This document shows positions 1 to 64,000 of a DNA stretch of 64,000 nucleotides, one piece after another (position 1 is the stretch's first letter; each line of letters begins with the position of its first letter). A program made the position numbers and the translations under genes. Source of the stretch: Zygnema cylindricum (taxonomy: Eukaryota; Streptophyta; Zygnematophyceae; Zygnematales; Zygnemataceae); the NCBI GenBank assembly GCA_037447655.1, contig JBBHKE010002548.1, positions 65,987 through 129,986 on the forward strand, in the 5' to 3' direction. Under the pieces are notes generated by a model. The model saw only the letters and a program-made list of their open reading frames with translations, did not search any database and was not told where the DNA came from.

Positions 1-321
1 CGTCATCATATACATCTTTTGATAAATTTATGATTTTACTTCATTCGTTTTCCCCAAAATTAGTGAAGCTCCGAAATCCTCCAAATTATCAAACTGAAGG
101 CACAAAAGTATAATCGCCTTTTTCCTTTTTCCTCCTTTTCCCTTCTCCTTTCTTCTTCCCTCTCGCCCCACCTTTCCTCCTATTTCTTCCTTATCCCTTT
201 TCCCTTTTCCCCCTCCCCTCCCTTTTTCCCCTTTCCTCAAATTTACTGGATTCAACTCCTCCCCTCACTCCTCCCGACTCTCCCTCTCTTTCTTTAAAAA
301 ACCATTTAAAAATATGTATCC

Positions 322-521
322 CTATCCACACTAAATAGCGGTCGTCTCTAATCAAATTGGGGAGACCGCCAAGCCGTCTGTTCAGCTTTCTCAAACCGTA
401 AAAACCCGAAAATAAATTCCATAGAAGACACGATTTCACGGAAAATCCATAAACTGTTTAAACGTCCATATCCGTCCTTTTTTACGTGCTCCAATTTTGC
501 TCGCCAGCTGTCGTCTGACGC
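322..521 (-). pseudogene. SUD1/DOA10 (MARCH6)-type E3 ligase, C-terminal fragment
   Basis: A minus-strand exon-like piece at about 432-521 follows an AG acceptor and encodes DDSWRAKLEHVKKDGYGRL then NSLWIFREI. I recognise this as the conserved C-terminal cytosolic segment of plant SUD1/CER9 (yeast Doa10, human MARCH6), an ER-membrane RING-CH ubiquitin ligase of ER-associated degradation. About 90 bases further along the same strand, IRDDRYLV matches the family's last conserved motif. The roughly 60 residues of membrane helices that normally lie between the two are absent, so this looks like a deleted or rearranged remnant. Exons for the preceding part of the same protein lie at 32.8-36.8 kb on the opposite strand. 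The first match is strong; the second is short and weaker. Confidence 0.6.
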
Positions 522-721
522 CTGTCCCGTCATCATCGCCTGTTTTACCTGTCGGTTTGCACGATGGCATATATAGATGTATAATTGTATAGTTATCAGC
601 CGACCATTGGCGATCATCACGATGTCGTTAACTGTCGGCCAAAGCGATAAATATCGATTTTGCAACATCTCGGTATTACGATATCTTGGCATCCGCATAC
701 GCCATACGGTTTCCATCGATA

Positions 722-1369
722 TACATCACAGCATAAAATAAAACTGGATTGTGGAAAGAAATAACCGTGAACAGTCGTTCGGAGGTTTTTGTCAGTAGCC
801 GTGCTTCCAATTATTGACAAAACTGTGTTTGTTGTTTTGCTCCACTTAGCTTGGATTCAAAATAAAATGTAATTAGTAATTGGGAGTAAGTAGCAATTTA
901 AATACTCCTTTCACTTATGAATACCTTTAAAAAAATATGTGTACAATATTGTTATATCGATGTGGAAAGTACATGGTTTTCAATACACCAACTTCTATGA
1001 TTTTTTGCAAAAAAAATAACCTTCGTATTTTAACTCTTGAAGCGAATTGTGAATTGTTGTTTGAGCGTCCTAAGCAAGTAAATGTAGCTTTTTGATTGAA
1101 GTAATAGACTAGTTGTTGCAAGTAAAAGAAGACTTTATCGTCAAAAATGTGATGGTAAGACCATGAAAGTACAAAACATGATTGTAACTGAAAACATTTG
1201 ATGACCATCAAAGGTAAGAGAGCAAAATCCTCAAAAAATAAAAGCACAACAAAGGTTAAATAACAACAAAAGCCTGAAAGGGAAAGGAAGTAGTACAACA
1301 AAAAGAAAAAAAAAAAAAATCCAAACTGTGCTAACACTAAAACTACTTTAAAGACATAAGCCTAAGACT
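722..1369. other. AT-rich spacer, no gene recognised
   Basis: This stretch between the ligase fragment and the first LINE copy is AT-rich with short homopolymers. The open frames show no recognisable domain. Confidence 0.5.
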
Positions 1370-3075
1370 ATGCCACACTAAAGGTCAAAAATACAAATAC
1401 CGTCTACATGCTTCCGGCGGCGCGAAGGTAAGTTTCGCAATCCTCGACCATCATTCACCACCGTGCTCGGTCGGATAAGGGTCAAACCTAGGAAAGGTTG
1501 AAGGGCAACAAAGATACGTTTGCGACAAAAATGACACGGGAGTTTAGAGAAGGACAGCCAAGTCCTCTAACTTCAAAAGATCGAGAGCGCAGTCACGTAA
1601 AAACTTGTCATATAAAGAGTTTAAGCTCTCAAAGATCTCCAAAAAACATGGTATGAAATGTCAACAAGGTCTTGGTGTGTGTAGTCGCGTTCTTAGGAGG
1701 TTGTTCCATCTCGAGCCGCAACATTATTATGCAATGTTGTGGTTGAGTAAACATGGGATCTTGTAGGGTCTACAAGAACTACATCACCAATGTTCTCGTC
1801 GCTCCATGTAAAAATAAAAGATCCACACGAGGGCCACGTGTACCCCTAGATTGAGAGAGTTGCAAAACCATATGCGGCACTTCGCGTTTGACTATGTATC
1901 GTACTTCGCAGCCCACATCAGCTATACAACCCGTAACATGTCATGTGGTGTTGATTGCTCTCGACTGTGTGAGCAATAAAGTAGAGCTCGCACGAAGGCA
2001 AACGGGCGGGGCAAGCCAGGTTGTAGACAAAGTGCAACAAAAAAAATGAGGAGAAGATAACAGAATGAGGCGACAATTTGTGTAGCAGTAACCCAAGCTC
2101 CAGTCGTAGGTCTCGAACAAGATCGAAATCGACGCTTAAAGCAGGCTCTTGAAGTCAACAATTACTACATTATTAATGATGTATTGTTACTTTTATGAGT
2201 GACTTCCGGCGATGAGAGATGAAAACACGAGAACTTTATCTTGAGCCCCAAATGGTAAAATTTCCTGAGTGGATAATAATGACTGTATAAATGACAATAA
2301 GCCCTCATCAACGTGAGATATGACATGAGCTGAAATAAGAGTATCATCCGCCATAAACCTTAAAGTTAGAATAGAAGACACCAAAGCCCAACTCCCAAGT
2401 AAACAACTGTTGCGAAGGTGGTCGTAGGACGTAAACTGAGACCCCTGTAAGAGATTGGAAAAGCATCTTATGCACGAGGAAGCAGCATTCTAACTGATGA
2501 AAGATAATATGGCCGAAAGGTTGATGTAGAATCCCAAAAAGTGGATCATCACGTTTTGAAAGAGAGGAAATGAAAGAAGAGTTGCGAGGTAAAATGCGTG
2601 TCAAGTACAATGGTCGTTGGACAAAATAGATTTAAGATAGCAAACGCCACTTGTGCATCCGAAAGTTTGGGAAAGTCCTCACAGTGGGAAAGGTCATCTA
2701 ACAAGGCCTAAACTCGTAAACAAAATCAGGGCCTCCGATAGAGGAACCTAAAGCCCTTATACCCTCTGAGGAGCAAAATTGCGAAATCTTGAATGGAGAG
2801 ATAAACACGATGGTAGATCAATAGGGCTCCATGTGACAAATTTAGTGCCTTTGGCGAAAAAGTGTATCGTGGAGAGTTGCTCTAAAACACGGTAAAAGGT
2901 AAAAACAACTTGGTCAGGCGGGCTAATGATATGATTGTTGTCGGCAACAGAAAGGAAGAAACAACTTGGAAAAGCCGAAATCGATGCTCTTAGAGCTTAA
3001 AGGTGAGTGAGAGCAAATAAAGGGGCTCCTAAGGGATCACTTTGACAAGTACCATCTAACGATTCTAAAGCGATG
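1370..3075 (-). pseudogene. Decayed R2-like LINE (RT plus endonuclease remnant)
   Basis: Scattered minus-strand frames match the longer LINE at 23.5-27.1 kb in the same order. A reverse-transcriptase remnant lies near 2.8-3.07 kb: the stretch around 3031-3075 is recognisably the same as 25291-25340. Then come the region after the fingers and thumb (2.2-2.6 kb), a segment with CSRPTTGAWVTA (about 2.1 kb), and the C-terminal nuclease region near 1.63-1.8 kb, where the ERDYTHQD motif parallels ERDYAHQD of the longer copy. Frame changes and stops are frequent, so it cannot encode a working protein. It is in inverted orientation to the third copy at 37.05 kb. Confidence 0.7.
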
Positions 3076-3852
3076 CTCCTACATTCTTAGCAAATAACAT
3101 CTAACATTCCAAAAAAAAAAAAAATAGCCTCAATTCTTGTTCATTATTTGCAAATATTTTAAACATTCCGAAAAAACAAAAAAAATGTCAATTTTTGTCC
3201 ATGTGCATGATGTCTGCATAAAACACCTATATGAAAAAAACACTAAAAAAATAATGAACTAAACGCTATAAACCGTAGCATAAAGGGGGCGTAACTTCAT
3301 TGTCCGTACATGTCCAATCGTACCGATCAGCATTATAAAGAAAGTGTGCAACTTCCGAATTGAGGTCATCGAACTCGTTCCCGAAATCGCGTGAGCACCG
3401 TCTGAACCGAGTATACGGAATTCCTAACCAAAATCGCGCGTGCAGCTACAAGACGTCACACGGAACTCCTCCACTCTACGAAGCGGCGTCGGAGAATGCC
3501 TGACATGTTTGTACAAATCTTCAATGTTGTCGTTTCCTAATTTCTGTACAAGTACCAAACCACAAGTGAAAAAAAAAAAAACAGTAAAAAAGAAAGAATA
3601 ATAATAATAAGAAAAAGGTAAAAAAATCAGTAACGAAAACAACAACAATAAAAAAAAAGAAAAAGAAAAAGGTGACCCATCGAGCTATTCATAATCTACT
3701 TAATTATTTATTTGTTTACTTTTTCTCGAAAACTTTTTTTTTCTTTTTATTTTAGAACATGAGCAAACATAACTTGAAACCACCGAAACTGATATTAGTG
3801 TGGATAAAAATTTGATTATATAAACTACAAAGTTGAAAATCAAGCTTAAGAT
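3076..3852. other. AT-rich spacer, no gene recognised
   Basis: This segment lies between the LINE remnant and the TIR element. It has poly-A/T runs and an AAT/AAG-rich low-complexity patch near 3570-3670. No coding region is recognised. Confidence 0.5.
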
Positions 3853-4984
3853 TAGTGTTGGGTATCGAAGACCATTTGTCGATATTCGATATGTATCGAA
3901 TTTCAAGGTACCCGATAATCGATAAATCGCCTCGATGTATCGAAAAGCTAAATATCACGATATATTGCCAATATATCGCCAGTATATCGTATCGCCAGTA
4001 TACCGAGGCTTTTTTTTTATAACTATTCTTGCTACTGCTGCTAGTACTACTGCTGCTGCCAGTACTAGTGCTACTGCACCTGGAAGTAACTTTTCTATAA
4101 TAGTAGTGGCTGAAAAATGGAATCTCTGGAAATGGATAAGCAGTAATGGCTAACAATCTGCTTGCAGATTAGTAAGTATTCCTGCTTGAAAGCCTGAAAC
4201 GAACAGTGAGCAACTTTTTTTGTAGATCATACTTTGACTAAATTAGGCTTGTTCTCTATTAAGCAGTCCCAATAAACATGCGGATACGACTTTTTTTTAG
4301 TGTTTACTGGCACGGCCTTCCATTATGTCGTGCCAGTAGACATCGTTTCTCAATTATGATTGGCGCCACGTAGGTTAGAGTCAAGATTTTGAAAATCTGC
4401 GAAAAATCTTCAACAAAAAGTCAGAACGAAATATGTGTACCAGCGTATATACTTTAAGTATAGTACGAGTATACTCTAGCGTACTATGTGTACCTTCATC
4501 AGGGATTGTAACAAACCCTACCTTCCTCACTACCATGGCTTTTATTTGAACGCCTGCCTCCAACGGAAAGCCTCTGCCATATTAGGTGACATCTGTCACA
4601 TTTTTATGTGTATTAATAAAGTGAAAGCGCGGCAAACTGTGGACAGTGGATACCAAGTGGATTGTACTTTTGGTAGGCTGATCGTTGGAACCTTCAGCCA
4701 GCGTGGCCGAAAGCACATGGCGTGTACGACGTGTTCGGTTCTCATCGCCTGTTCGTGTTGGCGATTTTTTTGCTTTGCCCTTTTTCTAAAAGGGAAAAGC
4801 ATTGTAGTCGCCTTCGTCTCTGGTGACAACGAGAATTGACCGTCGATGTTTTTTGTGTAAGATCTTGAGCCGTTGAGGGTTTTGAGTTAGGATTGGCGTC
4901 TTTGGTGACAAAGGAAAGAGACACGTGGTACAATCTTATTTGTTGTATTTCACGTGGTTGTAGTGGTATGATAAATGTCCAGAC

Positions 4985-5275
4985 AAAATCGACGTCACGC
5001 CAAAATGTCGTGTTATCAATACCGGTTGAGTAACGTACAGTATCGTACGTTAAATTTGTTCGCGTGACATTCCGTACATCACGCCGATTTGTCGCTTTGT
5101 CAATATCCGTACACGCCAAAATGTCGTGTTACCAATACCGGTGAAGTAACGTACAGTATCGAACTTTAAATTTTGCGCGTGCGATCCCGTCACATCACGC
5201 CACGTTGTCGTGTTATAAATTTCCGTACACTACTGTTATTTCAGTGTTGGCGTGGCGTACGATGTGTCGTGATAT
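4985..5275. repeat. About 115-bp degenerate tandem repeats
   Basis: Two to three copies of a unit containing CACGCCAAAATGTCGTGTTA, ACCGGT and GTACAGTATCG follow one another inside the 3.4-kb TIR element. Copies differ at many sites. Confidence 0.6.
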
Positions 5276-5530
5276 CAATACCGGTACAGTACACCGCGCA
5301 TCGTTATTAGTGTCAACGACACTAATTTGGGTTCTTAAAATTTTGATTTTTTTCCTCAAATAGGATACATGATTTTAATTTTTCCTTGACGTTAAATAAG
5401 GTACCGTACAAAATCTGTATGAAAGCCTACGGCGTCCAGTAAACAACCCCTACTTTTCCTGTAACGGAAGTTCACCCTTAGTGTGAACTTTTCGTATGTG
5501 AAGTTCACTACGAACTAAATAAGTAATAAA

Positions 5531-6346
5531 ATGAATTACAAAATCGGTACTTTTTTGTGGGATTACATTTTGCGTCGTCTAAGGGTAACCTTCCATCAGG
5601 CGTTCCCAGTAATCGTACGAACACGTTTACTGGGAGTAAAATTTGTAGCACCCTTCCATCAGGTCGTGCCAGTGAATGAGGTGTTAGATTGCGATTGGTA
5701 CCACGTAGGACCTTTTGAGCCGCCCAGGAATAATCATCATTTCCAAAAGGACAAAATCGCAGCTGCGTATGTGTACGGGCGGCCGCCGATTAAAATATCT
5801 AGTAGCGTCACGCTAATGTACAATCTGAACGTTCTTACGGTTGTTGTGGTATCAACGGCCACGAAAACCGTTGCAAAATTAAAGTTTGTACAAATGTCCA
5901 AGGATGTACCATTTGTACGTAAATCGCTGTATCGCACATTTATGAAGGAGACGTCACAGGATGTCCTACAAACAAAGTTTTTTTTTGTCGTCGACCATAC
6001 AACCAAGATTTTTTTGTCGTCGAACAGGCTGGCTTTCATGTCACACGGTACACTCCAATTGCCACATGTAAGTTTATTACTTCACGTCTGTCGTGGATCG
6101 ACTCTGACTTTACAAGTGGACCAAAACACGCGTCCAGTAATCACAAACTCTCCTCTCGAGGACAGTTGGAGGAGACTAGCTACGTACTGGAAACAAGAAG
6201 CGTTTGCGTCGAAAATTGAGAATCGGACGGTGGTAGTTCTCTCCAAGAAGTCTGGAGAAACCCAAACAATTTTTAGTAAACATCTTTTTAAAAAAAAAAA
6301 AAAAAAAACAGTACGGCCTAGTACGAAATGGTACTTTCTCCAGTAA
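5531..6346 (+). CDS. Unknown 271-aa open frame inside TIR element
   Basis: This open frame runs from ATG 5531 to 6346 inside the 3.4-kb TIR element. The product is basic and ends with a poly-lysine run caused by an A-rich tract, followed by a short tail. I see no recognised domain. Two segments come from repeats: the inverted arm at 5583-5602 pairs with 6361-6380 just past the stop. It may be a chance open frame in a repeat rather than a gene. Confidence 0.2.
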   Translation: MNYKIGTFLWDYILRRLRVTFHQAFPVIVRTRLLGVKFVAPFHQVVPVNEVLDCDWYHVGPFEPPRNNHHFQKDKIAAAYVYGRPPIKISSSVTLMYNLNVLTVVVVSTATKTVAKLKFVQMSKDVPFVRKSLYRTFMKETSQDVLQTKFFFVVDHTTKIFLSSNRLAFMSHGTLQLPHVSLLLHVCRGSTLTLQVDQNTRPVITNSPLEDSWRRLATYWKQEAFASKIENRTVVVLSKKSGETQTIFSKHLFKKKKKKTVRPSTKWYFLQ

Positions 6347-6587
6347 ATAACCCCACTTTTCGCCTGATGGAAGGTTACCCTAAGGGTATGGTTACATCAG
6401 ACGAAAAGTGAGGTTTAATACAAAATTTTGTACTTGCCCTTACCTTGTCGTATTATATTTTCGTGATTTTCTTGAAAACAACATTACAGAAAATAAGATT
6501 ACGATTCTCCAAGTATCCGGGAGAAGACACCGATCGTCCGATTACATTTTGGTCTTCATCTGCGAAGCAATCGCTCCACCCGCATCT

Positions 6588-6628
6588 GTATTGGTGAACC
6601 CACCTCTGCGAGGTGGGTTCACCAATAC
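6588..6628. repeat. Perfect 19-bp stem, 3-nt loop hairpin
   Basis: Arms 6588-6606 and 6610-6628 are exact reverse complements around the loop TGC. The left arm reads GTATTGGTGAACCCACCTC. It lies in the non-coding interior of the TIR element. Confidence 0.85.
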
Positions 6629-7307
6629 TAAACCAGTCAATTTACTACACCTGGACGATAGACATGTGCGTAGATGAAAAATGAAAATTTTCACACGTCC
6701 CCAAGGTCACGTGCCTTCGGACAAGGTGACCGTAAAATCTTTGCCGAAAAGAAATCCGGTTTTTTCCTGAAAATCAGCAGAGTGAAGGAGATCTTTGAGG
6801 TACATTGACGTGGTACACTTGCAAAGGACACGTACTTAATACGCAAGTACAGATTTCCATACGAAAATGGTCGGTTTACAGATCTTTGACGATTTTAGAG
6901 ATTTTATCGTCAACTTACGTGGAACCACTCAATCAGATTTCTATGTAAAAATTTACTTACAGACGGTACGGGATGTAATCGAGGCATCTGTAATACATAA
7001 ATTTTGATGTCCGTACTATTACAAAGACTGTCCGTACTATTACAAAGACCACTGATGTAACCATACCCTAACTTTAAGTCACGGAACGAAAATCATGTCG
7101 TTCGTGGCGTATCAGACAATTTGTCTTTTTAGCTAAAATAACAAATTATATAAAATATTATATTTAAAAAATGCTATATATTGGGATATTTATCGCGATG
7201 ATTTATGCTGGTTCCGGTGCGATATATCGAGGAGTCGCCTCGATCGATATTCAATATATCTAATATCGAAATGATCGCGATATGAATTAACCCGATACCC
7301 AACACTA

Positions 7308-7379
7308 CACCGTGAATCGTTATTAGCGTATAGAAATTATCAGTGTAAAGAAAAAAATAGCGTCATTCATTCAAATTTA
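7308..7379. mobile_element. Left part of a small TIR element split by the Copia insertion
   Basis: Immediately after TA at 7306-7307 comes CACCGTGAATCGTTATTAGC, the terminal sequence shared by the small TIR family of this window (39.3, 41.1, 41.6, 45.1 and 61.6 kb). The Copia LTR starts 72 bases later. Past the far side of the Copia element, at 23061-23110, the family's internal GTGGCA...GGTCCACG...TTAAATAGTG block resumes. This indicates that the small element was the Copia target. Confidence 0.6.
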
Positions 7380-8611
7380 TGTTGATATTTGTGTATTTTC
7401 TAACTCTGTAAATAGGATAGAAAAAGGCAGGGGCAGTCTGCCTCTAACTCCCCTCTCCAAGCCCCCACACTTGTTGTAGTCACTGAAGGCTGGATAGGGA
7501 GCTAGAGCCATGGCTAGCTAAGCTCTCTAGAGAAGACAGGGGTAAAATTGGTAGACTTAACAAAACTTAGTTGACGGACCCAGGAATTGATCCTGGTCCC
7601 TGCCGTCAGTCAATGTGAAGTAGCCGTTAGCTCTAGCCGTTAAGTCTAGGAGACATATTACGACAATGTGAAGTAGCCGTTAGCTCTAGCCGTTAAGTCT
7701 AGGAGACATATTACGAGATATAGGGTTTGATAAATATTTAAATCGTCACATGTAGATTAATTCGTTTAACGACGAATAAATACTGAGCGCATAGATACAG
7801 TTTGATTTAGTACGAAATACGGTATGGGGACAGAACGGATACCGCGCATTTGTTTGGATAGCGAAACAAATACCGTGCGTCGAATTTCAGCGGCTTGGAT
7901 TATAGCCGGTTATGATCGGACGGCCGAGATAGGCGTCGCGATCACGTAAAATGCACTTTTGGCGTTTTACGGTCTTTGCCACGTCAAATGAAACGTGGCG
8001 TGATAACATTAGATTACGGGAATTCCGGAGATTAGAGGAACTAATCCTGATTTGACACGTGTAGACATTTTGGCCATGTCGTACAATGGCCGTACATAAA
8101 GTACACCGGCACCTGTGCTTTTCTGTACGACACAATAATTTGATTGGTGCCGTACTTCAATAGATAGAGTTTTAGAGGGGGAATAGGACTTAGAAAATTT
8201 TGGGTAGGTAGCTGCCTCTCCCAAAGAGCACCCTGTATTAATGGCAAACTTTGGCCAGCCATAACTATCAATTTACTTGACCATTTTCAGTGATTCTTTT
8301 TGCTGCCGACTCAGGGGAGTCTAGGCTACACAAGGGTGTAGTCGGTCAGAGTTTTTGTCTGCCAGGGTGGCTGTCTTTCTAAGGGAAAGTCAAAGTGGGT
8401 GAATGTGTCCAAATCTCATATTCTAACTTTGCATTCTGTGGTGGAACTGAGCACACAGAAAGTGTTATTTCACAGGGGTGAATCTATATTGGGGTTGTGA
8501 CTGTCAAGGGGTCAGTCATTTGGGTTTATATCAAGTTAGGAGTCGGCACTATCTAGATTAGCTTCTTTGGATCTGCTTACTCTTAGGGCCAATGGAGGTT
8601 TCAGAGTTTGA
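7380..8611 (+). repeat. Copia-type element, 5' LTR
   Basis: This copy starts TGTTGATATTTG and matches 21878-23055 along its whole length with many substitutions. The five bases before it (ATTTA, 7375-7379) recur right after the 3' LTR (23056-23060) as the target duplication. It is about 54 bases longer than its partner because a segment containing CCGTTAGCTCTAGCCGTTAA is tandemly duplicated here (about 7611-7716). Its last bases are TTTGA instead of the TTTCA seen in the 3' LTR. The clear divergence marks an older insertion than the nested Gypsy element. Confidence 0.85.
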
Positions 8612-8677
8612 CGATAGGGGCCCACCATCTAGGGTGCCTATGATGATGGAACAAACTTCACTTATTGGGAGTTTACA

Positions 8678-8875
8678 ATGGCGGGATTGCTTTTCGAGAA
8701 GCACTTATGGGGAATTGTTTCGGGACAAGTGAGATGTCCGCCGCTTGTTTTTGGAGGAGCTTACTATGGAGAATCATCTGAGGTTGCCCAGAATATCATC
8801 CAGAGTTCAGATGCAACGAAAGGTGAAAGGAAAAATCTTTCCGTGGATGGGGAAATAGGCGAGAAGGAAAAAGGG
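8678..8875 (+). pseudogene. Copia-type gag, 5' part, interrupted by Gypsy insertion
   Basis: An ATG at 8678 opens 66 codons that stop being gag exactly where the Gypsy LTR begins (8876). Removing the inserted element and one copy of the AGGG duplication continues the same frame at 20185, which is direct evidence for the insertion site. The piece encodes the gag N-terminus; alone it has no diagnostic motif. Confidence 0.75.
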
Positions 8876-10541
8876 TGTCGTGCATGTGTCAAATAACATG
8901 AAGGTGCATGCAATATCATCAGCTGCGCTCAACTTAAACTCAAATAATAGCGAGATATCGTAAATAAAATAAAACACAAAAGTAAAAATGGATAAATACA
9001 ACAACAGGCAAGGTGGAAGGAAAAGAAAAGTCAACGACTTAGCTGGTTATGGTTAGGTCGGTTTATCATACTAAGCCGATGGATGACCACTAGGCCCCAC
9101 GGTCTATTTATATTCCTTGCAGGAGTTATCTTATCAAGGATAATCTGAATTTATACTTAAATATAATAAATCAAAGCATAAACAACCGGGAAAGATAAAT
9201 AAAACCGCAAATGACAATATGCCCGACACTTATGAGGTTTGAGATAACCAAACTCAAAAGATGCGCAAAAGCCAAATAGAAATAAATACAAAATCACAAT
9301 AAATAAAAACAACACAACAATAATCCCAACATGCAACCTCCACACTAATTAAAGTTCAGCCACAATCGGGAAAAGAAGTTTGTGTTGTGAGATCGCGGTC
9401 GAAATCCACTCAAAAGATGAGAAAAGTGAAGGGAAACCGTGTAGGTCTTGGCCGAAGCCGTATAGATTAATTTGTAAGGCTTTACAAGATATTGATAATA
9501 TAATAGAAAACTAGACGCTTCACGCAAAGGCAGAAAATCGCCTCTAAGCTGTCCGGACAATTTCACAAATAAAAAGATGGCTGCAGAGAATCCTCAATAC
9601 CGAAAATAAATCAAATGAATAATTCCTGCACTTGAAAATTGTGTGCAGGAAATGATGCGAAATGAACTAAGTAACCAAAACTACGCCTAGCGAAAACAAG
9701 CCAATCAGAGTACAGCGTGCTATGTAAATATTTGCGTCTAGTTTGGATTCAGCCAATAGAAAGCCGAAATCCTATGCCCTACGTTACAGATCTATAACCT
9801 ACGGATTAAAACCCTTCCTATCTACATGTGAATGCGTGAACCTCCAAATGGTTCACGACTTAAAATAGTCCAATAGCGTAGCTTCGTCAAAACTGACAGT
9901 ATCTTTGTCTGTCACACGCGTCAACGGTCAAGATGAGATATTACGAGAATCGTATACTTTGCGTCGACGGTCGAGATGCTACTCCGCGCGAAATGATTAA
10001 AATTTGATGTCGGCCGGGATTCAAGGAAATGAAAGCTTGTACGGCAGGATCGCAGATACGGTCCACTTTGTCGTCGCGCGAATTCCGGATAATATAAGTC
10101 GTACGGTCGACGTCAAATGATCAAAGCTACCGTCGGCGAGAATCGCGCAAAATATATATAATACGGTAAGTTTGTTTGTCTCGACGCGATTCGAAAATGT
10201 GTCGTCGGCGAGAAATCCGGAAAAAATAAATAAGTACGGCAGGACCGCAAGTACGGTCCAATTTGTGGCCGCGGGAATTCCGGTCGACGTAAGTCGTACG
10301 GTCGACGCGAAATAATCAAATCCGCCGTCGGCGGAAATCGCGGAAAAGATACGTCGTACGGTAGGACCGCGGGTACGATCCAAATTGCCATACCGGAAAT
10401 CACGAAAAATGTAGGTCGTACGGTACACGTCGTACGGTCCTGCGAAACCCAAATAATACCCAAATACAAATTAGTGTAGCGGCTGCCCTTCCTAACACCT
10501 AAATATAAACAACTAAATGGCCGACGAGATGCGGCATGACA
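8876..10541 (-). repeat. Gypsy 3' LTR (left copy)
   Basis: This LTR runs from TGTCGTGCATG to GCGGCATGACA. Bases 9068-10541 are nearly identical to 18706-20180. Bases 8876-9067 are a 192-base module absent from the right LTR but repeated at 10544-10735. The interior of the shared part is rich in CGTACGGT and CGTCGGCG motifs on both strands, which makes it CpG-dense compared with its surroundings. Confidence 0.85.
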
Positions 10542-10543
10542 GC

Positions 10544-10735
10544 TGTCGTGCATGTGTCAAATAACATGAAGGTGCATGCAATATCATCAGCTGCGCTCAA
10601 CTTAAACTCAAATAATAGCGAGATATCGTAAATAAAATAAAACACAAAAGTAAAAATGGATAAATACAACAACAGGCAAGGTGGAAGGAAAAGAAAGGTC
10701 AACGACTTAGCTGGTTATGGTTAGGTCGGTTTATC
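10544..10735 (-). repeat. 192-bp LTR-end module, extra internal copy
   Basis: Bases 10544-10735 repeat 8876-9067 with about one visible difference. The module begins two bases after the end of the 3' LTR and stops exactly where a run of C starts (G on the sense strand). In effect one part of the LTR end is duplicated between the LTR and the coding region. Confidence 0.85.
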
Positions 10736-10744
10736 CCCCCCCCC
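10736..10744 (-). other. Probable polypurine tract (G run)
   Basis: On the sense strand GAGCTGGGGGGGGG precedes the 192-base module. A purine run at this place would prime plus-strand DNA synthesis in an LTR element. The unusual intervening module makes the exact boundary uncertain. Confidence 0.45.
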
Positions 10745-10750
10745 AGCTCT

Positions 10751-12319
10751 TTAGCCGGCAGAGGAGCTGGCCAACACGACCAGTAGCTCGCGACATCCGT
10801 GGCAAAACCAGTGACCGTCCGGAACTGCCAATAAAGGTGGCACCAAACACTCCATGTGAAACCCCTGATTGCAATGATCACAAAGTAACATGGTAGTTTC
10901 CCCGTCCGATCGATGACAAAAGGTACATGCCGTCGCCTCCGTAATCGGCATTCGCATAGGATCCATATCCTGCGACAAATCTGGTAAGTAACATGGAGCA
11001 CAATTCTTGGAGTGCTCTCGAAAAGTCCGCGTGTCTGCTCCTTGTAATCCCAACATCCCGTTCGGATCCACCTTGATTATTCGTAGGATGTGTGCAGAAA
11101 CATCCGTGTCCAAAGTGTCAAAAGATTGCCTGCGAAGATAAACATAATCTCCCACCCGATAGGGCTTCTGTTGCGGCCTGTAACTGCCGCTGCGAGTGGT
11201 GGCAAACTGAAGTGTGTCCCGATGCTGGGCAATCTGCAAGTTATTAAAAGCCATGGGCATTTCACGGGCAAAAAGCAAAGCACGACGATTGAGTTCTTCC
11301 AAAAAAATAGTGTTAGACATCAGCGGAAGTGGGAAGCTTGCGGCCTTCTGAATATTGCGACGGAGCAACGGTTGTCGCCCAAATAAAACATAATACGGGC
11401 TGAAATTAGCCTGACTAGCCTGAACCGACATGCGATATCCCATGGTAATGTAACCGAGGGACTCGTCCCAAACTGAAATGTGTTTTTCTAAGCAATGCTT
11501 ACGCAAGGCACGCTTAAATGTCTGGACTGCTCGTTCAGCCAGGCCATCGACCTGGGGGTGATCCCGACTAGTACGACGATGATCGATAAGAGCCTCATCA
11601 AGCATCTCTTGAAATTCTCCCCGAAATTGTGTACCTTGATCCGTAAGGACCTCGGCTGGGGCACCGTATCTCATAAGGACATGTTCCTTAAAAGCTGTGG
11701 TGGTTAACTTAGCGGTCTTGTGAGGCAGGGCTACGACTTCTACCCACTTACTGAAATTTTTAATCATAATCATGATATATTGTTTACCCCTACGCGAGAT
11801 AGGAAAAGGTCCGACCAGATCGACCGACCATCGATAGAATAAACCTCTAATAGGTAAAGGTTGGAGCGTAGTCTGCGGGTTAGAGAAAGAAGTCCGGAGA
11901 CGGTCGCAGGTGGCACACTTGTGTAGAATAGCAGCGACATCAGCTTGCATTCCTGACCACCAATACCGTGCCTGAACTAGACTTAACGTTCGCTTGGTAC
12001 CGTAGTGACCAAGCTCGGTGTGAATCTGCCCAATATGAGAAAGACGCTCGGTAGGCCGTGGAACGTGCCTATGGCTTCCGTCTGCCAACAACCGAACTAA
12101 AGATCCCCCGAGCCAAAGGTAACTTTTGGCCCTCTTTTTCACTCTGTCTTCTTCATCAGAGGTGGTGCCGGACCTGAAGGTCTGGGAAGATAGGAAAAGA
12201 ATGAGAGGCCCATCACGCCAAGGATCTGTGGCGGGACGGGGGTTCGGAATAGACGCCAGGCAGTAAGTAAGATAAGAACCCATTGACATGACGGGAACAT
12301 CGTCGTCATCGAAATCCTG
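10751..12319 (-). CDS. Gypsy integrase with C-terminal PHD finger
   Basis: The frame opens right after the TGA at 12320-12322, in frame with the upstream RT protein; its first listed start is at 12289 (numbering below). It encodes the HHCC zinc domain (H90, H95, C125, C128) and the DDE core (D157 in WSVDLVG, D217 in LTDQGTQF, E252 in GLAERAV). A C-terminal DNA-binding region follows. Residues about 454-499 form a C4HC3 PHD finger (C455, C458, C470, C473, H478, C481, C496, C499) with the typical aromatic residue in HWFCHGC. No chromodomain is seen. The integrase inserts the cDNA; PHD fingers commonly bind histone H3 tails, so this one may guide target choice. All catalytic residues are intact. 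The protein was probably the C-terminal part of one polyprotein before the TGA arose. Confidence 0.92.
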   Translation of the reverse strand, partial: QDFDDDDVPVMSMGSYLTYCLASIPNPRPATDPWRDGPLILFLSSQTFRSGTTSDEEDRVKKRAKSYLWLGGSLVRLLADGSHRHVPRPTERLSHIGQIHTELGHYGTKRTLSLVQARYWWSGMQADVAAILHKCATCDRLRTSFSNPQTTLQPLPIRGLFYRWSVDLVGPFPISRRGKQYIMIMIKNFSKWVEVVALPHKTAKLTTTAFKEHVLMRYGAPAEVLTDQGTQFRGEFQEMLDEALIDHRRTSRDHPQVDGLAERAVQTFKRALRKHCLEKHISVWDESLGYITMGYRMSVQASQANFSPYYVLFGRQPLLRRNIQKAASFPLPLMSNTIFLEELNRRALLFAREMPMAFNNLQIAQHRDTLQFATTRSGSYRPQQKPYRVGDYVYLRRQSFDTLDTDVSAHILRIIKVDPNGMLGLQGADTRTFREHSKNCAPCYLPDLSQDMDPMRMPITEATACTFCHRSDGETTMLLCDHCNQGFHMECLVPPLLAVPDGHWFCHGCRELLVVLASSSAG

Positions 12320-15292
12320 TCAAACTCCGTTATCTGTTGTTCGGGGCAAAGGATTTCGGGAAATTCCGTCTGCGTTTAGACTAAGCAGACCTAGTCGGTG
12401 AATTATTTCAACGTCATATTCTTGCAAGATTAAAGCCCATCGGGCTAACTTCCCGGAAAGCTTATCGTTCGTCATCAGCCAATGTAAGGGTTGATGGTCA
12501 GTTAAGAGTGTGAAAGGTTTTCCGTACAAATAATGGCGGAAGTGAACGACTCCCCAAACCGCGGCTAGACACTCTCCTTCGTAGCTACTATAATTTGATT
12601 CAGCCCGGTTATTGCTTCTACTCGCGTAAGCAAATACGTATTCCTCTCCGCTCAACTCTCTTTGTGTCAAAATGGCAGCGATTCCGGGTTTCCCAAAGTC
12701 TGTTTGAAGACAAAAAGGGAGTTTGTGATTGGGAGGACGGAGAATTGGAGCACTTGATAAAACGGTTTTTAATTTTTGAAATGCGGAAATCTGATCGGGA
12801 CCCCCTGTAAACGCCACTTCCTTCTTGAAAAGGTCGTTTAACGAAGATGCGATGGTGCTAAAATTGGATACAAACCTGCGATAATAATTAGCAAGTCCGA
12901 GAAAGGCTCGCATACTAGTGAGGTCCGTGGGAGCAGGCAATTTACTGATTGCCTCTACCTTTGCTTCGAGAGGAGTGATTCCCTCAGCCGAGATAAAATG
13001 GCCGAGGTAAGGCACTCCCTCGGCTCCAAAGGTGCATTTCGCTGGATGACATTTTAATCCGACCTTTTTCAATTCAGTCAATACCCATTCGATGTGAGCG
13101 GCGTGCTCTTCGATAGTAGCCGAGGCAATGATAAGGTCATCGATGTAACATCTAGCAAACTTACAGCCTCCAAGAATGGAGTCCATGACTTTTTGAAATA
13201 TTGCCGGAGCATTTTTCAGTCCGAATGGCATTACGGCCCATTCCCATCGGCCGTCGCTACCCCAAAAGGCAGTTTTATGCCGGTCTTTTTCCTCTATCTC
13301 GATTTGATTGAATCCTTGACGGAGGTCAAGGATACTAAAATAATTTGCTCCGCCTACATGATCAAATGTTTCTTCGGCAAGAGGCATGGGATGACGATCT
13401 TGAACTGTTCTAGCGTTTAGTTCACGATAGTCACCACACATTCGACGTTCAGTAAAATTACCCTCGGAATCCTTTTTCCGAGGCATGACAGTGGGAGCTG
13501 CAAATGTGGAGTCTGACCGATAGATTAGGCCAGCTTCCTCTAGTTCAGCACATCGCTTGTCTACCATTTCCCATTCCGTTTCTGACAAACCATGTTTCGG
13601 TTTAAATATAGGGCGATCATCTTCGAGATCTATCGACATCTTATAAGCGGTGTGACGACCCAAATTGTTCATAGAAAAGGCAAAGGCATCGATATTTCGT
13701 AAAACTACGTCATTCAGTAACTCTTGTTCGGCCTTTGTTAGATTTGTGCCGAATTTCCATTTAGGAGCATCGGGATTTTCGGTTGTCATAGCTTCCATGG
13801 CTTGTGCAAAGGCCAACTGCTCATCTGCGATAAACGTTTGACCTAACTCGTAAGCTACAGGTGTCTGTTTAAGGCAATTTACCGCATGATTCCAACTACG
13901 TGTCGGAAAAGCAGCACTCCAATGAGGAGTGGGTGGAATATGCATGGGACTTATAGACTGGACAGTCGTGTATGCGGGAATAGACCAAGACATATGGCTA
14001 GGATTGAGGAAATCGTAGATAGAGATTTCCGGAACTGGTGGAATTGGAGAAGGAAAGAGGAAAACTTGAAATATGGTCCCTTGGGGAGTGGTACGGAAAG
14101 ATTTTCTTAGTGATGCATTCCCCCCCCCAGCTGGTTGAGATGGATGTGCCTGAGAGTGGCGACCAGCTGCAAACCCAAGACCTAAAACAAAAGACAAAGA
14201 CTGAGGGTCCATGACACGACCTAATAAAGTGCATCTTTGACGTTCAGTAAGACCAGAAGCGGCAGTAGTGCCGGGAATGAAATGCATTAGGTGGTCTCGT
14301 TCCGTAGAGGTAGGCTCTTCAAGCTCACCGGTATGAATGTTTCGAAGCATGCCAGGACCGTCATTAGAGAATGCATGTGAATGTGGGTAAGAAACTAAGG
14401 TAGGAAGCACTTTGAGAGGTTGACCCGGGACATTGACACTGAAATTAGGGGGACAGTCCTTTTGAATGCAAGGCTGCACCTTATGAAAAGGAAGAAGGGC
14501 AGCCTGAATGTCTGTAGGAGGAGGACGAACTAACAAGTTGGCCTCCCGAAGTCTACCAATATCGATCAGGTTCGTCCATTTGGAGCGAACCCGGTGTGCT
14601 AGTGAACCATGGGGAGCCGCGTCAATAATAAGAGGCGGACCAATTAATTGTTCGATTCGTTGATAATCAGACAAAACCGTAGGTCTTGGATCATTATAGG
14701 CCGCGACATTTTCCAAGATATACCCCATAGGAGAATCTAAAGTTTGTAGAAAATGCAAGATGCGAACCAACTCAAAAAATAATTTGGTGCGGGGATCGGC
14801 TAATCCGAGACCTTTCCCGGCCCGAGACATTCCCTGGCACTCCCATCCGCCAAAAACTAGATCGATTGGACCAATCTCCAGTAAGTGATGGTTGCCCACA
14901 ATTCGAATGTCTTGTGGGAGGGCGGTATGCATATGCTCGTATACAGATTTTGGTAACAAATGCGGGTATTGGGAATGCAACAGATTACAATGATGTAATT
15001 GTGCTTTCCGTGCTAACGGATCAATCTCCACCGAATAATAAAATCGGATTAATAATCCATTCCGCAAACATGCCAGGAGAGAAGTGCCTATTCCAGCAAA
15101 AAGGTCCAAAATCACTAATCCATTTGGATGAGGTTTCAATTGGACCGGATTCCAGTCAATGGGAAGAAACCCAGAAGAGTCGGTAGGGACTAGGATTGGG
15201 GAAGAGATTGGAGAAAGTGGAATTGACAAGGTTTGGTTATAGATCCGGTCAAATTCCCTCGTATCTATAAGAAAACCTGGGTCACTGAAAAT
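12320..15292 (-). CDS. DNMT3-like cytosine methyltransferase fused to Gypsy RT-RNase H
   Basis: The frame is open from just after a TAA (15293-15295) to a TGA (12320-12322); numbering is from 15229. Residues 38-360 are a C5-cytosine methyltransferase: motif I LDLFAGIG (41-48), motif IV GGWECQGMS with catalytic C131, motif VI LENV (172-175), motif VIII AHRVRSKW (211-218) and a motif IX-like RQRCTLLGR. Spacing and sequence resemble DNMT3/DRM enzymes, which transfer methyl from S-adenosylmethionine to cytosine. The usual motif IV proline is glutamate. RT follows (about 545-760, YIDD at 695-698), then RNase H (D844, E884, D911). No ATG precedes motif I, so expression needs readthrough or upstream fusion. 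The single frame shows the methyltransferase is part of the Pol polyprotein, not a neighbouring host gene. Confidence 0.93.
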   Translation of the reverse strand: MFSDPGFLIDTREFDRIYNQTLSIPLSPISSPILVPTDSSGFLPIDWNPVQLKPHPNGLVILDLFAGIGTSLLACLRNGLLIRFYYSVEIDPLARKAQLHHCNLLHSQYPHLLPKSVYEHMHTALPQDIRIVGNHHLLEIGPIDLVFGGWECQGMSRAGKGLGLADPRTKLFFELVRILHFLQTLDSPMGYILENVAAYNDPRPTVLSDYQRIEQLIGPPLIIDAAPHGSLAHRVRSKWTNLIDIGRLREANLLVRPPPTDIQAALLPFHKVQPCIQKDCPPNFSVNVPGQPLKVLPTLVSYPHSHAFSNDGPGMLRNIHTGELEEPTSTERDHLMHFIPGTTAASGLTERQRCTLLGRVMDPQSLSFVLGLGFAAGRHSQAHPSQPAGGGNASLRKSFRTTPQGTIFQVFLFPSPIPPVPEISIYDFLNPSHMSWSIPAYTTVQSISPMHIPPTPHWSAAFPTRSWNHAVNCLKQTPVAYELGQTFIADEQLAFAQAMEAMTTENPDAPKWKFGTNLTKAEQELLNDVVLRNIDAFAFSMNNLGRHTAYKMSIDLEDDRPIFKPKHGLSETEWEMVDKRCAELEEAGLIYRSDSTFAAPTVMPRKKDSEGNFTERRMCGDYRELNARTVQDRHPMPLAEETFDHVGGANYFSILDLRQGFNQIEIEEKDRHKTAFWGSDGRWEWAVMPFGLKNAPAIFQKVMDSILGGCKFARCYIDDLIIASATIEEHAAHIEWVLTELKKVGLKCHPAKCTFGAEGVPYLGHFISAEGITPLEAKVEAISKLPAPTDLTSMRAFLGLANYYRRFVSNFSTIASSLNDLFKKEVAFTGGPDQISAFQKLKTVLSSAPILRPPNHKLPFCLQTDFGKPGIAAILTQRELSGEEYVFAYASRSNNRAESNYSSYEGECLAAVWGVVHFRHYLYGKPFTLLTDHQPLHWLMTNDKLSGKLARWALILQEYDVEIIHRLGLLSLNADGISRNPLPRTTDNGV

Positions 15293-16978
15293 TTATGGTA
15301 AGTGAGAACTATCGGGCAGAATTTCTTCTGTTGACAATGAATGAAATATTTCCGCCCCCACCGAATTCCCTGAAAATGCAGGTATGGAGGTGGCCGAATT
15401 CACCATAATAGGCATGGGCTTCCTAGCGGAAATTAGCGGAATGCATATTTTGCGTTCCGGGAAGCTAATGGGCCTATAAGAAAATGTCTGATCATGCATG
15501 TCAACACCACCCCCTACACGAAATATAACGTCCTGCCCCACTAGGCATTCATAGTCACTACATTTAGTGACTAGAGCGTGAACCGAGATTTCAGCAAAGT
15601 CTGTGGCCGTTTCGTTCTGGAACCTGAAAACCAGCGGTTCCTTAGTGATTCCTAGGACCAGTTCGGTTGTACCTGCTGATGTTAACAAGCAAGTAGAAGT
15701 GGGCTGAAGCTTGTCCGGAGTTAGACCAAGCTTCAGTGCAAAGCTAGAGCCCAATATCACCGGCTTTGCACCCGTATCCATGAGAGGCTGGGAAGGGGCT
15801 ATACCATTGATCAACAATGCACCCTTCGCATTATCCAAGAAACTGATGTGAGGATCGAGAGACTTTCGCTCCTCCATAGAAATAGGCTGAATAGCAGCAA
15901 GATTTCTGTGCAGCTGAAGTGCTTGTAACGCGGCAGCTGCAGCCGAGCTATCGGAGGGTAAAGAGATAGGAGAGATTTTTGGTGAGTCGCAAATCATAGC
16001 GGAAAGAATGCACAAGCGTTCTTTCACGCGGTGTGCTTCATGTATAGTTCGATCCACTATGTTGAGAGCTTCAGCCGCGATGGCTGAAGCGGTTTCAGGC
16101 AAGGGAGGAGAAGGTTCTTTAGTGAATGACAAAGGAATACGTGTGTTAGGGGTTTTACCGTCACGACTGTGATCAGTTGAACCTTTGTCAAACATAGCCT
16201 CTCGTTGTTGGATGGTGGAATCTCGTAAGATTGGACCTGCTAACGTGGGCATGTGTACAACAGTGCGAGCCATGCCTGTAAATTGTGGCTTCATTTGCGT
16301 CATGAAAGCTGCGAATTGTTCTTTCATCATAGCCGCCATTTGCTCTTGCATTTCTAAGCGCTCTCTCTCTCTTCGAGATACCTTAGGTGGAGTGGTGTCT
16401 TTTTCCGGTTCTTTTACCGGTTGAACCGGCCTTGCGGATCGAGCTGGAATGCCACCACTCTTAATTTGGTTCTGATATGAATATTCTGGGTTCTTTATAT
16501 GACAACGATGGACATAATGTCCGGTTTGCTTGCAATGTGTACAGGTAGCAGTTTTGTCTGGACACATTCGGGCATCATGCCCGGTCTTCCCACATCGGAA
16601 ACATAATCGGTTTCCGGGAGCAACAGGTGGGGTTCCCATGGCCGGGACTTTAGGAGGCCGGTTGTTAGGACGAGGATTATTCCATGGTGGAACAATTGGT
16701 TCTTTTAAGACCGCTTTAGGTCGGTCATGGGCTTCCCACCAACAATTTTGCATTTCGTATTCCACGGCATGTTGGGCGGCTTGGTCGAAAGTGAACTTCA
16801 AGCCATACGTTTGAGTCAGGTGACTCTGGATGAATTTCTTGGACTGACTCGGAAACTGTCCTACAAATTTTTGGACAGCTTCAGCATCCGACATCAAGTC
16901 AGGCAATGCTTCACGAAGAGCTTCCATGCGAGCACGCATGGCAGGGGCGGTCTCTCCTGACTTCCGTTCGAAGTTCAT
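15293..16978 (-). CDS. Gypsy gag C-terminal part and aspartic protease
   Basis: The 561-residue frame begins at an ATG overlapping the stop of the upstream gag frame (TAATG). It encodes the end of the gag capsid region, two CCHC zinc knuckles (C126/C129/H134/C139 and C146/C149/H154/C159) for RNA packaging, a glutamine- and methionine-rich charged linker, and a retropepsin-like protease with the DTG active site at residues 401-403, followed by ILGSSFALKLGL. It ends in a TAA in the same frame as the methyltransferase-RT protein. The TAA could be an old CAA changed by C-to-T, or a readthrough signal. Confidence 0.88.
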   Translation of the reverse strand: MNFERKSGETAPAMRARMEALREALPDLMSDAEAVQKFVGQFPSQSKKFIQSHLTQTYGLKFTFDQAAQHAVEYEMQNCWWEAHDRPKAVLKEPIVPPWNNPRPNNRPPKVPAMGTPPVAPGNRLCFRCGKTGHDARMCPDKTATCTHCKQTGHYVHRCHIKNPEYSYQNQIKSGGIPARSARPVQPVKEPEKDTTPPKVSRRERERLEMQEQMAAMMKEQFAAFMTQMKPQFTGMARTVVHMPTLAGPILRDSTIQQREAMFDKGSTDHSRDGKTPNTRIPLSFTKEPSPPLPETASAIAAEALNIVDRTIHEAHRVKERLCILSAMICDSPKISPISLPSDSSAAAAALQALQLHRNLAAIQPISMEERKSLDPHISFLDNAKGALLINGIAPSQPLMDTGAKPVILGSSFALKLGLTPDKLQPTSTCLLTSAGTTELVLGITKEPLVFRFQNETATDFAEISVHALVTKCSDYECLVGQDVIFRVGGGVDMHDQTFSYRPISFPERKICIPLISARKPMPIMVNSATSIPAFSGNSVGAEIFHSLSTEEILPDSSHLP

Positions 16979-17796
16979 TAACTCCGAACTTGGTCAGGGT
17001 TTTGCATACGGTATTCCGCTTGCAACATTTCAAACATGACAGAGAGCGGATCCAATATAGGGATCGTCATCGCTGGTCGTGCTGGAATTCCAGCACGTGC
17101 GGCTATAGCAAACTGTTGCGGTATTTCCGCAACTGCTGCTGTAATAACATCGCCATTGAGATCAAGGACTTCCGGGATAGCCGGTTGGTATGGAATTTCT
17201 GGTTGTCCTATAATAGCAGGACTCCCAGCAAAAGACGGAGAGAACTCTGTCATCGCAAGTACGGAATCATACTTGCGAGAATAAAGAGTAAGGGCTGAAC
17301 CTCGAAGGTAACGACCTAAGAGAGAGAAAGCGACCCGTAGGTCGAACCGATCTTGGTACCGAAATGCAAGATCACGCATTTCGGTATCGAATAGCATTCG
17401 AAAATGCGATAACGTCATGGTATCCTTCATTCCTGAAAAACAGAAATGAAGGCGGCCCCCCCCCTCGGATGTGGAAGCCATTTCCAATAATGGAATGCTT
17501 GGAGATAAAACAAGCTTGGAAATTTGCGGAAACCAAAAAGATAATGAATCGGAATCCGACCCGTCAAGGGAATCGCGGTCAGATTCCTCTTCGAAAAATG
17601 TGGAAGAGACTGATGATAAGGAAGATACTGAGGTGAGAGTGGATCGAACCGAAGGGGAAATTTGACCCGAGATATTTAGGGAAGGATGGTCCAAAAGACT
17701 AGAGAAATCTGATGGTCCGGATTCCGTGGGCCTAAACGAGGCCGACGATCGAGTGGTTCCGACAGGATAATCAAGATTATCCCAATTGGTGGGCAT
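16978..17796 (-). CDS. Gypsy gag N-terminal part
   Basis: The 272-residue frame starts at ATG 17796 after a leader of about 900 bases. It has a serine- and acid-rich N-terminus, then a capsid-like region starting near residue 100. It stops in the middle of the capsid homology region (FEMLQAEYRMQNPDQVRS then stop), and the homology continues in the next frame, shifted by -1. The stop and the next ATG overlap by one base, so either termination-reinitiation or a one-base mutation would explain the break. Confidence 0.8.
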   Translation of the reverse strand: MPTNWDNLDYPVGTTRSSASFRPTESGPSDFSSLLDHPSLNISGQISPSVRSTLTSVSSLSSVSSTFFEEESDRDSLDGSDSDSLSFWFPQISKLVLSPSIPLLEMASTSEGGGRLHFCFSGMKDTMTLSHFRMLFDTEMRDLAFRYQDRFDLRVAFSLLGRYLRGSALTLYSRKYDSVLAMTEFSPSFAGSPAIIGQPEIPYQPAIPEVLDLNGDVITAAVAEIPQQFAIAARAGIPARPAMTIPILDPLSVMFEMLQAEYRMQNPDQVRS

Positions 17797-18705
17797 AAAA
17801 ATGATAACACCAAATGATGACCAGATAACAAAACCGATCTATCCGATATGCTTCAAATGCCAGGCCACACCACTCTTTTGTCCAATCAGCCAATCAATCC
17901 CTAACAGGGCCTCGATGGCCAGATCTATCAGGAAGCCGTATTACCAAAACCTTCTACCCTGCAAACAAGGGGACAAGGCCGAAGGGCCAGATCTATAAAG
18001 GCAAATAACTTACTATCCAAGCACTCCCAAGTGCAGATCTAAAGCGGCACAATCCACAAAAATGCTAACCAATGCCTCCAACGGCAAGATCTATGAAAGA
18101 ACTCCCACTCCGGGCAAAGCAAACTCAGCCAAGGCCACTCAGGGCCAGATAGCAGGCAAGGAAAGCTGGACGAATGCAATGCTCAATACAAGTGGATTAA
18201 CACTAATCCACTCCAAACACGATCCCTCTATACGATCAACCGACTACCTTAACACGCGCCTGTACCCGCAAGGCATCGTGATACTTACATACCACTCTTA
18301 GCGATCTGGTGATTGCCAAGGGTGAACTGCGGTTGTTCGCTACAACCGAAGTTTTGCAGAGCTCCCAAGAACGGATCCGCTCCACTAACTCCACTCCTTA
18401 GTGAAATATGTCTCAATGTGAGCAAACGATGCTCGAGATATATAACAAAAATTGGGAAAAACAAAAACCAAATGCTTAAGTTAGTGTAGTATATTGTTGG
18501 CCGAAAATTGGCCAATAAGATAAAACATCAACTAACAAGCAAATGGTAATTATAAATGTAAAGCTAATTATATATATATCAAAAAATATATATATATATT
18601 TTTTTATATTTTTGTTTTTTTTTTTCTTTAAATAAAAAGAAAACCGAAATTGAAATAAAAACAAACAAGCGAGAAAGGAAAATAAGACAATTTTCAAGTG
18701 CAGGA
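17797..18705 (-). other. Gypsy 5' leader
   Basis: This is non-coding sequence between the right LTR and gag. It contains an AT-rich stretch (18560-18660). The first leader bases on the sense strand, ATTCCTGCACTTGAAAATTG, also occur inverted inside the LTR. I could not match a tRNA primer-binding site with confidence. Confidence 0.6.
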
Positions 18706-20180
18706 ATACTAAGCCGATGGATGACCACTAGGCCCCACGGTCTATTTATATTCCTTGCAAGAGTTATCTTATCGAGGATAATCTGAATTTATACTTAAAT
18801 ATAATAAATCAAAGCATAAACAACCGGGAAAGATAAATAAAACCGCAAATGACAATATGCCCGACACTTATGAGGTTTGAGATAACCAAACTCAAAAGAT
18901 GCGCAAAAGCCAAATAGAAATAAATACAAAATCACAATAAATAAAAACAACACAACAATAATCCCAACATGCAACCTCCACACTAATTAAAGTTCAGCCA
19001 CAATCGGGAAAAGAAGTTTGTGTTGTGAGATCGCGGTCGAAATCCACTCAAAAGATGAGAAAAGTGAAGGGAAACCGTGTAGGTCTTGGCCGAAGCCGTA
19101 TAGATTAATTTGTAAGGCTTTACAAGATATTGATAATATAATAGAAAACTAGACGCTTCACGCAAAGGCAGAAAATCGCCTCTAAGCTGTCCGGACAATT
19201 TCACAAATAAAAAGATGGCTGCAGAGAATCCTCAATACTGAAAATAAATCAAATGAATAATTCCTGCACTTGAAAATTGTGTGCAGGAAATGATGCGAAA
19301 TGAACTAAGTAACCAAAACTACGCCTAGCGAAAACAAGCCAATCAGAGTACAGCGTGCTATGTAAATATTTGCGTCTAGTTTGGATTCAGCCAATAGAAA
19401 GCCGAAATCCTATGCCCTACGTTACAGAATCTATAACCTACGGATTAAAACCCTTCCTATCTACATGTGAATGCGTGAACCTCCAAATGGTTCATGACTT
19501 AAAATAGTCCAATAGCGTAGCTTCGTCAGAACTGACAGTATCTTTGTCTGTCACACGCGTCAACGGTCAAGATGAGATATTACGAGAATCGTATACTTTG
19601 CGTCGACGGTCGAGATGCTACTCCGCGCGAAATGATTAAAATTTGATGTCGGCCGGGATTCAAGGAAATGAAAGCTTGTACGGCAGGATCGCAGATACGG
19701 TCCACTTTGTCGTCGCGCGAATTCCGGATAATATAAGTCGTACGGTCGACGTCAAATGATCAAAGCTACCGTCGGCGAGAATCGCGCAAAATATATATAA
19801 TACGGTAAGTTTGTTTGTCTCGACGCGATTCGAAAATGTGTCGTCGGCGAGAAATCCGGAAAAAATAAATAAGTACGGCAGGACCGCAAGTACGGTCCAA
19901 TTTGTGGCCGCGGGAATTCCGGTCGACGTAAGTCGTACGGTCGACGCGAAACAATCAAATCCGCCGTCGGCGGAAATCGCGGAAAAGATACGTCGTACGG
20001 TAGGACCGCGGGTACGATCCAAATTGCCATACCGGAAATCACGAAAAATGTAGGTCGTACGGTACACGTCGTACGGTCCTGCGAAACCCAAATAATACCC
20101 AAATACAAATTAGTGTAGCGGCTGCCCTTCCTAACACCTAAATATAAACAACTAAATGGCCGACGAGATGCGGCATGACA
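18706..20180 (-). repeat. Gypsy 5' LTR (right copy, lacking the 192-bp module)
   Basis: About 1,475 bases match 9068-10541 with roughly seven differences, including one single-base indel near 19430. It ends GCGGCATGACA next to the AGGG duplication. It begins abruptly at ATACTAAGCC without the 192-base module seen twice at the other end of the element. Confidence 0.88.
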
Positions 20181-20184
20181 AGGG

Positions 20185-21066
20185 ACACCTATGGTGAGGG
20201 GAGCTAGGCTCTCAGCTATGGTACCACTTATAGGGATTAAAATTGAAGAAAATGACAGAAAAATATGGGAATGCAAAAACACTATAACAAAACATCTCAT
20301 ACTTAGATATGTGTCTAAGTCCATAGCTATCACTTTTTTAAGTCTAACCTAGTCTTCAGAGATATGGGAAGAACTAATTCAGATTTATAAGAGTGAGACT
20401 ATTTAGAGGCAGCAATTAGTAAAACAGGAAATAGAGACCTACGTTTATAAAGGCGGTAGCATGATAGAGTTTTGCAATGATTTTGCTGCGTTATATGTTG
20501 AGCTAACTAGTGCGGGATATGTAGAATCTGAGGAGAGTAAGATTAATACACTACTTATGAAACTCCCAGATGAGTACGAAAACATCATTTGTCGTATGCA
20601 GGCAATGGATGGTTCCTCATGGACTTGGAGCTTTACCATGGGGATAATTCTTGTGAGGGAAAGCACTTTGGAGCTTCGTAGGGGAAAGGACAGGGTAAAT
20701 GCATTTTCAGTTGGTGGTGATTGGCGGAAGCGTGATGAGAGGAACGACGGTGACGAGCGGAAGCGTGATGAGAGGAACGGTGGTGACGAGCGGAAGCGTA
20801 ATGAGAGGAACGGTGGTGATGAGCGGAAGCGTGATGAGAGGAAGAAAGACAAAGGTAAACCTTATCGGAACTTTGGTGGAAAGAGAGGGAGAGGAAAAGA
20901 AAGGGGAGCTTTGAAAAAAAGGGTTTGCTTCTTTTGTAGGGAACCGGGTCATTATATGGAGGAATGCCCTTGTTTGGAAAAACTTAGAAGTTGGAATGTG
21001 GATGAGGAGGAAGAAGGGGAAGAGGAGAAAGAGGATGAAGATTTTTTTAGATCTTCTCCGGATTAG
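20185..21066 (+). pseudogene. Copia-type gag, 3' part, with two stops
   Basis: This continues the frame broken at 8875. It matches Copia gag (UBN2 type): KIWE, a run of hydrophobic positions, SSEIWEELIQIY, the FNDL-like FCNDFAALYVEL, and LMKLPDEYENII. In-frame TAG codons at 20350-20352 and 20404-20406 disable it. Downstream are four tandem copies of an 11-residue GDERKRDERNG-like unit (about 20720-20845) and a single CCHC knuckle (CFFCREPGHYMEEC), then an acidic tail. The gag protein packages element RNA. No protease, integrase or RT follows, so the element is non-autonomous. Confidence 0.8.
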
Positions 21067-21877
21067 TAGTATGGGGAAGAGAGAAAACCCCACAGAAATT
21101 CCACGAAAGCAACAGTGTGCTTTTGGAGGTATAAGGGAAGTAAAGAGAGAGGAGGTACTTGAGGATGTCGAGGAGTGTAGAGTGTATGACTTAGAAATGA
21201 GAAAGTCAGACCTAGGATCCATAAGTGAAAACAGGAAAGATAAAATTAATGAGGATAATTTTATAGATAATAGGGAAACAGAAAACTGATCGGAAAGGGA
21301 GACTTCAACGGATTCCGAGGAAAGGGGAGAAGTGAAACTCGAAGAGGTTTTAAAGGATAGGGGAGAAGAGAAATATTTGATTAAAGGTTTAGGGGAGAAG
21401 AAATATTTATTGGGAATTAAAACAGAAACTGATAGTGGAAAGAAATCCATGGGAGAAAGTGAGGAAAGTTTAATTTTTGCGGATAATAGGTTTGACATCG
21501 CTAAAGGGAGTGATGGTATTTATAAAGGTGTGCCTGTAAAAGGGTTAACATCTGGGTATATGTTGCAGATTGGAGATGGGGCTGGCTGTTTGTATTGCAA
21601 GAGAGAAATCGGGTGGTGTGTGGATGAAAAAGTGATGAGGTGGACAAAATCTTTGCTCGGGGTTATGAAAATTGCGATGCTTAATAAAATATGTGATCAG
21701 CAAGATGAAATTTTTATTTCAGCTCATCTAATGGACCTTTTAAATTGTGAGGGTATTGTCATAAAGGTCTATAAAAAGAAAAGGAAAAGGAAAAAAAATA
21801 AAAATTGGGAGGGAGTATTTTGGTTTTTTTTGTGTGTGTGGGAGTTGAAAGGAAAATAGATTAGAAAATAAGGGGAG
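21067..21877 (+). other. Copia element 3' internal region with unknown ORF
   Basis: After gag, one frame stays open from about 21000 to 21859 apart from a TGA at 21287-21289. The product is Glu/Lys-rich, then contains SDGIYKGVPVKGL and a GCLYCKREIGWC stretch with paired cysteines. It resembles none of the Copia pol domains. The region ends in a purine tract (AAAATAAGGGGAG, just before 21878) that abuts the 3' LTR. Confidence 0.5.
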
Positions 21878-23055
21878 TGTTGATATTTGTGTATTTTCTA
21901 GCTCTGTAAATAGGATAGAAAAAGGCAGAGGCACTCTGCCTCTAACTCCCCTCTCCGAGCCCCCACACTTATTGTAGTCACTGAAGGCTGGATAGGGAGC
22001 TAGAGCCATGGCTGCCTCAGCTCTCTAGAGAAGACAGAGGGTAAAATTGGTAGACTTAACAAAACTTAGTTGACGGACCCAGGAATTGATCCTGGTCCCT
22101 GCCCTCCATCAATGTGAAGCAGCCGTTAGCTCTAGCCGTTAAGTCTAGGAGACATAAATAAGATATATAGGGTTTGATAAATATTTAAATCGTCACATGT
22201 AGATTAATTCGTTTAACAACGAATAAATACTTAGCGCATAGATACAGTATGATTTAGTACGAAGTACGGTATGGGGACAGACCGGATACCGCGCATTTGT
22301 TTCGATAGCGAAACAAATACCGCGCGTCGAATTTCAGCGGCTAGGATTATAGCCAGTTTTGATCGGACGGCCGAGATAGGCGCCGCGATCACGAAAAAGG
22401 CACTTTTGGCGTGTTACAGTCTTTGCCACGTCAGATGACACGTGGCATGAAAACATTAGAATACAGGAATTTCGGAGATTACAGGAACTAATATTGATTT
22501 TACATGTGTCGACATTTTGGCCATGTCGTACAATGGTCGTACATAAAGTACACCGCAACTGTACTTTTCTGTACGACACAGTAATTTGATTGGTGCCGTA
22601 CTTTAGTAGATAGAGTTTTAGAGGGGGAATAGGACTTAGAAAATTTTGGGTAGGTAGCTGCCTCTCCCAAAGAGCACCCTGTATTAATGGCAAACTTTAG
22701 CCAGCCATAACTATCAATTTACTTGATCATTTTCAGTGATACTTTTTGCTGCGGACTCAAGGGAGTCCAAGCTACATAGGGGTGTAGTCGGTCAGAATTT
22801 TTTTCTGCTACGGTGGCTGCATTTCGAAAGGAAATTCAAAGTGGGTGAATGTGTCCAACTCTCATATTCTAACTTTGCATTCTGTGGTGGAACTGACAAC
22901 ACAGAGTGTTATTTCACAGGGGTGAATCTATATTTGGGTTTTGATTGTCAAAGGGTCAGTCATTTGGGTTTATATCAAGTTAGGAGTCGGCACTATCTAG
23001 ATTAGCTTCCTGGGATCTGCATACTCTAAGGGCCAATGGAGGTCTCAGAGTTTCA
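21878..23055 (+). repeat. Copia-type element, 3' LTR
   Basis: It starts TGTTGATATTTG right after the polypurine tract and ends TTTCA next to the ATTTA duplication (23056-23060). It matches 7380-8611 but has a single copy of the segment that is duplicated there. Confidence 0.88.
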
Positions 23056-23060
23056 ATTTA

Positions 23061-23540
23061 GTGCTAAAAGACGTGGCAGATTATGGTCCACGTCCTTAAA
23101 TAGTGTGATTTATTTTATTTAAAGTATCATTGTCAAAATTTTGGGGTGCCGATATGGAGTACTTAAGGCGAATAATGATTCAAGGTGTACAGAAGATAAT
23201 GGTAGCAAGTAATGACAAAAAAAAAACAATCCGAAATTCCAAATTTCTAAAATTGAGATTGAAACGGTGCGAAAGCCTTCATTGCCGCGGGGATTCGTTT
23301 TGTCGTTTTGGGGCGAACGAAAAGTACACTTGTTGTCAAAAGAAAAAAAAAATGTGTTATTTATTTCAAAAAGAGCGATGGAAAAATCCATCAAGGTACA
23401 AAAGGGTTCAAAAAAGGAAAATAAACGCTTAATGCTAAAAAATAGCCAAAGAACACAAAGGTAAAGAAAACATGTGAAGCCACCAAATCTACTTAGAATA
23501 ACTGCCAAAACTAAGCAAGTTTACTAAAGATGACATTATA
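23061..23540. other. Remainder of the small TIR element, then LINE 3' flank
   Basis: Bases 23061-23110 carry the internal block of the small TIR family (GTGGCAGATTATGGTCCACG then TTAAATAGTG). The rest is AT-rich and probably includes the 3' untranslated end of the LINE on the minus strand. No gene is seen. Confidence 0.45.
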
Positions 23541-23552
23541 CAAAGGGAAAAA

Positions 23553-26500
23553 CTACACAACCCTAACAATCTTAACTCCACACCCTCGAAGATTGTGGAT
23601 GTGGATTGGATCCCTTGGTGGAAGATCTGGGAGGCCCCGCTTCTCATCCGCCACTGTGCTCCGCCGCAGAAGGGCCGCGGCTTGCGCCCGTTGAAGAGCT
23701 ATTGAAACTCGTTGACGGTAAAACGAAACAAGAAGGCTTCGGGGAGGGCTTTGCGGACCTTGAGACTCAAATGTCTTCTTCGCACAGTTGCGGAGGAAAT
23801 CATCAAAAGACTTGTCCAAAGTACCAAAAATTTCTGCGGCAAATGGCACAAATTGGTCCGCCCGGTCTTGGTGAGCGTAATCTCTTTCCTTAGAAGTTGC
23901 TGCGTCCCAAGCCGCCACGCTTGTATGTACCACCGCATGAGAAGAAACGTGGGTCCCAGTCGGATGCGTGAGGACCACATCACCCAAAGTCCTCCCAGCC
24001 CCATGGAGGAAAACCAAGTCAACTCGAGTTCTTCGAAGGCAATTAGACAGAGAGCGAGGAGGTAGTACATGAGAAATTTCGCGCCTCACGGTGTAGCCTG
24101 CGTCGATGCCAATTGCAGCATTTGAGTCGCGAACCAAATCATGCGCAACAGTACGTTCACCGCCCCTAGAGCAACGGAGTAGATGAATCCCGTCCTAGTC
24201 GATAGGTTGGTTACAAACACAATGGGGTCGCCCAAGAAGCGCAAGTTGAGGCAAACCCAAACGAAGAAGTACGGCAGATGTGAATTGACGTCAGACGAAG
24301 TGTTGAAAACTCGGCGTGGCTTGCAACCAAGCACCAACCCCGGCCCAGAACACGAACGCAGTCGAGCACGCGATTGAGCAGAAGGTAGCGCGTTTAAAAG
24401 GTTATGGAATTCAACGACTGCCAATTGCTCGGTTATACGTTGTTGGAGATGAAAGTTGTTGTCGGAAATAAGAGTTGGAAATGGTGGAACCTTGTTTTGT
24501 GCATCAGATGGGAGGAGTGCACGCGCAGTGAGAAGAGTCTCATGAAAAGGAAAAAGGTTTTCCTCCACCTTAGGGACAACTAGGGCGAGGATTCGAACGT
24601 CATCGACGATAAATCGAGAGGTGATGGTAGGTGCCACTAAAGCCCAACTACCCAAATATGCCGTCGGAGCAACTCTAGCCACGGGAATCAAACCTAAACC
24701 GCCATTCGAAATAGGGAGACTTGCTTGTTGGCGAGCAAACGAGCCCTCTAGCCGATCAAAAATCCCATGCCCAACGAGGTGGTGGAGTACGCTGAAAATT
24801 TTGTCGTCGAAGTCCTTAAGAGAAGACAAAAATGAGGGCGTTGGTGGGACAGTTGAGCAAGATAAAGAGGACGTTGAGCAAAACAACGAGTGAAGATTGC
24901 GAAAGCCACTTGGGAGTCGGAGAGCTTAAGAAGGTAATCCGAGTGCGAGAGGTCCTCCAATAAAGCATCACTAACAACCTGGTTCACAAACGATGGGGTG
25001 CCAATAGGAGATCCCAAAGCTTTAATTCCCTCTGTTGAAGACGCGATTCGAAAACCCATAGGGACGGGGTAGTTAGAAGGTAAGCCTTGGGGGCACCACG
25101 CTACACATTTAGATGGCTTTATTGATAAACAGATCTTACAAAGTTGCTCTGCAAAATGTGTGAAGGCAGACAAAACCTGGTCACGGGGACCGACAATATG
25201 CGTATCATCCGCAATCGAAGGGAATAAATAACCTGGAAAAGCCGCAGCAGAGTCCCGCAATGCCTGAAGATGAGCCAACGCAAAGAGGGGTGCCCCTAAA
25301 GGATCACCCTGGCGAGTGCCAGTCGCAGATTCTAAAGTGGCAACATCACCAAAGGGACCGCCAAGAGGAAAGATGAGGGGGCTTGGACGAGAATAAAAGG
25401 TACGCACAAAAGGGAAAATCTGGTTAATTGGCGATGGAGCATGCCTTAATTCTCGAAAGATAACATTACGACTAACCGTGTTAAATGCGTTGGCAACATC
25501 CACTTGAAGGACCACCCAGTCCGGATGGAGGTCTAGAAGAGCCCGAAGGCCATGAACAACTGCCTCACAACCTCCCTTGGTAGCGACTCTAAACTGGTGC
25601 GGTATAAAGTGGTCATGGAAGGCCCCTTGAAGTTGAATACACATTGCACGAGCCACCAATCGGTACAAAACCTCTCCAATAGCAATAGGACGAATGCCGC
25701 CAGCTGGTTTGGAAACAGCAACGAGACGTGCTGCAGAAAGAAGTGGTATAACATGGTGAGGGACGTCCCCCCGAGCCACCCCAAAAGCCACTTTAAAGAA
25801 AAGGTCAAAACCTTGAGAGGGGGTCTCAGGAGGAAATACATCTCGTAGGAGTTCATAAACCATGCCAGATGGGCCTCCCGCCGAAAGATGAGGAGACCGA
25901 ACTAATGCTTTTGTAAATGCGTCTCGCTCTAAGTTAAAAGACTCGAGTGGATCATGCACCTCAACGAAAGGAAGGATCTCGTCACGGGTAGGAGGATGGA
26001 GCAAAAGCAAATCTTCAACTGTTGCCTCTGATGACGAAGACGGGGTGAAGGGTCGAAGCGTACGAGCAGCTCGAGAAAAATCTCTAGAACGACCAAGGTG
26101 GATCGCCCGATGTTATCTCGCTATGGAGCCTGGAAGTGGGGCATGACGCTTAGGAGGGGACCTGGAAAGACCTATGACACGATCCGTGTGCTCATGTTGC
26201 AATGACTCCCAATCTCCCCTCAAAAATCGTTGGCAACGAGCCTTCGTCTCACGAGCCCCGCTTGCACCCCCCCTTGTTGGCAAAACCAAAACCCAAAGAG
26301 GAAATAGGAGCACTAAGTGCCATGCCGCGTCGTTGGCGATGTCTTTAGCCAATAATGCTAAAGGAAATCGAAGAGCCGTTTGGACAAAATCACGAAGATT
26401 GCTTAGGATACGAGTGTACAATCGAGGGCGTGGATAACCCAAGTGATAACACCCTAGAACGTCGAGACGACGAACATATTGCCAATCAGCAGGAGATGGT

Positions 26501-27150
26501 TGTTGACGAACAATTGGTGGAGAAGGCTGGCCCTTGTCGGGGGGCGGGATGCCTTTAGGAGTAAAAGAACATGACTTCAAATGCCTCGACAAACCGCCAC
26601 CCGCCACATATAGCCTTGCACACTGGTGACAAGGCACCCTAGTTGGACCAATATTTGATGGTGAAGGCAACGAAGGTGGTTGAGAAAGAGGGATGGGATG
26701 CAAAGGTGGAGAATGCTCTTGAAAATGGGGTGGACTATAAGGGGCAACAATGGGAGGGGAGGCTCTTTGCTTAAAGGTGGGGATGAAATAGGGTTTGTAA
26801 AAGGTATTGTTGGTGTGATATCAGGGGGATGTTCAACCCCACACGGGCCTCAAGGGTTGGGAATGATGGAGGGAACCGTGGGTGGGGGTAATTCTACAGT
26901 GGGGAGGGGGAGAGTGGTGCCCTGGGAGGTGGGAAGCAAAGGATTAAAGGTCTCATCTGCGGTGATCAAACGTGGCCGCGCGTGATCTAGACGGCGACGG
27001 GGAACGTGACGCACGCCGTTTGTGAGGGGCCATAAGAGCAAGAGTCAGTGGATGGCGAGCGCTTGTGTTGCTGCGCGCTTGGTGGTATTGCACAATTCTC
27101 TCGGAAAGCTCCCTTCGCTGGAGTGTTCTGGGTGGAAGGGTAAAATCCGC
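23553..27150 (-). pseudogene. R2-like non-LTR retrotransposon (zinc finger, RT, RLE)
   Basis: Sense order on the minus strand is: a proline-rich N-terminus (27.15-26.7 kb), a CCHC-type zinc finger (CHQCARLYVAGGGLSRHLKSC spacing, about 26.6 kb), RT (26010-24850) with FADD-class box IADDTHIVG, a thumb region, then a CxC...H...C knuckle (about 24.2 kb) and a restriction-like endonuclease with RVDLVF and DVVLTHPT (24.1-23.6 kb). Such an endonuclease downstream of RT is characteristic of R2-type LINEs, which nick target DNA and prime reverse transcription there. Breaks: TAA at 26113-26115, a frame shift near 24.85 kb, another near 24.26 kb, and TAG at 24195-24197. The copy is dead but well preserved. 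Confidence 0.82.
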
Positions 27151-27249
27151 CCGCAAAGCTCTCCTTGGTGGGCCCGAGTAGGTAAAGTAAAAAAGGAAAT
27201 AAAACAGGCTCTTTGGGTGACAAAAGGAAGATAGTCGAAAAAACTTGCG

Positions 27250-27750
27250 GCCGAGAAAAAGAAAAAGGAAATCGGCCGAAATTGGGAGAAGCGATTACAA
27301 AAAGACTAGAGAACGGATGGAGCTGATTCGCCCACGAATAGGAAGGTCTTTGAAAATACTCTCTGTAGAGTATCTGCACGCCAAATTTGGCGAAAGACAC
27401 TTGAAGAAAATGAGAAAAAACCTTAAGAGGAAATTACGACTAAAGCTTTTGGAAAAGTGTCATCAAAAAACAATTCCCTCCAATACGAGCTGATCGTACG
27501 TAATCTTGATGCCTTACTAATTTCTCGCCAAATTGGGCGGCCAAGATGGCAAGAGATGGCCACAAAAAGTAAGAAAGAAATCGGCCGAAACTTGCAGACT
27601 CGATTAATGGAAAACGGGAGAGCGGATGGAAATATTTTGCTAGCCAATAGAAAGGTTTTTGAAAATACGTTTTTTTAAGTACCTGTGCGCCAAATTTGAC
27701 GCCGGATACACAAAGAGATGGTCAAAAAACCCTAGCTGGAAGCCATGGCC
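27250..27750. repeat. About 300-bp tandem units upstream of the LINE
   Basis: Segments 27250-27480 and 27540-27780 share the order ATCGGCCGAAA, GGAAGG/GAAAGGTTTTTGAAAATAC, GCGCCAAATTTG. Tandem 5' monomers of this kind often serve as LINE promoters; that role is inferred here. Confidence 0.5.
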
Positions 27751-28194
27751 GAAGCTTCTGGAAGAAACCACCGATGCCAAATCAGTTAAAGGAGAGTGGA
27801 CGACCTTATGAAATCAAAAGCGTACGACCACCAGTGAACAGGAGCGCACCGTGCAGCACTTCGTCCGTACCGGATGTGGTTCGGATGAGGCTCGGATGCG
27901 GATCCATTTTCTTTACACCCCTCCGAGTGGACTGCTTTCCTTAAGACCCTAAACCCCTCTGGGAATCGATTTTTAGCCACGGTTCTGACCGTACCATCGC
28001 TGCATCGTACCGACGCTGAAATAAAAACGTTTTTAGGGTTCCGAGGATTGGCGAGGCGAATAGGGAGCTAGAGTGAGGAGTTTTAGGGTTCGAAGGCTCG
28101 GGAAGGCAAAGGAAAGATGGGCGGCGAGGGAGATAGGCGGGGAGGGGACGCACGGGAGGAATAGGGCGACAGATCAGGAACTAAAGCTGGTAAC

Positions 28195-28725
28195 TTTTGC
28201 CCAATTCTCTCTCTCTCTCTCTCCATCTTTCCCTCTCTCCCACCGCTTTTCTTTTCTTTTTTTCTTGTCTTGTCCTTTTTTCTCTCTTTTCCATTCCTTT
28301 CCTTTCCTCTCCTATCTATTTTTTTCCTATTCATTCCTTTCCCTTCCATTCTCTTCCCTTCCTTCCCTTCCCTTCCCTCTCCTTCCCTTCCCTTCCCTTT
28401 CCTCCCCTTTCCTTCCCTTCCCTTCCCTTCCCTTCCCTTCCCTTTCGTTTCCATCCCTATCCTTTTTCCTTTCCTTTCCTCTCGTCTCCTCTCCTTTCCT
28501 TTCCATTCTTTTCCTTCCCTTTCTTCCTTCCCTTTCCTCTCCGTCCTTCTTCCTTTCCTTGCCTTCTCTTGTCTTGACTTTCCTGTCCTTTTGTTTCTCC
28601 TTTCCGTTCCACTTCCCTTTCATTTCGTCTTATCTGCAGTTTCCTTTCCCTCGTCCATTCCTTTCCTTTCCTTATCTTTTTTTTCTTGCCCTTTCCTCTT
28701 TGTCTTTTTCTTTTTTTTAACCTTT
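28195..28725. repeat. CCTTT/CCTTCC polypyrimidine tract
   Basis: About 500 bases consist almost entirely of C and T on the plus strand. A homologous shorter tract lies at 30060-30470. The long open frames across it are low-complexity artefacts. Confidence 0.9.
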
Positions 28726-28808
28726 TTGCAGGTGCCAGCTGGCAGTTGCGCCTTTCCGGGCAGGCGGCAGTTTGCGGGCGATTTCCTCCTGGCCTTATTT
28801 TGGCACTG

Positions 28809-28862
28809 GGGGGGGGGGGGGGGGGGGGGGGGGAGGGGGGGGGGAGGGAGGGGGAGGGGGAG
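28809..28862. repeat. Poly-G run
   Basis: An uninterrupted run of over 25 G residues is followed by further G-rich sequence. It could form G-quadruplex DNA and is a likely site of polymerase slippage or assembly error. Confidence 0.9.
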
Positions 28863-28977
28863 TGAGAGGGGAGTGCGAGGGCAAGCCGAGGAGGGCGGGA
28901 GGCTTTTTTTGAAAATGAGATATGCTGTTCGATGTTTCCGATCGCCTCCCTCTCCCTCCGAAACCGGCCGACTTCCC

Positions 28978-29035
28978 TGTGTGACGTCACAGTTTGAGTG
29001 AGTGTAAAGCAGCCAATGAGACAAAAACTATTGTG
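28978..29035 (+). promoter_or_regulatory. CRE-like and CCAAT motifs (duplicated at 30.69 kb)
   Basis: TGACGTCAC and, about 30 bases later, CCAATGAGAC occur here, and both recur at the equivalent place in the second tandem copy (30689-30730). The spacing is promoter-like, but no downstream gene is established. Confidence 0.3.
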
Positions 29036-29347
29036 ACAGTGACATCTTGATCAGCAGTGATTGGCCAAGGACAAGAGTTGAATGATTCTGGCATGGAGGT
29101 GCAAGAGGACAGAAGGGGAACGCGGGAATCAAAATCTAGTCCATCGCCTTAATCATGAAGCCACAAACTAGATGATGAGCTAAATGTGGCACTAATTTTT
29201 TACTGTGCAAAATCGTTTTTAAAAAATCTGCGATTTTAATCCTCGAATGAATGGAAGTTGAGGTTTTTTGCAGAGCAATTGTTCACTATTTGTACGGTTT
29301 TTGTCCATAATTACTTTTAAAAGGAAGAGTGAGAGAGAAGGAGAGCT

Positions 29348-29349
<2 letters not shown>

Positions 29350-29427
<78 letters not shown>

Positions 29428-29432
29428 CAGTT
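29350..29432. repeat. (CT)n microsatellite
   Basis: About 40 uninterrupted CT dinucleotides. The equivalent site in the second tandem copy (31041-31055) has only a handful. Confidence 0.95.
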
Positions 29433-29690
29433 CTTTTTTTTCTTTTTTTACACAATCTTTTCTTTGTTTTCTGTTTTCTTTTTGATCAGCAGGGATTTCT
29501 CCAATTTCTGGAACATATGGCTGAGCCTCGTGACCCTGAATATTTCTCCGCCTGTAACTAAGTGGTGAGGAACTTTTGACAAATTTTTGAAGACATTTTG
29601 TTATTTTTATGGGGATTTTTTATGGATTTTGTGATTTATTTGGATTTTTTTTCTTGTGATTATTCAACTCGTAGTTTCTGCGACAAAATT

Positions 29691-32495
29691 GCACCAGAAT
29701 TAGTGTGGAAAAATGACGAGGAGTTCTGGGGTTCCTTGTGACATGTTTTGAATTTTTTATGGAATATGTTTGGTTTTTTGGGGGGATTTCTCAACCCGAG
29801 CCTTCCTCATTCCTGTTTTTGCACAGGAATTAGTGTGGGTTAGAGCCGAAGAGCGATAAGGTTGTTCGAGGTTTTTTTTAAGGTTTTTTTTTTGGGGTTT
29901 TTTGGGGATTTTTTTGAGAATTTTCTGGGGTTTTTTGGGATTGATTTGTGATTTTTTTGGTGTTTTTTTTTTTTTTTTTATTATTTTTTAGGGTTTTTTT
30001 GGGAGGCGGGGAGGGCCTCCCGGGAGGAATAGGGCGACAGTACAGGAACTAAAGCTGGTAAATTTTTCCCAATTCTCTCTCCCTCTCTCTCTCTCTCCCT
30101 CTCTCCCTCACTCCCACCGCTTTTCCTTTCTTTTTACTTCTCCTGTCCTTTTTTCTCTCTTTTCCATTCCTTTCCTTTCCTCTCCTATCTTTTTTTTTCC
30201 TATTCATTACTTTCCCTTCCCTTCGCTTCCCTTCCCTTCCCTTCCCTTCCATTCCCTTCCCTTCCCTTTCCTTCCCTTTCCTTTTTCCTTTCCTTTTCTT
30301 TCCTTTCCTCTCGTCTCCTCTCCTTTCCTTTCCTTTCTTTTCCATTCCTCCCCTTCCTTCTTCCTTTCCTTGCCTTGCCTTGCCTTGTCTTGACTTTCCT
30401 GTCCTTTTTTTTTTTTCCTTTCCGTTCCACTTTCCTTTCATTTCGTTTTATCTGCAGTTTCCTTTCGTTTTTTCGCAGTTGCGCCTTTTCGGGAAGGTGG
30501 CGATTTGCGGGCGATTCCGTTTTTTGCGATTTCCTCCTGGTCTTATTTTGGCAGCGGGGAAGGAATCGCGCCCACGCGACCGCGAGGGCAAGCGGAGGAG
30601 GGCGGGAGGCTTTTTTTGAAAATGAGATATGCTGTTCGATGTTTTCGATCGCCTCCCTCTCCCTCCGAAATCGGCCGACTTCCCTGTGTGACGTCACATT
30701 TAGAGTGAGTGTTAAAGCAGCCAATGAGACAAAAACTATTGTCACAGTCACATCTTTAGCAGCAGTGATTTACCAAGGACAAGAGTTGACTCATTCTGAC
30801 ATGAAGTTTCAAGAGTACAGAAGGTGAAGGCTGGAATCATAATCTAGTCCATCATCTTAATCAGGCCACAAACGAGACGATGCGCTATGTGTGGCACTAT
30901 TTTTTTACGGTGCAAAATCTGCGTTTTTAATCCTCGAATGAATGGAAGTTGAGGTTTTTTGCAGAGCAATTGTTCACTATTTGTACGGTTTTAGTCCATA
31001 ATTACTTCTATAAAGAAGAGTGAGAGAGAAGGAGAGGTGGTCTCTCTCTCTCTCTTTCCAGTTTTTATTTTTTATTTTTTCTACACTATCTTTTCTTTGT
31101 TTTCTGTTTTCTTTTTGATTGGCATGGATTTCTCCAATTTGTTGAACATATGGCTGAGCCTCGTGACCCTGAATATTTCTCCGCCTGTTATTAAGTGGTG
31201 AGGAACTTTTGGCATTTTTTTAAAGATATTTTGTTATTTTTATGGGGCTTTTATATGGATTTTTTGGATTTTCTGGATATATTTTTTCGGGATTCGTCAA
31301 CTCATAGTTTCTGTGACAAAATTGCACCAGAATTAGTGTGGAATAGGGTGGAAAAATGATGAGGACTTTCTGGGGTTTTTTAGGGATGTTTTAATTTTTT
31401 TTTTCAAATATTTTCGTTTTCTTTGGGGGGGGTTTTCTTGACCCCGCACTTTTTTTTGCACCCGAATTAGTGTGGTTTGAGCTGGAAAGAATAAGGTTTG
31501 TTCGAGGATCTCTTTTTACGCTTTATTGCGTTTTTTCTGGGTATTTTTTTGGATTTCTTAGGGATTTTTTTGGGGCTTTTTGGGGGAAGTTTTATAGGGG
31601 GGGGGATGACTACAGAATAGAGTTTGAAGGTTTTGGGTCTTTTTGTGAAAAATGTGCACAATATTTAGTGTAGATTAAGAGGGGATGTTTGTTTTTTTGG
31701 TTTTTTTTTTTTGTTTTTTTTTTTTTTTTTGTTCTGGATTTTTTGCTATTTCTTTGAAAAAAAATTCGGCCTATTTTTGTATTTTTTCAAACGTTTATTC
31801 AGTTTTTTTTCTGTTTTTCGGGATTTCTCAACTGTTACTTTCTGCAATGGCTCATGCACCAGAATTGGTGTTGAATAGATAAAACAAATATGCAGATTTG
31901 TTTATTTATTCATTTCTGTGTTTTTTTTAGTTAATGATTTAGTTTATCAATGTATTCGCCCTTTTTTCGGTATCTCAAGCACCAGTATTAGTGGGATCAG
32001 GTGGAATGATGCATTTTTTTGTTGTTTTCGTTTTTTTTGTTATCTTTATTTACTGATCAATAATTTATTTGAGTACCCTGGATGTTTAGTCCCGTGGTCA
32101 TATTTCTACCTCAATTTTTCTTTTTTGTCAATTAATTAACTAATCAACTAATCAGTTAAGAACCCAGGATGTTTAGTCCCGTCATTGTATTTTTTTTGGG
32201 TTAATTTTTAACCAATTGGATTTTTTGTTCTGTTGACGTATTTCTACTTTGCTTTTCTTTATTTTTATAATGTTAATTTTAATCAACTAATTAATTATTT
32301 AATTTACGTATTTTTACCATTTTTTTTTTTTTTTCTGCTAAGCAAAACCAATCAATTAATTAACCTATTAGTTGTTAAAAAAAATGTAGATTTGTTTATT
32401 TATCATTATAATTTTTTTTGTTGTTACTTATTTGATCAATCAACTTATTTGTCCTTTCTGCGGTATCTCAAGCACCACAATTAGCGTGGATCAGG
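29691..32495 (+). repeat. Dispersed ~130-bp-spaced motif GCACCAGAATTAGTGTGG
   Basis: Near-copies of this 18-mer begin at 29691, 29821, 31324, 31458, 31856, 31979 and 32472, all on the plus strand, in T-rich sequence. Neighbouring copies are 123-134 bases apart and the others near small multiples of that spacing. The longer blocks at 31.94-32.13 and 32.44-32.64 kb are also related, about 495 bases apart. It looks like a decayed tandem satellite. Confidence 0.6.
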
Positions 32496-32818
32496 TGGAA
32501 AGTATGCAAATTTTTGTTTTTTGTCTTTTGTTTTTTGTTATCTTTGTTTACTGATTAATAATTTATTTACGTACCCTGGATGTTTTGTCCCGTGGTTATG
32601 TTTCTACCTTAACTCTTCTTTTTGGTTAATTTTAATCTATTACGAACCTTCTGGGGACATTTGGGAGACATTTTGGAACTTTTTTCTGGAACATCAAATT
32701 TAAGAAATGCCAGGAAGGTTTTGGAATCATTTTGGGAACAATTTAGGAACATTTTGGGACTACTTGAAGAATATTTTTAAGAATATTCTTGGAACAATTT
32801 GGGATTTTTTTGGAACAG

Positions 32819-35800
32819 GGACACATTTGTGGGTCGTCTGGTTCTGTTAGTGGTGGTCACCTGGATGACACTTGTCATTTGCAATCCTGCAATTTTATTG
32901 GTTCCCGTCGGTATCGGAAGTTGGGTTTTCCGTCACATCACTCGTCTTCCCTTCACTTATGGGGCACGATGCAACGGTGAGTTTTTCCGTTTCCGTTTCC
33001 ATTTCCATTTCTGTTTCCGTTCTTGTTTATGTTTTTTTTCTGTTTCTGTTTCCTTTTCATTTCCGTTTCCGTTGCTGTTTTTGTTTTTACCTATTTTCAA
33101 CATCTGTTTCTCTTTGTGAAAGCAGAGCAGTAAGTGTGTTATTTATAATGTTGTACATCGACGACTTTTTCTTGATGTTGGATACGGGGAATTTTTTGAC
33201 CCTCGATAGACCCCTTTCTGAATCGTGCTCGATATCTGATAATCGGTTTGAAAAACAAAATGGACGAATGAATAGAAAAATAAACCTTGGTTCTCCATAT
33301 ATTAGTTGTTAGAAAACAAATTTAGCACTAAGAATCCGGTGTAAATTGTAAAAAAATCTCATCGCCTTAATGTCGGGCGCAATACGATTTCCTCAAGCCT
33401 ACCGCAAGGTTCATCGCCTCGGACTTAAAATAATGACGGTCTAGCCGAGTTCAATGTGCTTGTAATAGTCGTGCTCAAAAGTACGAAAAAAATATTTCAT
33501 GTAGTATATCAATGGCCGAAAATACTAGTTCATCTTACAAAAGGCCAATTCTTTTTTTTCTTATCGGTTTTCAAGTGGCCCGTTCATTTAAAAAACATTG
33601 CTGTCCAAATCCTAGAAATATCGGTGACCAGATAAGTCAGTTTTTGACGAATAGAAAATATTTACCGAACCAAATTTTATTCCAAGGGGGGATCTTACAG
33701 CATATACCCTAAAGGCAGAAGAAGCATGTAGGCTTTGCTGGATGCTAGCGGGCTATTGAGGTATAACTGGATGGCTGGAGCGTACTCAATTATTGGTGTA
33801 TCTGTCCGTAATCTTCAGTACTGTGACCTTCAGTTCACTCTGTGTCACATTTTGTAGGATTTTGTTTTTTTGTTCATTTCTGCTGGCAGTTCCCTCTGTT
33901 GATACTGTACCTCCTGGCACGTATCATGCATCGCGTATCGAATATCGTGCTCAGTATGTATTTTGTGATACAAATTTAAACAGCCGTTGATACTAGTGCT
34001 CTGTATCGGTAAATTTCCTATTGCGATAATTCCGATAACGGATATTATTGCATATCGAATGGCAAAGGGGCCTGATGTATTGCTCCGGGACGAATAAATT
34101 CGTTATCTCCGATATATATGTAAGTATATAGTGTTACTGGACTCTAGTACTACATACTACACAGTATTATACTTTATACAGTATACAGTTTGTCATGTCA
34201 TGTATTACTATCTGGTCTGCACTTTGTACGGAAATGCAGTACAGACTGCGCAGTACTTACTCACAAGAAAGTCCTACCAATGAAAACCTAGTCAGTTGCC
34301 GCGATAATTTTTTATCGGCATATTGGGCCTATATATCGGTAAACATCTTGATAATTTATTTACAGATACATCGCTTGTCAGTAGTTCAAAAAGAAGGTAC
34401 ATATCTATTATTGGTAGGAGGCTGCCGATGCACAATACTAATTGATTTGATACACGATAAGTACATCAAGGATAATTTGATATGATGTACATCACTAGTT
34501 TTTATCTATTATTATTTTTATTATTGTTTCTGGTTTGTTACCGTTCCCATTTTTTGTGTCAGTTTTTTGTCTTTTTAGAGTTTTTTTTTGTGGGAGAGCA
34601 ATCAGTCGTTTGTCATTTTTTTTCGTCTGTTTTTGTTTATTTCCCGCTGTGAAGAACTGTCTATGTCGAGTATTTTGTCTCTTCCCATTTTTCTTGTTTT
34701 GTCTTCAAAATTGATGTTTCGTTTTCCTTTCTTTCTAGCATCATTTTTCTATTTTTTCCTAACACTTTTTGCTGTCTTTTCTTTCCTACTTTTTTCCTTC
34801 TTTCTTCCTTTGCACAAAAATCATGGTTCTGACTCTTTTTAGCTCTTTTTTTAAACCTTTTTTTGACTATTTTTTGGTGCTTTTGGCTTGTCATTTTTCA
34901 GACATACATGCTTTTGGTATCGGTTGTTATGTTTTGTGGGGATCAGTGGCCGGATCAAAATGTATTTCGAGTTATCTTCAAACTCACAACGCGAGAGTTT
35001 TATATTTTCATGTCCTCAAATGGACCAGAATTGTACTTGAAAGTACCGCTTTATTAGCACTCTGGGTGACTTGGAAAAACGAGCTATTTTCACAAAAAAA
35101 GGAAGGAAAAAAAAGGGAAGGTATAGTTGTTAAAAAAGTGTTAGTTTTTATTTTCTGTTGTTACCATCTTTCTCTTTGGGTTTTAATAGTTAGTGTAATG
35201 AAAGTGAACATCAATCGTTCTTAAAACACGAGTTAGTTTTCTGAATCATGACCTGATGTGAAAATATCACTGGTTTTCGATTTCAGGTTTTTTAGGATTC
35301 TGTCGATTCCATTGTAATAAAGTATACTCGGGAAAATTTTCACTAAAAATAAACTCCCACTACACTTTAGTAGTAAAAAAAATAAAAAATCACACCAATT
35401 ACAGTTATCACTTTTACTGGTTTGATCTTTGGGCCTTTTCGGGTTAAAAAGAATTGAAGAAAAAAATTCCACCTTAATTGTGGTGATTTCAATTATCAAG
35501 TGTTATCTTTTTGCGTTTTTGTGTTAAAATAAAATCCACACTCCTGAAATTGACTGCGTTGTATTGAGTTTCCATTGATTGTGTTGTACTGTTTATTTTA
35601 TATATAACTCACGCTATTTGTGATGATTTTGGTGTATGTGTTTGATTTTTTGGCATTTGTGGATAATTGCAGCTGGGATTGGTCATCAGTCTTTTATCCC
35701 AACTTTTAGTAGTTGTTCCTCTTCGAGTCCCGATCGACAAAAGTCCCGTTATTTTTCTCTACCAAGATTGGGCATTAGGATTTGTTGTTTCGCAAAATAT

Positions 35801-36754
35801 GGCAGTTCTATTTTTTCTTTCGTCTCTATTTCCTTTCTTTTCTTTCTTCTTTTGTAGATATGTGTATGTTCGTTTTTTCTTTTTCAGGTGAAGGTACTCT
35901 TTTTTTGTACGGATTTGAAGGTCTTTTTGACAGAATTTCATAGAGAAGTGAAAGGCAACAATGTTTGGGTAAGGAGGAAAAGGCAAGGAGAGGGAGGAAG
36001 TCAATACCTGTCTTTGAGTAAATCTGGATTAAGTTCCTTGGATTCTACTGTATTGTTGGAATTGAGCACCAAGAAACATAATAAAAAAAAAAAGAGACGG
36101 GGAATTGTTTTTGCTGTCAAAGTATTTGTATTTGTTCGCTTTCCCAATTTTTGGAATTCCAGTTCTGGTTCTGGTTCCGGTTTTGCTTTTTGGTTTTCTT
36201 TTCTTTTCAATTTTTCTGTTTCACAGCTTCTTAATATTTTGTACTGATTTTAGCCTTGGTGATTAGTGTGAGAGGAGAAATAATGGAACAAATGACAAGA
36301 AAATGTCTTTTTGTTTTTGGTTTACATTTCCAATTTACTTTGGATGTGATACATGATTTTTCCACATTAACATACGGCTTCATGTTAAAAAGTGATATTG
36401 AGTGTTTCCACATCACATTTTTTATTTCGTGTGATAATTTGTTTTGTAATTTATTAACTGGTTGCTTGTAAAGCGGTCGAGATTTGGAGATTATTTCACT
36501 CGATGGCACAAAAGATAACATGCTTATTCTCATAATAACACTATCCCGTATACAATTTCGAAAGGTATTCAACAGTAAACAGGCACTGGTACCACTCCTT
36601 TCAAGTCTATTGACGCCAGCGATGCCTATGTCTATTGCTTTTATAGGCATCCACGTCAACACTTGGACTTCTAGGGAGGTCATCCATTTCAGTCATTTTG
36701 GTCCATGGGCGTTTAGGTGCAGAATTTTTATATGGTACGACATAGCAGCCCAGG
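32819..36754 (+). CDS. SUD1/DOA10 (MARCH6)-type E3 ligase, partial, several exons
   Basis: Clear exons: 32819-32976 (RLVLLVVVTWMTLV, VPVGIGSWVF, YGARCN; acceptor ...ACAG, donor GTGAGT), 34902-35066 (IHAFGIGCYVLW, donor GTGACT) and 35673-about 35800 (LLVVVPLRVPIDKSP, YQDWALG). The split codon between exons one and two joins in phase to give CND as in plant SUD1. These are the conserved membrane segments of an ER-embedded ubiquitin ligase acting in ER-associated degradation and, in plants, in sterol and cuticle control. Two weaker candidates follow: 35888-35968 (good splice sites) and about 36580-36754 (PLLSSLLTPAMP). The RING-CH end and the usual DESWR exon are not found on this strand; a DESWR-like exon lies at 432-521 on the other strand. 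Confidence 0.72.
32977..34901 (+). other. Long intron of the SUD1-like gene
   Basis: About 1.9 kb lies between in-phase exons. Around 34000-34490 the sequence is rich in CGATA/TATCG motifs and bounded by TAGTG-type ends, which may be another degenerate TIR element. No other gene is seen. Confidence 0.45.
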
Positions 36755-37044
36755 TATGATTGCACCACATCTACTCGGTGAGATAAACGGATTCATTGTC
36801 GCATCGGTACTGACATATTGGAGATAAATTTTGACAATAATCGGATGTATAGTCACGGTCCGTACGATCTTGGGTTGGTAAATGATGTGTACTTACTACA
36901 AGGTTGTCGCTGACTATTACGTTAAGTCGTCGATCCCTATTGTCGATCGTCACCTACATTGACAAAACATTGTTTAAGTTATCGATTTCTTGAAGTTTCT
37001 ATTGGCTTAATTGCCATTTAGTAGGTTCTTAGATATTTATTTAT

Positions 37045-37730
37045 TTGGTTTTGAAGACCCTTACTGATGTGGTGCTCACGGATCGACTTGGGACACACGT
37101 TTCTCCTCGTGCAACATTCCATATGGGTGTGGTTGTTCGAGACGCACTAGCTCCGAAGGAAAGAGACTATGCTCATCGAGAATCGGTAGATCAATTTGTC
37201 CCATTTGCAGCAGAGAATTTCACCACTTTAGGCAAGTCTCGTGACGATTTTCGATGCAATAATGCGTGTAAAACATTTGAATCTAGTGGTCCAAGTCATC
37301 CTCCACCGAGGATTCTCAGTATTTTTACCCTCAACGTTGTATCGGTTGCCCTTTGAGGAGCACAAGTCACGACTCTCCTTTAACGAAGCACGGTTGCAAA
37401 TGGAAAATGAGGCCTCCCAGATATTCTGCCACAAGATGATCTTTGTGGTTGTGGACCTGAGTTTGTTATGGTTGTGGCTAGTCAGCTACTTTAGGTTTAT
37501 ACTCTTTGTAGGTAGTCCTCTTTTGTAGTTTTAGTTAGTTTTGGTGGTGACTTGTTTAGTTGATGTTGCCTACTTTATTTGTTCCCCACGCCTTTGCCTA
37601 TTTTCTCTCGGCTATTGTAGTCTTTTTTTTTTTTTTTTTTACACCCCTTGTACCTTAGGGTTTTCTATTGCACGTATTGCAATAAGGATTTTATCTCTTT
37701 TCTTACAATCTACTTTTTACTAACCGAAAA
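37045..37730 (+). pseudogene. R2-like LINE 3' fragment (endonuclease region)
   Basis: This plus-strand frame aligns with the nuclease end of the LINE at 23.6-24.1 kb: DVVLTDRLGTHVSP, KERDYAHRESVDQFVPFAAE and KTFESSGPSHPPPR correspond to DVVLTHPTGTHVSS, KERDYAHQDRADQFVPFAAE and KTFESQGPQSPPR. The 3' untranslated part (to about 37.7 kb) also shares TTTAGTTTTGG-type sequence. It is 5'-truncated, as is usual for LINE insertions, and frame-broken. Confidence 0.75.
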
Positions 37731-37860
37731 CGTTGTTTTTTAAACATAGTTATGGGCTTATAGATTCTTTAAATTAGTTTTTTTCAAAGTCATGAAATTA
37801 ATCTAGGGTTTCTTTGTAGCGAGGGTGCTCCAGTAGACTAAAAGTGAGGTTGTTTAAAAA

Positions 37861-37870
37861 NNNNNNNNNN
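37861..37870. other. Assembly gap (10 N)
   Basis: Ten N residues lie between poly-A and poly-T/G sequence. Linkage across this point, and hence the arrangement of left and right halves of the window, rests on the assembly. Confidence 0.99.
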
Positions 37871-37899
37871 TTTTTTTTTTTTTTTTTGTTTTTTTGGGG

Positions 37900-37930
<31 letters not shown>

Positions 37931-38189
37931 GTGTTAGATTTTTCCTTTGATGTTATGCTTGCTGGGTTTTGCTTTTTTGGGTATTTTCGATTTCCTTGCC
38001 ATCCTTTCGTATTTTCGTCGGTTTTGCCTTTATTTTCTTTTTTGTTTAATCCCTTGTCATGTGGTTCTTTCAGTTTTAGAAATGCTACTTCATTTTGTTC
38101 CTATGGAGTCAGATGGTTTACCATCGCGCTTTTTAATAAAGTCGCCCCCCGGTTTTTTTTTAATTGCACTATGGATTTTCTCATGAAAA

Positions 38190-38236
38190 CACTACAAATT
38201 GAGAGGGAGGGAGGGAGGGAGGGAGGGAGGGAGGGA
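38190..38236. repeat. (GAGG)n microsatellite
   Basis: About nine GGGA repeats are followed by unique sequence. Confidence 0.9.
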
Positions 38237-38655
38237 ACACTTCGCAAAATTTTGCAAAAAAGGCAATTAGTAGTTTTTGGCATCAAGGGCATTTCCGAAC
38301 TTAGTTTTAAAACAAACGTGAATTAATCTTATCTTATAATTACGTTATTTCCACCAAACAAAAAGGAAGTTCGAATAAAAGGAGAAACAAATTAAAAACG
38401 AAAGAATTGTAGTTTAGCTCAAAAAATACTTCGAGATAGTTCTCAATTTCGTGGCTCAATGAGACAGAGTAGTACACACAAAGGAGAAAACCCCTTTAAG
38501 ATTGTCACTAATTTATACATATTTCACTGAGTGCCGTTTTAGTGGGTACATACACATCCTATTTTCCGGCCAAAACAGCAAAGCATTCCAGATTCGTCAA
38601 CTTATAATATAGATTTGAGCCTCGAAAAGGACACATGGGCTAAAAAAAAAGTAAA

Positions 38656-40870
38656 CTAAACGCCAATATGTTGTGACAAATACCACAAGTGGACGAGAAT
38701 ACCACAGAGGGACACCATATTGGCGAGTGAGGACATGCCGTGAAACTTCCCAAACTTGCGATTGAGCTTTTGAAGGGTTTGATTCTTTTTTGCCACTTCA
38801 CGGTTCTTTGACAATCCGATTTCACTCCCAATTCCTTCGTCTCGCTCCACTTTGTGTCGCTCCTTCATCACCTACTCCCAGAAAAATAATCACAGAAGAA
38901 GGTATTTAATCGATCAAAGTGGTTCTCCATGGTCTGTATGCTTTCATATCTCGAGACGTTTAACTAAAAAGCTCTCGCATAAACACCTCCTTTACTTTCT
39001 CTTTCCCTCTCCCTCGGTCGTTTACTATTTTCGTCTCTCTTCCTTTTCCCTCACCCTCCCCCTCACCCTCCCCCTCTCTCTCCTCCCTCCCCTCCCTCCC
39101 CCCATCCCTCCCTTCCCCTCTCCCTCCCTCTTTTCACACATTTGGATTCTGATTACATCAATAATCAAATTTATCGTACCATAAGAATCCTATAAAGCTT
39201 TAGATCCGACACCTTTGTGGCCCTAAAATCAGAAAATTTGGTATTTGACTTTGTACTTTATATATTGTATGCTTCATATCGTGCGTATATGAAATACGCA
39301 TGGTACGAAAAAAAACTACACTGCCCATCGTTATTAGCGTTATCGATTTATTAGTGTTAATGCGAAATTATAATCTTGATACTAACTGTACAAGGATACG
39401 TGGCGTGTTGTAGTCCACTCTTTCAAATAGTGTTGTTAACACTATTTTATGATTTTCGGCCAAAACAAGTCACGACTGAATTAGTGTTATTAAATCTAAT
39501 AACAATGGGCAGTGTAGTACAGAACGTATACGTTGTTCCATTCACCGTACGTATTTGAAGTACATACGGTACGGAAAAAATTAGCAAGTGAATTAGAACC
39601 ATACCAAGGTTTACTTAATCATACCTTTGTTGTCCAAGGCTCCAGAATGAGTAAATTAATGAGAGTGAAAGTGAGAGTCGATCCGAGGGCAAAGAACTGA
39701 ACACACTCGTCGTATGAAGCCGTTGCCCATGGATGGAGCAAGGCCATGGCGGCAAGACAGAGAGCTGCTGACGTGGCAACCAAATAGAAGTATGCTGGAA
39801 ACAGCTTGCTTTGTACAATACCAAATTGATGGCGTGGCAAGTTTCTGGCACATGAAGGAAAGTCATAAGTCAAGGCAAAGATTAAAAAGATTGCTGACGT
39901 GGCGAGTTTTTTTGGCACATTAAGGAAAATCATCAGTGAAGGAAAAGAAGAAAAAAGTACAGACAATGTTGGAGCTTCAAACCATTGGCATACCGTAATA
40001 CCCGCAATAATGAACTCTTTAATAATTATTGACAGACTTGTTCAATAAATATCACGGGTAAAGTTCAAAACAAGGAAAATTCCAAGCCCTAGAATGCTGT
40101 AACAGCCACCCCTGTGAACTTTTAACAATTAGGGTCCATTCGAGTTGAGCTTTCTTTACAATTGTTTTGTCACCAAATTCTATTTTTTTATTGTTCTGTA
40201 CTATTACTCGTATTCGAAAAAATTCAGGGAAAAACAAAATTGCATATCGCTCGTTAATACAAAAAAATGAGACACACATTAAACAAAACCATAATAAAAA
40301 GTCATCCCTGGTAAACCTTCAATTTTTTTCTCCGAAGGTAATTTGAAAATAGAAAAAAAAAATACATTTATTTACTATTTGGTATTTTTTATTTTATTTT
40401 ATAAAATAGAAGCATATTCATACACATAATATCATAAAACTCACTTGAACATCATAATACATAAGGTTTTAAGGAACATTTTAGAGATTTAGGGTTTTAA
40501 ACATTTTTTTTAGGTTTTAGAAATTTATTGATGCATGGTTTTTCAGAGTTTTAGGGATTTAGAGAGGCGTTTTAGGGTTTTAGGATTTTCTAGGGTTTAG
40601 TATTTTCTAGGGTTTTAGGATTTTAGGATTTTATAAGGTTCAGGGAGTTTCCAGTTTTAGATTTTCTGGTTTTAGCTTTAGGGTAAAAGTTTTCTTTACT
40701 TACTTAAACATGATAATACCGCCAAGAAAAGTCACCCAAACAGAAGTACCAAATGCTCCGGAAAATGCGGCGAGATGTACGAATTTGACAATATTTAAAA
40801 GAGGCCCTTCCTTTGCCATAGCAAACATTGCCAGAACTTGTACGGAAGCTGTTTCAAATACATTAGTCAT
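38656..40870 (-). CDS. TMEM205-like (DUF4149) membrane protein, three exons
   Basis: Exons 40870-40704, 39844-39625 and 38871-38656 join at canonical GT-AG introns with consistent phases into a 200-residue protein, close to the family's usual length. Exon one has KFVHLAAFSGAFGTSVWVTF, the family's first membrane helix; exon two continues NLPRHQFGIVQSKLFPAYFY, the signature loop and second helix, then two more hydrophobic segments; exon three has ERHKVERDEGIG and FGKFHGMSSLANMVSL, the last helix region. It should be a multi-pass membrane protein; the biochemical role of the family is poorly known. The start is the first in-frame ATG before the hydrophobic region; a few upstream codons (to 40888) are also open. 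Stop is TAG. No lesion is seen. Confidence 0.88.
39315..39518. mobile_element. Small TIR element in TMEM205 intron
   Basis: CTACACTGCCCATCGTTATT at 39316 and its reverse complement ending at 39517 differ at one base over 22. TA flanks both sides. The interior has the family blocks GTGG...TAGTCCAC and CAAATAGTGTT. Confidence 0.8.
40480..40660. repeat. Interstitial TTTAGGG-like repeats
   Basis: About ten irregular TTTAGGGTTTT or TTTTAGG units occur near the exon 1 side of the first TMEM205 intron. They resemble degenerate plant telomeric repeat. Confidence 0.6.
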
Positions 40871-41060
40871 GACTACGGAAAAGTACAAAAAACAATATAC
40901 ATAAAAATAACACTAAAATACAAACGTATGAAATACAAGCTAAAAGAACAGTTTCGTTCACTAAAAGAAAAAATCAAATTACAAGCTAAGACTGCAGGAT
41001 AAGGAAAAAGGTAAACCTAAAAAGACAAAACAGTTGTTTAACAGGTCGCCAATTTGAAGT

Positions 41061-41281
41061 AGACCGTGTATCGCTATTAGTGTTAACAATTTTTTATTCA
41101 CTTAAAACATCTTTTCTCCGTACACACTTGTCCAAATTTCAATTTGAGACCGCCAATCGGAAGCTGAGAATCCTACCTTCCAATCGCCACCGTCAGATCC
41201 ACAATCAAAAAAGTGTGTACAGAAAAATTATGCATTAACTGGCAAAAAAACATTAACACTAATAGCGATTCGCGGTGTACT
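41061..41281. mobile_element. Small TIR element
   Basis: ACCGTGTATCGCTATTAGTG at 41063 pairs with CACTAATAGCGATTCGCGGT at the right end (to 41279). TA precedes and follows. The interior contains the ACCGCCAATCGGAAGCTGAG block, which recurs in the neighbouring copies. Confidence 0.75.
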
Positions 41282-41644
41282 AAAACAGTAAAAAGATCAA
41301 AGATCCAAAGTTCCAGTACAGAGTGAATCGCTACTTCGTAACCGATATTATTTTCGATACTGTAATCAACTGTTCCCCGATTTCCGTTTGAAGAAACTGC
41401 CGACCAGAAGCCAGAGAAAGATCCGTACTACCTTTCCATCGCAACCGTCGAATAGTAATCCGACATGTGTGCACGGCGAAAAAGATTTCTAAGTCGCGAA
41501 TAGCGATTCACGGACCGCCAATCGGAAGGTAAGATCCTATCTTTCCATCGTAACCGTTCACATCTACTGGTGTGCACGAAAAAAGATGTTGTGAGTGGAG
41601 AACATTCACGATGTATACATGATGCTTCTATGTAGTATACAACC

Positions 41645-42001
41645 ACCGTGTATCGCTATTAGTGTTAATTATTTCTTCGCCACTTAAAACATCTTATCTC
41701 CGTACACAATTGTCGGATTTTCAATTTGAAACCGCCAATCGGAAGCTGAGAATGTTACCTTTCAACCGCAACCGTCAGATCTGAAATCCGATAATTGTGT
41801 ACGGAGAAAAATTCTTTTTTATTTTTAGGCGTAGATTACTTTTTTGTGACTCTTGTAGTCTCCAAATGTTTTTTTCAGTTTTACCTTTTTTGTACTAAGA
41901 TGGTTTTTCCATCGCAATTTTTGCAATAAAAATTTGTTTCTCTAGAGAAAAGATGTTTTAAGTGGCTAAAGAAACATCAACACTAATAGCGATTCACGGT
42001 G
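41645..42001. mobile_element. Small TIR element
   Basis: CACCGTGTATCGCTATTAGT at the left pairs with ACTAATAGCGATTCACGGTG at the right. It shares the internal ACTTAAAACATCT and CCGCCAATCGGAAG blocks with the element at 41.06 kb. Confidence 0.75.
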
Positions 42002-44747
42002 AAGTCCACAGCGTCGAAACCAATGGTTGAAACGTACATACTACTGTACTGTACATAGCCTACGAGTAAAGTATACAAATTGGAATCGTTTTTTATTATT
42101 TCATTACGTGCGCTTTTCAATACGACTCGAAATGTTGAGTGCGTTCATCGGAAGCACTAAAAAAACTTCTGATCTTTAGTGTGGCATGATCTTACGCTTT
42201 CAGTGTTTAGGGTAGTTTGTAGTGTTTCAATGTTTGGGTTTTGTGTTTGTGCCTTTATCTTGATTAGAAGTTGCCTCATGAACAACTGTCAGGTTATCAT
42301 CGTGTAGGCATAGCTCTCTAGCCTCTTCATGTTTAAACTTGCAAACTAAAAATTGAACACTCGACATTGGACATTGGACATTGCACATTGAATGGGGCTC
42401 ATTGGACATGGGACATAGACATGGGACATGTGGGCCATTTGGATTAGATGTGGAAGTTGAACATGTAGCATGGATATTGAACAATGGACATGTTGCACTT
42501 TGGAGGCTGAACTTTGGACACATTGGAGAATTAGACATTGGAGATTGGACACTGGAAATGTGAAATTGGAAATTTTTAATTTTGATCTCCGGCATGCTGG
42601 ATGGAGGACATTAGCCAGTGGACAGCAAAAGAGGCCCAACATTTGACATTAAAAATAGAACATTGGAAACCAGGACTCTGCGTTAGGCATTGTTTCTGGA
42701 TTCCCCCAACAAAAGATAAATAAAAATTCATTTTATTGAATATTAACACTTGCGCACTTTTCTAATTTCAGAGGATGAAGGAATCAGAAGATATCATGTA
42801 CCCTTTCTTTCCTATTTTATTGACGGCGACGAGACTCGGAATTTCTGTGACCCCAAAAGTATTTTGATCAATATTGGAGAGGGAGAGGGAGAGGGAGAGG
42901 GAGAAGGAGAGGGTAGGTGGGACAGAGAGAACTCCTTCTCTGAATACAAAGCATTTGAAGAAAAAGCAAAAGCATCGAGGGAGAACTTATCAAGAGAGAA
43001 CTCCTTTTCTGAATACAAAGCATTTGAAGAAAAAGCAAAAGCATCGAGGGAGAACTTATCATAACAGTCTCAGTAAGCTCTGAAAGTTTGAAGAAAACAA
43101 GGAAAAAGGAACAGATCTGTAAGTTTATTCGTCTGCAAGTTTGTAAGAAGTAGGAAAATATTTTATGGTTTTTCAGTATATGAAGTCTTTTTTAAGGGGC
43201 GATTGGTACTTTTGTCCCTGTATATTTATAAATTTTGTTTCCATTCTTTTATGAGTATCCTCTCCCGAAGCTCAAAGGATTTTTTATGCATTTTTTCATA
43301 AAAAAATGTGCAAAAGTTCATTTTAAAGGATGTAGCTCGCTGTCTTTTGCCCATAATCAGAAAATATAGAAAGACTCAGTATTTCTTGTTTCTTGATATT
43401 CAGGTTTTTCCGTTTTCCCTTTTTTTTATGATCAAATTGACACAATTTGATTTTCCCCTTTTTCTTTTATAAGTTATCGTAGGACATTAAGTACCTGATC
43501 CTCTACATTGAATGTTTACAATTTACGGTATATTCAGTTTATTTCTTGTTAGTTGTTCCTTGTAGTCTTCGACTCGGATCCACTGCAACTGTCGATACAG
43601 AAGATATTGTAGATTTCAATACAATACCCGAATACTCGGATCCACCACGACCGTTGATGTGAAAGACTTCCACCCGTTGAGATGGAGTAGAGAAATGCAG
43701 AACGACACCAAACGGACCAGATTCGTTACGGTAGTTGACGTGAAACATGGTTATTGGTCGATGAGGGAAGAGAAGAGCGTTTAATTATTAACAATAGTTT
43801 AGTGTGGACACAGCAGCCTCCTCGCACAGTTTCCTTTTTTTAAACCATAGACCAAAAATGTGAAAAACGCCTGCAACCTCCATACTAAGTTACTCTCAAT
43901 TTTCTGTGCAACTTTCTTTTTGTCGTACATGTTTTAATATGCCGGCTATACTACAAGATTACCAGATAAAGCGCTTGCAAGAATTTTCCATTTTTAATCT
44001 ATGAACAGAACACTGCTCACTTGTTTTTAACCGCCAATATCAGTTTTGAAAAGATTTGCAGGCAAATAGTGTGGAAAAGCCTCCAGGTAAGATTCAGTTT
44101 CAGTTTTAGTTTTAGGTTCTGATCCAGTTCCAGTTTCAGGTCAAGTTCAATTCCAACATCTGTTTCATTTCAATTCCAATTTCAATTCCAGTTTCAATTC
44201 CAGTTTCCGATTATAGTTTCAATTCCAGTTCCAGTTTCTCCCAACTGATATGTGCACCGACCAATTGTGACTCGGAAGTAAACCACAAATCGACTTTTCA
44301 CAATACTGTTGTTTTAGCCAATGAGAACACTCGAATAACAAAAAAAAATAAAAACAGGAATGATTATGCATTTAAAGCGAGACATGTTTTCTGCAGAGAC
44401 ATATTCTTCGGTCAGAACTTGTCCTCACTTTGTCCACTCTTTTCCCAAATCACTGCCCTCATGTTGCAAAATGCACAGCAATTATAAAATTCTCCTGTTC
44501 GCCCAAAAGAGCGAATAACAGTCAACGCAAGGAAAACCTCATTACAAAAACCCATTTGATAGTATTTCCTGATTTCTTTTTCCTCGAGCCTTTTTCCTTG
44601 GTCTTTTTTCTCACGCCTTTTAAAGAGCCTTTAGTTTCCCTTTACCCAGAAACACTAATAGCGACCACGAGCAAAAACCTCGTTACAAAAGACATCACAT
44701 ACTCGATAATTACCAAATACTATTACAATAATACTTGATAGTATTTT
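42002..44747. other. Spacer with low-complexity repeats, no firm gene
   Basis: It contains a degenerate GGACATTG repeat (42360-42560), a GAGAGG repeat (42883-42912) and TTCCAGTTTCAATTCC-type repeats (44090-44240). A frame at 42750-43064 begins after a good AG acceptor and includes a 69-base in-frame duplication; it matches nothing I know. CCTCCCGAAG-type unique sequence elsewhere shows no coding signal. Confidence 0.5.
42925..43062 (+). repeat. In-frame 69-bp tandem duplication
   Basis: Two nearly identical copies, 42925-42993 and 42994-43062, each encode a 23-residue unit starting RENSFSEYKAFEEKAKA. A GAGAGG microsatellite lies directly upstream. The reading frame is open across both copies, but whether it is an exon is unknown. 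Confidence 0.75.
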
Positions 44748-47700
44748 TTACAGGGCCTCAATTATGAGCTGGTACCCATCGGGCACGGGCCCTCTGGTTC
44801 TCACCGCCTCAGCTAAAGGAAGGAGGTCGGTTTCCGGATCCAAAAATCGAGAGAGAAAGAGAAGTAGATGGAAATCGGCGATTCGTTCCGAAAAAGGTCG
44901 TCCTTTAGTGCGTTCGAGATGTTGACGAAGTTCTCGTTCACTTGCGGGAGAGAATCGGTTCTCTACCGGAAAAGTCGACCTCAAAATCCCCTGTTACCAC
45001 CACCTCCTCTCACTCAAATACATTAGAATACTAATAGAATAGAGTCGGTATGCTTTCGTATGGTGATCCAAAGACGTTGTTTTAGGGTTTTTAATCAAGC
45101 CATAAAAAACAAGAAAGAGAAAAAGTATTGTACACTGCCCATCCTTATTCAAGTTAACACTCTAATTCGAGTGTGTTTTATTTACCCCAAATCATAAAGA
45201 AGTGTTAAAGACACTGTTTTACTAGGTGGCCGTAATGGGCCACGTGGCAATGCATAATTTAGTGTAGTTAATTCTAATAAAACGTTAACAAAAAAAACTC
45301 GTTAACTCTAACAGCGATGGGCTGAGTAGTAGAACAGAGTCAGCATAAGCGATCATAAACAAAAAAAAAAGAAAGAAAGCGGAACTGTTTGTCCCAGGAA
45401 AAGATATAAAGCCTACCTGATGATCTTGAATCTTGACGGGAACTAAAAAGAAGTCGTTATCCACTTCCTGTGTGTCTTTTCCAGCTAACACTACGTCCGC
45501 CTTCATACGAGACAGGTTTTGGGGTGTCTCTGGAGAATCAATAAACCAGTCCTCTCGATACAATTTCAAGCACTGGTTACTTAATTGAAAAGCCTCGAAA
45601 TGAACATCGGCCGTCCCTTCCTCGTTTGTCTCCAACTTCACAACCGCCGCCGAGAATTGGTCCAACCCCGTTTCTGTTTGTAATTCAGCAATTTGTCGAA
45701 TTTCCGCGTTTCCCATGGTGTAGTTTTGATCTTCTCCACTTATCGCTCGAGTGAAAACGAAACCGACTCGACGCATTCCCAAACCCGATGCGATGAGATC
45801 CACTCGTTTCTCTTCGTCTGCTTGGAGAGACACTCACTCAGCCTCAGCTGGAATAAAAAACAAGACAGACAGCCGTTGCAAGACTGCAAAGTGAGTGGAC
45901 AACATGTGTCGAGTGAGAGGACTAGCAAAACTGAAGCAGAGGACGATATATGCATGAATTGACATGATTCGACATCCTCGAGAGCAATATCAAATTAAAG
46001 TGAGTGGAGGACTGTGTATGATTCAACATGCTTCGGCATGACTTGACATGTCATGTATGAATATATCGAGAGACTATGCAAAAAGAAAGAGAAAAGGAAT
46101 ATGGTTTACATGCTTCAACATGATTCGACATTATCGGGAGGTCTAGCAAATGGAAGATAGAAAAGAAATATGCATGATTCAACCTGATTCGATATGAGTT
46201 GACAAGTATCAGGAGGAAAAGACAAAAAACATAAGAGAAAGAAGGAATATGACTCAACATGATGCATCATGATTCAGTATTTTGAAGACTAAGAAGGAAT
46301 ATGACTCAAAATGGTGCATCATGATTCAGCATTGTGAAGACTACGAAAATTGAAGAGAAAGAAGGAATCTGTATGATTTGACATGATTTACCACGAGTTA
46401 ACATGTGTCGAGAGGACTAGACAAGAAGGAAAAAAGAGAAGGAATATGATTCAACATGATTCGACGATGTAGTGGATTAGCAAAAATTAAAGAGAGATAA
46501 GGCATGCATGATTCAACATGATTTGACACGCATCGAGAGAACTAGACAAGAAGGAAGAGAGAGGAATACGATTCGACATGTGTCAACATGAAAAGGAAAA
46601 AGTGGAACACAAATGAAGACAAAAATGAAGACCAGAAAAATCCTAAAAAACCTAAAAAAAAATTATACGTGTCGGTAGAAGTAGCTAAAAATAAAGGTGA
46701 AATAATAAAAGAAGACATGTCGACAGAATTAGCAGAGAAACCGAAACAGAAAATGAAAATGATATGAAATTGAGCAAAAATAGTAATAACTAGATGTCTG
46801 CTCAACCTGTTTACAACAAAAAGCAAAATTTTCATCATAGTAAAATAATTTGCACACTTATCAAAAAACATAACGAATGTAAAAGGAAATTTATAAAAAC
46901 AGCCCACCTTTGTCTCTCATGAGGATCAAGTTATCCACTGTCCCCTGTTGAGGAGGCTCGTATACAAAATCCACCATCACCTCTCCCCCCTCCGATATTT
47001 TTCCATACATGAAACCTCCCCTTCTCACAGAAAACGCCAAAATTTGATGAACATAATGCTGCTCCCCCCAACAAAAAAATTCCAAAATGAGTTATGGCGA
47101 CAGTCATTTGTTTGCCTTTCAATTTTTTTTCTTTCTTCTGCCCGGTTTCTTTCTTTTTTGATGTGTCTCCAACTTATCCATATTTCATATTTAAAAGACG
47201 CATAAAGACTTGCAGCTATTTCCAGGAAATTCCCAGGGGACAAAAAACGGAATTGAATTGTTCTACCAATTGATAGCCACACCTGCCTCCTTTGACTAAT
47301 TTTAACCCCAAGATATTTCTAGGGTTTGACAGTACTGGAAATTAAGTGTGGAACTAACATTAAAACACATAGTAAAAAATCAAAAAAAGACACCATTTAA
47401 AAAATAAAAAATAAAAAAGGCAGAGAGAAAGAGTGTGGCATCCAAACCCAAATCCTACTATGCCATACATTCAAAATAAAATTAAAATAATAATATCCAA
47501 ATAATGGGAAAGGAAGGAAAAACTAAAATATCAGTTGCCAACTGCAAGATATTTGTAAATAAAAATAGTCGAAAATGCAAGATAGGGTATATTACAACAT
47601 GGAAGGAAACTACGGCAAATTAAACAAAGACGGTAACACTAAGTGTTAAGATGACAACAAATTGTTAAGATGGCAACTAATTGTTAAGATGGCAACTAAT

Positions 47701-48508
47701 TGTTAAGATGACAACTAATTGTTAAGATGGCAACTAATTGTTAAGATGACAACTAATTGTTAAGATGACAACTAATTGTTAAGATGGCAACTAATTGTTA
47801 AGATGACAACTAATTGTTAAGATGGCAACTAATTGTTAAAATGGCAACTAATTGTTAAGATGGCAACTAATTGTTAAGATGGCAACTAATTGTTAAGATG
47901 GCAACTAATTGTTAAGATGACAACTAATTGTTAAGACGACAACCAATTCTTTAAATTGACAACTGATTATAAGAATGACAACTGCTTGATAAGATGACAA
48001 CTAATTGTAGCAACATGATCAGAAACCCTAAACCAAAACACATAACCAAAACAACATCAACCACAAAAACCCTAAAAAACCAACGGAAACCCTAAAAAAC
48101 CAAGAAAACATAAAAATTGCAATTTATCTCCGCAATTTCAATACTTATCCGCAATCCATACATCCATCCTACAATTCATAAACTTATCTGCCATGCATAG
48201 ATTTATCTTCTGCAATGCATAAAACTTAAATCTTCTGCAATTTCTAAATTTCTCTGCAAACCCTAAATCCCTACCTGAAAAGAATAAGCTGCTTCCCTGT
48301 CAAACGAAACTCCCTCGCTTTGAGCTTTTTCCTGCCGTTCGATTCGAGTCTGACGCGCAATCATATCCTCAACGGTCATATGCCGACCGTACACGCCAGC
48401 TGGCGTCATCACGGCCGGTCCTGGCACGTGCCGCGACTGACTGCATCGCATGTAAACCACAGATCCGTGACGCAATCCAAGATTCGATAAATCGTTTTCG
48501 TCCGTCAA
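44748..48508 (-). CDS. NPL4: NPL4-like ubiquitin-binding cofactor of CDC48/p97 (N-terminus not found)
   Basis: Exons: 48508(?)-48275, 47058-46908, 45817-45417 and 44990-44748, with GT-AG junctions and matching phases except the first exon's 5' edge. Together they give about 342 residues. Recognisable plant NPL4 segments are GPAVMTPAGVYGRHMTVEDM, ARQTRIERQEKAQ, VRRGGFMYGKISEGGEV, FVYEPPQQGTVDNLILMRD, EKRVDLIASGLGMRRVGF, EVDNDFFLVPVKIQDHQ and FSERIADFHLLLFL. NPL4 acts with UFD1 to recruit ubiquitinated substrates to the AAA ATPase CDC48, for example in ER-associated degradation; the central block is the MPN-like NPL4 domain. The N-terminal ubiquitin-like exon (about 75 residues) was not found upstream. 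No stop codons interrupt the exons. Confidence 0.87.
45130..45330. mobile_element. Small TIR element in NPL4 last intron
   Basis: GTACACTGCCCATCCTTATT at the left end and CAGCGATGGGC...GTAG near 45310-45330 form degenerate inverted termini of the same family. The interior has GGCCGTAATGGGCCACGTGG. Confidence 0.55.
45960..46580. repeat. Degenerate ATGATTCAACATG repeats in NPL4 intron
   Basis: Many irregular copies of CATGATTCRACATG are interspersed with GAGAGGACTAG and AAGAGAAAGAAGGAATATG blocks, suggesting a decayed composite satellite. Confidence 0.65.
47634..48010. repeat. 19-bp minisatellite in NPL4 intron
   Basis: About 18 copies of TTAAGATGRCAACTAATTG follow one another; the variation is mainly A/G at one site. 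Edges are more degenerate. Confidence 0.92.
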
Positions 48509-48696
48509 TCGTCAAAATTGAATATGAGGCCATCAGACAGGACAAAATATCAATCGAACAAAATCGAATGTCAATCAACCTCGATCAATCAAATGGATCA
48601 GTTCATCAAAATTTCTTTTTTTTTTCGGTCAATCAGGCAAAGTAGGTATCGATTAAGAAAACTACCTCGTACTTTCGCGGAAGTTGAAGGTGCAAT

Positions 48697-48883
48697 TACA
48701 CCATAATCATATTAGAGTCAAGGTTAAATAGCGTAAAAAATAGCGTTGATTCTAATTTGGGTTACCTGAGGATGACGTTATAGTCCACGTGCTTAAATAG
48801 CGTTATTAATTCTATTTCAGGTTTGGGGTCAAATTTAGGGGCACTAATTGGCGTTATACACTCTAATAGCGATTGGCGGTATG
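48697..48883. mobile_element. Degenerate small TIR element
   Basis: ACACCATAATCATATTAGAG at the left and ACTCTAATAGCGATTGGCGG at the right are imperfect inverted ends. The interior has TAGTCCACGTGCTTAAATAG, typical of the family. Confidence 0.45.
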
Positions 48884-49044
48884 CCGCCGCCGTTCCTGTA
48901 CGGTACGGGGACAGCTGTCAGCCGTTGTTATCAGTTCGAAAGCTCGAAACTCATACAATATAATATAGTATTTTCGTACAGAGTCGTATAAAATCAATTC
49001 ACTTTTCAAAATAGGCAGTTGCTACGTCGTCACCCCAAACTGCT

Positions 49045-49200
49045 ACAGTACAGTACAGTACTGTACTGTAATGTACTGTACTGTATGTACTGCACAGTTC
49101 AGTGATGTACGGCAATGTACTATAATGTACTGTAATGTACAATACTTTACCGTAATGAACGAAAGTTTACTGTACCATAATTCACCGTACTGAACTGAAC
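49045..49200. repeat. TACAGTACTGTA simple repeat
   Basis: Alternating TACAGTA and CTGTACTG units form a palindromic low-complexity tract. Confidence 0.8.
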
Positions 49201-49496
49201 CTTGCGTTTTTCGCGCTACGGACAAAGTATGAGACTTTTACTCTCGACGTCCACACTCATTTCGTTTTACGACGCGCCGCGCCGCGCGGACGTCCTATGT
49301 ATAAATATGTTTAGGGTTTTTTTCTCATTCGTGTTTTTTTTTATTAAAAAAAAAACACAACCAAAAACCCTATGACCCTAAAATCGCAAGGTACCCGGGC
49401 AGTAATTTGCAAAGTGTGAGACTAACTCGTTTTTTGAATCTGTGTCCCTATGTCCACACGAACCACACCGCGAGCCAAAATTAAAGAAACTTAAAC

Positions 49497-49567
49497 CCTA
49501 AAAAACCCTAAAAACCCTAAAAACCCCTAACTAAAAAACCCTTTAAAACCCTAAAAACCCTAAAACT
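49497..49567. repeat. Interstitial CCCTAAA repeats
   Basis: About nine irregular CCCTAAAAA units match the plant-type telomere heptamer in imperfect form. Confidence 0.7.
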
Positions 49568-49794
49568 GTCTCGTATTGATCCGAAGTGACGATTTTACTT
49601 ATTAATATCGAGAGGAGTCTCGATCATGATGGATATTGCAAGTTGATTTCATTAGTAACTTTGCTTCTTGTACATGTGTCTTACCGTATGAAATCGCATA
49701 AGATTTTCATTGCTGCTACCCCATAAGGCATTTCCGCAAAAACAAATATAGAAATGTCAAGAAGTAGAGTCGTAAAGATAAAAGCACTAAAAAA

Positions 49795-49911
49795 CTACAG
49801 TACAGTACAATACAGTACAAACACAGTACAATACAATACAATACAATACAGTACAATGCAATGCAGTACAGTACAGTACAATACAATATAATACAATACA
49901 GTACAGCATAC
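49795..49911. repeat. TACAGTACAA microsatellite, left of the 8.4-kb element
   Basis: TACAG and TACAA pentamers run up to the TA that flanks the large TIR element; the same repeat type resumes at 58302. Confidence 0.85.
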
Positions 49912-51114
49912 TACACCGCGCATCGTAATTAGAGTAAATTACTCTAATTCGGTCGCTCGAAATTTCGACTCTATCACATCAAATAGAGTAAACGATTCTA
50001 ATTTTTTCATTATTCTAATTTAGGTATGTTTTAATTAGCGTAACAACATTCTAATATAGGTTCGTTTTAAATAGTGTGGAATACGGACGACGTCCGACCG
50101 TGCAAAATTGTACTTTTTAAGTAAAAAGATAAATTTAATGATTTAAAAGAGTCACGCTCACACGTGAAATCGCACTAAACAAAAAGACTCAATCATATCG
50201 AAAAAAAAGTTGTTCACATAACTCTCGTCCGTCGAGAGTATCGTCGTCAGTGTGAACACTTACCTTAATATCCATGCCAGAAGTTTATAGTACAACGACG
50301 AAAATACATGTTTGCCTTTATTTCCGTAATAATTTTGTAACAGTTGTTCGACGTTCCGCGTATTCAGTTAGAATAGGGAACTTCGTAGCAATATCATTAA
50401 AAATGTATTCTAATATAGGATCGGGTCTATTTTAGCGTAAATATTAATTCTAAATAAACCAGACTTACCAAAATGACCCTTGAAAGGAGTAACTTTTAAC
50501 TGTAATATGGGTTTTTTACCACGATGGCACATGAAATAGAGTAACCATATTGACAAAAATAGAGTAAATATACATCATTTGGCGTGGGTGATATGTGTCG
50601 TGAGATAACGCCAAATGCGGGCAGACCTCACAAAGTGTAATATTTTTGGACCAATCACAGTCACTCATTCTTTGTCCAATCACAGTCACTCATTCTTTGT
50701 CCAATCACAAACAGTCTTTTTTTTTGTTTGTAACCGCCATCTTGACTGCGCCGCCATCCGGAAAATCTCTCCAATTTTTCAAATGGGATCTGTGAAAGTC
50801 TCGCTCCCTTTTTCACCGCCATGGATTCCACGTCGCCCACGTCATCGCTTTCCTGCCATCTGCTTACTTTCTTATAATGCTTCCTTTTTTAGGGTTTTGT
50901 TGTTTGAAATAGCGAAAAAATTTATGCCAGCCAACTCCACCATTGATGACAAGGCAATATCCTACTCTCTTAGTGCAGTGGTTGAATATGATGTGTCACA
51001 AGTCAAAGCCAAAAATAGAAGGGAAGACAATGAAGGAAAACTGCCAAAACATCAAAATACAAAATTGAAAAAGAAAACTTAAAAGACAAAGCTGAGTTAT
51101 CTGCCTAATTTTCT

Positions 51115-52470
51115 GTCTAATTATCTGGGTAATTATTTATCTATATAACCTGTCCAATTCTCTATCTAATATAATTATCTATATAATCTAATTATCTGTT
51201 TAATTATCTGTTTAATTATCTGTTCAATTATCTGTCAAATTATCTAATCTAATTATCTATCTAATCTAATTATCTTTCTAATCTAATTTCACTATCTAAT
51301 CTAGTTATCTATCTAATTTAATTATCTATCTAATTTAATTCACTATCTAATCTTATTATCTATCTAATCTAATTATCTGTCTAATTATCTGTCTAATTAT
51401 CTATCAAATAATCTGTCAAATTACCTATCCTATTATGTGTCAAATTATCTAATCTTATAATCTAATCTAATTATCTGTCTAATTATCTGTGCAATTATTT
51501 GTCAATTATCTAATTAATTATCTAATCTAATTATCTATCTAATCTAATTATCTTTCTAATCTAATTCACTATGCAATCAAGTTATCTATCTAATCTAATT
51601 ATCTATCTAATATAATTCACTATCTAATCAAATTATCTATCTAATCTGATTATCTCTCTAATTATCTGTCTAATTATCTGTCTAATTATCTGTCTAATTA
51701 TCTATCAAATTATCTGTCAAATTATCTGTCCGATTATATGTCAAATTATCTAATCTTATTATCCAATCTAATTATCTGTCTAGTTATCTGTATAATTATT
51801 TGTCCAATTATCTATCAAATTATCTAATTAATTATATAATCTAAATATCTATCTAATTTAATTATCTTTATAATCTAATGCACTATCTAATCTAGTTATC
51901 TATCTAATCTAGTTATCTATCTAATCTAATTGACTATCTAATCTAATTATCAATCTAATCTAATTATCTATCTATTTATCTGTCATATTATCTAATCTAA
52001 TTATTTTCCAAATTACCAATCTAATCTAATTACCTATCTAATCTAATTATCTATCTGATCTAATTATCTATCTAATCTCATTATCTATCTAATCTCATTA
52101 TCTATCCAATCTAATTCACTATCTAATCTAGTTATCTATCTAATTCAATCATCTATTTAATCTAATTATCTATCTAATCTAATTATATATCTAATCAAAT
52201 TATCTATATAATCTAATTATCTGTCTAATTATCTGTTTAATCATCTTTCAAATTATCTTATCTAATTATCTGTCGAATTACCTATCTAATCTAATTACCT
52301 ATCTGATCTAATTATCTATCTAATCTAATTATCTATCCAATCTAATTCACTATCTAATCTAGTAATCTATCTAATCCAATTATCTATCTAATCTAATCAT
52401 CTATCTAATCTAATTATCTATCTATACTCATTATCTATCTAATCAAATTATCTGTTCACTTATCTGTCAT
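51115..52470. repeat. AATTATCTATCTAATCT satellite array
   Basis: About 1.35 kb of degenerate copies of an ATCTAATTATCT-type unit. It is the reverse complement of the unit in the array at 54.66-57.1 kb, so the two arrays form a very long interrupted inverted repeat. Confidence 0.9.
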
Positions 52471-54090
52471 ATGTTGCATTAACAAGTCTCTTTCATTTGA
52501 AGTAATAAGTTCGATACTAAAATAAACCTTACCTATGGAATTCAACAAGTAGACTGAGATAAGCACTTGTCTCAGCAATCTAATGAGAAGTTTTTGAAGG
52601 CGAAAAAAAATTATCTCCCATCGTTTGATTTGGCAGTGGGGATTTCTGAATTTTTCTCCCTTGATATGCGTATGCTGCCTCATGTCAAGTGGTACGATTA
52701 CAAAATGGTTGATTTGTATTTTCTTGAATCAATAGACTATCTCCCATGTTTTCTCAAATCACATTAAACAAATGTAGCTAAACAGTCAAGGAAAAACAAA
52801 TAGTTGGCTATTCACAAAAACCCTAAAAAACCATAAAAAACCCTCAAACCTTTTAACGGATCGACAATTTAACCTAAATCCTTTTATTTATTTTTTCAGG
52901 TTGTGGCCAAAGTTTTTCATTTATTTCCGACAATATATTACATTCGACTTTATAATTTCCTTGCCCTACAAGAGGATAGTGAAATGATTTGTATAAAAAC
53001 GTAATTCAAAGGAGAGAATAGATAGAAGATTCAAGAGAAAGTTTAAAGGCATAAAGATTTTTCAAAGTTTAGGGCTGATATTCAGTTTCAGATTGTGTAA
53101 AATAGTGAAATTTTGGAGCCATAATTGTTATTTTTGTCATAACTACTAAATGATTGTAATGAAATTTTTCTAATGCTAAATATTTTTAAGCCAATGATAC
53201 TTTAAGTGACGATGTTATTTTTCTTTATTTCACTAACATATGACTTTCTTTTATTTTTTACCAAATGTTTTGGCGTTTTCGTCGCTAGATTATAAACCAA
53301 CGGAATGTTGTGTTTTTTTTTCTTCTGTCATGGATGATGACCGACCAACGACGAGGCATTTTTGTCTTTAGATTATAAACCAGTTATGATTCATGTTACA
53401 ACTAACTAATCAATTGACGAAGAAAGTGTGTGACGTCCAACCGGCGAAGAAAGTGTGTCGCTGCTGAACTGTAAATAAGCAATAATGCAATATCGCAATC
53501 TAATTAAAAAGCAGTAAAGACGTTGTATCATTGCTAAAAATCGTTCCGCTATGAGGCAATGTCATCGATGAAAAATCCCACCGGCAATGAGAAACTGTTA
53601 ACACTAATCACATCACAATGAAATAGTCCATGTCAACACTAATCACATCACAATGAAATAGTCCATGTCACTGGTGCGACAACGATCAGCGATTGGGCGG
53701 GCTCGTCGCTTAACATCAATAACGTAAAAAACATGTTTGTGTATCAAAGGTAAAAACTAAGAATTTGTTCATCAGTTATGATATCATGTTTCCCATAGAT
53801 GAATGACAAACACACGGTAAAACACTAAGCATGACAAACCATCGCTCTTACACATACTCATATATTGCAAAAAAAAAACCGTGTTTTATAAAATGGTTGT
53901 GTTATACATTGTTTTGGCATACTTACTTCACGATGAAGTAAATTAAAAAATTGCAAAAACAATTACATTGTAGTAAGAGACACGCTATGCGACATATTAC
54001 CCCTATGATATTGTATGATAACTTATATCTCCTAAATCCTAACACTCCTTACATTTTTAAAATAGGTAAGACAAGCCAAAGCTATAAAAA
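52471..54090. other. Centre of the 8.4-kb element, no recognised domain
   Basis: Non-repetitive AT-rich sequence with short frames of unknown nature (for example 52567-52767 plus). A direct repeat of CACTAATCACATCACAATGA occurs at 53593 and 53636. No transposase catalytic core is seen. Confidence 0.45.
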
Positions 54091-54630
54091 CTACAAAACT
54101 ATGTCACTCTTACGTTCCAAGTTCCACCAAAAAGGCATACATGGGGAATACTTAGGCATTAACATGGGCTTAATATTTGCCCCTTTCCATGAATAGTTCG
54201 TCTGTAACCTCGTCTTCATGAGTAACGGCGTCAGTGTTTTCAAAATTTCCGAGAGATTCTCGTCCCCTTTGCTAAGGAAGGTGGCACTTCGTGTAGTTCT
54301 TTCACGTCCGAATTCGTCAAAAAACTCCGGTGCATGTTCCTGTTTCAAACGTATGATGATGTCGTATGCCATATCTTGCACAATTGTCTTAGAAAGATTC
54401 ATTCCCGCCTTTTTAAACCTATGAAATTCCTCGAGTAATTCTTCATGAAGATGGGTCACCAATGCCATTTCCTTCCTTCCCCTACCCGGTAATGCTTTCA
54501 TTACCGCCACATTTCGTTTTCCGAAGCCCGACGTAGATAAGTTATTAGTCGTATCTCTTATGCCTCTTACTATGGCTACCCTTTCGACCCACCATCTCTT
54601 TGCTTTTTGATACTCTGTAATAGGAGAAGA
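54091..54630 (-). CDS. CENP-B-like helix-turn-helix exon of a probable transposase
   Basis: The coding piece follows a good acceptor (TCTCCTATTACAG). It contains KRWWVERVAIVRGIRD, GRGRKEMALVTHLHEELLEE and FHRFKKAGMNLSKTIVQD, resembling the second helix-turn-helix (CENP-B type) of pogo-like transposases and related proteins. The residues after about 120 (from the listed start 54645) are unlike the family, so a donor may lie before then. A further minus-strand frame at 57073-57399 may be an upstream exon, which would put the GATA arrays inside an intron. Function as a DNA-binding transposase part is inferred. Confidence 0.45.
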   Translation of the reverse strand, partial: SSPITEYQKAKRWWVERVAIVRGIRDTTNNLSTSGFGKRNVAVMKALPGRGRKEMALVTHLHEELLEEFHRFKKAGMNLSKTIVQDMAYDIIIRLKQEHAPEFFDEFGRERTTRSATFLSKGDENLSEILKTLTPLLMKTRLQTNYSWKGANIKPMLMPKYSPCMPFWWNLERKSDIVL

Positions 54631-54662
54631 AGTAAAAAACATCATACAAAATATGGGGTTAG

Positions 54663-57110
<2,448 letters not shown>

Positions 57111-58301
57111 GCATCTCTCCGATCACCTCTTCAACAACAGGTGCAGGGGTATGAGATATGCCGTTATATCTCGACGCGTAGTTACCCCACATTTTTGAAA
57201 ATCTCCACATATCTCCGAAGATTAAACGAATATTTATAGGGGGAAAGATTAGGCAACAACGAGAGTCGGATGTAAGAGTAAGCGTAAATAAAAAATCTAA
57301 ATTGATAATGTCATTGCCTAACTGAACATGCAATATATATGGGAGAAGTGGGAGGTCAAAAAAATGAGGGAATCCATTGTGAATAGAGGATAGGTTCAAA
57401 ATTTTAATTTTAAAATTTGGTTGTAAATTTGAAATCCCACCTTTTTTAAAAACTCAAAAACGAAACTGGAATTTTAAAAAACCGCCCAAAAATTCTACGA
57501 AAGAGCTGCGAAAAACGATGCAGCTTATTGGATGTACGGATGTCTCTTACAAAAGAGACCAAAAGGACAGACGATTTGTATAATATCGTTGGTTTGCAGG
57601 TATGACATTTCTATGGTCAATAAATTGGCCACGTGTAATTGTGATCGTCCAATAATATGCCGTGCTACTTCGATTCGTTGGGATATCTTCAAATTGCGAC
57701 CCAATTAGAGTTAAATTTCACTGTATTACGTGTTCATTTTTGAACTTCCTCACTTGAACGCAACTTTATTAGAGTTAAACGCGACTTTATTAGAGTTAAG
57801 ACACCTTATTAAGGTAAAATGACTCTAATAAAACATACAAAGTGCGACGTTATTAGAGTTCAAAAGTACCTTTTTTGTACGAAAATCAAACAACGTAACT
57901 GAAAGTGTCGTTTACATTCGAACTACAAGCGTAATTCAGCTGTTCATAAATTTTGACTTTAAATTATGTAACTGCGCATAATTTACATGTAACCTTCAAC
58001 GGTGGTCTCGACTTGACTGACACTCAACGCGACAACACTCAGCGCGACAACAGTACTAACGTCATAATGATGTCAAGATATACGGACTGACAGTTTTTGT
58101 ACGTTTACGTAATTTAGTGTTAATAATTACAGCGCGGAAAATTATCGCCGACATAACCCAATATAGAGTACCTAAATATATTAGAGTAAAATTCCTCTTT
58201 GAAAAAGTTCTATCACATAAATTAGAGTAAATTACTCTAATTATTTTTTTCTCTTTTTTTACTCTAATTTTTTCATTACTCTAATTACGATGCGCGGTGT
58301 A

Positions 58302-58580
58302 CAGTACAGCACAGTACAACACAGTACAACACAGTACAGTACAGTACAACACAATACACACAATACATCACAGTACAACACGGCACAATACACACAATAG
58401 AGCACAGTACAACACATAGAGTACAGTAAAGTACACTATAGCACAGTACAACACAGTACATCACAGTACAGTACAGCACAGTACAGTACAATATAATACA
58501 GTACAATACAGTACAGCACAGTACAACACAGTACATACATCACAGTACAACATAGTACTTCACAGTACAGTACAGTACAG
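58302..58580. repeat. ACAGTACAACACAGTAC microsatellite, right of the element
   Basis: Degenerate ACAGT/ACAAC pentamers start directly after the TA duplication of the large TIR element. Confidence 0.88.
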
Positions 58581-58581
58581 T

Positions 58582-59120
58582 TGGACACTCGTTGTGAGGG
58601 TTGTCCAACCCAACCCCGTTGAAAATACTTCGTCCGTACAGACCACCGCTAACACTATCCCTAACAATGAGCGTGGAGACGCCGTAGAGGTATAGATAAG
58701 TCGAAAAGGGTTGGTGACGTGGCATCGTGCCGATTCTAATTTTTACACTGTGGACGAACAGAACCAGCTCCCCTCTCCCTCTGACCTTCTCTCTCTCTTC
58801 CTCTCCCTTATCTCCCTCCCCCACTTTTTTGGTAGAGGTCGCAAAAGTTAAGATTTTAGATAACTGAAACCAACCGTTTTTTTTTTTTTTAATCTGACTA
58901 CCCGACGCCTGACCGGATTATGTCACGCTCCTAATTTGTTAACCGTTATCCGAAACGCGTTTACGAAAATAAAAGTTAACCGAAACTCGATTTCTCGCGA
59001 CTACCCGTACCCGCTCGTACCCGAATAAAAACAAAATTAATGGTACGTTTCCCTTATACCTTCCACGATACCAAGAGTACAAAGCACAATATAAAGTCAA
59101 AACATCAAACAAATACATGG
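58582..59120. other. Spacer, no gene recognised
   Basis: Mixed sequence with a short CT-rich patch at 58770-58825 and a poly-T run at 58878-58890. No supported coding region is seen. Confidence 0.5.
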
Positions 59121-59123
59121 TAA

Positions 59124-60671
59124 AGGGGGGCACGTTTTGTGGCTTGTAATACATGTTTCATAGTTTATCAATACAAGTCAGCAAACGGTACTTCAACAAT
59201 CAACACTCACAAATGTTTAGATTTGGCCGACATAAATAATTCAAGGGGACTTCGTCGTAAGTTTCTTTCAAAAACGGAGGCAAAAAAAATTGATAACAAT
59301 ATTTTTGTTGCATTCACAACCGATCTATTGACCGAGACAATAAAAAGAATCTCATTCATGTCAGTAACCGCTCATTTATTGACAAAGAATTTAAGCTTTA
59401 TGCACGGACGCTTCAAGTCATCATTTTCTGGAGGAAAATCACACCGCGAAAAATGTTTTAACAACTTTCAAAAATTGTTTAACCAATTTTGAAATGTCCA
59501 ATTTTGATCTCTGCGTTGCCGTGACTGATAGTGGCTCTAACATGTTTGCGACTGAAGGTCTACCAAGTATGTTTACTTGGATACCTTGCACAGACCAAAA
59601 AATTGCGACAATTGTGATAATGCTATTGAATAAGAGCGCAACTTCCAAAAAAGGCAAATACGATGTGGAAGTTCCTGATTTTTTTGATCTAATTGACGCG
59701 TGTAAATCATTGGTTACGTTTTTCAAAGAGAGTAATTTACAAAATATTTTGAAAAACACTTTAAAACAAGAAAACGCAACGCGGTGGAATTCTTTGCTCC
59801 GAATGCTTAAGAGTATTTACGATGCATTTAATGAGATAGGACCAATCGCTCAAGCAAAAAATAAATTGATACTTTTTGCTTGTATCGATAAGACTCACCT
59901 TACCGAACTTATACGATTTTTGGAAAGGTTCCAAGAAGCGACTAACCCAACTTTACATTTGGTTTCGTTTGAACTATCGTCTCTCCATAACCATTGTAAG
60001 ATCAGAAAAACATCTTACAATGACGGTGAAAAATAATGCCCCGCCGATTCCCTAAACTTGCAAAAAGTTGAAACAACTTTTTGTGAAACTTGCGCTACCG
60101 AAGTGGGGCCTTCATGAGTATCATATTGTCGCGACTCTCTTAGATCCCCGACAAAAACAAAAGCTTGAAATAACTGGGGTATCTAAAACCGAAATTGAAA
60201 GCGCAAGGGTCAAACTTCGAGAACTCGCAAACGACCTCGGTGATGACATTGATTTCGGTAGTCCTCAACGTATCACAAAAAAACGAAAAACATCGCAAAG
60301 TAAAGACGATTTCCACAATATTTTTGGTGAGAGCGATGATCAAAATGAGGTTCTTATTACCACCGACAAAAAAACGCTCGTTAACGACGAAATGAAACGT
60401 TATTTTGGTTAAAAAATAACCAACGACGAAATATTAAACTTTAACATACTTTAATGGCGGAAAAAAAAATGTACGTGCGAAAGATGGATGATTTTTTATT
60501 CTAGCCGGTGTTGCTATATCTATTCTAGCTCTTCCGGTTTTTAACTCCATGTATGAATGCAATTTTTCGGATGCCGGGAACACGATAACAAAAAAGAGGA
60601 GCTCACTGGCTGCTTCAATTGTTAGTGATATTTTGTGTGTTAGATCCAACCGAGATCTTTTAAATGCATAG
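59124..60671 (+). pseudogene. hAT-family transposase, frameshifted
   Basis: Domains appear in order across three frames. A BED-type zinc finger end (CNTCFIVYQYKSANGTSTIN, then HKC) comes first. Next are the RNase H-like core segments VTAHLLTKNLSFMHGRF and VAVTDSGSNMFAT, then RWNSLLRMLKSIYDAF, then HIVATLLDPRQKQKL. The C-terminal dimerisation motif follows (CNFSDAGNTITKKRSSL, ...VRSNRDLL) and ends at TAG 60669-60671. hAT transposases cut and paste elements with 8-base duplications. Breaks: a T-run shift at about 59490, a TAA at 60034-60036, and shifts near 60.07 and 60.42 kb. The copy is dead. Element ends were not identified. Confidence 0.82.
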
Positions 60672-61311
60672 TTTTTAATTTGTTTTGGGTTCTAATTATT
60701 GTTAATTTATTAGTGTTAGTTATCATGTATTTTTTTCCTTTGAAATTTTTGTTGTATTTCACAATTTTTTAGTGTTATTCTGTTTTTTTTTTTTTAAACC
60801 GGAGTGCTTATTTTTATCAAATTACCAAAGCGTCGTACGTATACCAAATTTAGGTTTATAGATTTTTGTGTAGTTTTAAGTTTGAGGGTGAGAATTTGTA
60901 CAATAGAGTCGAAAATAGAACGAGGTTGTTATTTTTGTATTTCTATATTTGATACCAAAATATTTTTTGTGTTTTTTGCTCATCACAATGTGTTTTTTGT
61001 CAATTAATTTTCTATGTGATTTTTTTTTTAATCATTCATAATTGAAAATTTACCATTTTTGCATAACATAGTATCGTAGTCGAAAGAAAAACCGTTCGAA
61101 AATTGTAGCGAAAAAATTAGATTTGCGAGAGAATAAACATTAATGTAAGGGTTTAAGCATTAATCTAAGAGTTACACGCAAAATTAGGAACAAATCCCTT
61201 GAAAGAGGTGAATGTCGAGGAAAAAAAATATTCGTAAAGGGAGATTGCAAAAAGACAAAATAGTAAAAAAAAGAGGTACACGAGCTGTTTTTTTGCAAAG
61301 GGAGATGTACC
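60672..61311. other. AT-rich spacer, no gene recognised
   Basis: T-rich sequence after the hAT remnant, with short frames only. Confidence 0.45.
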
Positions 61312-61613
61312 ACTACACCACTCATTGTTATTAGTATTAATAAGTCGCTACTACTTATAGCCGAATATCACAAAATATAGTTACCAACATGATTTAAATA
61401 CGTGGACTATAACCTGCCACATCTCCTTGCATGAAATAGTATTATTAATCATAATTTTCCATTTACACTACACCGCGAATCGTATTTAGCGTTATTAATG
61501 TTAATTCCGTCACCACAAATTTTGACCCAAAAACCTTAAAAAGAGTAAATAACTCTAAATTTTTCTTTACATTATTCAAGGTACTCTTTGAATCAACGTT
61601 AACAACTCTACAC
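61312..61613. mobile_element. Fragments of small TIR elements
   Basis: TACACCACTCATTGTTATTA at 61314 and TACACCGCGAATCGTATTTA at 61468 are family left ends. The stretch between has GTGGACTATAACCTGCCACA. The copies adjoin each other head to tail. Confidence 0.55.
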
Positions 61614-62102
61614 CGCGAATCGTAATTAGAGTAAATTACTCTAATTCGGTCGCTCGAAATTTTGACTCTATCACATGAAATAGAGTAAACGATTCTAATT
61701 TTTTCATTATTCTATTTAAGGTAAAGTTTAATTAGCGTTTTTAATTATATTATAGGTTCGTTTTAAATAGTGTGGAGTACGGACGGTGTCAGACCGTGCA
61801 AAATTGTACTTTATTAAGTAAAAAAGTACAAATAATGATTTAATACATGCCGTTATCTTGTAAATGTGTTTTAACAAACCGGGTAGTGCAAACGTCATAG
61901 TGACGATAAACTGTACGTTTTGCCAATTTTTGTACGAAAACCTTATTTACAGTAGAGGATATTAGCGTGCCAAATTAGAGTACTTAAATAAATTAGAGTA
62001 AACTTCATAGTCTATCACATAAATTAGCAATAATTACTTTAGTTGTTTTTTATAGTTTTTGTCCTCTAATTTTTTCACTACTCTAATTAGGATCCGCGGT
62101 GT
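61614..62102. mobile_element. 0.5-kb deletion derivative of the 8.4-kb TIR element
   Basis: CACCGCGAATCGTAATTAGA at the left and CTAATTAGGATCCGCGGTG at the right are inverted ends flanked by TA. The first ~250 bases match 49914 onward, and the last part resembles the sequence before 58299 (ATTAGAGTA, TATCACATAAATTAG). It therefore looks like the large element with its middle deleted. Confidence 0.8.
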
Positions 62103-62994
62103 AGTATGGTACCGCTTTAAATAGTGTGGCTATAATAGGATCTCCTACCTCTTTAATAACATTAGCTTGGTCTCTTTCCCTCGTGACCCTTCTTTCTAAA
62201 GTCTTTTCCACTGCTCTCCACTCTTAATAATTATATCTCTTAACTACTAAAACACTACTTAGTTTGTAAGAGATTTCAGTGCCAAAATGCCAATGCTCCA
62301 ATTCGGTTTTAATCGCTCAGGACCAAGATCAGTCAGAATTTCCACAAGCTTTTCCAAAGAAAAAGATGTATACTCTTCTCTTAGACTTCACTATTTCTCC
62401 ACCATCACCCTGGACTCGCCAGGCTAGAGTCAACGCTCTGTTGAACAGGTTTTACCTGGGCCAATCATTCATCAGCTAGGACTCAGATTGACCAATGCAA
62501 AAACGTGCGAAATCTCTTAATAACTACGTAGCATTTACCAACCAGTCAAACGCTACGTTTCACTATGTAACATTTACGTGCAAAAGTGCGCGCCACACGA
62601 AACGCGACTTCGCACGAACGTGCGTCGCAAATTTCGCACGCGAAACTACCTATGAAATTCTATTAAGTGAAAGTGACGTTTCGTACTAAAAATTGTACGA
62701 AACGAAACCATCGTGCGCACTAAACGACTAAATGTTTCATTAGTACTTTATGAAACGTACACGCAAAATTTCGGTACTAATTTGACCCTTAACCCGTTTA
62801 AATGATACCCACTTCTTAGTTTGACCTTGCATTGTCACCTAAATACACCCATCGCTATTTCTTTTGAATTAAAACTCCAAATTGCGCGATTCTTTCGCGG
62901 ACGTCTACCAAATTTATAACTCTATATTCTTAACCTTTAAATACCCACTTACGACCAAGTTTGATCCACTATTATTGTTACATCATCCCCAACA
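62103..62994 (-). repeat. Probable LTR of the right-end Gypsy element
   Basis: On the minus strand a polypurine tract AATAAAGAGGGGA is followed at 62994 by TGTTGGGGATGATGTAAC, a typical LTR start. The other LTR end was not located; the small TIR cluster may interrupt it. The part at 62490-62790 is unusually rich in CGTTTCGT and CGTGCGAAAT palindromic motifs. Confidence 0.55.
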
Positions 62995-63010
62995 TCCCCT
63001 CTTTATTTTT
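62995..63010 (-). other. Polypurine tract of the right-end Gypsy element
   Basis: On the sense strand AAAAATAAAGAGGGGA directly precedes the LTR start TGTTGGGG, the standard plus-strand priming position. Confidence 0.75.
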
Positions 63011-64000
63011 AACTTACCTTAGTTAAAACACATTTCTTTCTCAAGACGGGACTTCTATATTATTATCTCTCCAATACCTTTGTAAAAACTCTGAACTCTT
63101 ATCTTATAAAGTTAACTCACCATCTGGACTTCTTAGATAATGGACTTCTTAGATAATGCACTTGCCAGAATATAGTATTGCCGACCTTAAACCCGTTGAC
63201 AAACCCAATCTATTACCCATCTGTGAACCTCAGGTTCTATAATTATTGTGGGATCTAATTCCAATTCTCTTTCAGTTGGTCGAAGATTTGCTGGTTTTAG
63301 ATGACTGATGTGTATTACTGGATGAATTTTTGTTGAAGGCGGAAAGTGCAATTTGGCAACAACTGACGATATCATCTCGATTACAGTAAATGGTCCAATA
63401 TACTTAGGAGCAAATTTCCCCGTAGGATCCGATTGTCCCTCGATCTTACACTTGTAATGAGTTGTAGAAAGCCAAACCTTGTCACCTCCGTTTACCACCC
63501 AATCACCCCGTTTGCGGTTAGCATTTAACTCTTACCTCATTTGTGCCTCCACTAATGCATCCGGTACTATTTTCCAAACTGTTTGAATGTATTCCCAATA
63601 CTCTGTTCCCAAATTTCTACTCTCTTGAGTGACCCCTGTTATTAAGTCTAATGTTTCTCTAAGCTGGTATCCGTATGCAACTTCAAACGGTGAGAATCTT
63701 GTACTAGCATGTTTATATGAATTGTATGCAAATTCCATTAATGGCAGTTTAGATTCCCATGTGTTATGAACTTCACTGTAAATTGTCCTAAGCATTTCCA
63801 CCAGTGTACGGTTCATCCTTTCTGTCCGTCCATCCGTCTGGGGATGATAAGAGGTACTCATTTTTAATTGAGTGCCTAAATTTTGCTACAATTCTTTCCA
63901 AAATGCAGACTTAAATTTAGAATCTCTATCACTGATTATAGAAAGAGGAACTCCATTATGTCTAACCACGTTGTCAAAAAATAACTTTGCAATATCTACA
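63011..64000 (-). pseudogene. Chromovirus-type Gypsy integrase, partial and broken
   Basis: The minus-strand frame enters from beyond the window edge with the integrase core ([10 protein letters not shown]). An in-frame TAG at 63886-63888 precedes TSYHPQTDGRTERMNRTL (catalytic Glu region) and WESKLPLMEFAYN. A second break near 63.53 kb separates the C-terminal domain (GDKVWLSTTHYK, YIGPFTVIEM, HPVIHISHLKP), and a chromodomain-like remnant follows past the stop at about 63187. It belongs to a different Gypsy lineage from the methyltransferase element. Confidence 0.85.

Follow-up and report, generated by a model that had tools for sequence, protein, structure and literature searches.

Split direct repeats and the idea of a circular intermediate are associated with the DIRS/PAT/Ngaro elements; the Ty3/gypsy group normally inserts linear cDNA, and two-LTR circles are usually viewed as dead ends of LTR-element replication. 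The element described here is like the DIRS/PAT/Ngaro elements in repeat topology, and differs from them in integrase type and target duplications. Ordinary LTRs and chromodomains are found in the Tf1/Sushi and Tcn1 elements. Self-priming, which is proposed below for the present element, has been predicted for Tf1/Sushi and plant Tcn1 elements in a survey whose accessible text, by term search, contains no mention of a methyltransferase, PHD or Klebsormidium (PMC6317226). Among published elements, the nearest to the present one is KnitGypsy-Dnmt3 from Klebsormidium nitens (de Mendoza et al., 2018, PMC5890265), in agreement with the charophyte case mentioned in an earlier note on this DNA. As described in the main text of that paper, KnitGypsy-Dnmt3 shares with the present element a DNMT3 inside a Gypsy Pol, repeats that are “the same as that of a DIRS retrotransposon”, and a DNMT under purifying selection; expression of the KnitGypsy DNMT in yeast yielded no methylation, a result that the authors call inconclusive. 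SymbioDIRS-Dnmt3, from the same source, also combines DNMT3 with RT in Pol and an A-coding-B-A-B arrangement, but is of the DIRS class with a tyrosine recombinase, in contrast to the DDE integrase and target duplications of the present element (PMC5890265).

Because KnitGypsy-Dnmt3 was published in 2018, both the capture of a DNMT and the repeat arrangement were already known. The main text of PMC5890265 contains neither “circular” nor “primer binding” and uses “TSD” for a LINE alone, and the target duplications, palindrome, variable A|B join, PHD finger and DD34E integrase of the present family go beyond its account. KnitGypsy-Dnmt3 is the described DNMT-Gypsy element in the literature examined, and no account of the insertion route of such elements was found in the mostly open-access literature searched. 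As far as these searches go, the target duplications, the palindrome, the variable end-join, the putative self-priming, the signature of DD34E with PHD, and the breadth of the lineage, in which two domain orders occur, are new.

The window analyzed here is a 64,000-nucleotide stretch of a Zygnema cylindricum contig (JBBHKE010002548.1), and all of the element features given below lie on its minus strand. The frame at 12320-15292 is open over 990 codons and contains a DNMT3-class C5 cytosine methyltransferase domain (14138-15175), a reverse transcriptase with YIDD (12998-13453) and an RNase H (12416-12799). The earlier note had proposed the fusion, in one frame, of a DNMT3-like domain upstream of Gypsy RT and RNase H, to be checked with a methylase profile; the profile match is significant (Pfam DNA_methylase 9e-12, RVT_1 2e-30, RNase H 2.5e-33), and Pfam is in accord with a profile search of the PDB and with a high-confidence AlphaFold model, which confirms that this Pol is a DNMT3-class cytosine methyltransferase fused to Gypsy RT and RNase H. 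The next frame, at 10754-12319 in the same register, encodes an H2C2 integrase zinc-binding domain (11894-12049, Pfam), an rve catalytic core with DD34E spacing (11555-11836, Pfam and a count of the Asp-Glu spacing) and a PHD finger at the integrase C terminus (10793-10927, Pfam 2.9e-10). A gag lies 5′ of Pol; its 5′ part (16978-17796) matches residues 4-162 of the relative P0088, and its 3′ part (15293-16978), which ends with TAA, contains a zinc knuckle (PF00098, 9.8e-5) and matches an aspartic protease weakly, at a score that falls short of the cut-off (PF13650, 3.3e-4). The Ty3/gypsy order RT-RNase H-integrase with an rve DDE integrase is present; the element is a Ty3/gypsy-type retrotransposon whose Gag-Pol comprises protease, DNMT3-class methyltransferase, RT, RNase H, and DD34E integrase with a C-terminal PHD finger.

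The gag, Pol and integrase frames of the window copy are separated by the stops TAA and TGA, and gag shifts frame near 16978. The joins are open at these places in the relatives P0088 and P0002, and Pol matches in the same genome have open frames of up to 2395 aa. The two stops and the gag frame change, set against these open joins, indicate that the window copy is partly disabled, despite the 99.5% identity of its A repeats. In the 352.8 Mb genome, at least 57 matches to the window Pol were identified, several of them without stops; this number is a lower bound for the matches, some of which are pieces of one copy. The DNMT is located upstream of RT, whole or nearly so and in some cases in another frame, in 17 of 18 Pol loci examined. 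The window element is thus one copy of a multi-copy family, and a chance insertion of the domain into a single copy, which the earlier note had held out as the alternative, is ruled out by the 57 matches and by the DNMT of the other genome copies.

When the methyltransferase domain of the window alone (METHYLTRANSFERASE) was used as a PDB query, DNMT3A ranked first, and a profile of eight sequences retrieved DNMT3C/A/B, DRM, HaeIII and HhaI, DNMT2 and DNMT1, in that order. The best profile scores were 84.7 bits for DNMT3, 54 for DRM (4onj; DRM2 52), 47 for bacterial enzymes, 35 for DNMT2 and 23 for DNMT1, and the lower values rule out DNMT1, DNMT2 or a bacterial enzyme as the closest class. 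The AlphaFold model, built with 29 aligned sequences (pLDDT 92.2, pTM 0.90), has DNMT3A/B as its best structural match, and the domain is predicted to have a DNMT3 fold. In a DNMT tree, the sole DNMT3 row (DNMT3C, on a long branch) was placed with the 54 rows that the retroelement searches had supplied, and nine other rows lay opposite, without resolved order.

Does the domain act as an enzyme, or is it a passenger that serves, for example, as a nucleic-acid-binding part of Gag-Pol? Motif IV of the window DNMT is Glu-Cys instead of Pro-Cys, which would suit a passenger; the Cys itself is retained, and among 33 rows including the window this residue pair is EC in 16, PC in 15, DC in one and SC in one. 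The catalytic Cys is also retained in nine of 10 genome copies (window counted), and the invariance of Cys, Glu-Asn (motif VI) and Arg (motif VIII) across the window and 12 aligned relatives argues against a passenger, as does a low dN with saturated dS: between the window and seven diverged genome copies, dN is 0.12-0.26 in the DNMT, compared with 0.26-0.36 for the linker and 0.07-0.13 for RT-RNase H. For the two copies that have diverged less, each of which bears stops, the DNMT dN/dS ratios are 0.36 and 0.34, and in the four pairs with usable dS, which mostly involve stop-bearing copies, the ratios are 0.34, 0.36, 0.50 and 0.24 for the DNMT and 0.33, 0.40, 0.43 and 0.12 for RT. Judged from these substitution rates, the DNMT domain shows purifying selection. 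A frame change within or just before the DNMT occurs in eight of 11 copies compared, many of which were chosen since their match began late, and two of these changes are each common to two separate insertions. Copies with a broken DNMT frame have therefore moved, so that a round of transposition does not always require a functional DNMT in cis; presumably, they moved using proteins from open copies. Such movement, together with the inactivity of the KnitGypsy DNMT in the yeast assay reported in PMC5890265, is what would be expected of a passenger, and a domain without an enzymatic role is nonetheless considered rather unlikely. We also considered whether frame changes are concentrated in the DNMT but abandoned the idea, as one-base gaps also occur elsewhere and the search favors copies with an open RT.

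The split-repeat ends of the element, which lie outside the Pol frame singled out by the earlier note, are a stronger finding than the DNMT fusion; neither they nor the integrase-PHD frame were mentioned in that note. Repeat A (1,475 nt) begins with TGTC at the 5′ end of the element (A1, 18706-20180) and recurs with 99.5% identity on the 3′ side (A2, 9068-10541), and repeat B (192 nt) is present as an inner copy (B1, 10544-10735) and as an outer copy that ends with GACA (B2, 8876-9067), A2 and B2 being joined at 9068/9067. The element thus reads A-coding-B-A-B instead of having the two LTRs ordinary for Ty3/gypsy, and is bounded on both sides by CCCT (20181-20184 and 8872-8875). Split direct repeats of this kind would also fit a DIRS-type element with a tyrosine recombinase, a reading to which the rve DDE integrase and the target duplications leave next to no probability; DIRS membership was rejected, since Pfam gives rve and no recombinase in the four frames scanned. 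The first 600 nt of A1 are CpG-rich, with observed/expected values of 1.85 and 2.48 in the first two 300-nt blocks.

To read the flanks of other copies, the ten copies ranking next after the window in the Pol search were sampled, followed by the 3′ sides of eight more, mostly picked for high identity, the 5′ sides of six of those eight, and three places found with repeat B. The A-coding-B-A-B arrangement is present in nine insertions in which both A copies are readable, with A1/A2 identities from 89.2 to 100%. On the 3′ side, 21 places were read, the solo A-B C1290 not being counted, and 17 of them have two B copies flanking an A-sized stretch; in two places (C2495 and C561), the stretch between the B copies has no match to the window A and was scored by position. 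Two of the 17 places are biased because they were found by searching with B, and after their removal the pattern is seen at 15 of 19. The second B is absent at the other four of the 21 places (C2053, C1317, C750 and C2577); C750 and C2577 terminate at GACAGC, the B1 half of the palindrome described below being followed by other DNA.

Both outer borders are readable in 11 insertions, one of which is C1290, and eight of these have perfect 4-bp duplications (CCCT, TTGG, CCCC, TTGT, TAGA, GACA, AAGG and TTCT); three of four bases agree in C449 and C2573, and no target duplication was found in C2577. The chance probability of these duplications, computed on eight of 10 with C2577 left out, is 2e-18. 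Recombination or gene conversion among resident copies of an ordinary element could in principle produce A-B-A-B ends, and the existence of a solo A-B (C1290) and of an A-coding-B copy (C2577) points in that direction, but an own perfect duplication in eight of 11 insertions, seven of them around the full arrangement, and the description of the same arrangement for the Klebsormidium element in 2018 (PMC5890265, main text) make such an origin very improbable.

The internal borders of the element suggest how it replicates. A putative self-priming primer-binding site at the A1 border (18687-18707) is complementary over 21 nt to 19260-19280, where A forms a hairpin (19261-19289) whose loop and 3′ arm are complementary to the site, and the longest inverted match among 40 shuffles was 12 nt. 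A self-complementary site of 14-21 nt is present at the A1 border in 10 of 10 copies. A putative polypurine tract, AGCTG(10), lies directly 5′ of B1 (10735-10748), its last G being common to both. B1 and A2 are separated by a GC linker (10542-10543) at the center of the palindrome GACA-GC-TGTC, the candidate integrase site, which is found at the B1|A2 junction in eight of nine copies of the first set, with a GT center in the other one. Among eight further copies, three have the palindrome intact, C2495 and C1548 carry altered versions, and a pattern search did not find it in C561. The B|GC|A junction is nearly fixed, and the A|B join varies: the A2|B2 joins sit at the borders of the primer site and the G-tract with 0-3 extra G and differ among nine copies, and A2 is shortened by ~80 nt in C2234 and by ~537 nt in C262, each time joined to the start of B, with A1 of the same copies complete.

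These features would be explained if the RNA probably starts in A, the minus strand is primed by pairing of the 5′ hairpin arm with the site directly after A1, and the plus strand initiates at the G-tract before B1. By the established biology of LTR elements, the linear cDNA bounded by these borders would be B-A-coding-B-A. Obtaining A-coding-B-A-B from such a cDNA requires a joined INTERMEDIATE, that is, the ends must be joined and the resulting molecule must be opened at one B|A. Joining of the two cDNA ends would create the A|B join and produce a two-LTR circle or, equally suitable as the joined intermediate, a head-to-tail concatemer. The integrase would open this DNA at a B|GC|A palindrome, and A-coding-B-A-B would be inserted, flanked by a 4-bp duplication. 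Staggered cutting behind each CA of the palindrome would result in a 5′-GC overhang, comparable with the two-nucleotide 5′ overhangs (5′-AT) produced when foamy-virus integrase cuts the palindrome of a two-LTR circle on both strands, as described in PMC1180852; the foamy-virus palindrome arises by the joining of LTR ends, whereas that of the present element is encoded inside the repeat.

Alternatively, the outer B2 might be copied directly, from a longer RNA or by an unusual template switch, so that a linear A-coding-B-A-B cDNA would undergo ordinary integration with no joined intermediate. The terminal TGTC...GACA and the 4-bp duplications do resemble ordinary integration of linear ends; a copied B2, however, would retain one inherited join, whereas the A|B joins differ between copies, lie at the borders of primer site and G-tract, include G remnants in some, and in two copies follow a shortened A2 and not A1, and direct copying is for these reasons regarded as unlikely. 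Some observations count against a joined intermediate: the four of 21 places without a second B, the two imperfect duplications and the missing one in C2577, the palindromes altered in C2495 and C1548 and not found in C561, and the opposite opening product, A-B-A-coding-B, for which no B was found in 15 5′ stretches (nine searched with their own B, six with the window B). No circle or concatemer was seen among the sequences, and the self-closure of the contig L001 described below is explicable by assembler handling of repeats. The domains and repeats, the palindrome, the duplications and the variability of the A|B join are read directly from the sequence; the joined intermediate and its cutting are inferred. 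The explanation as a whole, from the DNMT-bearing Ty3/gypsy-type element to its insertion through joined cDNA, is considered highly probable.

A protein search, in which 7,995 candidates were scored, identified 277 relatives, 120 of them listed; a search with the DNMT part identified 11, and an alignment search 78, the weaker of which include bacterial methylases by name. The window DNMT was matched by 39 of 130 proteins pooled from the protein and DNMT-part searches. In an RT tree of the 109 rows with a long enough RT stretch, all DNMT-labelled rows fall in one 68-row group (midpoint root; SH-aLRT 91, and 99 for 67 of the rows); in many of these rows the sequence begins only a short way upstream of RT, so that the presence of a DNMT is not readable. 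The Asp-Glu spacing of the integrase is 34 residues in 40 of 40 readable rows of this group and 35 in 25 of 26 readable rows among the 41 outside, and a PHD-like pattern is present in 27 of 40 and 0 of 26, respectively. Two domain orders occur, DNMT-RT-RNase H-integrase, as in the window, and RT-RNase H-DNMT-integrase; P0147 (DNMT) and P0004 (RT) come from contigs that are both 9003 long. On the basis of this tree, a single acquisition of the DNMT is likely.

Most rows of the group lack a host name, and the named hosts are Klebsormidium, Closterium, Marchantia and Calypogeia. A DNMT was observed in records of Closterium (P0007, P0028) and Marchantia (P0008, P0010), and none was seen in the records of K. 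nitens P0034 and P0064, which also belong to the group. The earlier note's reading of a captured DNMT is supported, and the lineage, given its DNMT-bearing members in Closterium and Marchantia, is more widespread than the note's word “rare” implies. It extends to liverworts, with records of Marchantia, both with a DNMT, and of Calypogeia, in contrast to a statement in PMC6338049 that land plants “such as tracheophytes” lack transposons coding for a methylase.

Scans of viral contigs identified no relative, and 16 of 17 loci from a prokaryote collection had no DNMT match. The sole matching locus, L001, is a contig of 9,285 bases that is assigned to a cyanobacterial MAG and is taken for eukaryotic contamination. 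Its frames encode gag-protease-DNMT and then RT-RNase H-integrase-PHD (protease and PHD read by eye), with identities to the window of 41% for the DNMT and 53% for the RT part and with a DD34E integrase, and its ends repeat 127 bases. In L001, a G7 tract is followed by the 14-mer CACGACAGCTGTCA, which is identical to the window B1|A2 junction and occurs in none of the other 16 loci; it has zero mismatches, and 17 of 200 shuffles had a match at two or fewer mismatches. A hairpin and a 13-nt complementary site come next (0 of 100 shuffles of that stretch reach 13), so that G-tract, palindrome, hairpin and complementary site are ordered as in the window element.

If the proposed route holds, the integrated copies themselves would record joined cDNA ends, insertion after insertion, and this record makes the question of whether a circle is a precursor directly testable. 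A free double-stranded DNA phase, which the joined ends suggest, may explain why the element carries a DNA methyltransferase. The earlier note had suggested that the element could methylate its own or neighbouring DNA; our conjecture is that the most likely substrate of the enzyme is the cDNA of the element itself, either before it integrates or as it does so. The best solved relatives of the PHD finger are PHF12, ubi-d4, DPF3, KDM5 proteins, WSTF and BAZ2B, several of which read unmethylated H3K4. A more speculative extension, to which we give some but distinctly less than even weight, is that in the whole lineage the site of integrase action has shifted away from the cDNA ends and into a palindrome of the repeat, so that its elements must insert from circular or concatenated cDNA, that the DNMT3 methylates this extrachromosomal DNA, and that the PHD finger steers insertion to chromatin without H3K4 methylation. 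Elsewhere in the window, an Rfam scan of the 64 kb gave no match at gathering scores, and an NPL4 exon at 45285-45833 is, in our estimation, plant-like in look.

Two pairs of separate insertions in the same genome, loci L032 and L034 and loci L027 and L028, each have in common a frame change that falls within the DNMT and leaves the RT open; this pattern suggests that the members of both pairs moved using proteins supplied by other copies. Two further insertions, C750 (locus L058) and C2577 (loci L061 and L067), end at the inner B repeat (B1) with GACAGC and continue into other DNA without A2-B2, and a target duplication is absent at C2577 (L061, L067). These ends are possibly traces of cutting at a resident B|A site. 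In addition to the G-tract before B1, the coding region of the element contains two nine-G runs on the minus strand, at 14120-14128 and 17456-17464; the former, which comes after AGCT just as the G-tract before B1 does, is a possible central primer site for the plus strand.

The first 600 nt of repeat A (19581-20180, minus strand) contain subrepeats of ~195 nt and 74 CpG, with CpG observed/expected ratios of 1.85 and 2.48 in two blocks, both above the averages of all six other stretches measured (0.76-1.11).

Outside the window, a DNMT-Gypsy element occupies positions 1-9285 of L001, a contig deposited as part of a cyanobacterial MAG; the contig probably entered this public prokaryote genome as contamination from a eukaryote. 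On the evidence of predicted proteins, the DNMT-Gypsy lineage is also harboured by a land plant, Marchantia, since two of its records (P0010 and P0008) each join DNMT and RT in a single protein.

Elsewhere in the window, an NPL4-family exon (45285-45833, minus strand; PF05021, 4.4e-6) is the sole likely host gene among eight other frames scanned. Other elements are represented by a Copia-type gag with a zinc knuckle (20461-21066, plus strand), the gag match of which is under Pfam's cut-off; an RT belonging to another element (24748-26010, minus strand); and a second Gypsy integrase fragment containing a stop (63664-63990, minus strand). Two repeat arrays, at 51097-52467 and 54660-57109, are related to each other and lie in opposite orientation.
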